From Owenia fusiformis (taxonomy: Eukaryota; Annelida; Polychaeta; Sabellida; Oweniidae), in NCBI GenBank assembly GCA_903813345.2, contig CAIIXF020000007.1, positions 19,331,564 to 19,395,563 of the forward strand: 64,000 nt of DNA, written 5' to 3'. This document shows, one piece after another, positions 1 to 64,000 of this stretch (its first letter is position 1; the number at the start of each line of letters is the position of its first letter). A model generated the notes under the pieces. That model saw only the letters and a list, made by a program, of their open reading frames with translations, was not told the origin of the DNA and did no database searches. The position numbers and the translations under genes were made by a program.

Positions 1-347
1 CTTAAAATATGAACATGATATTTGCTGTGATGATCATCAGAATGGGTTAACTGCACACTGCAATAAGTACACAGTAATTATTGGGATTCAGGTTGCAGTT
101 ACTGTCTGTCAATGTGACATTATCAATGTGACATTCAATGACTGTCAATGTTACATTATCGTAACAATTGTTTGATAGCAATTTATTAGAGAATCAAGCT
201 TTAATTCCTCTTTAACATCGTAAAGCCAAGCTCAGTGGCTTCCAATTAGGCCTTGGGAAGAATTCAATATTTTGAAGGAAATTAACTCTACTATTCGCCT
301 CTATATTATGAAGAGAAAAAACTATAACATCCAAGTTTATTCTCCCT

Positions 348-790
348 ATTGCAAAGGTAGAGATTAAAAGGTGGATTGGATCGAGTGGATTGGATTCATG
401 TAAAAGGTGGATTGGATCAGGAATCTTCAAAATATAGAATTTCTTTCTTTTGATTTTTTCTGTTAATTTTCCTCTTGCTATTTCCATCTTTAAAATATTG
501 AGTCCCTTTGAGAAATCAGAACAAAGCAAAGACAAACACATACTCTGATAAGATGATGAAATGTCCTTAACATTACACTTGGAATGAATAAGATACTGTA
601 TCACCCTTCTACATCATTACATCTTTTATTTGACATTATGGAAGTGAAGAGAGGACCAATCTTCTTAGAGGGAGATCAATAGATTTTTTAAGGAAAATCC
701 ATATTTTGAAGATTCCTGATCCAAACCACCTTTTACATGAATCCAATCCACTCGATCCAATCCACCTTTTAATCTTTACCATTGCTAAAG
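348..790. repeat. Foldback / inverted-repeat element with ~90-bp arms
   Basis: An arm at about 348-436 is repeated in reverse complement at about 701-790, with only a few mismatches; the arms carry the internally repeated motif GGTGGATTGGATC. About 265 bp separate them. The arrangement is that of a foldback or long-TIR MITE. A 130-codon open frame on the minus strand (212-604) runs through one arm and shows no protein features, so I do not call it a gene. Confidence 0.6.
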
Positions 791-2600
791 ACTTTTTACA
801 ATAGTCAGATAATAATAAACCATTAAACCTTGATCTCTAAAACACAAAAACCTTTGTGAAATGTCTCTCACCTTAAACTCCGCTAGCCACTCTTTGATGG
901 TCTTGGAGCATGTCATCATCCCGTCTCTGATCATCTGCTTACATAATTACAATCTGAAATTACAAGTTTTAGTTCATCATTAAATTGGCCCAATAATTTA
1001 TTGCAGGATCCGAATCCCTGAGGGAAATGGTACCTCCAGCATTGTAGTAACCAGCAGATGCTACACCCTTTTAATTTTATCGTTGAAAGATGATCTCAAG
1101 ACAACTTATTTAAATAATCCATTAATTTATAAAAGCACCATTTAATGAAGAAATCCCAATTTTTGTAGAAACTCGTGGACTCGGATCAATCAGATATAGT
1201 GACTACCAAAACAATATTAAGGGTCTAATATTCTATCAGATTGCTGGAAAAATCATTGCATCAATGATTTATGATGAGCCAAGAACGATGAGACATATAA
1301 CAAGGCAGTGTCTAATATACCATACATACCCCACAAAAATATGGCTTCTCTCTAAAATTTGAACAATCTGCTAGATTTGCTGATACGAGCGCTTATCATG
1401 TAATTTGCTATTCATTTTATACCTTACTGATTCCACTCTTTTCATATATTACAAATGCATCCTAATCTGATTAGCCAACATGTTTTTTACAGGACAGCCA
1501 CATCCACAGTATCAATTTGGGCATTTACAATATTGGATTAATATTCCCATGAGGAAATGTTCAAAGTAGCCATGTTTTAAAATGGTAAATGCTAGAATGA
1601 AAAATATGAGATCTGTAAATTATAAATGACCAGAAAATTATAAATAGTTGAGAATCCATGCTTATACCTAGGATACACAGACTTGAAATATTGCTGCAAT
1701 TTTCATACATTGTCACAAATGAGCAGTTTCAGTGGTGATATATCAAAGAGAGTAGACATACGTAAGCATTTGCTTTTAGTGTAAATGAAAAGCAACAGCA
1801 ACTACCCAAAGTTCATTGGTAAATATTCATGTGTTGCCCTCCGACTAAAATAGATTAATTTACAGTCTGATGTTCAACCAATCAGAGAGCACCATATAGT
1901 CATCCTTACATATTACAATCATGTATATATAGGGAACTATCTTGAATGAAAGGTTCTGATTAGCTCAGCAAAATTGAAGATTTGTCAGAAATAAAGAGGG
2001 TGAGAAAGAGACAATCACCTTTTCAAAGGGTAGTTGTTAAGATGTATCAAACAGTCTTGCCTTTTCTTAATAAGCCAAAAATCAATTTGTCAAAACTGAT
2101 GCATCAAGTACAAATGAAGGAGAAAATTGATGATCTAGAAAAATAGTGTAGAGTTGAACTTCATCAATTGTCATTGTATTGCAGTCAGGATATAAACAGA
2201 AAATAGAGAGGAACAGAGAGGAATCTGTGAGAAAGAAAGGATGTAACAAATTGACATGTGAGATTCAGCGGATTCGGCAACCTCAGCTTCCCCATCCCCT
2301 GGCTGGGCCCTGGCTACAGGCCTGGTTTTCACCTCTAGATATACATTCATGCAAGAAAATAACTGCACAGATCATAGTTTAGCCAGATTATTTTGAAAAT
2401 GACATCCGTTTGCACAAGATTTATCTAACTTTTGAATCGGCAGAAGTGTCAGATTTTCTTAATATTACATATTTTAGAATGTTACCTTTTATTCACTTTT
2501 TTATTTGCAATTATGGAATTCAATTTGCTGGGGATATTCCTCTGTCAGTCAGTCTAAAATGAAGCGTGGGTTGTTTGACAGAATATCCTTTGTTATATGA
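791..2600. other. Gene-free stretch, no recognised feature
   Basis: AT-rich sequence with only short open frames. Two overlapping opposite-strand frames of 65-67 codons at 2171-2382 cover the same bases and neither resembles a known family. No tRNA, rRNA or splice-linked exon chain was seen. Confidence 0.4.
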
Positions 2601-2609
2601 AATACAGAA

Positions 2610-2665
2610 TACCGTATTCTCTGTAATTAGCACCCACCCCCTAATAAGCGCCCACCCCACTTCAC
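2610..2665. repeat. Terminal fragment of a MITE also present at 61.5-62.05 kb
   Basis: The stretch shares CTAATAAGCGCCCACCC and flanking sequence with 61546-61580. Its outer end CGTATTCTCTGTAATTAGC is found in reverse complement at the far end of the other copy (about 62031-62053). Only one end is clear here. Confidence 0.5.
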
Positions 2666-3307
2666 AAAGTTCAAGAAATATCCAATGTATTTTTTAAAGA
2701 TATGTTTATTTGTGCTAATATTCTATGCTTAAAACCAACACTTTCAATATAAGTACATGTAATGTGAAGAAACATTTTACTATGGACAAACAAGACGGCA
2801 GGGGTGAAAAGTGGAAAATCATGGAAGTGAAATTAAACAAATGATACTATAAACCATCAAACAGATCGCCACTCAATTGTTGTGTACAGTGATTATGCGG
2901 ATGTTACAAAAATGAACCAATCTGAGAATGGCGATTATGACGTAGTGGGCAGATATAATATATATGCCTGCTCCAACCGGGATGTAAAGCTATATCTGCC
3001 CAATGAAGAAAATATAATATGTATTTATAATCTTGCTTTATGTACCTGAAACACGTCCCAGTATGGGATAAACATCTATAGGCCTACTAGATAATCAGAT
3101 TGACAGGGCTTGAACTGAGACTTCCATTTTAGTTCAATTTGTTATCCTGACACTATTTGTATTGATCCTGGTCCATTGCAGCCATGTGGCCCTGATATAT
3201 TCATGCACTGAACTTGAACAATAATTGTTATTTCTTATATCAGAAAATGGAAGGCAAGTAGGATGAAATCAAGGATGTATATAAATTCTTAATTTCATCC
3301 TACTTTA

Positions 3308-3698
3308 GAGTCCATTTCACTGTTTAACTGCGTCAGTAAAAGCTAAAAAATAAGAAATCAAAATATCATTTTGCAATAATATATGGAAAAATATATTCCT
3401 ATTGTACATGAATGACATTTGTATATCTTGGATTGCTTCTACTTTGGCTTATAAAGTGTGTGGCCTCTTATATTTGGATGCTTCTCTGCCATGTTATTTT
3501 CAATAAGATTAACATGGCTTAAATTCTTCAAATTACAAGACGGCACAGGCTTATTGCACAAAAAACTAAAAAATCTGAAATATACAAATGTCATTCATGT
3601 ACATTATGAATATACTTTTCCATATATTATTGCACAATGGTCTCCCAATTTCTTATTTTTGCCGTTCTACTGACGCACTGAAGCAGTGAAATGGACTC
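3308..3698. mobile_element. 391-bp MITE, long terminal inverted repeats, TA flanks (copy 1)
   Basis: The element starts GAGTCCATTTCACTG and ends in its inverted complement, with TIRs of roughly 110-120 bp, and is bounded by TA at 3306-3307 and 3699-3700. A second copy of almost equal length lies at 6432-6821. TA target duplication and long TIRs fit a non-autonomous Tc1/mariner-type element. The open frame at 3458-3673 is only the element interior plus one TIR and recurs in the second copy, so it is not taken as a gene. Confidence 0.75.
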
Positions 3699-3700
3699 TA

Positions 3701-6431
3701 CTTCCAGATTAAACATCCCATTAACTAACATGTCTATATCTGTTCTTGCTTATTTCATATCTTTTCTCTCAAAAACTTGCTTGTTTTCTAGCATTTCTTT
3801 ACAATCTAAATACATGGATTACTTTTTTCTTTTTTTAATTCCAATCTTTTTATTCCATTTTTGATTTTAAAACATGACCACCAATCCACCATGAAATGTT
3901 TTCTATGTGAAAAACATCTGAAAAACATCCCACTTTCTATAATTATAATCAATAAATCTAATGGAAATACTATCTTATTCCCATGATTCTTTGCAAACCT
4001 CAATTAATCTGATTGGTGCAACAAGATCATGTGCTATCATTGGTGCATTACTGGCATTGTACTTCCTTTTTAATCTAATGTTACAAATTCTACTAATGGC
4101 ATTTGCAAAATATATAAATGACATGAATGCCACAATTCATTGAATCTTTTCTATTAAGTTAATACTGTTCATGTTGAATAGTTGTAGATAAGTTGGTAAT
4201 TCACCTTGACTGAGTGCAAGACAGAAAGAAATAACTAAGAATCTAACCCCCTCCCCCTACATCAGATTACCATTAAGTTTAGATAGTGTAACTGAAATAG
4301 TTACAGTCGTTAGAATTGTTGATGTTCTAACTAAGGCCTGTTGTTTAAGTTTATAAGAGGGGTGGGAGGTCCAGGGTCATACACTTGCTGGAACTTATAA
4401 TTAGTGTGGTGAAGTTGATTAGATTTATTCTTGTAACGTCTATTATGTTATGATATTTCAAGGATGAATAAAAGATAATATTATCTCAATAATTGTTAAT
4501 ATTAAGCTATTTATTCACTTTGAAACATGTTTAATTACATAGACTGGACTGTAAAAAGATTTTGCCATCCTTGGTCCATGGGAACTATACTCTCACTAAT
4601 ATTTGACGCTATTATATCTGCGTTTTTGGCATTTTGAAATTTCATGGCTATTATATTTCGTTAATTTTCAGTTTTTTTTAAAATTTTGCGGCTATTAATT
4701 TTCCCAGATTTGGCATACAAGATCACCAAAAATTACAGGAGTACAGTTTTTCACTTCATTCCGTATACAGCAGTGAAGCCTGATATTGAAGGATGGGATT
4801 TTGCAAGGAGTAGAGTTGGTTAAAATGATCAATTAAATGCTCCAAATCCCAGGTATAAAAATATTCTTAGTATACATGTATTGGAATCAAATAATCAGAT
4901 AAACATATCAAATTCATACCATTATCAATATAGCAGAATGCAATATTTATGATTTTAATAATGGATCAAACCACTTATTACATGCATTATTAGTGTTTGT
5001 AGAATCCAGGCCCCAGTCCAGCATGCAGTTTTCAAATAAATAATTTATCTACTTAATAGATATAGTTTAGGATTATTTGTTTGATAGTTGTAACAGTTGT
5101 ATGGTTTTATGCCTCCATTTCTGTTTGATTATTTTGTTTCTCAGACTGACAAAAAATTTACTTACAGTGCAGACGTTTTTCTAATTTGTTAACTTAATGA
5201 ATAACCATTCATTAACAAAGATTTGTTGGTCAACCCATCCCATGGGCTTTCAATAAATGCCCATGGTCAACCTTGTTACCTTTTATGATGACTTTTGTAG
5301 ATTGGGTTATTTTGGTGCTACTCAATTTGGAGATTTTGCCATTTTTGGAATATTGTTGGCTGTTTAATTTAGCAGACACTAGGGCTGGGACATTGCAATG
5401 TTATATTTATCAGTCGCCAACATCTGTTGATACTGACTAGGTTTACCAATTTTTTTTTTCTTTCGAGATCTTCCTGGGAATGAACCTCAATAGATGGTGC
5501 TATAATTCAAAGTTTTTCTTTTTAGTTTTTCTATCAGAATTGACTTGATTGACCCGTACTGAGCCAATTTAGAAGTGACATTTTCTGATTTTGTAAAAAG
5601 TAAACCGAAAGGATAAATACACAGGACAAATTTTTTGTTTTTTTTAAACTTTGGCAAAAGATGTAAATTGGTGTCTTTTTCTATTTTGCCAAATTTGCTT
5701 ATTTGCAATAAAGTGAGCGTCAACTTTAACCAGTCTGCAGTTCATACTTTCAGTGAAATTCATAAAATTTTAATAGATGGCACTCTTTCAGTTTTGAACT
5801 CACCGAGCCATTCAGAGTCCATCATCGAAATATGGACCGCTTTCTATCTATGATAATTTTCTCTGAGGTCATTGCACAGTTAATGAGAATGCATTTAGCA
5901 TGTGTTCCTTCCAGCTCACTGATTGGTTGAGAAAAGATCAGTGTGGTAGATTTAAAATGATTTATGACCCGGGAAGATAGCTAGTAGAAATCAACGTCGT
6001 AGGAAACAATCATTGATATACTGTCAATCACTCAGGCAATGAATGAACCAATGTTGTACCCTATACACTGTACGTCAATTGACAGATGAAAGCAAGTTTC
6101 AATATATGTGTACGCAAATCGTCCAGATTTGTTTAAATAATTAACTTGGGCTTTCATAAGGATGAATCTGAATACTGTTCTGGGTCTAAATCTGCACAGC
6201 TTCATACTTATAGGACAGGTATGTACAGTTGTAAGACACCTAGAACTGCCAAATCCAGTCGATTTTGTGTTCATGCATGTTTATTGAGTTGATATCTTGT
6301 TTATCAGGTAACCATTCAGTTTTTCTGATATTAATAGGTTAGCCGATTATTTAGAAAATTGCTCTGTCTCTTATAGGTATTCGGTAAAAAGATAAAGTTT
6401 AATATCAAACAGAAGTCTACACAGTCAATTA
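3701..6431. other. Gene-free stretch between two MITE copies
   Basis: AT-rich, with scattered open frames under 80 codons in both strands and no recognisable domain or splice chain. A short hairpin built from CCATGGGC and GCCCATGG lies at about 5241-5267. Confidence 0.4.
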
Positions 6432-6821
6432 GAGTCCATTTCACTGCTTCATTTCGTCAGTAGAACGGCAAAAATAAGAAATTGGGAGACCATTGTGCAA
6501 TAATATATGGAAAAGTATATTCATAATGTACATGAATGACATTTGTATATCTTGGATTGCTTCTAGTTTGGCTTATAAAGTGTGTGGCCTCTTATATTTG
6601 GATGTTTCTCTGCCATGTTATTTTCAATAAGATTAACATGGCTGAAGTTCTTCAAATTACAAGACGGCACAGGCTTATTGCACAAAAAAATAAAAATCTG
6701 AAATATACAAATGTCATTCATGTACATTATGAATATACTTTTCCATATATTATTGCAAAATGGTCTCCCAATTTCTTATTTTTGCCGTTCTACTGACGAA
6801 ATGAAGCAGTGAAATGGACTC
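6432..6821. mobile_element. 390-bp MITE, long terminal inverted repeats, TA flanks (copy 2)
   Basis: Same family as 3308-3698, in the same orientation and closely similar. TA occurs at 6430-6431 and 6822-6823, and TIRs are about 120 bp. Near-equal length and high similarity to copy 1 suggest fairly recent activity. The 86-codon frame at 6536-6796 is element sequence. Confidence 0.8.
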
Positions 6822-7159
6822 TAGTTACTATAAAAGGGGAAAATGTGCAAATTTAAAAGTTGGTAACCCTGCTGGGAATGTTAGGTACCCAGTCACCATC
6901 CAGTTTTTACACAAACCATGGGCTCTATCAGGGTGGTAGAGCCCATGCACAAACCCAATCCTCTAGGCTGGGTGAAAATTCGAAAAAACAAAAGTGGCAA
7001 GCAAGAGACATAATCATGTCTGTCATCTTTAAGTTCTGGGGCCGTGAATTCGTACGATCCCCAATCCAATCCGGATAAATTTTATCTTTAGGGATAAATC
7101 TTGGATCACTAATCCGATAAATATTTGGTGAATTCGTACGATCCGCCCAGCCTTTCAGT

Positions 7160-7620
7160 AGGTGATGTAGGTTCGAACCTAAAGTGAACCTAAAAGTGAA
7201 TCCCACAATTTGATGGCTACCTAAACGAACCTACTTCATGTAGGTTCGCTTTAGGTTCGAACCTAAAACTACCTAAAGCACTTTAAAAAAATCAGAAACT
7301 TGTAGGTAGTTTTAGGTTCGAACCTAAGGCGAACCTAAAAATGTTATACTTTTTCAGGATTTACCTAAACCGAACCAAAAAATCTTAGAAATTATCTAGA
7401 GTTACCTAAAACTACCTAAAACACTTAAAAAAATCGAAAAGTTGTAGGTAGTTTTAGGTTCGAACCCAAAGCGAACCTAAAAAACATAGTCATTCTTCAA
7501 GAGTTACCTAAAGCGAACCTAAAAATCTTAAATCTACCTTAAACACTTCAAACTTGTAGGTAGTTTTAGGTTCAAACCCAAAGCTACCTAAAGCTACCTA
7601 AAGCAAACCTACAAAACAGA
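7160..7620. repeat. Array of palindromic TAGGTTCGAACCTA motifs
   Basis: Perfect 14-bp palindromes lie at 7168-7181, 7252-7265 and 7313-7326, with degenerate copies near 7455 and 7565. They are interspersed with ACCTAAAGCGAACCTA-like half units. A longer unit starting GTAGGTAGTTTTAGGTTC recurs at about 7302, 7444 and 7555, so spacing is irregular (112-141 bp). Confidence 0.75.
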
Positions 7621-9950
7621 AGTTCTGTCACAGCCACTAGGGGCGCTGATAGCAGGAAGTATCAATGCATTGTGGGTATAATATTCAAACTAAAATCAGT
7701 TAGACAGGAAATTTGGAAATAGCCAGGAAAATGGGGAAATATGCTGAAATGACCATCACATCAGTGCTCATTTACAAAGTACATGTAAGTAAGTGTACAA
7801 ATGATCAATCAATATATTATTTTAACCCAGTACTGGCGGTAGCCTCAACATTTTGTGGGTCACATGACCCAGTTCAATCAAAAAAGTGGGACAAACTTGG
7901 AAAATGTGGGTCAAATTGAATTATGATAATAAAGCGTCATTTTAGGATAATCTAAAGTACAAAAACGAATGTGCTGCAATGAGACTTCATGTCTTAGAGA
8001 CTGACAATCAGCTTAGGCCAAAAGGTTGGGTGAAACATAAACCAAATCAATGGATAATGACCAAATAGCAGTGCGGCGCAAACTAGGGGGGTCTGGGGGC
8101 ATGCCACCCCCCGAAAAATTTGAAATTTAGACCCTCTCTTTATATAAACAATAAGAAAAATAAGAAAAAATTGTGTTGTTTGAAAACTTTATTTTTATTT
8201 TTTCAGATAAATTATGCAGATTTTTGAACTTTTTTTGAAAACATTTAACCATAAGATAAAAATCAGTATTTACCTGTCACTAATATCAAACTGTATATGA
8301 GCAATTGATCTCAATGAAGCAGATCAATACATAATTGATTGTAATTAATTTTTTTCTTAATTACTTTGTTTTTAAATGTTGCCCCTTGTTCCTCCTCACT
8401 CTGGTGTAAATTAATAAACTCAATATTCCTTTCTGACACATTATCAATCTCAATGAAATATAAGGATCAACACTCTGACTTGTAATATTTTATTTGTTTT
8501 CAAATGTTGCCCTTTGTGCTTCCTTATGATGTAAGATAATGCCAAGAAGATCAATTGTATTAATTAAACAGTTTGTTTTCAAGTTTATGTTTAATTGTTA
8601 ATAATAGTATCCATTGAAAGTTGGCAGGACAGTGATAAAGGTTTTTTGCTACTGACCCATTAATCTCAAAGCAATGACGTTTTGGTTTTTAGAGGTCAAT
8701 CAAAATGGTGGCCGGATTACAGTAAGATAATTATCTCAGTGTTTCTCTAAAACACTGCTGATTATCTGCCTATCATACTTAGATTTTGTCTTCACAAGGT
8801 AGGCCAATTTATATTCTTTCATTTGATATGTTTAACTTAATTGAAAGCCGGAGATTTTCGTCTGAAAGCCGGAGAATGAATCTGATCGGTAAGACTATCG
8901 GTCAAAACCTTGTTTTTTCTTATGTATTGCTATTCTTCCCGGGAAATAGCGTTAGTCTACCTGGGGATCAAAGTGCGTCAATGAAACGCAATTAGTTGTC
9001 AATTCTGCGTCAGACTTGATCAAATGTGAGTAAAAACGGTAAAAAACGGCGTTAACGCCAGCTCTGTAACCTCTTGAATACCCAGAATGACGGATATATC
9101 TGTCACAGAATTTTTCACTAAAACTGCTCTAACTTTGGCAATTTTTATCCAATCTTCACAAATGATGTTTTAAAATGAATGTAATGGGTCTATGTTTACT
9201 ATTCTTATGAAATCAAACATCAACTGTTGTGTTTTTAGATGTAAATATAAAAAAAACTGGCAAAAAATAAACAATACTCTGGTTTCAAACCCTTTTTAGA
9301 GGCTGGTATTCAAGAGGTTAAGTGTTATAAAAGCATGCAATTATAAAATAGGAGGAATTTTAAATAAATGTACCTGAGTGAGAAACTAAGCATCAAAATG
9401 TGTGAGAAATAAATAAACAGTTGACATATAGCCTATACAGTTCACAAGTTTGTAGGGTCCAGACACCCGGCTACCTCCATAGGCCAGCTTAGGACCATCA
9501 TTGTAAATAAATGTACTTGCGTGAAAATATATGCATCAAAATGTGTGAGAAATATATAAACAGTTCAAATCAACAAATCAAGTCACCTAGCTGCTGGGTG
9601 GTCTAAAGCCAACCCAGCCCTTGGAAGTTTTAGGTAGTTATAGGTTCGCTTTAGGTGATCACCTAAAGTAAACCTAGACCTAATTAGCATATTTGAACAT
9701 CGCCTAAAGCGAACCTACCAATGGAGTTTTTACATGGGGAACTACCTAAAGCGAACCTAGAAATCCTAGTTAAATATATCACCTAAAGCGAACCTACTGA
9801 AAGGCTGGGGGATTATGAGGGGAATCCCCAAAATTTATCCAATTTGCATCGGAATTCAGATAAATTTATCCAAAAAGTAATCAACCTCAAGAGGTTGATT
9901 GAGATTAATCCCAAGATCGTACGAATTCACCGATTTTTGGATTAATTCTT

Positions 9951-10376
9951 GGATTAAGGTACAGCTGGAAAGTAACATTTTGGTAAAAAATTGCTATACC
10001 TGCACATGTTATTTTCTGGTACAAAATAAAGTATGAAGGCATGTGTCAATTTCCTTGCTTTTTTCAGGAAAGTATCATTACATTGTCTTCTTTTAGAATA
10101 TCTGGTAGGCGTTCAATGAGAACTCAGGGAAATTCTGATATTTCACACTTTCTATTTTTCCAAATTTTCTTTCAAAGTTTCCAGACAACACAGGAGCTAC
10201 CATTGACCTGTTTCCAGATATTCTAAAAGAAAACAGTGTAATGATACTTTCCTGAAAAAAGCAAGGAAATACACACATGCCTTCATACTTAATTATGTAC
10301 CAGAAAATAACATGTGCAGGTAGATCTCTATAGCAATTTTTTACCAAAATGTTACTTTCCAGCTGAACCTTAATCC
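9951..10376. repeat. Large foldback hairpin, ~155-bp arms
   Basis: The arm at 9951-10105 is repeated almost perfectly in reverse complement at 10214-10376, with an ~8-bp length difference and a spacer of about 108 bp. It lies between two same-orientation copies of the GATCGTA(C/T)GAATTCACCG motif. The two opposing open frames here (10041-10226 and 10093-10413) encode related peptides only because the arms are complementary; they are artefacts. Confidence 0.8.
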
Positions 10377-10958
10377 CACAATGCATCATTACTATGACGA
10401 AATGTATCCGCATCGGATCTCAGATCGTATGAATTCACCGCCCCTGGGGTTTTCCCTTCTCTTACTAACCCCCTCTAACTTTACTAGACTTTACTTATTC
10501 AAAAGAGATTGAAGATTCACTGGCAGTTTTGAGTTAATCTCAGAAAAATAAGTGAAATCACATAGAAAAAGAACAGATTCAAACGATAACAGCTGTGTAC
10601 AATAGGCCCAATGTCCGTATTACAATGAAACAAATGACTAAGCGAATGTACTCACAACAACACTGCAAATCAGTAAAGTTGTCCAGAAATATTTTCTCTG
10701 AAACGAACAGGAAGCAGGAATTTAAACATGCGCATTGATCAGCCTAATTTCGTTTCTGTGCGCACCTCAGGCATTTAGCATTTTCGCGATAGAATAACAT
10801 CAATATTATACCTTAACACAGAAAAACAAAAGGAATTATCTCTATGAATCGTTCCAGGAGAGCATGTTCTTTGTAGATTGTGCAGCCATAAAGAAAATAC
10901 TCTTTTAATGTTGACCTTGGAGTAGCTTCCGTTATAAGACTTGTGGGTAAAAACAAAG

Positions 10959-13900
10959 ATGGCGGCCCTCATGAAAAGTAATTTTTGTTTTTATTTTTGC
11001 TGATTATTGCACAGGGGCTTGTCTCGAGGCGACGGGCAAGCCCTCCGATGAGTGTACTGCTTATTAAGAGTAAAAAGGGAGCTCGATTTTGATGCTACCT
11101 GAAATTTGTAGAAAATGATTGTAAGATATATCCAGTAAAATGGAATCCTTTCAATAATCGACATGCTGATTCAAACAACACTACAGAGTAAACTTACCTA
11201 AAATGGTAGAATTCCATCTACTAGTTTCTGAGAAATCTGAAGAATATGTAAAGAAGTGATTACACTGCAAGTACCGAAAATTTTTGAAGCCAAATTATTA
11301 CCTCCAGAGTCGATTTCTTCCCCAAGACACGTCCACTGTTAAAAATTGGTAGTTCCTAGAGTTCTTTGTTTCCTAAGGTTCATTCAATTTGCGTATTTGT
11401 CACGCATTTTCTGGAAAATTTGAAGTCACGCCAGTTTTTTGCGTGACAGAAAATGTCACGCAAATACGCATTTTACCTGATAATTGTCAAGCAAAAATAT
11501 TCCTCTAGAAATTTTTTTAAAAAATGATCGCCGATACAGCACAAAACCGAACGTCGCAGACTTTTCACGCTGATACTGTATATGTCACGCTTTTTTGTTG
11601 AAATATTCCATACTATTCGTGATTGTCACCCATCTGCTGGAAAAAATGAAATCACGCCTCAATTTTGCATGTATGATAAAATGTCATGCAAATCACCCAT
11701 TATTATCTTTATATTTAAAAAATTTTCTTATTATAAAATGCGGAAATAGTAAAAAACGAGCGTTGAAAAAAAGTGAACAGATTCCGTTCAGACTTTTCAC
11801 ATGAATTCCGTATGTCACACATTTGCTTTGAAATATGTGTATATGTCACGCATTTACTTCGAAATAATTTGTACCTACCTAATAATTTATACATTTATTT
11901 ACATTTTATACTTTCTTTTTTTTCTTTTTTTGGTCATGGGTGTTAGAGTTAGCAGTTGTTTCTATTATCCAATAATTATCAATGACTATGTAAATACTCT
12001 TATTGAATGAGTTTTCTTGGAAATGTTAAGGTCGGGGTGCATGTTCAGAATTTTGCTGCAATTCTGAATAGCGTAGCATATTATTTTTCAAATTTGAATC
12101 ACTCCTTCCCCAAAATGTCTACATCTCTCACTTTTGCACAATGAGTGCACTAATGTACCTAGAAAAGAATGTAGAGAAGAATGTTTTGATAAAATGTATA
12201 AAAAACAAGAAATTTCAAATCTTTTCACTGAATTTTTTCGTTTTTTATACATTTTACAAAACAAATCTCACCAGTCTTTTCTAGGCACATTAGTGCACTC
12301 TTTGTGCAAAACTGGAAGATGTAGACAATGTGGGGAAGGAGTGATTCCTGTTTGAAAAAATAACATGGCACTCAATTGAGGAATGCAGCAAAATTCCGAA
12401 CATGCACCATGGCCTTTAAAGCACAGCATTATGCAATTCAATAAGAGTATCTACATATAGTCAAAATGAACCTCTTATCAACCTGGCTTCAGGTGCAGAG
12501 TGCAGTGCAGTGCAGTACAGTGCAGATCCACAAAAATCAATAGCCACAGAATATCAATAAGCAGAAATTAATGAAAATTAATACAGTGCTGATACAAATT
12601 AATTGATATGTATAGTTGGCATATTTTCTTGAATTTTAATATTTAATGTCATAAACTCCCACAATCTGATAAGCACACAAAGTAGCGTCAAATATTAGTT
12701 GGAGTACAATATTCCAAAAGGAATTGTTAAAAAGTCAAAATTTAATTTGTGTACTGTAATTCTAATTTTAGGAAACCTGTATGTCACACCATGGGCAATT
12801 GTGCGTCACAAAGTGAATCTGAAGGGAAAGCCCAGGCCAACTTGGTATGAAAGATCAATTGTTGAAAAGATAAGTGTGCCATTGATGCCTCGGGCTCCAG
12901 TTGATTATGCCAACAGATGTGGGAAGCTGAATAATCAGAGGCAACAGTTGATACAAGTATGTACTTTGTATTCTTGACTAATAAAATTATAATTTTATTA
13001 TATTATTCATTGTTTTACTCTTATTGTTTTTTAAATTGTAAGTCTCATTCTGCTGTTTGAATTTTGTAAACAATAATGGCTTACGATTACCTAGTGAGAG
13101 CACTGTATGTTGTTTTTGAAGGGCAAAACAGATCTGTGAATTTTAAGTATTGTATATCAATATAAGATAAGAAAATCTGTCAGTTCAAGTTGTGGAATAG
13201 TCATGATCATATTTCAACTGTATATTGGTTAATGAAATCACAGAATGAAATTTTGTGCTTGAGCTGATGTGAAAAAGTCACAGGCCTGTCAACTGTCCCG
13301 CAATTTGCGTATTTGTCACGCATTTGCTGAAGAATTTGAAGTCACGCCAGTTTTTTTTGCGTGACAGATAATGTCACGCAAAATACGCATTTTACCTGGC
13401 AATTGTCACGCAAAAATATTTCTGTAGAAATTTTTTCGAAATATGTTTACGATACGGTAAAAATACGAACGTCGGAAAAAACCGAACGCAATTTGTTCGG
13501 ATTTGTCACGCGAATCCCGTATGTGTCACGCATGTTCATTGAAAATTTTTCGTACCAAGTTGACAGCCCTGAAGTCAGTAGTATAGAACCTACCACAACC
13601 CATTTTTGCACGCTCGGTCTTCACCGACTGGAGTTGAGTGAACGAAGATGACCACAACCCCTCGATTCAAATTTTAAAGATGATATGATTTCAGGATCTC
13701 TTTGAAAATGCTCCCATTTTGCATTTTGGTTGAACATCTTGGACAGGTTTCATGATAACAAGTTAGGCCATAGTGATACAATACTAATTAAAAAATCATT
13801 TCTAACACTGCTGCATTATTACTTATTTTTATAATTTACAGGATCATCCATATCAAGATTTCCTTATCCGTAGATGTAAAGAAATGTTTGAGAAGAACAG

Positions 13901-15755
13901 TATGGTAGCTGTCTTCCAACAGCTTAGTGCAAGTCGCAATGAGCAGAACAAAAATTTGAACAAGTTCAGGAAAAAAGGATTTACTTGCCACCATTTTAAC
14001 AACCTAGTTGTGAAGTGAGTATTGTGTGCCCAGTGAATGAAATTCTTGTAGAATTTTGGTGTGTCTAGTATCGAATTTTCACGACACAACTTTCTAAAAA
14101 GAGCATCTTGTTTTTCTCAATTTAAACATGTCAAACGTTTCTTCTACACTATATTAACACTTTCTGAAAAGGGGATAGGTATTGTAATGCATTAAAGTTA
14201 GAAACCGTATTTCCCATGTTATTTTCCCATAGGGAAAACTTGTGCTATCCATTGTTTTCACCATAATTTTGGTCATCGAAAATTGATATCTTCAAAACTA
14301 GACTTTCAATACCATTCTACTTTTGAAGAAATTTTAGACACCTTGTTGAATAATCTTTTCTTGCAATAAAAATCAGAAAAAGAAGATCCTCTTTTGAGTA
14401 AATAGGTTCAACATTTTGAAAAAAATTTTGACATGGGGTCCCTATTCATGATTTTTTGGATTGTTCGATTGATATTTTTATCATCATTGGTACTTCACTT
14501 GAAAGAAAACATATTATTGTTTTCATAAAAACCACTGTATTTATGCCCAGAAAGTACTCATGGTGAAAGATATGACTGTCTAAAATCACTTGCCTTACTG
14601 CACATGGATCTTTGCAAAGGTACCCAGCTGCTTGAATGCTAGAGAAGATGATTGCTACATGTCATGACTTCATGAAAGATGATACGCCTTTCTTTGTATA
14701 TTCAATTTGTTTTCATCGACACATGCTATTTTGATTCTAAGCATGACTTCTTATTTGATTGTATTCATTTGATTATTCCAGGAGATCTATAGCTGACACT
14801 AAGTGGGCAAACATGGCACCTTTGTTTGTCTCATCAACATTTTTTATCGCAAGTGAGGAGGCAAAAGTGAAAGATCTTGTACAAGCCAGTAAGAAGGTGA
14901 CAGACTTTGTACTATTAGGTAAGTATTCATGCTGAAGCCTCCTCCCATCCTCCTAAGCAGGTATCCAGAATCCGTACCTCCTTCTTCCCCCCTGCTATAA
15001 CCAACTTGGAAGCGCCCGATTAAACTGAATCACGTGATCTTATTATGCACAATGACTTATACATGATTTCTGTCGCAACCAATCAGATTGCGAGTTCTTA
15101 ATCGGGGAAAGGCTAACTGCTTATCGCAGGGGGTAAAAGAAAGAATATATTCTGGATTTTGAAGCCATGTGATCGGAGGATGCCTCCTCCCTGCTTTACT
15201 AGTTCTCTTATCTCTTGAGTTTAACAAAGTAAACTGCATTATTTTTACGACATCATCAAGAATTGGTGGCATATTTTTGTATCCACTATTTTTTAAGAAC
15301 TAGCATTGCCAATTGTAACAGATTGTTTCACTGTTGATATTACAACAACCAAGTGATCACTTAATATTGTTTCAATTCATGTAAAACTACAAATACAACC
15401 AAGTGATCACTTAATAATGTTTTAATTCATGTAAAACTACAAATAGACTAAAAGTTGAAATAAACTTACAAATAATCATTTCTTGATATTTCTGATTTCA
15501 GGTGCAGTAGCAGACGATAGGTTATTTTCCAAGCAGGGTCTGATGGACTATGCAGCATTACCAGACATAGAGACAAAACGTGCTGAATTAGTTGGCATAC
15601 TCAATCATGCAGCATCAAATACAAAATCTCTGTTAGAGAGACACCAACAGACTCTGAGTACAAGTTTAGGACAGTTCATTAAACAAAATACACAATCAGA
15701 AACATTAAATGAATCTAATCAGACTGAAACTAAAGATGGTGGTAATTCTTCTTGA
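10959..15755 (+). CDS. MRPL10: Mitochondrial large-subunit ribosomal protein L10 (bL10m), 5 exons
   Basis: Exons: 10959-10977, 12772-12956, 13842-14014, 14782-14918, 15502-15755. Phases join exactly (1,0,2,1) to give 255 aa, close to the 261 aa I recall for human MRPL10. bL10m binds 23S-like rRNA at the stalk base and anchors L7/L12 dimers in the mitoribosome. Recognisable family stretches include RHKVNLKGKP after the leader, the L10 core around MVAVFQQLSASRNEQ, the segment APLFVSSTFFIASEE, and SKQGLMDYAALP followed by the alpha-helical tail. The very short first exon (MAALMK) starts a basic leader consistent with a matrix-targeting signal. The start is the only ATG giving the needed phase just before a GT donor. 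Introns 1 and 2 are packed with foldbacks and TGTCACGC repeats. Exon 1 is the least certain part. Confidence 0.9.
11376..11600. repeat. TGTCACGC repeat, copy 1 (MRPL10 intron 1)
   Basis: Begins near TTTGCGTATTTGTCACGC and contains GTGACAGAAAATGTCACGC. It is clearly homologous to 13302-13560. A more decayed relative follows directly at about 11605-11860. No coding capacity was seen. Confidence 0.7.
11983..12461. repeat. Foldback element with ~200-bp arms (MRPL10 intron 1)
   Basis: The two halves are imperfect inverted copies. The outermost match pairs 11983-12008 with about 12435-12461 (AATAAGAGTAT core); inner matches include GCACTAATGT / ACATTAGTGC and a central pairing around TTTTATACATTTTA. 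The 73-codon frame at 12134-12355 spans the hairpin and is not a gene. Confidence 0.75.
12496..12528. repeat. GTGCA/GCAGT microsatellite
   Basis: Short run of GCAGT repeats in MRPL10 intron 1. Confidence 0.6.
13302..13560. repeat. TGTCACGC repeat, copy 2 (MRPL10 intron 2)
   Basis: Homologous to 11376-11600: both contain GCGTATTTGTCACGCATTT, a central GCGTGACAG segment and a downstream ACGAACGTCG-like segment. The 96-codon frame at 13361-13651 lies within it and is repeat-derived. Confidence 0.75.
14946..15182. mobile_element. 237-bp MITE with 8-bp target duplication CCTCCTCC (MRPL10 intron 4)
   Basis: Ends are CATCCTCC and GGAGGATG, and the flanks at 14938-14945 and 15183-15190 are identical (CCTCCTCC). 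A second copy in opposite orientation lies at 42081-42327 with its own, different target duplication. An 8-9 bp duplication fits hAT- or MULE-like transposition. Confidence 0.75.
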
Positions 15756-15786
15756 TAGATTATACTGGATCTTTTCATATTTATAG

Positions 15787-15792
15787 AATAAA
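15787..15792 (+). terminator. Poly(A) signal AATAAA for MRPL10
   Basis: AATAAA lies 32 bp after the MRPL10 stop codon, a plausible distance for a short 3' UTR. Confidence 0.6.
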
Positions 15793-15863
15793 TTGATACA
15801 TATTGGAGATTATTTCATTTATGAATCATTTAATCAACTCTCATTTAAAATTTTTCATTTTCT

Positions 15864-15990
15864 TATGTCACCACCAAAAGTGGTGACATTGTTTTGGTCT
15901 CCAACTTTTTTTGTGGACAGGGTACAGCAGTTGGCATCTGTTACAAATGGTAGGTGATGAGATTTTGCATCTTAATGCCTTGTTTCTGTT
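15864..15990. repeat. Short (array-less) copy of the GTCACCACC repeat family
   Basis: Begins TATGTCACCACC and ends near CTTAATGCCTTG, as the long copies do, but the AGGTCA-rich centre is absent. Confidence 0.6.
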
Positions 15991-16054
15991 AGAGATATAA
16001 TCAGTAAATGTTTTTACCAATCAGCGATGATGACATGATCTCAGTGAAGACTAT

Positions 16055-17874
16055 ATTCACCTTTCCACAAAGTAAAGAAAATTGATAATTTCCGGCACGC
16101 TGATTGGTTGTATGCAAATGAGTCAAATCAATGACGTCAATGATGGAAAGTTTTGAAGAATTAGTACAGCCAGCATAGGAATATTTTGAATTAACTGCTA
16201 TAAAAAGGATTCTATTTGCCCAACGCACTAATTATTTTTAAGCAAATATGAAATCTGGACGGGGCACTTTCTTTCTGAATCTTATGTAATTTAATTTAAG
16301 CATTTTTTTGACAGAACTACTGTTTATTAAGACTTCTCAGATCAGCCTCACATACCAGGGCTCACGTGTCTCGTGTGATTGTAAATAAAAAATGTAAATT
16401 GTGAAGTTACAAACATCGGCTAAATTATCTGATAGTGGTCATACACTATCCTGTTAAATGGTTATTATGTCGTAGTAAGAAGTTCCATCAGAAATTCACA
16501 ATGAGTGACATTCGCACAAAGCGTTACCTTTTGGTATTTATTCACCAACAGCGATGTCAATAATGATCAGCAATGTCAACATATCATCAATAAACATTAT
16601 ATGATATACGCTCTTTCTCTGAAATCTTCCCAGTGACCATTATTCAAAACCGATCATCACATAACTAATTTATCCAATGACAAGTGAGGTTTCACAAGTG
16701 AAATCAGGACACCCATATCCATGTTTGATTTCTATTAAGCTTTCTCATTCTCATTATTTTCGAGAAATCCATCATCATTTTGGTTAAGATAAATTCTACT
16801 GTCTGCTGGATCTATTTTGACAGTTTTGTTTTAGCAAGATATTTTAACCAATTGACTGTTTCTACACTGAATAAAAAACATTTCCCCGGGGATATTTGGA
16901 TCGGGAGATACGCAGCGGGAAATATACATTGGACTATATACACGTTTATCCCATACTTGGATGTAAATTGGGAATATTTGAGAGAACAGGAAAATCCGCC
17001 CACGGCCAAGAAAACAAAACTGGACATGAATATTCTAAAGTATTTCCACGATTGAACAATGTGAAGCGGATGACCAAGATTGGTATGAGATAAACATATT
17101 ATCCTATAGTCGGTTCAGGATATTGGGATTATCCCTTGGCATGGCCAATATAATATATTTTCCCTCTGGACCTTCGGCCCTCGGGCAGATATATTATAAT
17201 TGCCTCGGGATAATCCCAATATCCTGAACCTCATGTAGGATAATCTCTATATATGTCACGCTCCTCTAAGATATCAATTCTATATTCCAATGTTTTCAAG
17301 TATAATATTTTCAAGATACGATCTGATATGACTTGCAGAAATAAATAGGAAGTAATCGTTTAGTTGATTGAATTATGGAAGTAGTGAAGACAATGATTTA
17401 ATGAATAAGAGCAAATGTTTTTAATTTGAACAGGTCATTCATCAAATGACACTGAAGATTATCTTAAAATAGATTGTCTATCTATATATTTTTTATGCAT
17501 GAGAGACATGTTATAATGTTGGTGAACTAATGATTGTGATAATTTCACCTGTTCACATCCAGTTCCTATCATGATTGAAAACTGACCGGGAGTAATTTTC
17601 TTCAAATTATTTACTCATTATGAACAGAAATTTAATATTTAAATCACTTAGAAGGCGTAAATAAATGTCAATTTGACGTTCAATAAGAATCTGTCAATAA
17701 TTTACTGATTACTTGCACATTTGAAGAGGTAAAACTTACCGCAATCAACCGAGGATTTACATGTTAACTCAATTGCATTTGTTTTTCGCGGGAAAAAGTT
17801 TCAGTCATTGACGTCACCGATTTTTAAGCAGCTCATTATAATATTCATAAGCTGACTTTGTGGAAAGGTGAATA
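16055..17874. mobile_element. ~1.8-kb element with ~20-bp terminal inverted repeats, no recognised transposase
   Basis: TATTCACCTTTCCACAAAGT at the left end is matched in reverse complement at about 17854-17874. CRE-like TGACGTCA motifs lie inside each end (near 16133 and 17809). Open frames inside reach 91 codons (16780-17055) with no domain I recognise; a low-complexity tail with ENPPTAKKTKLD is the only feature. It could be a non-autonomous DNA transposon. Confidence 0.45.
17110..17232. repeat. Short palindromic element
   Basis: TTCAGGATATTGGGATTATC near 17116 is followed after about 75 bp by its reverse complement near 17209-17229. The centre (GACCTTCGGCCCTCGGGC) is itself GC-rich. It is a small foldback inside the 16055-17874 element. 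Confidence 0.65.
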
Positions 17875-18035
17875 GATAGAATTTCATCTTAAGATCCATT
17901 CACATTGAGAGGTTATTAAATCCCCTTGGTACATGTGGTACAGGGTCATCAACAAAGGAAGAGGTAAACAAAATATGTTTTCTATTGGTAATGCATAAAC
18001 CCAATGGACTTCTGATGTCACTTATTGTCACACCT

Positions 18036-18543
18036 TTTTATGTCACCACCAAAAAAAGTGGTGACATTTTGTTATGGTCTCGGATATTTTTTGACGGCGG
18101 TTGGCGATCAGCATCTGAAACAAATTCTTACAACTTCCAATAATTTAACAAATGCTGTATAGACTGACTTCAATAACTAATACTGTATAGACTGACTTCA
18201 AATGTTTTCAAAATCATTTACATGTTTTTAGATGTTCAAATCTGACTTTAAATTTAAGATTTGACCTTCAATGACCTTTTCAAGGTCAAAAAAGGTCTTT
18301 TTCAACTTGCTTCAAATTGACCAATTTCTTTCAAAATCATCTATAAGTTATCAGAAGTTCAAACCTGACTAAGATTTGACCTTCAATGACCTTCTTAAGG
18401 TCAAAAAGGTCTTCTTTAACTCTTTTTTCAACAGTTCAAATCTGACTAAAGATTTCACCTTCAATGACCTCCTCAAGGTCAAAAAGTCATTTTTTATCTT
18501 GCTTCAACTAGGTGGTGACATTTTGTCATGTTAATGCCTTGTC
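18036..18543. repeat. GTCACCACC / AGGTCA repeat element, ~0.5-kb copy
   Basis: Starts TATGTCACCACC, contains about three AGGTCA-type units (TGACCTTCAATGACCT forms) and ends GGTGGTGACATTTTGTCATG followed by TTAATGCCTTG. It lies downstream of the PITRM1 stop codon. Confidence 0.75.
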
Positions 18544-18738
18544 TGTAATTACTACTATAAATAGGTTTCTTGTAGTTTATTTCATTGATGTAAATTAATT
18601 GTAAAATGTATTATTTTATAGCCTGGTAATATAAGTTTTTTGACTTCAATTTACTACATGTACATGTGCATGTACATGTATGTTTGAGTCAATACTGTAA
18701 AATCATCTTGAGCCATTCCAGTCAAAGAACAGTTTCAA

Positions 18739-18744
18739 TTTATT
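18739..18744 (-). terminator. Candidate poly(A) signal for PITRM1 (minus strand)
   Basis: TTTATT on the plus strand reads AATAAA on the PITRM1 strand, about 280 bp past its stop codon. No closer match was noticed; the assignment is tentative. Confidence 0.35.
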
Positions 18745-19020
18745 CATAACGGACATAATGTTGTTATTCTTCAAGCTTGCGCTGTGCATTCATCACCTTA
18801 TCTCTCTCTGTTGCTTCTTGTTAATTAAAAAGACCCTTCTGAGCTTTTGGCCTTTTACTGTCCTGGCCTTTGTCACTGGGACATTTTGAATAAAGACCTA
18901 TCTGATTGGTCATGAGTCTGAGATGGAAAAATATCCTTTGGGTGAATGAACGACCATGTGACTGAATTGTTCGTGCAGCTGATGTTTGATTCTGCCATCA
19001 TAAAATTATAATATTAGGCA

Positions 19021-22000
19021 TCAGTGATCTTTCTTTATAGTCCATGTACTACTTGCAGCAGTTGTTTCATTAGCAGGGCCCAGAAATGCTGTAGCACTCT
19101 CTGCTCCATTTGAAAGATACCTAGAAGAAAATATTTAACATGTATGATCAAAAGGACTTATTTATTAAAGTCATCATGAAGAATGAATACATAGAATAGC
19201 AAAAAATACAATATGTCTCAAAATTGAAAAAAGTGAAATATAAGTTGTCCTAGCAGTTTACAATGAGGTAAGAACAAAGAGAACCTTGACAATGTTCTCT
19301 TGATTCAAGGCTTTACATACTCTGGTCAAAGTAGAACAGATATTACATCTACATTCAATGATAATGGCATGATATTTTCATATTTTCAAAAATGTGTAGA
19401 TCAACTAGGGCTGAAAGGAATAGTAAATTCTCATACCGTTTAATATTAGAATACCACAAAATGCCATTCGAATATCACCTCAGACCTATTTGCAACCGAA
19501 TACTTGAGTATTCGTTTCACCCCTAAGATCAACATTTGAAAAATTTGTGTTGACAAAATGTGATGAACATGAATGAAACATAAATACCCTCCCTCCCTCC
19601 CTTCAATATTATATCCATCTGAACTGAAAGAACTCACTTCTCTGCCACAAATTGTATTTGCTGTTTGTCCGTAGAAAATAACTGGTCTCTGTGAGTCTGT
19701 CTCATGTCATCATCAATGCCTGATAGAAATGGTGTCATTCCCTGATCTCCTGGTGACACTGGCTTGTCAAGCTAAGAGAAAAGGGTGAAAGTGAAAACCA
19801 TACTCACTTAAAAAATAATGTGAATCAATACTATGGGGTAGATACTGAACACCTGGAGTGAATTATCAGATACCAAAATTGAATATCTTATCATTTTGAG
19901 TGATACAAGATATAGAATACTTACTACTTGGATCTATTTTCTTTTTAATTTAGAGGCTTTAATAGATATTTATATTATTAAACTGGCATAGATGCTCATA
20001 CTCTATCATTAAACTATAATAAGTGCTAAATATAGAGAAGTCACCAAGTTCAATTTGAAAATATGTATTGTTATGTTTTACATATATTTGAAGGTTACCT
20101 GTTGAAAAACTGACAGTTTAGCCTCTTCTATATCCTGTTCTTTGTAGCCTCCTTCTTTAGCCCATTGCACAGACTTATCAAATCTCTCTAATGTAAGCAT
20201 TGAATTAGGGTCCCTGGAGAAGACAATATCATTCTATACTACTCTACAAAACAACTCTTCAGTTTTTTTCACTAAGTAAAGTTTGGGTTAGGGTTCCTAC
20301 AACTTTTACATGATTGAATTCTCTAACATTTCCAGGCCAAAAATATATATCTTGGGGTATTATTATTCAGAAAAAGTATTATGCATTTGTTCACATATGA
20401 TTCCCACATTTTAACTTGTCCTTACTCCTTAGGCCTTTAAATGTTCATTCATGATCAATTTTTATGTCACCACCAAAAGTGGTGACATATTGTTATGGTC
20501 TCCGTTTTTTTGCGATGGCGGTTGGCGTCCGGCGTCTGTAACAATTTCTTACAACTTCCTATAACTTAACAAATACTGTTTAGACTGACTTTAATTTTTT
20601 TCTAAATCATCTACATGTTCTCAGAAGTTCAAATCTGACTTTAGATTTGACATTTGACCTTCAATGACCTTCTCAAGGTCAAAATGGTCTTTTTTCAACT
20701 TGCTTCACATTGACTAAATTTTTTTTCAAAATCATCTACATGTTCTCAGAAATTCAAATCTGACTTTAGATTTGACATTTGACCTTCAAATCTGACTTTA
20801 GATTTGACATTTGACCTTCAATGACCTTCTCAAGGTCAAAAAAGGTCAAAAAGGTCTGTTTTCAACTTGCTTCAAATTGACTAAAAAAAATTTTCAAAAT
20901 CATCTATGTGTTCTCAGAAATTAAAATCTGACTTTAGATTTGACTTAAGATTTGACATTTGACCTTCAATGACCTTCTCAAAGTCAAAAAAGGTCAAAAA
21001 GGTCTTTTTTCAACTTGCTTCAAATTGACTAAATCTTTTTTTCAAAATCATCTACATGTTCTCAGAAATTCAAATCTGACTTTAGATTTGACATTTGACC
21101 TTCAATGACCTTCTCAATGTCAAAAAAGGTCAAAAAGGTATTTTTTCATCTTGCTTCAAATTGACTAATTTTTTTTCAAAATCATCTACATGTTCTCAGA
21201 AATTCAAATATGACTTTAGATTTGACTTCAGATTTGACATTTGACCTTCAATGACCTTCTCAAGGTCAAAAAAGGTCAAAAAGGTCTTTTTTCAACTTGC
21301 TTCAAATTGACTAATGTTTTTTTTCAAAATCATCTACATGTTCTAAGAAATTCAAATCTGACTTTAGATTTGATTTGACCTTTAATGACCTTCTCAAGGT
21401 CAAAAAAGGTCAAAAAGGTCTGTTTTCAACTTGTTTCAAATTGACCACATTTTTTTTTCAAAATCATCTACATCTTTTCAGAAGTTCAAATTTGACTTTA
21501 CAAGTTCTCAGAAGTTCAAATCTGACTTTAGATTTAACCTTTGACCTTCAATGACCTTCTCAAGGTCAAAAAGGTCTTTTTTCAACTTGCTTCAAATTGA
21601 CTAATTTTTTTTTCAAAATCATCTACATGTTCTCAGAAGTTCAAATCTGACTTTAGATTTGACATTTGACCTTCAATGACCTTTTCAAGGTCAAAAAGGT
21701 CTTTTTTCAACTTGCTTCAAATTGACTAAATCTTTTTTTCAAAATCATCTACATGTTCTCAGAAATTCAAATCTGACTTTAGATTTGACATTTGACCTTC
21801 AATGACCTTCTCAATGTCAAAAAAGGTCAAAAAGGTTTCATCTTGCTTCAAATTGACTAATTTTTTTTTTCAAAATCATCTACATGTTCTCAGAAATTCA
21901 AATATGACTTTAGATTTGACTTCAGATTTGACATTTGACCTTCAATGACCTTCTCAAGGTCAAAAAAGGTCAAAAAGGTCTTTTTTCAACTTGCTTCAAA

Positions 22001-25000
22001 TTGACTAATGTTTTTTTTCAAAATCATCTACATGTTTTAAGAAATTCAAATCTGACTTTAGATTTGATTTGACCTTTAATGACCTTCTCAAGGTCAAAAA
22101 AGGTCAAAAAGGTCTGTTTTCAACTTGTTTCAAATTGACCAAATTTTTTTTTCAAAATCATCTACATCTTTTCAGAAGTTCAAATTTGACTTTACAAGTT
22201 CTCAGAAGTTCAAATCTGACTTTAGATTTAACCTTTGACCTTCAATGACCTTCGTCCTTCAATGACCTTCTCAAGGTCAAAAAGGTCTTTTTTCAACTTG
22301 CTTCAAATTGACTAATTTTTTTTTTCAAAATCATCTACATGTTCTCAGAAGTTCAAATCTGACTTTAGATTTGACATTTGACCTTCAATGACCTTTTCAA
22401 GGTCAAAAAGGTCTTTTTTCAACTTGCTTCAAATTTACTTAATTTTTTTTTCAAAATCATCTACGTGTTCTCAGAAGTTCAAATCTGACTTTACATTTGA
22501 CATTTGACCTTCAATGACCGTCTCAATGTCAAAAAAGGTCAAAGAGGTATTTTTTCAACTTGCTTTAAATTGACGAATTTTTTTTTCAAAATCATCTACA
22601 TGTTCTAAGAAGTTCAAATCAAACCTTCTTAAGGTCAAAAGGTATTTTCCAACTTGCTTTAAATTGACCAAATTGTTTTAGGTGGTGACATTTTGTCATG
22701 TTAATGCCTTGTTCACTTTGAATTGCTTTAAACATAGAAACATTATTTTTCAATGGTTCAATATGAGAATACAGTGTTTAATGTTTACAGATAGTGCAAT
22801 TCTACATCATCATGCAATAAAAAATATAAAATAAAAAAAGTTTCACCTTTACACTTACATTTCAATTGGCTTACCTGTATGAGTAAAATGAGAATGAGCC
22901 TGGAGAACCCCCTCCTGCTCCACCACCATATGCTCCTCCCTTCTCTCTGAAATCAGTCAAAGAAATAGCAAATAAGCTAATTTTTAAAATGAGGAGAACC
23001 CCCTCCTGCTCCACCACCATATGCTCCTCCCTTCTCTCTGAAAATCAGTCAAAACGAATTACAAATAAACTAATTTCTAACATGAGGAGAACCCCCTCCT
23101 GCTCCACCACCATATGCTCCTCCCTTCTCTCTGAAAATCAGCCAAAGAAATAGCAAATAAACTAATTTCTAAAATGAGGAGAACTTCCTCCTGCTCCAAC
23201 ACCATATGCTCCTCCCTTCTCTCTGAAAATCAGTCAAACAAATAACAAATAAACTAATTTCTAAAATGCAATGCACTTTACAAAATATGATGTTAACATG
23301 TTGACTTCCATGAAAGACCTGCTTCTCACCCGTCCTTCCTAAATATTATTTTTCACATGAAGATTATCCTTAACTTAAGTGATCCATTCTGTTTTAAGCT
23401 ACTAATACACAAGAAACTGTTTGAAGCAACTTATAACACTTCCATAATATGGAATGAATCAGTAGTTTAGTACAGTAAAACCTGTAACACTATTTTGGGG
23501 TACTGAAGGTTCCGCTATCACAAGTTTTACTTTTTAATGGATGAATTTAGATATACAGCTCAGCTTTTGAATATTATTCTTAAAATATTTCATTCTATTG
23601 AGATGACAACATATTTTCACTCAGAATAATCTTATATCAAAACTTTACCTTGCACTGCTACAAATGAAATATAGAGAAGATTCTTATTGCTAATATACCT
23701 GATTTCCCTGTGTAGATATTTAGCTGACATGAGCCTAGATAAGATCCTAAGAGGAGCAAAGTGCTCATGTGTGTAAGGTACAGTTCGCACCACCCGTGCC
23801 ATGTAGTTCACAGAGAATGGAAGCTCATACTGTACACTGCAGGGAGAAGGGCTGAATGGTTCCAATATGGGTGGAGCACTTCTTGCACAATCTCCAGGCA
23901 GAGTTTGAAGAAAACTGTTGGATTCTTTCAATGCATTGTCAATAGTTGAAGCACCAGCATTCAAGGCACACCTGAAAAGTATGGGACATATTAGACATTG
24001 GATATACTGGAAGGTTGTTCCATTACTTTCATGTATATTTTCTAAATGAGAGGCCATGTTCAAAATAATAGAATGTGCAAAATCAGGACTATTTGGTCAA
24101 TGTGACTGGAGATGATTGGATATGAAATTATCTGTATTATGATATACATTTCTCGATTAATTGATCGTTCTGTTTAACAGTTCTTTACTGTGTGTAAAAC
24201 AGTGACACAAACAGAAGTTGGATTTGCTTCCATTTTTATAGATTATGTTAATTTTGTTAATACTAAAACTAACTGGAAATTTTAAATTAAACTGCATTTC
24301 TAGCACCTTAAAAGTTGCTCAAGCTTAAAAAATATTTCAAATATTGATTCCTCTTTTCAGACACCATACCTTATGTTATTTTTATTGAGAACATGTTGTG
24401 CTATAAGTTTAAGTTTTCCAACAATGGGAGTGAGATCTTCCATCTCTGCTATTGTCTTCATAAACATCACCTGAATGTAGATAAATATAATACAAATGTC
24501 AGCCAATCAGAGATACTGTTATGTTGTCATAACAATGAAACCTAATAATCAAACACAAGTTATTAAATTGTTACATAATTATACCAAAGTGTTTTTCTCA
24601 TAGCTGAATTTTAGACTACAAATCATTTGTTGACGAGGCAATTTGTTGCAAACCTTAATGTAACAATAGAGGTATTAGAATTTTTTCCAGTCAACCTCTA
24701 AATCATGCAATCATTTTATATTACCAGCTTATACATTATGAAATTAAAAATGGCAGTTCAATTAAATAGCAACATTCTTTATTCCCCATCTATCCCCCAT
24801 CAAAACTATCAGTCATACTGCACATACAGTATATCAATGCAATACCTGAGTCATGCCACTAAGTTGTTCCTTGAGTTGTCCACTGGGACTTAGATAGCTT
24901 GCTGCATGTGTCATAGCTAGAGCGTGACCCTGGTCAGCTATACTACCAGCCATATCTGCAGAACACATTCTCACCAGGGTTGTCAACCGATTCATGTCTG

Positions 25001-28000
25001 ATAAATCTAAACTGAAAGAAAATATCAACTTATTAATTAAAGGGGTATAAAAACAGGGTGTTTCAAATATATCTTCAGAATGCAGATGTCTCAGGCAAAC
25101 GTATTATACATCATTTTAAAGATACTACACTGAAAGAGGTGTCAATGATTTAGCTGATCTTTCATCTGATAAAACAATATAAAAATAGTCCCTTCCAATG
25201 ATAAAATTGTAAACTTCCACTGTGAACACTTTCTGTGAGCAAATACTTTACAATGTACAATAGTCTTTGGTTATTTCCCCATTAAATGCATATTGTATAC
25301 ACACTGTCAATCCTCCAAGTTTTCTGAAAAGCTGTCAATTCTTTGGTAGTTAATTAATTACCTGTTAAATATTTGTCCCCAGAGGTTGAACATGGCTTCA
25401 ATATTCTGATCCAGACAATGAGATGAAAACAAGATTCCCTGAAATTATAAGAATCTCAAGGTTTAAAACATCACATCAGTAAAAACATGGGATGTGGGTA
25501 TTAAAATGCGATTCTAATTTAAGCTTTAAGCTTTGCCATAGTTGAACTGGTATTTTCTAGTAAATGCACAAAATATAAAAAATGTATGCTCCCACAGGTT
25601 TTTATGGCTTATTGTGGCTCATTGTACATATATTTCTAGTAGTTCTGTAAAAGAGTTACAGCAAATGTGTTTACATTACAAGTACCTGAGATTGCCATCA
25701 CTTACCTGTTCATATATGTCAAGGTTAGAGTGATTGTCTGAGATAATGTTAGATGCTGACATGCCTCCAGTCTTCAACTCAATCTCTTGTGCCAAATCCT
25801 TGAAGTTTAGACCTCCAGCACCCATGCTGTAATGATATACAGAGAAGGGTCACTCAATGACAATGAAGATGACACCAATACTGCTTCAATCTTGTATGGG
25901 GAATTAAGTAATTTGAAAGCATAGACATACAACGCATTAACATGCAAAATGTCACCACCTGCCATTTGTCAAAGATGCCAACCGCCGAATTTCACAGTCA
26001 GAGATTCAGAGATGGAAAATTGTAAATTTCAGATGAGTCAAACGGTAACAAGTCAGTTGAACACTGGCATACTTGATTTAAACTAGTTTTAAATAGAGTC
26101 TCACATACATACCTAGTCACAACATTAGTAAACAGTTTCAAGAAGGGCCTCAGGTCTGCAGGTATAGACTGTGTGTCAACAACAGCTCTAAAGTATGTCA
26201 CCCCATTGGTAGGTTGCTCACAAAGCTGCACAGGGACGCCATCTTTAAATAAAACATATACACTATACAGAGATTTGAAAAAGAACATGTCTTTTTGCTC
26301 TTTTTTCTAACAAATATATGTCTTGGTTACTTCATTCATTTATATCAGATGTCCTGAATACTGCATGTTTATTATATTCTTGTTTTCTTAGCCTTCTATT
26401 TAATTAAATTCTAAAACCAGTAAATCTAAATCAAACATCAAACTTTGTTGAACATCGTACCTGCACTTTCAATGTCAGTATGTACTCTTATAACATCTTT
26501 GTCTATGTCTGCCACCCTAAGAGTAGGAAGACAGGAGAGGTCTTCTTCAGCCATCTGAACCTTGGCTAACTCTAAACCTAATGATATAAATGAAATGATT
26601 TGTTATTTTATTAATATGTCAAAAAAGAAGTTCTACTCAGTTCAAATGATTTCATAATTGTGTTTTTCTATATATGCTGAACAAATCACCAAGCAACTGG
26701 CTCTAGGCCTAGCACTTCTGAGCTGGTGCTCATGTGGCACCCTGCTTAATACTAGTATAGTAAAGTACCTTTCTTATATATCTCTTCCTTGTCAGACTCA
26801 GATAGCTGACTGACAAGATAACTGAGTTTATTTTGTTCCTCTTCCTGACTCTTAGCCTCAAACTGCTCATCAGGGGTCATGGTCACAGTCAGAGTGTGCT
26901 TGTTGGACTACAATTGGAAATATAAAAGGTTGTAATGAAGGGGTCATGGTCACATTCAGAGTGTGCTTGTTGGACTACAATTAGAAATATGAAAAGTTAT
27001 TATGAAGGGGTCATGGTCACAGTCAGAGTGTGCTTGTTGGACTACAATTGGAAATATGAAAAGTTATTATGAAGGGGTCATGGTCACAGTCAGAGTGTGC
27101 TTGTTGGACTACAATTGGAAATATGAAAAGTTACAATGAAGGGGTCATGGTCACAGTCAGAGTGTGCTTATTGGACTACAATTAGAAATATAAAAGGTTG
27201 CAATGAATCAAAATGTTAAAAAAGATTTGTTGTTAGGTGTTTTTCAAATGATTTATAAGTTCAATCGGGCATTTTGTGCTTTTTCACTAAATATACTTGT
27301 AGATCACTCCCTGACAATGCAACTCTAGGCTCTAGATTCTGAAGTGCCTATTAGCTTCAAAATTACAAATGTAGAATATGTAAATAAAAGAAATATTGTA
27401 GCCACAAACCTTATAGTAATAACTAAGCTACAAATACATTATGACTGAGACAGTTATACAAGGTATTATCAGTTCAATCTTAAGTCAGATATTAATTTCT
27501 GAGAACTCTGCACTCTGAGAACTTTTGAGAACTTGTAAATGATTTTGAAAAAGAAATTGGTTGCTTTGAAGCAAGTTGAAAAAAATACATTTTTGACCTT
27601 GAGAAGGTCATTGAAGGTCAAATCTTAAATCTAAAGTCAGATTTGTACTTGTAGATGATTTTGAAATATAACTGATCAATTTGAAGCAAGTTGAAAAATA
27701 CCTTTTTGACCTTTTTTTACCTTTAGAAGGTCATTGAAGGTCAAATCTTAAACCTAGTCAGATTTGAACTTTTGATAACTTGTAGATGATTTTGAAAAAA
27801 ATTGGTAAATTTGAAGCAAGTTCAAAAATGACCTCTTTGACCTTTTTAAACCTTTTTCATCTTGAAAAGGTCACTGAAGGCTAATTTTTAAAGCTAAAGT
27901 CAGATTTGAATTTCTGAAAACTTGTAGATGATTTTGAAAAACTGAAGTCAGTCATAAACAGTCTTTGTTAAGTTATTGGAAATTTTAAGAATCTGTTACA

Positions 28001-31000
28001 GACACCAAATTAACTGCCACCTGCCGATCGCCAACAACCAACCACCACCACAAAAAAAACAGACCATAACAATACACTTTTTGGTGGTGACATAAGCGAT
28101 TACCTTTAAATATTGCTGAAGCTTGTCTTGAAGGAAACGAGGGTTATCTTCTAAACATTGTTTTAACCTAGTGACATGTTTGTTGATTTGTAACACTTCT
28201 ATGGGGTCTCCATTGTGGTTCCAACTGCAAACAATACTCTACAATAAAAGAAACACATACGAGAAATAAACATACATAAACGCATGAACTCGTACATGCA
28301 CTTGAGTTTTGAGGATAGAACAAAGCCTCATTGCCATTCACTCTTTCATTCCTTCAAATTTTCTGAACACAGGACTCCAGACACCATTACTGGGTATCAT
28401 CTACTCTTTTCCTTCAGATAATAATACCTGGAGCCCCTCATTTGGACGATGACAATATCTGAATTCCGAGCCATTCTGTGACATTGCATTATGGGCACAT
28501 TGTACTGCCTCCAGTACAGTACACTATCTAATACTTCGATTTTACTTTACATGAAGTAATATACTAAATGCATAACAAGTATAAGTACAATAAAAGTATG
28601 GGTACAATATGTACAATAATAATGTCATCTCTTACCATTCCAATATTAAAACCAAAGTTAGCACTTTGATGTTTTTGTCCCAATTCTATTCTGTGTAAAA
28701 CTCCTTCAATTGCCTTCTCATCAAATCCATTCCTAATAAAAGACAAAAATATTTTTTTGAAACAATTCTCTCCATGCAATCCTTACATAAAGCAAGCAAT
28801 TGAAATACCAATTGGAGTTGTTGAAATATTAATCAATGCTATCTCATACAATATACAAATGTGTAGGACTGTTATAAAAGTGAAAGTCGAAATATAAAAA
28901 TACCAGTAGCAAATAAAAGATGGTTGAAGTTCAAAACCATACTTACAGTCTCCTTAGTTTTTAAGTGATATTCATTTTCCGGAAAAATGAATACAGCTGC
29001 TAAGAGCCATGTTTAATTTAAACTTACTTTATAACATCATCCAGTGTTGTTTCTACGATGTTACACACTTTATCAACATCTGTTTCTGCAATATTCTGTA
29101 ACCCAACAGAGAAAGAAGACTCCTTGGTGTAACCATTATATCTAGAAAGAAATAATGGGTTTGAAGGTGTTGTCAAACTGGCTTAGAGGTCAAGTCAATG
29201 ACATCTTGTCTCCTCAAAGACATAGGAGACAAGGCATTTGTTGACTTGGCTTTTTAATTGTGATTTTATATTTATGTAGAATATTTGAAATAAATATTTT
29301 TATTGCATATAATAAATTAATCGGAAACTATTATGACACATTTATTTGCAACAATTGTTAAGGCAACATATATTGCAAGAAGAGAAACATCACACAAGAC
29401 TATTATAATAGCAAATTGTATATTTTCTGATCATATCAGATGGAAGCCTTTAATAATTTTTCTCATGGTAATGTTACCAACCCTATTACAGGTGAGTAGT
29501 CAGATCCTATGTTGGCCTCCAACAGTGACTGGTAAAAAGGTGATTTCTCCCCATGAACCAATAGATGGCACACTATGTTCAATGTAAATGCCTCAAATGT
29601 GTCCGTTATACTGGAAATATAATAAAAACATTTCATGAAGTGTTTTTGAATGAAGGCTGGGCTATATGTTGTGATGTTAGCAGGGAAGGGTACAATAGTT
29701 CTCTACGTTGATAAACTCTAAAATATAAGTGTATGCATTGGTACCACTATATATCCTCAACGGGACTATGAAACTATCTATGATTTTATATCTGATCAGT
29801 ATATTCTAGAACTGGAAATACAAATCCTCATTTCTTTCAAAATCATTTATAAATGCTAGCAATCTCTTCATTCGAGAGGTCAACTTGTCAAAAGGCCTTG
29901 AAACACCAAATACCTAGATATGATCTCGAGATGACCTTGGACCATAACATTGACTCTGACCTCTTGTCACCTAATTTGTGAGTCATCAAGGGTCACAGTA
30001 TCCTTCAAGTGCCTTAAATCACCAAATACTAAGATATCGACCTATGACCTTGCAATGACCTTGATCCAATTAGTATGTTGACCAAGTATGAGAGGCCAAG
30101 GTTAAATGATTTTCTGTATGAACATACTTTAGATGCTACAGGGGAATATGCTGAACATTTTAGTTATTTGCTCCAACCTAAACTTTGAACTATGATGCAT
30201 CAGTTATAGCTGATCCTGATACATTAAATACTTTTTTAAACTGCCTGAGTACAACATACAATTTCACTATCTTCTTGATTGAATTTTAATGCAAATGTTA
30301 ATATAATGTTTACCTTAGAAATAGGTGCATTAAGATTAGGACATGATGATTATTCATTAAAACCTCATTTATTACATAGAAAACAGTCACAATTTATCAA
30401 CGATTTATTCAATGTTTGTGGCTTAATTGAAGAATAACTGAAGACTTACACTAGATTAGTGTGGTAAGTATTTGTGCATGTATCGTGTGTCCCCTAAAAA
30501 TTTACCCAAATAAAATGGGAATAACTGTTTGTTCCTTCATCTTGATCTTTGATCAAAACAATGTCACCACATTGGAGACCATAACAATATGTCACCACTT
30601 GTAATTGTGACATAAAAATCATTTTCAGTTAACAGTTAAAAATTCATAGAACGTTGTGAATTACCTACTGAGATATTTATATTTGACATTTTAGATGGCA
30701 TATTCTAAATGACCGTCATCACGATCATTGCAGAGCTGAGTGCAATTAGTTCTCTTTGCTATAAAATATCTACATTTTATTGAACTCCTTTTTAATGTGA
30801 TCTTTTTGAAGTCTGAGCCAAAGGTAGCATCAGGCTAATATGAGCATGATCACATTAAAGTGGTTATTCGGATTAATTCAACAATATAAAACAAATCATA
30901 CCCATATCGCCATAACATTGAACTTGGAATCACCAGTAATTATTAGAATGTAAGAGGCATTTATCCAAAACTGACTATCTAAACCCTTTGTGTCAAAAAT

Positions 31001-34000
31001 GGTATGATGCAACAATCTTCCACCATTTTTATCTGCCATTTGTTACAGACACTGAATGCCAAACACCAACTGCCGAATACCAGACACCAAAAACACTCCA
31101 CAAAAAGGTTGGAGACTTCAACAATATGTCATCATTTCTGATGGTTACATAAAAACCTTCTGTGTTTTTCACCTTACTCATTCAAAACTGATTACATGAT
31201 TACACTGATATGTTTGAATTAAATAACCAGAGGAATTTAGCATAAAGTCCCTTATCATATATTAAATCAATCTCTCTTTTACAGATATTTCTGACTTATG
31301 CTTGAAATCAAAATTAAAAAAGATCTTAAAATCTTCAATCAATTTTTATTTTTGTAGATAGCGTTAGATGTGAAAAATAATAATCCAAAGTCATATCTAA
31401 ATCTCTTTTTAAGAATTAACAATTATATACCAATGTAAACAGATAAAATGTTATCAATAAATTAAGGATAATTGTTGACAAACATATGATGATCAATTGA
31501 GATCACTTTGAACGACGATTTTCACTGGTATACATGTATACTGAATTTTCAACATTATTAACCTCTTGACTACACAGTGTGACAATTTCTCGTCACCTAA
31601 GAAATGGCCTTAAAACCTAGAGTGACAAGATAATCTGTCACAAAATTCTTTTACTAAAATTGCTCTAATTTGAACAATTTTCATGCAATTTATACCAAAA
31701 TGTCTTAATATGTGTAGAAATGATCTTTGTATCATATCAATTTGAATGATTCTTTCATACCATTGCTTTAACTGTAAACCTGAGTTTAGTTTATTGACTC
31801 AAGTCATTTTTGATAAGGACTGAAAACATTGAGAAAACACTGAATTCAATGTTTTACATTGTAAATACCAAGGACTGCATATTAATATAAATTAATAATT
31901 GATAAATTAAAAAAAGTTACCCTTACAGAAAAAATGAGCAATAATATTGCTGAAATGATGTAAGAAAGCATTCATGGATTAAAAATAGAGTGTGTAGAAA
32001 TTTAAAAAAAACAATGTTTAATCAAATAACATCATGACTGCTATGTATTCAGTCAGTGCCTAGAACATCTTGGTAATCTAATTATAAGATAAGAATCAGT
32101 TACTAAAGGTAAGGCTAAAAACTACTTCACTTATCAAGTTGACATTACAGGGTTAGATATGTACTAGTAACTTGCTTTTATTTATCAATTAAATTTCTAA
32201 GCAGGGGTGGCACCACATCCAGAGCCTTAATGGGTAATTAAATGATCATCAAAAGATAATCATCACTAAGAAGATAGATATAAATATGGCCTTCACAAGG
32301 TAAGTATCTCATTCAATATCAAAAACAAACAAAACTTTAAATTAAAATAACAATCACAGAAAAACTTTTATCGCTGAACAATCTAGGAAAATATCTTAAA
32401 TTAGGATTGCAGTCTTGATCTATCAGCTGAACACCAAACATTCTTTACATGGAATTAAAGACAATTTAATTCGATGCAAATAGAGGCATGTACTCTCTTT
32501 CTATAATGGGAGAATAATTCAATTCTTTTACAATCTATCACAATCAATGTCAACCAAAAAACTTGCTGAAAGATAAAGATAAGCCAAGATAAACATGTTT
32601 TACTGCACATCTGCTTCAGTCGAAGACATCTTTACAAGGTGAGCACTTATATATTCTGATTTCTTGCAATTCACTATCAACAAGATTAAGATTTTTTCTA
32701 AATGAGCACTTTTGGCAAAATTGTACAGTTCCACAAAATTGTCAAAGTATTGTAAATAAATAAGAATATGCTTTAAAACTTTTTAATGAAAAGATGTTGA
32801 TTATGCAAAGTGCATGTTCAACTGTTGTTATACAGTGGAGCTAATTCTGTGGTTTTAGTAATTTATGTAATTTCTATATCATGATTTGATTTATTCATAG
32901 ACCTATTAAATTTACTTTGTTTCAGTGGTTTCATTGAGATGTTTCCAGTGATGGATCGGGAAGCAGAGTTGATAGCACATCGTTACAGAACACTGTACAA
33001 TGAGGAAAAAATGTCAGACATAAAGTAAGGACTTTATTCATCCATTTCCTTATTAGGGCATTTTTCATTTCTATTTTTTAATGAATCAACTTTAATATCT
33101 CCCCCTGAAATATGCTCATGAATTGGTATGAGATTGTAAATATGTATAAATGTTATAAAAACTGTCATTACAAAATATTGTTCATGCGCATGCAGAACAT
33201 TTAATAATTTGGGGTTCTGTGCCTAGAACCAGAATCAAATGTAGGATACGATGCAAAATATAATATGGGAAATCAAAATGCAAAAGAACATATACAGTAA
33301 TTGCCTCAAAGTGATGATAAAATTGGATAACACATAAATTAATTACATTTGGATTTTATTCTTCACTTCAGGTTTACTTGTGGTGAAGACCCCTTGAAGC
33401 AAGTGATATATGGCCACAAGTTAATATTGGGAGCAGCCAGCGATGTATTTGAAAGGATGTTTTATGGTGGTTTGAAGGAGTCTCAGGGTATCATCCACAT
33501 TCCAGATATAAGCAGAGATGACTTCCTAGAGATTCTCAGGTAGCCCTTTAAATTTCAATAAAACAATGTGTCTAATGCTACTTTAAACAAGTCTAGAATC
33601 AGAAGAAATATTGCATTTCTATTCTCTTAGTAGTTGGCGGTGACACCTATACTTTTTCACAATAAAAACTATAAACAAATCACAGCCAAACTTTAGAAAT
33701 GTAGCGCCCACATTTCACTGATCATTCTTGCAGATATATCTACTGTGGGGAAGTCCAACTTACAGCTGAGAATGTTCTAGAGATATTACATGGAGCAAGG
33801 AAATACCTTGTGGCCAACCTTGAGAAGCAGTGCTGGAGATACCTCAACGACAACCTGTGTGTTGAGAATGCATGCATGCTCCTAGAAGTTGCCATTAAAT
33901 TTGATGAGGACAAACTCAAGTCAAAATGCTTGAGAGTGATACGCCAGAAAACAGATGAAATTATCAAAACTGAGAGCTTTTTCAGGATTTCCCAAAATGC

Positions 34001-37000
34001 GTTGAATATGATTTTACAGCTTAATGTACTCAATATGGCATCAGAAATTGATGTATTTCGGTTTGTTGTCAGATGGGCAGAAGATCGATGCGAAGAGTTA
34101 AACTCTTCAAAAGATGGCGCCACAATGAGAGAAACAATAGGGGATGCATTATATAATCTGAGACTTTTAGAAATTTCTACCTCTGACTTAGGATGTATAG
34201 TTGCTCCAACAGGAATACTGCAGCCCCAGGAAGTTGTAGATCTTCTGATATACATAACTGCTGGGAGCAAAAACCATGATAAGCTGACCAAGTTCTCGAA
34301 AGAAAAGCGGAAATATACCATTGAGATTGAACAGACTCATAATAACTTAAAAATTGAAGACTCTAAATCTACTATGAAAAGTCGAAGAATATTTGGACGT
34401 CGCAAGAGTTCAAGTTCCAATATGAAAGCAGAACATTGGTAGATTCAAATACAAGATAGACAGCACTTAGCAGTAATATGTTCATCAATGGCTAATTCTT
34501 TGTAAAATATGACAGAAATATGAAATGTTTTTGCTACCCTGTTAACTTTCTCTATTAATTGAATGAACTGTAAGTGTGTTTTGTAAGATAGCTAAACACT
34601 TTTTATGTACATATACATTACACAAGTCTTTTAAAACAACTTGAAACAGCAACTCCCAGGAGAAGCAAATAACAAAACACATTATATCAAAGCAATCATT
34701 GTTTTACAATATAGTACTATGATACAAAAAAACAAGTAGCAGTTTTGTCCCATTTTTGGATCTACATCCATGGACATGATGCCATATTAAAAATTCTTAG
34801 TAGATGTCCGATGACCATAAGGCATTAGCCTATCAGGTCCAAAGTTAATAACTGGTATTTGCGTTATAGGAAAAATTTCTTCTGAAAAATGGTGCTCATT
34901 TTGAATTTAGCAGCCATCTTTAAAATTTCTTCTAAAGCAGAGTCCTAAACCCATAAGGCATAAGCAAATCAAAATCTGAACCAAATCTGACGACTTGCAT
35001 TTGAGTAATCAAAAAAAACATTTATTTACGAAAAACTGCCAATCATTTTGAACTGAGCAGCCATATTGAATTTCCTTTTGGAACAGAGGTCCTTTTCCCA
35101 TAAAACTTGAATTAGCTTATTAAATTTGAACCAAATCAATATATCTAAATTATCATGAAAAATGGTGGCCTTTTTGAATTAAGAGACCATTTTGAAAATT
35201 TCCTCTTTAACAGAGGTATAAACTAGTATTCAGCAATGATTATACCATTAAACAAGACAAGAACAGGACAAAATGTCACAACCTGGTTGAAAATTACACA
35301 AGTGTACCAAATTCAGATGCTGAAAACGAATGCCAAATGTTGGTCACAAAAAATGTCACTGTAACAATATGTCATGACTTTTTGGTGAGGTGAGAGAAAA
35401 TGATTTAAACTTACTCTCCTAGCAGATAGTTCACAGCAACAGTTGTCTGTTTTTCTGGATCTGGTGCCATTGGGTCAGGACGACATGTTATCCTAGCCTC
35501 TCTCTGAAGTAAAACAGAAGATCACATTTGATATAATATACTCTTTGCATTCTGTGGAACTAAAATAATCTAGCTTAACACAGAGTCTAGTGACAAAGTA
35601 ATGTAGACGAAGTCTAACTAATGCAAAGGCTAGAAAGAGCATTGATAGATGAGTATAAAAGTGGGACGGAGGATGAGTCAATTTGCGAAACAGCCAAGAA
35701 AAGGTGCTTATCTTTGGCCGATTCGTCTATTCATTTACATAACCCAAATAACAAATTGCTATAAATATGAATAAAGGTTTACCATTTCTGACCATCTTGG
35801 CTCAGATGGAACTTCAGTCTTTGGGTCAATCTTGTTAAAATGTTGTAAATATCCCTCATTTATGGCCTTTAGATGGTGCTCAAGAGACATATCTCCATAT
35901 GTGTAAAACCTGTAACATTTATGACAAAGAATGAAATTAGTGAACAACAAAAGATATCTGCTTATCAGTTTCTGAATGTACAATAATTCAAAGTTTTCGA
36001 ACCAAACTGACATATAGATGGAAGTACAAGTGTTAGGTGAGCATATTATATTCGTTCATGTACATGTATTCATATAAAATATGATAAATATTCTGTGAGT
36101 TCAGTATTAGCTTATTCAGTTTATGGTTCATTGGATGTTCTGGTTCATAATGTGGAACTCATTTGATCAAAGAGATGCAATCTAAAAAAATTAAATAAAC
36201 CCAAAAAATAATGATAAATGCCCTGATTGTTCAATTAAAATCTCAAATAGAGGAAGGTGTGTTTACCTGGAGTTACTAGGGTGATAATGTGAGGCATGGA
36301 AGTCTTTCAGGTGTGACCAGGTAAGATCAGGTATATGTATTGGATCCCCTCCACTAACTACGCTGTATGTATGGCTTGGCATCAAGTGATTCTGCACTGC
36401 TTCACAGAATAAATGTTGTGGATTAGACTGGAAATATATGTACGATATGGTAAGTAGATTTAAGACACTTTTCACTTTTATTAAGTTCATCTCCTGGGAA
36501 GGGACTGTCCGGTTGTGTATGAATGCAGTTGATTTTGTTAGGGGAGGGGTAAATGATATTTCATTAATGAAGAAAGTTGATTTTTTTTAAAACTTCCTTT
36601 GAAAGACATAATAATACTCAACAATTTCAAGTTTTGTTAAATGGGGGTTGGAATCATTCAATAATGAAATTAACTTAATATTTTAACAAGTTTGGACAAC
36701 TGAACACCCAATCTCAATGTTGTACTTAAAATGTATTATAAATCAAATAAATTGATTAATGCCTTGTAAATATGTTGATTTTCTAAAATATGCTGGGAAA
36801 GATGAAAATCATTTGACAAGGGGGGTTCACTTTACAGAAAATTCAAGAGGGTTCACGACAAAGGACAGGTGGCGGTAAACCCTTCTTTTAGCCCCCCTAC
36901 AAAACAAGTATATATTGACATGGAATTGAAGAGGAAGTATGACTTATTACTTAAAATGTGATTTCTGAGAATTTTGACATTTGACCTTGACATTAGGGTG

Positions 37001-40000
37001 GTTTGAAGGTTAACTTTGAGAGATGCTATTTTTGTCAAAATTTTGCCATTTTCTAATACAAGAAATGAAAGCAATTGGCTTTATTTTGATTGTGACTGAT
37101 AATAAGACATGTGAATGGAAATAAAAATGTTCTTCATAAATTCTCACGGGCAATTACAAGAAAATCTTGAGAATAAATCCCCATATGGGCATTTTTAGGG
37201 GGACTAAATGTTCCTGTTTCAAAAATGAATGTTCTTGTTGCCTTTTGAGACTCCAACAGTATCCTAAGCATGTTTTAAGAGTTGGGATGTGATTATTGTT
37301 TTAATGCCCATGGGCAATAAGGATAAAATGACTGCAATTAAATGCACACAAGGACACTTCCATGAGAATGGATTTTCTTATTTCAGTTGCTTCTCACCAG
37401 TTTTCTAAACATGTTTGCCATATTTTAAGTAGTTATAGGGTCACTTTTAATAAATGCCCATTGGCATTTGCTTTGGAATCTGAAATTAAATGTCTGTATG
37501 GACACTTAATTTTAAAGTTACTTGCCAATTTGCAGTTCCCATATTTGAAACACAAATAATTCAGAGAAATCCTCTTTCAATATATATCATAAAATATAAG
37601 GCAGCATCATGTATAAATGGCATGACACTCAAAGGATTGCTTAAAATTCTCTACTTATACACTATTTAGAAAAACTCTTAGGCCATTCAAAGATGTTTTT
37701 ATAATTAATGTCACTAAATTCTATGTTTTCAGAAAAAACAAAATGTTCCCATGTACTCTGTACTTGTAATGCATATAAATGACAAAGGGGATTGTGATCT
37801 TGGATTATATTGTAGTGAAATGAGTTCCAGATTGATTAAAAACTATGTGTATATAGGCTTCAGTATTGTCTTCATTAACAAGGTCATCTGAATCAAGAGG
37901 TATGTTACTTGCCTTCCCACAGTGTGTTATTGCATTTTCGCTATTAAAAAATATATAAAACCCTTTAAATAAATAAAGGTTTTGTAGTTTTTAATATAAG
38001 GCCATTCATCAGAATGCCAACATATAATTAATTTTGAATGGCCTTATCTGTACATGCAATTATGTAGTGTACATGTATGCCCAGGTTAGCAGCCATATTG
38101 AAAACATAAACCAGTCAGCCTTATTTTCATCACAAAATTTAAGTTTTAGTGGTGAGCCCACACTCCCACAAGAATGATATTTGCAGGGAAGCTACTTCAC
38201 AGTCTACGCATTATACACTTTTCAATATCTTTTTTGTGGGAGTTTGGGCTGATGGTTAAATTTTCAATGAAAGGGAATGAGCAAGATGCTTAAACTTGAT
38301 GACAAAGTGAACAAAAATGACAATGTTTTCCAGATTTGCAGTAGTAAACTTCATATATAGCTGGATTTTGTTAATGTTCTACTCCGAATGCTTGTATGGT
38401 ATATGTTCCATATAATAAATTCTATATAATGATAAGTTTTGATATTATTTTGATGGTAAACATAGTGTGTACCCATATTCAGACAGTCTTGTGATAGGGG
38501 TTCTTACTGCCAATTTTTCAAAGAATCTGAAAACTAATGCCACTTTTTGAAATTGCACATTTCAAGAAAAAGGGTTTATCTACAACTTGCAATTGGTTTT
38601 AAAAGTAAATGGAAGAATGAGTTTTTTGGAAAAAATCTTAGTGGACCAATAGTCTGTTAAATGGACCTGTTCTTTGGCCCAAAATCACATGAAAAATGCT
38701 CAAAATTTTGGCTGGCACTCCAGTTACACCCTGATGGAAATGCCAAGTCGCAACATAGTGATCCATGTACATATAATGTACTTACAAATACTCCTTTCAT
38801 TTCATTGAAGACAACACCTTTGAAGACAATGGGAGAACTTGGATCATCTGTAATCTCATGTTCTAATCTCCATCCTTCCTGGCTGAAATAATGTAATACA
38901 ATAGAGTACAATACAATACAATATATTACAATGCAATACAACAATACAATACAACAGAGTACAATACAATACAATGTAATACAATGAAAGGATGATCTGA
39001 GACTTGAACAGAGAGGTATTTGTAATAAAGGAATGGATTACAATGTCAAAATGTTGAACAACAAAAAGGTGCATATCTGAGTACATTTTACTGCAAACTG
39101 TCCTTGTGTATGTTTACAATCTTTTTCTATCTCTATTCATAGGTGATAATTCAATTCATTAGACAAATGAAAGGAAAGTGTTTATACGTCAAGTAACCCT
39201 GTACATACACATGGTAATTGTACCTACCAGAAATCAAGTTCTCGTAGTCTAGGCTTGAAGACAGCATCAAGGTATATAGATAGAAGGTTCTGGAAATCCT
39301 GTTCATTTTGAGTGGAGAAAGGATACATCGTCCAATCTGATGCTGAAAGTTGAAATGAACATTCATCTTCAAAAACTGTATCATGTATTACTTTTGCTCA
39401 ACTAATAGGTTGGTGCAAACTCTAATCACTCCAAAAAAGATTTTACTTCTGAACTCAGAATTCCAGAGATGAGAGTGAAATTATAGACTCAACATGTTAG
39501 TCAAATTAATGATAATCACAATTAGTTAACATACATACTAAACATACCTGTGAATGCATTCATGAATGTTGACATAGACCTGTTTAGCATTTTGAAAAAT
39601 GGGTCCCTGACAGGGAACTTTTCTGAGCCACACAGTGTCGTATGCTCCAATATATGAGGCACTCCTGTGCTATCCATGGGGGTTGTGCGGAATGCCACGC
39701 TGAAAATGCAAGATTCAGATATATGTAAAATGGTAGATCACATTGGAGGTACATGTAAGGTTGTATGATCTAACTGAAATTTATGAAAATATCTGACAAT
39801 AATTGATCAAGAAAGATGTGAAACATTGCACAGAAATATGTGTTATCTCTGAAATCATCATGAAAGATTCCCAGCTAGTTACAACATAGCTTTGGTTACA
39901 GCCATAATCTTACAAGTGTAATCGAGCAACCATAGCCTAACAACCATCTGACAACCATAATCAAGCAAGAATAAATCTGAAAATCATAGTCCCACAACCA

Positions 40001-43000
40001 TAAATCTGAAAACCATAATTTGATAACCATAATTCTGACAACCATAAATATCTCAACCATAATTCCAACAACCACTATTTTAAAACTGGAGCTTACAAAT
40101 TACCTGAAGACATTATTAGTGTCATCCCTAGCAACGTGAAAATGTTTGGCTCCAGTCCTGTCATGTGTAAGCATTACCGCAGTAAGATGAAGCTCTGGTA
40201 CTGGAACCACCTACAAATATCATGTCATAAGATATTACAATGGTGGTCAAATCTTTTAAAAAAGAAACTTGTAAAAGAAACAAATATTTAAGTAAATAAG
40301 CTCATAATCATCAGTTCATGCTTATTTAAATGCAATAAAATGCATCTACATTTTCTATTTAAATCAATTTAAAAAATGTAACAGAACATTTATGACAATC
40401 ATATTTCTCCAGTACATGTACCTCTTGAACTGTGTATCCATGTAGAGCACTACCAGGTTTGAACAAATCCAGGTTAATCTGGCCATTGTTAACTGCAGTA
40501 GCAGCAGCTGCTTCTGGCCTTGTACTCTTATATCTCCTACATAATACTTTTGCACATCTACAAATATACAATAAACATATTCAGATTGCCAGTAAATTAG
40601 CAAATAAGATAAACCCCCATCGTTTTGCTTTGTACATTAAGAGAAGGAACCTGCCAATGTTCACTTTGTTAAGACTTACATTTGAAAATGACTTCTCTGA
40701 AGCTGGTGTGAAGATTTACAGTTTCATTTACAAAGCAAAGAATTTAAGAGTATCTGGCTATAAGCACGAGGTTAGATCTTTGGCGGGACAATCAGTCAAA
40801 ACTGTACATGCAGGCCTTTTTCTCAGTTAAAGTCCAAAAAATATCAAAATCAACCTCACATTTATGGGGGTACACTGCACTTCCATAGTGAGCAGAAGCC
40901 ACCCTTATGTTATCTATAGGTTACACCAAGTGCTGATAGAAGTTTGAAACAAGGCATTAACATGACAAAATGTCACCACCTAGTTGCTCACAATATTATG
41001 AGTTCAATCTTAAGTCAGATTTTAATTTGTAGTCGATTTTGAAAAAATAAATTGGTCAATTTGAAGCAAGATGAAAAAAGACCTTTTGACCTTGAGAAGG
41101 TCATTGAAGGTCAAATCTTTTTTGACCTTGAGAATGTCATTTAACGTCAAATCAAATATAAAATCAGATTTGAACTTCTTAAAACTTGGCCAACCGCCGA
41201 CCACCGCAAAAAAAGGAGACCAAAACAATATGCCACCACTTTTAGGTGGAGACATGAAAATAAAAAACAGAGTATTGCCTTGTTATGTTTACAAGATTCT
41301 CCTGATATGGACCAAATCTGAGAATTTAGAATTGATCCGTGCTCCGCCTGTCGTGAATGAATAGGCTAATCTAAAGGATTTCGTAATTACAAGTTCAAAT
41401 GTCACCTTTTTTAATATTTTCCCGCTTCAGATTTTGTATTGCCAGATTTGGTCTTATTCCATAACAAAAAAATTCAAAACATATAAGAGGTGATCGTGAT
41501 ATTAGTATAAACATTTTGATTGTGCTGATTATGAATTAATAGCCATGTTAATCTTTTGGAAAATACTATGGCAGAGAAGCATCAAAATATAAGAGGCCAC
41601 ATACATTATTAGCCAAACTAGAAGCAATCCAAGATATACAAATGTCATTTATGTACAATTGGAATATATTTTTCCATATATTCAAACAAACAAACCATAA
41701 TATATTATTGCACAATGATCTTTTGATTTCTTATTTTTTTAGGCTTTACTGAGGAAATGAAACAATGAAATGGGCTGTAGATCTAAATGGTCCTGCCTTG
41801 AGTAAGGGCAATCTACAACTGATTTGGTTCGGTTATGGAACTGATTCGGTTCATTTCCACGCATGCGCAAAATAAAAGGTGTTTCCCATGATACCTTTCG
41901 ATTGGTACATCCTTCCATTACATGTAGTTCAGTGAACAGTATGAATTACGGGATCATCCTTACATGGACACCCATGATCCTAGGTAGTTGCTTCAAATCT
42001 ACCATTGTCCATTCACTTTTACACTGGACCTTTACATCTAAAATCAATACTAGTCACATTTATTTGTTGAATATTAAAGTCATCCTCCGATCACAGGGCT
42101 TCAAAATCCAGAATATATTCTTTCTTTTTACCCCCTGCGATAAGCAGTTAGCATTTCCTCAATTAAGAACTCGCAATCTGATTGGCTGTCGCAACACTGC
42201 GACAGAAATCATGTATAAGTCATTGCGCATAATTAGATCACGCGATTCAGTTAAATCAGGCGCTTCCAAATTGGTTATAGCAGGGGGAAGAAGAAGGTAC
42301 GATTCTGGATACGTTCTTAGGAGGATGTATTAAAGTATGATAGTGTATTTCTGTATGGGCGAAACATATGTAAATGAAAGGAAATTTCTTTACATAGAGG
42401 GGCAAAACGGCCCAAACTCGGAGCGTAATGCCCCCTGGATAAATGCTATCGTGGTTTTTCCAATGACCATTGTGCGTGTATCATATAAGATCAACCAATC
42501 GCATTTGAGATGCGCAGAAAATATACACAGAGAACCGAATCAAAGAGCCTATGGAAAGGGGGTTTTGTCATGTAATCATGTCAGGTGGTAAAGCGTTTTC
42601 ACGTCACACATTACTAATCAGAATTACTTTCACGTTTAACATCCTTGATCATCAAAATACATGTATTACATTCACAATTCACGAAGATCAAATATCATTA
42701 CATTTACGTTTCACGGGCGTTAAATAAATCGCTAAACCGTCCAATGGCGAAATTATACTTTTGATGTTGTTTTTTTGTTTTCTCAAGGTCATCGTCAATG
42801 AAACGTTTGGGAAGCCTGGCTTTCAGTTGTTTTCTTTGACTAGTTTGTTTACTTTGTATAATAATAACTAAATTAAACACCGGTTCAGCGAAATCACTCT
42901 CCATTTTGCTTGCAAGACTTGCAAAGTCCAGACGATGGTCACATAGTCCAGATATCTTAGTATATCAGGTCGATATTTGTATTCGCCAGATTGGCTTGCT

Positions 43001-43646
43001 ATTGGTTGAATTTCTACTAAGTCGTTATTCTCGACCAATCAAAATAGAAGAAAAGAAATTAAAATATTAAAATATCCCGATAGTACACCTCTCTTATGTT
43101 AATCTTTGTCGCGTTTTGTAACTGGTGCTCTGATTGGCTAAAAATAGAAAAGTTTAGAAATAGAAACAAATAAATTACATTTAGTTTACAAAGTCGACAA
43201 ATAATATGTATCACAAAAGCGAACGTAGGATCAAATGTTTTCATGGTATTCTCGCCGAACGAAGTTTCATTTATTCTGAAAACGTAGCACGAAATAACGA
43301 GACTGAACGGCGTCACGGAGGTCTCATAATTCAAAATACGATGCTCGAGGCAATGTTTATTGACTTCACGATGCACTGGGTTAACTTCATGAACATCTGC
43401 ACAGGCCTGCAGGACTTGCATTCAATCAAAATCCACTAAAACGCTGCACGCCCAAACGCTTTCCATATCCTCATCAAAGAACCGAATCAGATGTAGATTG
43501 CCCTTAGTGCCTGCCTTGGCTTGGGGATGATGAAAACAGTTCATTTTTTCTAGGCTATAAAAAGTGTCATAAAAATCTATGGTTATCCATAATTGTGCTC
43601 ACCTGTTCAGAACTCTCAAGTACTGTCGGCAGTTGTTCATGTGCAT
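19021..43646 (-). CDS. PITRM1: Presequence protease, mitochondrial (PreP/PITRM1), M16C metallopeptidase, 25 coding exons
   Basis: Exons 1-25 in transcript order: 43603-43646, 40422-40557, 40104-40210, 39548-39699, 39228-39342, 38786-38882, 36267-36427, 35783-35909, 35415-35503, 29482-29610, 29028-29141, 28636-28732, 28104-28238, 26769-26907, 26461-26577, 26113-26242, 25706-25826, 25362-25438, 24846-25011, 24370-24470, 23699-23971, 22875-22946, 20099-20213, 19638-19771, 19021-19120. All phases close, giving 1015 aa (human 1037). The enzyme degrades cleaved presequences and other peptides in the matrix. The inverted zinc motif HILEH is at residues 111-115, the distal glutamate in FNEMKG at 212, and the substrate-binding Arg/Tyr pair at R876/Y882. 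An Arg-rich leader fits matrix import. Exon 1 is the least certain; it was chosen because its phase-2 donor joins exon 2. Exon 10 uses a weak donor (GTTGGT). Confidence 0.93.
20462..22713. repeat. Expanded GTCACCACC element: 2.2-kb minisatellite dense in AGGTCA motifs (PITRM1 intron 22)
   Basis: Bounded by TATGTCACCACC and GGTGGTGACATTTTGTCATG, as in the short copies, but with well over a dozen roughly 100-150 bp units. Each unit holds TGACCTTCAATGACCTT, then AAGGTCAAAAAAGGTC and more AGGTC, followed by a T-run and CAAAATCATCTACATG. A higher-order duplication of about 695 bp is visible (markers near 21114 and 21811, and near 21501 and 22195). Confidence 0.85.
22905..23275 (-). repeat. Tandem array of the 5' end of PITRM1 exon 22 with its acceptor, ~92-bp period
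   Basis: The true exon 22 (22875-22946) is followed upstream (higher coordinates) by three extra copies of its first ~44 bp plus about 48 bp of flanking intron. The TTCTCTCTGA splice junction recurs at 22941, 23032, 23125 and 23217 (spacing 91, 93, 92). Copies keep the AG acceptor but lack the rest of the exon and its donor. The third copy has more substitutions. Reading from the nearest decoy acceptor reaches an in-frame TAG before true exon 22. Confidence 0.9.
26871..27205 (-). repeat. Tandem array of the 5' end of PITRM1 exon 14 with its acceptor, 67-bp period
   Basis: The first ~33 bp of exon 14 plus about 34 bp of upstream intron occur five times in all. The TTGGACTAC junction recurs at an exact 67-bp period (TGG at 26904, 26971, 27038, 27105 and 27172; the last copy has one change nearby). 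Four copies are decoys with an acceptor but no donor. Including one unit shifts frame (67 is not a multiple of 3) and runs into TGA early in exon 14. Confidence 0.9.
27480..28095. repeat. GTCACCACC / AGGTCA element, inverted copy (PITRM1 intron 13)
   Basis: Minus-orientation relative of 18036-18543: GACCTTGAGAAGGTCATTGA units and a right end reading TTGGTGGTGACATAA, with the CCGATCGCCAACAACC segment that corresponds to the GGCGGTTGGCGATC segment of other copies. It ends only a few bp before the exon 13 donor at 28103. Confidence 0.75.
29611..32285. other. PITRM1 intron 9, proximal part: decayed repeats only
   Basis: Contains degenerate GACCTTG-rich sequence (29880-30110) and two short inverted relics of the GTCACCACC family (about 30555-30615 and 31018-31152). 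No exon of either strand was recognised. Confidence 0.45.
32286..32299 (+). CDS. Possible alternative first coding exon (1a) of the BTB-BACK gene
   Basis: ATGGCCTTCACAAG is followed directly by GTAAGTAT, a strong donor. It ends in phase 2, like the main first exon, and would add M-A-F-T before the same Ser-Gly-Phe-Ile junction. The main exon also ends in a TT(C/T)ACAAG donor context. The phase match could be chance; no RNA evidence is available. Confidence 0.35.
32595..34442 (+). CDS. BTB-BACK domain protein (BTBD3/BTBD6-like, no PHR domain), nested in PITRM1 intron 9
   Basis: Exons: 32595-32638, 32926-33024, 33372-33539, 33734-34442; all junctions are phase 2 and give 339 aa. BTB domain about residues 44-150, with MSDIKF, the helix [20 protein letters not shown] and YIYCGEV; BACK domain about 155-265 ([19 protein letters not shown] to [12 protein letters not shown]). 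The tail is basic and serine-rich ([12 protein letters not shown]). BTB-BACK proteins commonly dimerise and act as substrate adaptors for cullin-3 ubiquitin ligases; that role is inferred from the family. BTBD3/6 proteins carry a C-terminal PHR domain, absent here, so this may be a divergent member. The gene lies wholly within one PITRM1 intron on the opposite strand. I cannot name a specific orthologue. Confidence 0.85.
34780..35230. repeat. Degenerate ~130-bp tandem repeat (PITRM1 intron 9, distal)
   Basis: Three diverged units each contain a TTTTGAATT(T/A)AG(C/A)AGCCAT-like segment followed by a TTTCCT/TTTCTT and CAGAGGTC-like segment, at about 34890, 35030 and 35165. A decayed GTCACCACC-family relic follows at about 35265-35390. 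Confidence 0.5.
36428..38785. other. PITRM1 intron 6, no gene seen
   Basis: 2.36 kb of AT-rich intron with open frames of at most 73 codons and none with recognisable features. Several short AATGCCCATGGGC-like motifs occur (about 37180, 37305 and 37455), possibly a decayed repeat. Confidence 0.45.
38888..38985. repeat. AATAC/ATACA microsatellite (PITRM1 intron 5)
   Basis: Imperfect pentanucleotide repeat of about 100 bp starting a few bases beyond the exon 6 acceptor. It produces tyrosine/cysteine-rich spurious open frames on the minus strand. Confidence 0.8.
39548..39699 (-). other. PITRM1: PITRM1 exon 4, encoding the zinc-binding HILEH motif
   Basis: Encodes residues 96-147, including [18 protein letters not shown], with H111 and H115 as zinc ligands and E114 as catalytic base by family analogy. 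This is the strongest single identification of the gene, since the surrounding sequence is nearly the same as the human enzyme as I remember it. The third zinc ligand (E212) is in exon 6. Confidence 0.95.
40949..41258. repeat. GTCACCACC / AGGTCA element, inverted ~310-bp copy (PITRM1 intron 1)
   Basis: Starts CAAGGCATTAACATGACAAA and TGTCACCACC, carries GACCTTGAGAAGGTCATTGA and ends near CCACCACTTTTAGGTGGAGA. Same family as 18036-18543 with fewer internal units. Confidence 0.75.
41540..41778. mobile_element. Decayed, truncated copy of the 391-bp MITE family
   Basis: Contains the family segments AAGCATCAAAATATAAGAGG and AGAAGCAATCCAAGATATAC, and a diverged right end, in inverted orientation relative to 3308-3698. 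One TIR is missing and an AAACAAACAAACC insertion is present. Confidence 0.65.
42081..42327. mobile_element. 247-bp MITE with 9-bp target duplication TATTAAAGT (PITRM1 intron 1)
   Basis: Second copy of the CATCCTCC...GGAGGATG family (first at 14946-15182), flanked by TATTAAAGT at 42072-42080 and 42328-42336. The intact duplication shows it is a complete insertion. Confidence 0.8.
42704..42904 (-). other. 66-codon open frame of unknown status
   Basis: Minus-strand frame inside PITRM1 intron 1, same strand as PITRM1. The peptide is hydrophilic and basic ([20 protein letters not shown]) and looks more protein-like than neighbouring frames, but I recognise no family. No splice links were tested beyond inspection; it may be chance or a transposon remnant. 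Confidence 0.15.
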
Positions 43647-44130
43647 CACGTCCTCTTGCCCATACAGACTAAATCCGAGTTATAAATAAAAAATTAAAAA
43701 GATAATTTTTTTGCATGAATTTTTCAAAAGTCAACTTGCACTTTGAGAAACGAAAATGAATAAATGAACTCTGCTATATCCGTATATTAAAGCCTGTTGA
43801 ACTTAAAAAAATACACAATATAAATTTATATTATATTTTATTCAATAATTACTGCTGCTTACATTTAATTTGTGATCAGTCTTTTGAATTTCATTTGAAA
43901 CTTTCCTGAACAAGTTTGACACACAACCGGAAGTGCTATGAGTATGGAATTTTAAAATTTAAAATTTTTATGAAATCTTGCGATATTGTCTAATATGTCG
44001 AATTAACCGAGAAAATACATTCAAAAATAGTTCTTCTACGTGTCATATTTAACATTAGACCGATTTTCTTGAATAGACAGAGTTATAGATCTCAGGCTGT
44101 CATGCATTATTCACGGGCTGTCATTCCAAC

Positions 44131-44184
44131 ATGAACATGTATCAACACCGGCTTGACAAGGATCAAGACGTCATCGTCATGAAG
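44131..44184 (+). other. Possible divergent first exon upstream of PITRM1
   Basis: An ATG followed by 18 open codons (MNMYQHRLDKDQDVIVMK) ends at GTAATT, about 480 bp from the PITRM1 start and on the opposite strand. Joined to the candidate exon at 49841 it would read only 15 more codons to a stop. It may be a 5' leader of a divergent transcript, a small ORF, or nothing. Confidence 0.2.
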
Positions 44185-47115
44185 GTAATTTCAGAAAACA
44201 ATATTGATATTTTCATAAAAATAATATTCAGCTTTATCACGACCATTGGCCATTATCCAGTTTATAATCAGTCTGAGTCAGATAGAGCGATGTAGGCTAT
44301 ATGTTAGAAAGCTACCCGGGGAAAGCTATAGCACAGATGGCGGCCAGATCATTTTGGAGTGGATCATAGGCTCAAAGAATAAGCTTAAAGATGAGACACC
44401 TAATTGGAAAATTTCAAAAAAAGTTTCCACGCATCCTGCCGTGACAGATCTTGCACTTAATTTAAAGCTGAGCGATCTATATCTTTCTTTTTCTACCAAT
44501 TTAGTTCGAGTAAATAAGCCATAGACGCTCGAATTTAACTTTTACTACGTCAAATATTACTGAGTTGTTCCGGGAGCCTGTGTGTCACTGTCAAAATATC
44601 ATTGTAATGCTGACGTCACATTTCTGGAATCACAGAATCACCATTCAGATTTGGACAGACAACAGGGGTTTTAAATTTCGCAGATTTAAAAAGTTTAAAT
44701 TCCATTATTTTCTGAATCCTCAAGCTCTGTAAACTAATTTAACCTATCTACATTAATTACACCTACCCAATGTCATATTTGGATAAGATTTACAATTTCT
44801 AGATCTTAGTCGATGGCATGTCACACCTCAGCCTTTGATTGGGGAAATTCGGGACGATTTATCACAATCGCGAAAGCGCAAAACTAAATCGCACGCTTAA
44901 AATACTGGGAGTATTTCTGAAATGGCTGCACATTCCTCATTTTGAAATTTCTTGCAAGTGACTGATCTAGAGGCTATTTTATTGAGCTTCCGATCCTGAT
45001 ACAAAAGAATCCTGCCGGAATCTTTGAGAAGGAGCTCCTAGTCAAGACCGAAAATCCACCAACCCTTTTTTAAACGTTACAAAATTGTTATTTATCTTTG
45101 CCTGCTAGCCTTCATATTCGCCCTGTTTGTTGAAAACATATTCCATAGACTAGAAATTAGCATAAAACTGGATTTACTGGATGGATACAATATTTTGATG
45201 GTTGAAGTGGACCTTCTTTTCAGACAACAAAAGTATGATTGGACTCGAAAAAATAAATCAAGATTTCCTTACCTTTCATTCATATATCACTAGTTTCAGC
45301 ACAAGCAACAACCTGACAATTGCAGAGATGCTTCAACTTCTTTTGAATGCATATGCAACTGATTTATTGTGTTTTACTTCGTTTGTAGTTTGTAATTTGC
45401 AATGTTTTTTGTAAATTTTCAATTAAGTGAAAATGAGGCTGATTCAGGGTTGTCTGTTTAGAAAGTCTAGAGTATTGTAACTGCAAAAAACTACCATTTT
45501 ATCATCTAAAAACAGTGCCATCATTCATGCCACTTTTAGCCAAATTATGTCTATACTGTGACAGAAAAAAATTTGGAGGGTCAAAATTTTTATGTCCCGC
45601 CAAAAATGGCGACATGACATTTAGCACACAGCGTTTAGAAATGTGTGTGAATTGAAATTGAGACCTTCAGATCCAAAGCATGATTCTCCACTGACCCATG
45701 GGCTTTCAAGATGGGCTTTCAAGGGTGATTCCCTCAGATTTCAATGTGTTACCATTACCAATCTATAACATTTCAGTATGTTCCTACAAAAATACCATTA
45801 CTACAAGTGTGATTGTCGATTTAGTTTTTGTAACCCTATTTTTTGTCCTCATTTATTTTAGAAACCCGATTTTCTCCTGATTTTTGTAGAAATCCTGATT
45901 TTTCCTAATTTTTCAGAAAATGCACCCTAACTTTCACCCCAATTTTTTCCAAACAACCCAGATTTTTACAAAAAGATTCAGAGTTTTTCCTAGTTTTTCA
46001 AATTATCAATTTAGTTTTGATAACCCCAATTTTCTTGCATGATTTTTTTTTAGAAATTCTGATTTTCTCCTGATTTTTCAGAAAATGAACTCTATTCTCA
46101 TCAGACATAATGTAATATCTTGACTGATCAAAATGAGAAAAGAGAAAGCCTGGATTGTTGATAAACAATAAAAATTTCAATGATGTATTGGTTTTCAAAG
46201 GGCAATTTCCCTTCGCAAATTGTCTCGGGAGATTGAGCCTTTTAAGTTATTATGACAAATTGGTCCATGGTGAAATTGCTCTTTTGTCTTGTTATTAAAT
46301 TGCAATTTGTAAACATTGAGTGAACCATTGCTGAATATATTGTACGGGAAATAAGGTTGGACAATATCTTGACTTGTTAAAAGGTATTTTTAAAGAAAGG
46401 CAATAGAAATAGTATGGCGGGACTAATGAGTGGGTTGATATAAAATTTTACCCAGAGGTTTCAAAGTATGTTCAAATTGTCACTAGATGGCTTTGTCAGC
46501 TACATGTATGTTTGGTCTATTTCGGTTTATTCAGTTTAGTTCAGTTTAGAGCTAAATTGTAACATTCCACCATAAAGTCATTTTCTCTCTGTATGGTCTT
46601 AATTACAATTATTCTTTGAGTTCTTGTCTGTCCCCTATATACCTCACCTTATAGAAACGATATCATCATTGTATTGTTCACTATATACTATTGTCCTTTC
46701 GAGATCAAATAATCCCAGTGTTCTCACAAAAACAACTTCAGAAAGATGGCATGAGGGAGTTTACTTAGGACATAACAGTGGTGGGTATTATGTTTAAAGA
46801 ACTGACATAGAAACTGATTTGTATGCAAAAACAAATTTGAATTAATGATTTTGACACCCTTTATGAAATTTGAGATTAGTGACACAAGAGGTGTTTGACT
46901 ATGTATATATAACTTTTATTGACATATAGTATCATAACATGATTACATTAGTCAGAACTATGGTAGACTACATATCTAAACTACAAAACACCAACTAAAC
47001 TAAAAATACAAAAAATATATAAAAATATATAAGGTAACAATAATAGTGTGGTGCACACACAATGCATTATGACCATGCTAAATTCTTAAATGAATGGTAA
47101 ATGAATTTGCCAATA
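44185..47115. other. Gene-free stretch
   Basis: AT-rich sequence with open frames up to about 90 codons and no recognised domain. A decayed GTCACCACC-family end (TATGTCCCGCCAAAAATGGC) lies at about 45590-45616. Runs of GATTTTTC/CCTAATTTTT at 45830-46080 look like a degenerate tandem repeat. Confidence 0.4.
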
Positions 47116-48530
47116 CAGTAAAACCTGTATATCTGAACACCTGGCTAATCCGAACACCTTCCAATTTGAACACTTTTTTTCGGTCCCATTTTTTCCTCTC
47201 ATTGACTCCCATGTTAAAAAACCCTTGAAATCTGAACACCTCCTAATCTGAACAGTGAACAATCAGATTTGAAAAACTGACCTGTCTAATCTGAACATTT
47301 TATCAGAAATCAAATGTCTGGACATTTCAATAATAGCCACATATTGAGTCAATGTTATAGTTCTTATTATCTTTACATATGCAATGTAATCAAAGAACCA
47401 ATGTTGTCCTAATTAACTTATTTAAGTCTCAATGACATCCCTAATTGTGGAAAACAACAGGAAAGGTGTGAATACGGGAGTTAATTGGTTTATCCTATTA
47501 GAAAAGAACTGAATGTTTTATGTTTGGATTAAGCGAAAGGTGTGAATCAAGAAGATAATTGGTTTATCCTTATTTTAAATTAACTGGATGTTTTTGATTT
47601 GGATTATGAACAAGTCTTAACTGTTTTATATCCCATGAGTCTGTTATGATAGCTAGGATTCAATCAGTAAATGTTTTATAATCACAGAGACAACACAGAC
47701 ACATTTGCAGACAAGATTATAATTGTTTTATCATTATTAGAAATTACCTGGATGTTTTTGATTTGGATTAAGAGAAAGGTGAGAATCTGGGAGATAATTG
47801 GTTTATCCTTATTTTAAATTAACTGGATGTTTTTGATTTGGATTATGAACAAGTCTTAACTGTTTTATATCCCATGGGTCTGTTATGATAGCTAGGATTC
47901 AATCAGTAAATGTTTTATAATCACAAAGACAACACAGACACATTTGCAGACAAGATTATATCATGAGAAAGAGAAAAATTCAACTTCGTAATATCCTATC
48001 ACTAAAATGCCTCCTAAAAAGGCACATCTGACATACTGAATGCCCTTAATATTTTGAAAGATTATGCATCATCTCGAATGAAAAATTCTTTTTATTAATT
48101 GAAGAGGGTATCTACTCAAATATTGCTAATGCTAAAAGTGCCAAGAAACAAACAACAATGAACGACCTAAAGCTAAAGTAATGCAGTGCTATGTAACCAT
48201 AATATGAGATAAGTCATTTAATAAGCATAAGATTTCGTACAAGACTATCATATACTTATTCAGTGTATTACAACGTTTTTTCCAAAAATAATGAAATTGT
48301 TCAAAATGTAAATAAAATATAGCATATACATGTAGGCTATAGGCCTATTGTAGAATAAACTCATCAACAACATGTATTGTTTTCTGACTAAGTATTAAGT
48401 GTTCAATATAGTGGACTGAACAATGAAAATCCCCCTCCCCCGACCAACAATATCCTCGAAATTTGAACACCTGCCAATTTGAACGCTTTTGGCTGGTCCC
48501 ATGGGTGTTCGGATTAGACAGGTTTTACTG
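47116..48530. mobile_element. 1.4-kb non-autonomous pogo/Tigger-like element with TA flanks
   Basis: Starts CAGTAAAACCTGTATATCTG and ends GATTAGACAGGTTTTACTG, with TA at 47114-47115 and 48531-48532. Both ends carry repeated AATCTGAACACC-type subterminal motifs. No transposase was seen. Inside, a ~180-bp block at about 47538-47720 is repeated at about 47783-47963 with few changes. The second element of this kind is at 57055-57825. Confidence 0.75.
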
Positions 48531-48536
48531 TATGTC

Positions 48537-49060
48537 TTTGCAAGGTTACATTTTTACTAGAAATAAGATTGACAAATAAATTTTCACTTTGTAAATCCAA
48601 GTTAGGTAAAATTTCACGGGCTTTTGTATATAATATTTGCCTATTCTCATCATTTTTTGTACAAGCTAAAAAGAAATGACATTCATCCTCTACATCTTTA
48701 CAAATATTACATACTCTTTCCTCTAAAGGTTTTGGTTTTGGCTTTGTATGTCTTCCAGTCTCAATTGCTAACTGATGAGAACTCATTCTAAATCTACTTG
48801 TAGCCAATCTATACTTTTTATTATCTAGTTTCAAGTACAATTCTTTACCAAAATCATTTTTAAATAATTTGTACGTTCTCAATATAGGATAAGTGTTCAA
48901 ATCATTTATGAACTTTGGAATTTTTTCAAAATATTTTTTTTACTAATCTTTAACTTTCTTAGTTTAGATATATCTATCTGGGGATTATGCATACATGTAC
49001 AGTATTTTCCAATGTCCCCATTTTTCATGTATTTACACTGATCAATTATACACACCTCTT
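48537..49060 (-). pseudogene. Non-LTR retrotransposon C-terminal remnant (frameshifted)
   Basis: A minus-strand frame of about 120 codons (48537-48900) reads like the region after reverse transcriptase in LINE-type ORF2 proteins: LRTYKLFKNDFGKELYL, then SSHQLAIETGRH, then a zinc-knuckle-like CNICKDVEDECHFFLAC. A second segment continues it upstream (about 48910-49060: WKEVCIIDQC, LRKLKISKKN) in another frame, so there is at least one frameshift. Reverse transcriptase and endonuclease parts are absent. It abuts the pogo-like element at 48530. Confidence 0.7.
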
Positions 49061-49079
49061 TCCATATTGAGTGCAGTAT

Positions 49080-49700
49080 TTTCAACTGATTGCAATGAGG
49101 TAGATATCATCCAGTAGAGTAGGTAGTTACTATTTTCTCCTCCAGGTGGCTAATTCGTAGTAGATAACATGGTAGTGTGTTCCCCTTAAACTAGAATATT
49201 CATCAGTTTTAGTGGTTCAGTCAGGCCCATAGCCAGGGGGGGGGGGGGTTTGCAGGGTTCGGGCTAACCCCCCCCCCTGGCCAAAAATTCTTTCAAAATC
49301 ATGCAGTTTTTCACCATTTTGAGCACTTCTCAAGTGATTTTAGCAATATTTGGGCCAAAATTGTCAAATGTGAACCCCCCCTGGAAATTTTTGAAAAATG
49401 GCAAATCCTGGCTACGGGCCTGTTCAGTCTTCATATTGCTCTTATGTATTTGATAGTACAAATTGAAATATGTCCAGTAAAAGAAAATATTATCTGTCCA
49501 ATATAAGAAAAGATATTTCACTTTTTGTGATTTTATAACATGGGGTCTATGGGGATCTCCCTGACCTAGAAGTCACATTTTCGAAGAAAATTAAATTTTT
49601 AAAGTTGATGAACACTTTTTAGAACCAGATTTCTGGCTTATATTTTACATATAGATTTCAATTATGATATCACTTTTAATTTTGATTTTTTAATCACGTA
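49080..49700. repeat. Interspersed repeat B, copy 1
   Basis: Shares long segments (for example AATATGTCCAGTAAAAGAAA and ATAACATGGGGTCTATGGGG) with 52780-54200, and with 57290-57690 in inverted orientation. It is interrupted by the hAT-like MITE at 49223-49421. Confidence 0.7.
49223..49421. mobile_element. 199-bp hAT-like MITE with 8-bp target duplication GTTCAGTC
   Basis: Ends AGGCCCATAGCCAGG and CCTGGCTACGGGCCT are inverted repeats. GTTCAGTC flanks it at 49215-49222 and 49422-49429. It holds a G-run and a C-run of about 9-13 bases. An 8-bp duplication fits hAT. Confidence 0.8.
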
Positions 49701-49840
49701 AATCAAGATTAATTCTACTTGCATCTAGTCTATTGCTCTGAATGTTAGACTTACAGTGTCTGTTGTTGTCAGAGGATAGTAACTGGTACTTGCCTCTGTA
49801 GTTCAGGGTAATATAAACCATTAACATGTTCTATTTTCAG

Positions 49841-50081
49841 TATAATGGCCCCATAAGAGCAGAAACAGGTGGTGAAGATGAGAGGTGAAGAGTTAATCTC
49901 TGGAGATAGGAGGTGAAGAGTTAATCTCTGGAGATAGGAGGTGAAGAGTTAATCTTTGGAGATAGGAGGTGAAGAGTTAATCTCTTGATGAGATAGATGC
50001 AGCAATAGAATGTAAAGAAAGAAGCAATCGGCCTCAGGGACAATAACAACAACAGTAAAGACTGTTAACTACATATGTTTG
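49841..50081 (+). other. Candidate non-coding exon containing a 28-bp minisatellite
   Basis: A good acceptor (CTATTTTCAG at 49831-49840) and a strong donor (GTAAGTATT from 50082) bound 241 bp with no long frame. Inside, GAGGTGAAGAGTTAATCTCT-type units of 28 bp start at 49882, 49910, 49938 and 49966. It could be a 5' UTR exon of HSD11B1L or part of a lncRNA. RNA data would be needed. Confidence 0.3.
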
Positions 50082-50089
50082 GTAAGTAT

Positions 50090-52780
50090 TTCTGTCTTTT
50101 GATAAATCACTGGTGGGGAGCTTGGTTATTGCAAAAGAGCCAACATGTTTAATTATATACACAATAATCATGATGCATGATTAACGTGGCTAATAATGCT
50201 AAAAGCACAGCCACTCACACTGTATTTTTGTATTGTATTCTTTGTACAAATGAATAATTTAATAAATAAAAAAATAAAAAAATGCATGATTATGGGGTCT
50301 TTGTATACCTTATTTTTATTCTGTGGGTACCTCATTCCCAAATTGACACATTCTCTCCTGTAAAGTATAGTAATAAAAGATACTTCACATTTGAAACTGC
50401 TCCTCCACCACGGACAAATGATTTAAACCTTATTTTTTACAAAAAAGGAAGAAGACCCAATACATCTAGATGTCATTTACAACTAGAGTTATAATGTAAA
50501 TACATGTATTATCAAGTCACCATATTGAGTCATTAAAAAGTTAAAAAAGAAATGGTAGAAATTGATATTCTGACACTGTTTTCATTAGGATGTTCAATAG
50601 TGACCAATATGTTGGAGAGACTTTAAGGAGAAAGCAGTGATATAAGTATATTGCATCTAGGACACAGAGGTTTAGAGAAATGTTTTCTGTCAACGTATGC
50701 TCTTGTGTTTTGTGTTACATTGTCAAAAAGAGTCACTTGTCATTAAATCAACCATGAAATGTTTAAAATCATTTGAAAAATATATATTTTCATCAAATAT
50801 GTTTTCAATTTTGCTATTCGAGTTGCAGGTTTTTTTAATAAAATAATAGAAAAACATCCTTATTAATACATCTTTAGTACTAAGCATGCAGAAAAACATT
50901 GTTTATTACATATAGTCTCAGTGAAGTGATCACATGTACATGTTTTACTGTACATGCATTTATTTCCTATATATTCACTTAACCCTAAATTAATCTTATC
51001 TAAAGTTAAAGAAAATGACATGCACATATGAGTTGCATGTATAACATACATAAGTACCATTACATAAGTGAAGTGACACATTGCCATTATAAATATGAAT
51101 TTTCTGATTTAAACAGATGTGAGATTAGTATTATGAATTATTATAAGATTAAGGCAGACCAAGTACAATGTTATGGCTTTAATGTAGGCTTACAAACATG
51201 GACACATAAGTTCAAAAGTCATCCAGATAAACCTACCTTAACAGACTGATTAAGTAAAAATAATCTTAACTACTTAAATACCCTTTACAAGAGGTTGATC
51301 ATGCCATCTGTACTCTTACATAAGAAATAGATTTCTTCTAGCCTATTTCTATTATCTAATCAGACTGCATAGTCAGAAAACTGATCTTATACTTCATTTT
51401 TGGTTACATCTATGTATTGTTAGCATCTTATGAGCTTAAAAACAGCAAAATCATTTGAACATTGTCAGAGGGTAGTGTGACCAGCTTATAGTGCTGCAGG
51501 GTAACTGCTGAGATATTTCTCACTGACTTCCACTCCAGTGGATTAGACCTGCATTGATTGTGGAACTGCTTGTCTGATCACTTGCACACTGCAGCAAAAT
51601 CTGGATTGGCTTATTTTTGGCTCTCAATTTGTTATTATTTGGAATTTAAATTGATTAAAATAACAAATATGTTTGTGCATTATTCGTAAGTGGATACACT
51701 GTACTGGACAACAGGATGTTTAAAACAATAAGTGTAAGTATTTTAAACACACAGAGCTTCATATTATACAAATCAGAGCTTATATCATTTTATTTTATTA
51801 TTTATAGTTGATAGATTAATAAAGTATGAAGAGATGTTGGTACTCAATTTAAGACTTCTATAACATGAGCTTGCATACTAGCCATAATGTACTTTCATTA
51901 TATGAATTGATTGACAGCATTGATTGACCATTTAAATGAGCAGGAAATATCTACAGATGGAACTTTTTGCATATGGATGTCAGATCTCTGCTTAAGAAAT
52001 GATCTATAAAAAATTGAAATAAACATTTCCTTGTGTATTTGTAGTAATTAAAGTACCCCCTCCCTCCCTTACATTTGCATTGTTGAGCATGTTGACAGCC
52101 GGTAGAGACTATGTACTTAGTGTCACATGTGAATACTGGATCATGGACTTTGGTTGCTGAATATAATTAACATGTACAATATGCTGTACATGTACTTTTA
52201 AACCTGTTAAAGACCGCACTTATCTGAATACATTGAACGGGAACATCTTGCATGTGAACACCTAGGGATAGTGCCCAAATATGGAAGTTAATGCCATTAT
52301 TTTTCCTTATCGTCATCCCTGACAGGGATATCCACGTATCTACTGGAAATGGCTATGGTTTCACTTCCCCTTCTCCTCTATTCATAATGAAAATTCAAAA
52401 TTGGTTCAAAATTCAAAATGGCTAAAATTCAATATTTTACATGTTATTTACCCCTCTCTCAATTCAATCAACTTATACAACTGTTGACATCTTGACACCA
52501 TCCCTGGTTCCATTTTTGAGATATCCCACTCTCATTTTATGAGAACATTTTAATCTGAAAACCTCATTATATGATTACTTATTGATTTAGTTTATTTCAC
52601 CTTTGACATATTTGAAAATACTTTTAGCCATTTCTAACAGTATTCAATACTGATTACTGAATTATGTTAACCCGAGTCAAATTATTTTTTTAATAATTGT
52701 TTGTTTATTTATTTAGTGTTACTGCTCACTGGTATAAGATAATTAATTACATATAAAATATTGTTATTTTCAATAACTCA
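50090..52780. other. Gene-free stretch
   Basis: AT-rich DNA with open frames up to 74 codons, none recognised. A decayed pogo-like end may lie near 52202-52262 (AACCTGTTAAAG and TGTGAACACCT). Confidence 0.35.
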
Positions 52781-54200
52781 GATGCGAGTAGGTAAACCAG
52801 TTCCATTTAACTTGAATATCATCAGTTTTAGTGGTTCAATCATATCACCCTTATGTCAGTATGTATCTAAGAGTTATGCAAATTAAAATATGTCCAGTAA
52901 AAGAAAATGTTATATGTCCAATACAAGAAAAGATATTTCACTTTTAGTGATTATATAACATGGGGTCTATGGGGAATCTCCCCAAACTTGAAGTCACATT
53001 TTCAAAAAAAAAGAATTTTCAAAGTTGATAAACAATTTTCGAAACCATACTTCTACGAGGGGTGATCAATAAGTAATGGACGCTTTTTTACACGGATGCT
53101 TTTTATAGACCAATTCCTTCGATTTTCTTACCAGTGATACATCATTCAATTGTCTATCAACTCTGAAGATTTGAAAACAAAACATGTAATATATTTTGAT
53201 ATATCTTTATTTCCGTGAAAGAGGTATAGGTACCCCGGGACCAGCATTTCGTCAAATATTTTGAAGCTATTTTAGCTTGTTTAACATGCAACGCAGTTGA
53301 ATGCAGGCTGAACAAAACAAACCGTTATGGTCATGAATTACCCCATTTTGTTATGCCATAGTTGATTTTGTATATTTTGTCATTACTATGTGGTATTCAT
53401 GCCACATTCATTCTACATGGCCCTCTTCATAGGTTCCATCAAGAGCTACATGTACATAATTCCTCATCCTCTTAACTCAAGATTGTTAGACAAGGCTGAA
53501 TCCATTCTCTGACATGGTAGCAAGATGCAGTAGCACGGGTTGTTTCATTTCATCAATGTCAATAAACTTGCGTCCCTTCTCTATAGAAATAAGTAGTATA
53601 GGAATAAATAAGTCACATGTGGGAAGATCTGGACAATATGGTGCATTGACCAAGGGCTCAATTTTGAGGTCCAGGGATATTTTTTTCTGAACATTTTGAG
53701 ATCTGTTGGCAGGTGCATTGTCCATATGGAGTAGGGTGTTTCCTTCTCTCACCAACCCCTTCCACAATGCTTCCTCAAACTGACCTGCCAACCCCGACCA
53801 TACAACACTCTGACATCACAATACTTACTGTTTGTGTGTTACCAGTCAGCAAAATATTTCAAACAACACAATACTTGTTGCATATAAAAAAGTTTAAATC
53901 TAACTGAAATTTGTAAAACTGGCTAAAAACTGAATATGTGACGTAAATGTCGGTCCCGGGGTACCTGTACCTCCTTCACGGAAATAAGGATATATCAGCA
54001 TGTATTACATATTTTGTCTTCAAATCTTCAAAATTGATAGATAATTGAATGATGTTTCACTGGTAGGAAAATCAGAGGGATTGGTCCATAAAAAGTATCT
54101 GTGTAAAAAAGCGTCCATTACTTATTGATCACCCCTCGTAGATGAAGTTTTACATGTAGATTTCAAATATGACATCACTTTGACTGAATCTTGAATATAT
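52780..54200. repeat. Interspersed repeat B, copy 2, split by a mariner-like element
   Basis: Homologous to 49080-49700 and, inverted, to 57290-57690. The repeat stops at 53055 and resumes at 54139 (TAGATGAAGTTTTACATG). Copy 57 has the same sequence uninterrupted, which proves the inner insertion. Confidence 0.75.
53056..54138 (-). mobile_element. Mariner-like element, long TIRs, truncated transposase
   Basis: TIRs begin CGAGGGGTGATCAATAAGTA, extend for nearly 200 bp (to about 53250 and from about 53945), and are flanked by TA at 53054-53055 and 54139-54140. A minus-strand frame (53486-53791, about 100 codons) contains LLHMDNAPANRS and NAPYCPDLPTCDLF, matching the second-Asp and third-Asp regions of mariner transposases. 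The N-terminal DNA-binding part is missing and the tail departs from the usual, so the enzyme is not expected to work. Element length is 1083 bp, shorter than the usual ~1.3 kb. Confidence 0.85.
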
Positions 54201-57054
54201 TATGACGTAAATCAACATTATATATACTTCCATCTACTCTATTGATAGTTCATTTATGATTTAGTCACTGGCGTAATATTTAACTTATTAAAATACCACC
54301 AGCTGTTGTCAGCCTTATGAGACACTGGTCTTTCAGTATATCCATGTACAAAGTCAAAATCAGCGTTTAAATCACACTGGAGGTAAAAATTAGAGGTAAA
54401 CATGCAAGCACTGAGACGACAGAGTTTGTTCATGTGTTAATCAGCTCCCTTTGGCAATTAGCACATTTTTGTACAAGTGTGGTATTAGCAAAATTATCCT
54501 GTATTAATATACCAGTATACACATGGTACATGCATTGTCCAGTTTACTGTTTAATAACTCCATTGTGTATGATATTATACTTTGAATTCTATACTTAAGA
54601 CCAGGCTATTGTAGTTGCATATTCAAATCTGGCATTGAATAAACAATCAAAACAAGAGTTGATACAGATTTTATTTGATTTACTCATTGTGAGCTGACAG
54701 GGGAAAGGTGTATATATTCAACCTGTGGCACTTACATTATATTCATTTAAGCATGTTCATTGTGATTATGCATTATTTAGAGAACTTTAAATCTGTATGA
54801 GTGAGGTTTATTTTGGTTCTTTTCACAGAGAAGTGTCAACAGAAAGGTAGGAAAATGTTGTTACATATTGAGTTAATATTGTTAGAATTATTAAAATATT
54901 TATTTTTAAAACCTTTATGATTATCTTAAAGATACTCTTAAGTTAAGTCTTTACATTATTTATTTTATACAGAGTGTGGTTATTGAAATTATATTGACTG
55001 AGTTCAGTAACAAGATGGAGATTAATGATAGATACAATATAGCATAAACATGTACATTTGTATTACTATTGTTAGACATAGGACTGATTTATACAATGCT
55101 TTAAGGTAGTTCTGCACTTTGCCAAAACAAATTGAATTTTTGGGGGAAATGGTTCTATACTATAGCAAAGGTGCAAAAAATTGATGAATGCTTTAGGTTT
55201 AGGTCTCATATATTTTCTGATATCACACTTTCGAAAAATGATTTTTTTTAGTTTATATGAATGTATAAATGTATTTGATGAAGTATACCCAGTAATGGCA
55301 TTTTTGATTTTTTTTTGACAAAATCACACAAAATATTGAAAATGTTTTTTTTGAGAAGCAATTCTAGTAATAGGAAATGATTTTCATTTTCTTAAAAATA
55401 ACCATTATATTAAACTATATCCAGTATACAAAAATTAAAAAACCCTTTCAGTCAGTTTTGGAGATAAAACATCCTCATATCTCCATACTCAACATGGTGG
55501 ATTAGAATATTTTCTAATGCTTTCAAATTATGTACACTTTATTTTTGGTGTTCATGTGTACATATTTTGATTTTGAACCTGTATACTTCCATAATGTGAT
55601 ATATCCACAAAGAAATGTAACATCAACCATGTCGTTAACCATTGAAAATTATTATCATGAAAATGTCATCGCAATTCTCAATGTGAAGTTTTGTTTGTAA
55701 ATCAGTGAGCCTTGAGTATGTAGAAATGCATGTCTTAATTCTACCTCCTTGAAAAGAAAAATGTGAGTCTTGAAAAGAATCACCATTTTGCCAAAAAGAG
55801 TTTTAATACAGTAATAGCATAATGTCAAAGGTTCATATTGTGAGTTATTAGAGTATGGCTTGAATTTGACTGCTCTTATACTCTTTGACCAACTCTATAT
55901 CAAATCAGAATGTGTCTTAAGGAAATCATTACACATTTGCCTATAGCTAACTCACATTCATTTCAAATTCAATCTCCCCTAATGATAAAGGCCATAAAAG
56001 CTACGTTTGGAATCGTTGATTCATTGAATACAATACTAAATAATTTGTAGTCAGAGGCTAGAGTGCTTGGCTGTTATAAACCAGGGTAATGTTTTATCTG
56101 AGGAATGACATGTCTTTAAGAGTTATTTCTCTTTTATTGGACACTTTAATGGTATTTGGCTCTTTGATGGTCACATTAAATAACACATTAAACATAAAAT
56201 GAAGAATGGATGTTTAATTGGAAACATGTACAAGATATGTTTTACTCTGGGACTTTTTGGGTATTACTTGCACCTGTTTATGGCTTATGGGCCTTAAATT
56301 TTCAAAATTTGGGTCCGATTTTTGGTTTTAGGGGCTTTAAAACAAGAGCGGACATTTTTTCTGACTTGAAATGTAGGCCCCCTTGTTAGCTTCTAGATTC
56401 AACAGTAGGTATGTTGCACATTTTCAAAACTTGCTCACATATACATAAACTTTTCACCATTCTGAGCTTATATCATAGTTCATTTTTGATATCTTCTTCT
56501 ACAACTAAGTGATGATTTTACATGGAAAAGTTTAACCTTCTGGAAAATTTACATTTTTTGCATTCATGAAGGATACACTTTTCAAGATTCAAGTATGCAG
56601 AAAATGTCTTATTTTTTCATTATAAATGCGTGTGAACAGATTTCGGGTAAACAAATACATGTGGTTGATTTTTAACATAAAAACATTTAACCGAAAACAT
56701 AAGTCAATAGAAACTCCATTCATGTCAAATGCCATTCTTATAATTAGGAATGACACCATTCAGAAGTGTAGTCAAGATAAACATCCTCAAATCATACATT
56801 TTTAAATGGTCTATTGTGCCACATGTATTTTTGATGTCCTACTAGTAATCTTTGGCAAATATTTCTTTATTGTGTCATCATGGTAGTGTTATACACTGAA
56901 AATATACTGAGGATATCCATTTCTGTATGACAGTCAAATGAGTGAAGAATTTGCTCCGTTTGTCTAATCACCAGCATACTAGATGAATAATGATTTGAAT
57001 TGATCAACCCATGTAGTAAAATGATTATAGAAACAAAATGCAAGTTGCATCTTA
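54200..57054. other. Gene-free stretch
   Basis: AT-rich DNA without recognised coding sequence. An 18-bp segment at 54829-54846 is bounded by TTTCACAG and GTAGGA and could be a micro-exon, but this is weak. Confidence 0.35.
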
Positions 57055-57825
57055 CAGCAAAACCTGTAGATTTGAACACCTTCACATGTAATATATTTTT
57101 TGCTCAAATAATTTCTGTGAATCACTGTTTTTATGATATCTAAACTTTGGGAAAAAATATTGAATGGTCTTCATTTGTATTATTTGACTTTATTTGAATT
57201 CTAGCTTTTCAAATCCCTGGATTGTCATTAAGCAATAAGGTCAATAGACTAGGTGCAAGTACAAAAAATCTTGATTTAAGCCATTAAATATTCAAAATTC
57301 AGTCATAGCGATGTTATATTTGAAATCTACATGTAAAAGTACATCTAGAAATATGGTTTCAAAAATTGTTTATCAAGTTTGAAAATTTAATTATTTTTGA
57401 AAGTGTGACTTCTAGTTCGGGTTGATTCTCCATAGAACCCATGTTACAAAATCACAAAAAGTGAAATATATTTTCTTGTATTGGTCAGATAACATTTTCA
57501 TTTACTGGACATATTTTGATTTGCATAACTATCAGACACATAAGGGTTATGTGAAAATTGAACCCCTAAAACAGATGTAATTTAAGTTAAAGGGAACTTT
57601 CTACTATACCCGCCATGCTATCTGACCCGAACGAGCCACCTGGTGGTGAAACTGATAACTACCTACTCGCATTTGCGTTATTGAACTCTAAATATTTATG
57701 GAGAATCAGTTCACATTTCTTCAAAATCCAGAATCTTGTGAATATAAAAATCTTGCATGATTTACTTTCTTATCTGAAAAGAATTATCTGGTCCCAATGG
57801 CATTCATATTAGACAGGTTTTACTG
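57055..57825. mobile_element. 771-bp non-autonomous pogo-like element with TA flanks
   Basis: Starts CAGCAAAACCTGTAGATTTG and ends TTAGACAGGTTTTACTG, with TA at 57053-57054 and 57826-57827. The interior (57290-57690) is an inverted copy of repeat B, so repeat B copies at 49 and 53 kb may be fragments of the same element type. Confidence 0.7.
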
Positions 57826-58411
57826 TACAATTTAAAATATTTTATTTCATTTTTATTTACCATAATATTAACATAAAATTGATCAAAGATAAGGTGACTA
57901 GAATACTCTATTCTATTTCATGAAAATGTTTTATAAAATATATCTGAAAAGGTTAAAAGGTAACAAGTTAAGTATTTTTGATAGTAAAGAGATCCTAAAT
58001 CCATTCAGTTACACTTCTTTGAAATTATGAAATTAATGCATTAACTTGACAGACATCAAAAAGTGTATTCTTATTTCAAAAACTCACGAAGTGTGCATCA
58101 AGTTGTATTTTCATGTTATTTATTAGTCTTAGGGATCAGGTCAAAGTCCTTACTTCTGTTAAAATACATAATTGTGCAGGTTAAGGGAGGGGTGGACAAC
58201 ATCGCTTTTCTGCATTCCTAGGGTTTGTCTATAAATCAACATCGAAGGTTTCATTTTGAGAGGGAAGGGTGGGCTTATGTCAAAATTACATACATAGTAT
58301 TTGACAGATGTTGGTTTATTAATCCAATCCCTTGATAAAATCATAACATTATGTTTTGGAGTTTATGTATTATGAATTTTATTATTTGTCAATACATTTC
58401 AGTCATCAAGC

Positions 58412-61400
58412 ATGTGGTTGAAAGTGCTGGTGGTGGCAGCGGGAGTGTACATTGGCCTTACCCTCACGGACAACATTGACTCAGGTAGAAAGGGTTGAAG
58501 GTTTTTAGCAGGGAAGGAGGGTGGAGATTTAGTTGTTTTCAGAATAATCATCTTAAAGGCAGAATCAGATCTATAGGGAGTGACAAAATTGCAAGCAATA
58601 TGTACATTTACCAATGTATTCCTTACAAGCTCAAATATAATATCTCCCAAAAGATTCATGATATGTTATCAATTGGTGAAGTTATTAAGATTCAAAGTGC
58701 AAAAATGGGGGGAAATATTTAAATTCTCCCAAATAATAAGAATGGTAACCATACTTATAGACAAATGATAGCATTATTGTAAAAATCTTTAGTTTTCCTC
58801 AAATAAAGTACATACTTGGGAGTATTTTTAGAAAATAGATATGACAAGGAATGATATGAGCCCAAAATATTCCTAAGTAAAATTGAAACAATTTTTCATC
58901 AAGATGAAGCACCAAAGTAAGGAAAATAATTGCTAGATCTGATTCAACCTTTAAGCAATTTCTTGTTTATGCAATTTGTAATTGTATTATATAAATACAT
59001 GTAGTTGACAGGTTGATAGTTAGTAATTTAATTTTATCATTATTTTATTGATAGATATTGTAACAACCATCATTAGTTTGTCATTGTCAAATATTTTAAC
59101 TTTCAGAGTTAATCCGTGGGAAAAATGTGATCATCACCGGGGCTTCCACTGGGATAGGGGAGCAAATGGCATACCACTATGCTCGGTTAGGGGCCAAACT
59201 GCTTATCACTGCTAGGAGAGAACATGTATTACAGAAAGTAAGAACTTATCAATGTAAGAGAGGAAATGGGAACATGACATGAGGCCTAGATTTTTTCCTG
59301 ACCAAATTAATTAATAGGCCAAGTTTATTTTCTTGCAAAGCAATACTGTGCTTCTTCAGAATGTGATCAACTGACAGTGATTGAGTCCAACCAAGGACCT
59401 ATAAGAGCAGGATAAGAACTTGTTGGAAAGTTCATTCTCTCACCCAAACACCCAGAACCAACAGATTTCCCCATCCATAAGGAAAATGTTGATAAAGTCT
59501 ATATGTTACTGCTTCCTAATTGTAACTGGATTTCAACTGCCAGCCCCAAAATGTAATTGATTGATTTGTAGGCGTGCATCAATATATTGTCCATATTAGT
59601 TCATATTCATGCTGATGTTACTATATTTAGGATGCAGAAATATCCTTGTCTCAGCATATCTTTTATAGTGTCACAATAGCCCATCATGAATTGTTATTGA
59701 TATCATATAATTTCCATTATTGGATAGTAGTCTGTGTTATAAAAAGCATGAAATGAAAATCTCCAAATGTCACGCATCTATAAAAATTCTATAGGAAAAT
59801 AAAACACGTTGTTTTAACCTCTCAGTAGTAAGGCGCCATTAGTATTCAGTTTATTAGGATCTTAATTCAACCAACAACCTTGAGAATCAGAGATGAAAGT
59901 GATATCACAGTGATTGATGATTGGCTCTATGTTTTATGTTTATTTCCTTTTAGATACATACACATATACAATACATGAGAATGATGAGTGGGTGACACTT
60001 TAAAAAGTGTATATTCCCAACAAAACCTTTACAATAAAAGTTGTGTGTTGTCATACCTGTTAAAATGCAGTTGATTTTCAAACAATTGATTTTCTGTGTG
60101 GTTTTTGTTGTTCTTACTTCCCCATAAAAGTGGTTTAATATCAATATTTTTTGATATCATATAGCAAAACACCTCATTACAAACAACAGTCAGATCAATG
60201 AGGAAAATGGATTAAAGGTGCAACTTAGACCATAGACAAGTTGATTAAGATATTTTTGTTATCTTTTAAGTATCTAAATTATACATTTAAACTAAAAAGC
60301 CCGATGAAACTCCTGATTCAAAATCTCACCTATTTTTAAAAGGGCCATCAGTTTTACGGTTGAAAATCACTTGTTGGAGTGATTATTGAATATTACTTGA
60401 AATTGTATATGTGCAGATTGGTAAGGATATCAGTAAGGTCGAGAATTTTTGGACGAATATCTTCCAAACAGAATGGCTGGTACTTGAGTTGTTGGGAAAT
60501 AACATATTTGCCACAAGCTTATAAAGACAAGTTGAAAATCTGATCCAAGTACCTGTAATACTCTTTCTATTTTTACATGATGAATTATATTCATTTCCTT
60601 CAGGTAATAGAGCGCTGTAAGGAGATCGGGGGGCCAGAGGGGGAGTTTCATTATTTTGTTGCTGATATGGCAGACCTTTCAGCTACAAAACTTCTTATAG
60701 AGGTAAGCATTGAAAAGTATGAGCTAAAGTCATCTATGGTCTGGATTTTATCCAGTAATGCTAGAGCTGATTAGGTTTTGGCATGAACCTTTTTCTCTGA
60801 GGGTCCATTATTTTGGCCATGATTTCTTACGCAAGTAAGCCATTTTGACTAAAGTCAGAGTGTAATGTAATGTAATAGTATGCGGATTTAATTTTCATTA
60901 AAACTCTTAGTAGTATTTGTAGCTGATTTCAGCTGTATCATATTTTAGACACCCTGGTAGGTATTGGTAAGAGTAGTACTTTTAGAAATGTGTCAGTTTT
61001 CTTTTGTTTATCCCTAATATAACTAAAGACAGTGTTTTTTCTCTATTTATCAACATATTTTGATTAGGAATTCATTTGAATTGAAACTGGACTTAAAATG
61101 AATAAATATAATTCCTTGTTTATTTTAGCATGCTGAGTCTGTACTTGGAGGTATAGACTACCTGGTGTTGAACCATATTGCTCTTTCCCCTGTGGCACCC
61201 TGGGTAGGGTCAGATAAGAACCTGACCCTAGTGGACACATTGTACACCGTCAACACTAAATCTTACATCCATCTCACATCTCATGCCCTCCCTCTGCTGG
61301 AACAGTCTAGGGGACATATAGTCGCAGTTTCATCACTTGCTGGTAGGTGGCACCACTTAGGTTGTAACCATATTTGAAGACCACTACTATCGACCTGATG

Positions 61401-62716
61401 CCTATTGTAGTATGTGTAAGAAAATAGATCAGCTACCATGTTATTAAAAAATCAGCTGACCCAGACCAAAAATATCTGGCTGTGAGCATCTCTGGAAGAG
61501 ATAGATTATACCCATAATTCACTCAATACCCTAATCGATGTATTTAGTGCCCACCCCCTAATAAGCGCCCACCCTGTTTCGCAAAGTTCAAGATTTATGG
61601 GTCTTGTGAAGGAATATACTATTGTAATAATTTTGATCATCATTTAACCAAGAAAGCTTCTGCACCGGTTTTCTGTGCACTTCAAAAGGTCATGAAATTT
61701 CTAGTTTCTTTTTAACAATTCTTGACTTTTACACGATTTATGATTTACACAAAAAAGATAACCTATCATCAAATTAAAAACATAAGGTATAACTTTAAAT
61801 CAAGGAGAACAATTCAGTCACTTCGTGGAGCTCCTCGGGAATATCTACAGTGATGTTTAGTTAGATTCTTGGTTCATTTTAGCGATCTTTACCTTAAACT
61901 CAATGCATATTATTATTGTAAAAATATGCTGTTAGTTCGTTCTGATGTTGCAAATAAGCCATTCTTGACATATGTGGACACTTATTAGAAAGGCTTGAAG
62001 GAGGTATTTTGAATTTTCTAAATCCCCGGGCGCTAATTACAGAGAATACGGTACATGCATAAGTTTTCAAGATACATGTATTGATATTTGTTTTTCAGGT
62101 AAAGTGCCTCATCCTTATATCATCTCATACTCATCTTCAAAATTTGCCTTAGATGGTTTCTTTAGTGGATTACGAATAGAGTTTTCGCTAAGAAAAATAG
62201 ATGTCTCTGTCACACTGTGCCTGCTAGGATTTGTAGGTATGTTTAGAGCTAACTGTACTTTTATTTAAGAAATTATATATTGTTTGTTTGGTTTTCAATT
62301 TCTAGCTGGATCCCATGAGTGTGTTGACAGGTGGTGCTGTTTCACATGTTATATCTCTTGTATTACTAATATAAGATCACACCCCCTCACCCCCACAAAA
62401 AAAAGAAAAAAGCAATTTTGTAAAATTTGTTCAACCCCTGTACCCCCATGTTTATTTGAGTTCATATATGCATTTACAAATATTTCCAGGAACAGAAAAT
62501 GCAGTACAGCAGCTAAGAAATTATGGGTTCAAAGGAATAGTTGACTATGTACCCATGTCAACTCCGTCCAGTGCCGCACTTGCCATTGTAAAAGGAGGAG
62601 CCGACAGGGCTCGGGAAGTTTATTATCCATTCATGCAGGTGCGATCAATGACTCTCCTTAGAGATATAATACCTGGGACTTTAGCTCAAATTATAGGACT
62701 TGTTTTTAGTCATTGA
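58412..62716 (+). CDS. HSD11B1L: 11beta-hydroxysteroid dehydrogenase 1-like SDR, 6 coding exons
   Basis: Exons: 58412-58484 (exon starts at 58403), 59107-59237, 60604-60702, 61129-61342, 62099-62236, 62490-62716. Phases close and give 293 aa, about the size of human HSD11B1 (292). Short-chain dehydrogenases of this group are ER membrane-anchored, NADP(H)-dependent and act on steroid or related keto/hydroxy substrates; the substrate here is unknown. Residues 2-18 form an N-terminal signal anchor. The cofactor motif TGASTGIG is at 35-42, NHI replaces the usual NNAG (as in the family), the active-site Ser is in SSLAG (170), and YSSSK gives Tyr183 and Lys187. An acceptor 9 bp before the ATG shows at least one untranslated exon upstream. 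No close poly(A) signal was seen. HSD11B1 itself is an alternative name. Confidence 0.9.
59238..60603. other. HSD11B1L intron 2, no feature seen
   Basis: 1.37 kb of AT-rich intron with short spurious frames only. Confidence 0.4.
61546..62053. mobile_element. MITE-like element in HSD11B1L intron 4
   Basis: The left side has GCCCACCCCCTAATAAGCGC and the right end GGCGCTAATTACAGAGAATACG, complementary to the outer end seen at 2610. The left terminus is damaged. No target duplication was resolved. Confidence 0.5.
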
Positions 62717-64000
62717 TATAGCTTTAAGAAATTGTAAAATTATGAGCCTGGCATCAATTTTTAAAAACAGCATTATATTATGGATCTGCAAATCAATTGT
62801 TCTCTAATTACAGAGTATTTGTAAAACAGATATGCAACTTCATGATGCTAAGAGGAATAGACCCAAGGTCTGATAAAAGGATGTGTTATGACATGTGCTA
62901 TTTTACCTTCGTAGTCAGCTTTAGGGGTCCGGCGATTGCTCGAGTGCTCTGTAATGATACAAGCATATTGATAATCAACTTGAAAAACACTCAAAATACC
63001 TTAAAGGACAACTGAAATAGCTTTTCTCAACTTGCAGCTACAAAAATGCGGTTTTCTCCATTGTAAGCCCAACGTAGAGTTCTTGCGATAGCCATTATAA
63101 AATAAATGTTAGATAACTGCTAACGGTGATAGATAACGAAATAAAACTAACTGATCAATCAAATTGGCCCCCACGTGATTAGTAACGTCATATACAAAAT
63201 ATAGCTTTGGTTTATTGGTTCCTTAGTAATCACAATGTCACGGCAACCATAGGATTGTTGTGTAAACAAATAACAAAACATTTTGGCATTATGACGTCAT
63301 GATCTAATGGACCAAAACGGGCCACGTGGGGACCAGTGAGAGATCACGTGGGGGCCTATAACGTCACAACCAATTCGAATATTGCTTATTAAGCAGCTAA
63401 AACAATCGTTAGAGTGAAATGCATGTATGTTGAATTAAAGACTAATCTAAGACTAATCAACTTATGGTATGGGATAGTTGGGGTTTGTTTTCCTTATGAC
63501 CGGTGTGCTCTTAAACATTTCTTTTCTTGTTCTTGCTGGGTTCTGTCACAATTTTTGATTCTTTCACTTTGGTGTATAGATACTGCAGGTGTATACAGTA
63601 TGATAAAGGGTTTTAAGTGGAAGCGTGATACTTTTTGACTCAAATGATATTCTGATCCAATGCATGAGGGTTCATACTTGTAACTGGCATATTAACATCC
63701 TCCAAATGCATCGGTGTAGACGTCATCCACTCTGCTCTGAAGGAACAGAGAGGATGCTGTCTGGACCCCTGGATTTGGAGGATGCACTCTTAGTTTGTGC
63801 TTCATTTTTGAGGGATCAGCTTTTTTTCACTAAAACATCACATTTTGACAACATGGATTTATCATTCAAAGTGTTTCCAAATCAGGCAATATATGTTGCA
63901 GTATATGTTTTGCAGTATCTATTCATGACATATTTAATATCAATCATTCTAACAGTTATATCATCTGATCATATTGTTTCTCTTTTTTGATTTTGTGCCC
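62717..64000. other. Downstream of HSD11B1L; no confirmed gene
   Basis: Open frames of up to 121 codons (63625-63990) show no known features. A short candidate exon at 63580-63638 would join HSD11B1L exon 5 in phase (see findings). AATAAA-type motifs occur near 63103 and 63139 but are about 390 bp or more past the stop. Confidence 0.35.
63580..63638 (+). other. Possible alternative last exon of HSD11B1L, or relic of a paralogue
   Basis: An AG acceptor at 63578-63579 precedes a phase-compatible frame that would give DTAGVYSMIKGFKWKRDTF and stop. HSD11B1 proteins have D-T at this position after LGL(I/V), whereas the main exon 6 here has G-T. The acceptor tract is only moderately pyrimidine-rich, so this is weak. 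Confidence 0.2.

Follow-up and report, generated by a model that had tools for sequence, protein, structure and literature searches.

Tandem repeats whose unit spans an exon–intron boundary have been described in amphioxus, where they were named "mirages" and reportedly leave regular splicing undisturbed (PMC3087553). In the globin gene BflGb6 the repeated segment comprises the 3′ end of an intron and the 5′ part of the exon; it is present as six and three units in two haplotypes, and the boundaries of the cluster are described as exempt from homogenisation (PMC3087553). According to the same report, the 3′ boundary of exon 2 is duplicated in BflGb9, the units of Adh3 are 10–72 bp long and show both length and somatic instability, and mirages are put forward as a route to new introns (PMC3087553). 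A similar account has been given for the 60- and 108-bp repeats of lancelet PGBD5 and for troponin C (PMC3902484). In the potato RdRp gene, a boundary-spanning tandem duplication gave rise to a new, spliced intron, and this gain worked through a cryptic GTAAG donor (PMC4974935).

Two arrays of tandem copies of an intron–exon boundary, resembling the amphioxus mirages, are found in the gene PITRM1. The array at exon 14 is very probably a tolerated minisatellite of the mirage type, removed together with the intron during splicing. The mechanism is ordinary, and the array belongs to a kind already known from amphioxus. As in BflGb6, an acceptor and the start of an exon are repeated, and the end units are set apart from the inner ones. 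The differences from the amphioxus cases are that another gene is concerned, that two arrays lie in one gene and that both sit on acceptors. PITRM1 shares the type of duplicated segment with the potato gene, but carries four to five copies and no strong donor. The human IFI6 gene (6-16, G1P3) reportedly contains a minisatellite providing multiple splice donor sites (Turri and co-workers; NAR 1995, 23:1854). That minisatellite likewise repeats a splice site, but it is the donor, whereas the PITRM1 arrays repeat the acceptor.

The PITRM1 array may be a mirage outside cephalochordates. No mirage outside lancelets was seen among the literature matches listed, which leave many journals uncovered. 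The G+C content is 33.3%, below that of lancelets. Should the host lie outside the lancelets, the known range of this repeat type, put forward as a source of new introns, would be wider.

Host gene and anatomy of the exon 14 array

The minus strand of the window, i.e., the whole 64,000-nucleotide stretch of DNA analysed, carries PITRM1, a mitochondrial peptidase gene, three frames of which match human presequence protease (PDB 4l3t_A and 6xos_A; whole-sequence E-values of 6.1e-17, 4.4e-23 and 3e-35). A tblastn search with a human sequence located the exons between about 40.4 and 19.6 kb. The resulting gene model covers 22 exons; it does not extend to the segment that separates exons 5 and 7, to the final exons or to the reading phase at the exon 15/16 junction. 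Exon 14 aligns to residues 470–522 of 4l3t_A (17.5 bits and an i-Evalue of 0.0018 when this stretch is taken alone), and the intron that precedes it is in phase 0 and ends in TAG. The coordinates of all the features are given in Table 1.

Table 1. Features of PITRM1 and of its two boundary-spanning arrays (positions within the window; a slash marks the splice junction)
Feature	Position	Strand	Basis or remark
PITRM1, mapped part	19638–40210	−	22 exons with AG and GT sites assigned
Further PITRM1 match, beyond the mapped part	40419–40460	−	tblastn
PITRM1 exon 14 (number provisional)	26769–26907	−	139 nt; first base 26907, acceptor TTGTAG/TCC; donor AAG/GTACTT after 26769
67-bp × 5 tandem array straddling the exon 14 acceptor	26872–27207	−	TRF and direct reading
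Exon-joined (true) unit	26873–26939	−	intron half 26908–26939, exon half 26873–26907
Decoy unit 1	26940–27006	−	acceptor first base 26974
Decoy unit 2	27007–27073	−	acceptor first base 27041
Decoy unit 3	27074–27140	−	acceptor first base 27108; carries the highest-scoring GT of the array (27135), itself weak
Decoy unit 4, outermost	27141–27207	−	acceptor first base 27175
PITRM1 exon 22	22875–22946	−	72 nt; true acceptor first base 22946
Second boundary-spanning array, about 92 bp × 4	22902–23268	−	on the exon 22 acceptor

TRF reports the array with a period of 67, 5.0 copies, 94% matches and 0% indels. The mean identity at a lag of 67 is 0.944, against a best value of 0.372 among 2000 shuffles of the region at lags of 65–69. 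Read on the minus strand, the unit consists of the final 32 nt of the intron and the initial 35 nt of the exon, with one more T shared. Four decoy acceptors precede the true one at steps of exactly 67 nt. An earlier note on this DNA had named the gene, strand, acceptor, period, copy number and decoy acceptors, and all of these agree with the present analysis. Its location for the array (26871–27205) was right to within 1–2 bases, and the repeated exon start, with its acceptor, does recur but measures 35 nt, not about 33. The label "exon 14", also used in that note, is provisional: it holds only if the match near 40.4 kb counts as exon 1 and a single unlocated exon fills the gap between exons 5 and 7.

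The five units vary at 8 of 67 columns (6 of 32 in the intron half and 2 of 35 in the exon half), in seven distinct patterns. Over the intron columns, the two end units differ from each other at 2 of 32, the inner three differ mutually at 1–3, and inner and end units differ at 4–6. The pattern fits a minisatellite with turnover among its inner units and with ends that follow more slowly, and the suggestion in the earlier note of a recent or homogenised expansion is a reasonable one. The least likely of the explanations considered is that a single unit was wrongly expanded during assembly. There is a precedent, as the BflGb6 mirage appears, according to a supplement caption, to be aberrantly assembled in the amphioxus genome draft (PMC3087553). 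The seven patterns of unit variation argue against such an artefact here, as does the existence of the exon 22 array with unit variants of its own.

Under the mirage explanation, a 67-bp segment covering the 3′ end of the intron and the start of exon 14 would have been duplicated in tandem; unequal exchange or slippage then probably raised the number of units to five. The copy adjoining the exon retains an intact acceptor and the remainder of exon 14, so that the coding sequence is unchanged. The four upstream copies make the intron longer and in all likelihood leave with it during splicing, as none has a good donor and the true acceptor is the nearest to the donor of exon 14. Use of a decoy would yield a transcript with a premature stop, and selection presumably tolerates the array.

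Splice signals and predicted decoy transcripts

Splice sites were scored with matrices built on 21–22 sites of PITRM1 alone, which makes the scores rough; real donors were scored leave-one-out, and candidate donors with all 22 donors. The true acceptor of exon 14 scores 8.7 and the decoys score 9.3, 7.6, 7.6 and 10.4. The true copy is not singled out by the acceptor signal alone. Five similar acceptors at 67-nt steps amount to a natural counterpart of the classical experiments with competing splice sites.

No strong donor was found inside the exon 14 array; the best GT (ATT/GTAACT) scores 2.3. Among the assigned donors of PITRM1, 19 of 22 score 5.4–13.1, and the other three only 0.6–1.9. The description of the decoys as lacking donors is thus approximately right, but three real donors score lower still than the best GT of the array. 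These scores bear on the possibility that the birth of an intron or exon is under way, with one unit already spliced in as a small exon. In favour of such a process are the duplicated segment, of the same type as in potato RdRp (PMC4974935), the amphioxus model of this kind (PMC3087553) and the presence in both arrays of weak GTs that three real donors do not exceed. However, potato used a cryptic GTAAG donor, while the best GTs of the two PITRM1 arrays score only 2.3 and 2.6, and the segment 27175–27135 is 41 nt long, which is no multiple of three. Ongoing birth is considered highly improbable, more so than a useful role of the decoys (see below).

The isoforms that would result from use of the decoys were translated from exon 13 onward. 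One extra unit shifts the frame, and a TGA is reached in exon 14, as the earlier note had predicted. Two or three extra units lead to TAATAA directly past the exon half of the first decoy, and four extra units to a TAA at almost the same place. Three units (201 bp) preserve the frame by length, as had been proposed, but the frame is closed by the TAATAA and additionally by a TAG immediately 5′ of exon 14, since the intron is in phase 0 and ends in TAG. An in-frame stop thus follows from each of the four decoy acceptors.

In data on human alternative 3′ splice sites, the upstream site is on the whole preferred (PMC9225289). By analogy, this preference would favour the decoys and would count against the mirage explanation. 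The same study indicates that competing 3′ sites separated by 20 nt or more are as a rule defined at the step of initial recognition, that the upstream-site preference is significantly reduced if both flanking introns are longer than 250 nt, and that exons whose upstream intron is long and whose downstream intron is short act in the manner of exon definition (PMC9225289). Exon 14 is flanked by introns of 1196 nt upstream and 191 nt downstream, so that under the human rules the choice would be made across the exon and would favour the acceptor nearest to the donor, i.e., the true one.

The second array and variation within units

The acceptor of exon 22 bears a second array of the same design, which bears out the words "same architecture" in the earlier note. 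Its decoy acceptors have their first bases at 23037, 23130 and 23222, giving steps of 91, 93 and 92 from the true site onward, and stops follow from all three. Exon 22 is flanked by introns of 752 nt upstream and 2661 nt downstream. According to the rough PITRM1 matrix, the decoys score 1.8–3.9, versus 7.5 for the true acceptor; one difference of the decoys from the true site is an extra T. The best GT in this array is the one that scores 2.6. The second array constitutes a replicate of the natural competing-site experiment at exon 14.

Both PITRM1 arrays have a unit that spans the exon–intron boundary, which is a defining trait of mirages. The authentic boundary lies at one end of each array with an open reading frame, as both exon 14 and exon 22 stay open in frame when translated from their true acceptors. 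Homogenised inner units with exempt ends, the third trait, are seen in the exon 14 array only, where the numbers are small.

In the two arrays pooled, variation is seen in 5 of 80 columns of the exon halves and in 18 of 81 columns of the intron halves (Fisher p = 0.006), a statistic in which columns are linked and gap columns included and which draws on two arrays only. After removal of three edge columns of the exon 22 array, 16 of 78 intron-half columns are variable (p = 0.010). Taken separately, the exon 14 array gives p = 0.14 and the exon 22 array 0.02–0.07. The lower variation of the exon halves in both arrays weakly suggests, at the level of sequence, that the decoys are not decaying freely. 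Units may be regenerated from the exon-joined position, or may pass through it, and selection acting there would keep the exon half clean.

The low variation of the exon halves would also suit a regulated poison array, in which decoys are used to advantage, stop-containing transcripts tune PITRM1 output and copy number sets the dose. Such a role would agree with the stops that follow from all seven decoys of both arrays and with the resemblance of the exon 14 decoy acceptors to the true one. Nevertheless, an intron this rich in AT would be expected to contain stops by default, the exon 22 decoys score below their true acceptor, and published mirages are reported not to disturb regular splicing (PMC3087553). 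Regulation of this kind is regarded as very unlikely.

For mirages, the tolerated and spliced-out kind proposed here, a broader proposal can be offered only tentatively, being somewhat less probable than its opposite. Mirages might be a general by-product of tandem-repeat-rich animal genomes and not a peculiarity of lancelets, with exon halves kept clean since each unit can become exon-joined and be screened by selection. If this is true, new introns and exons could draw on such arrays as a standing stock of ready-made acceptors.

Other exon edges and the rest of the window

Forty-four edges of PITRM1 exons (50 bases on each side) were each matched against the neighbouring 800 bp on the intron side, with 100 shuffles each. 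Within these 800 bp, boundary-spanning copies were found at 2 of 22 acceptors and at 0 of 22 donors. The exon 22 acceptor scored 169 against a shuffle maximum of 31, and the exon 14 acceptor 147 against 30. The exon 5 acceptor also exceeded the shuffle maximum (62 versus 27), with a match confined to the intron side and formed by a pentanucleotide array. The exon 2 donor was barely above it (30 versus 29) due to a 20-base match inside the intron. The remaining 40 of the 44 edges yielded no score above the shuffle maximum with 800 bp and 100 shuffles. A comparison of 23 exons (46 edges, some without assigned splice sites) at an E-value of 0.01 also revealed short matches of 15–24 bases at four edges; the matches of the exon 22 donor in this comparison derive from the exon half of the exon 22 array.

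When arrays of equal length were placed at random in PITRM1, 44–45% of the trials touched an exon edge, and 9–10% touched an acceptor but no donor. PITRM1 is exon-dense and random arrays often touch its edges, so the position of the arrays alone needs no special cause. Two acceptor-side arrays, counted in PITRM1 only, represent no clear excess over random placement.

A search of viral_contigs for an exact 30-base stretch of the exon half returned 0 matches, which is what animal DNA should give. Translations of regions 4001–19000 and 44001–59000 in six frames each (12 of 12) had no Pfam match at E 0.001. Domain matches were obtained for 2 of ten open frames elsewhere in the window. An open frame on the opposite strand (33705–34442, plus strand), located in the intron that separates exons 9 and 10 of PITRM1, matches BTB and BACK domains, and a weak match to the DDE_3 transposase domain, under the Pfam cut-off, lies at 53489–53815 (minus strand). 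The introns contain two further large arrays (20785–22620 and 27590–27941) with units of about 125–134 bp and AAGGTCATTGAAGGTCAAAT-like motifs; judged by eye, they belong to one family and are in opposite orientations. The pentanucleotide array at exon 5 consists of AATAC repeats (38895–38985) and is located directly upstream of the acceptor, in the region of the branch point and pyrimidine tract.
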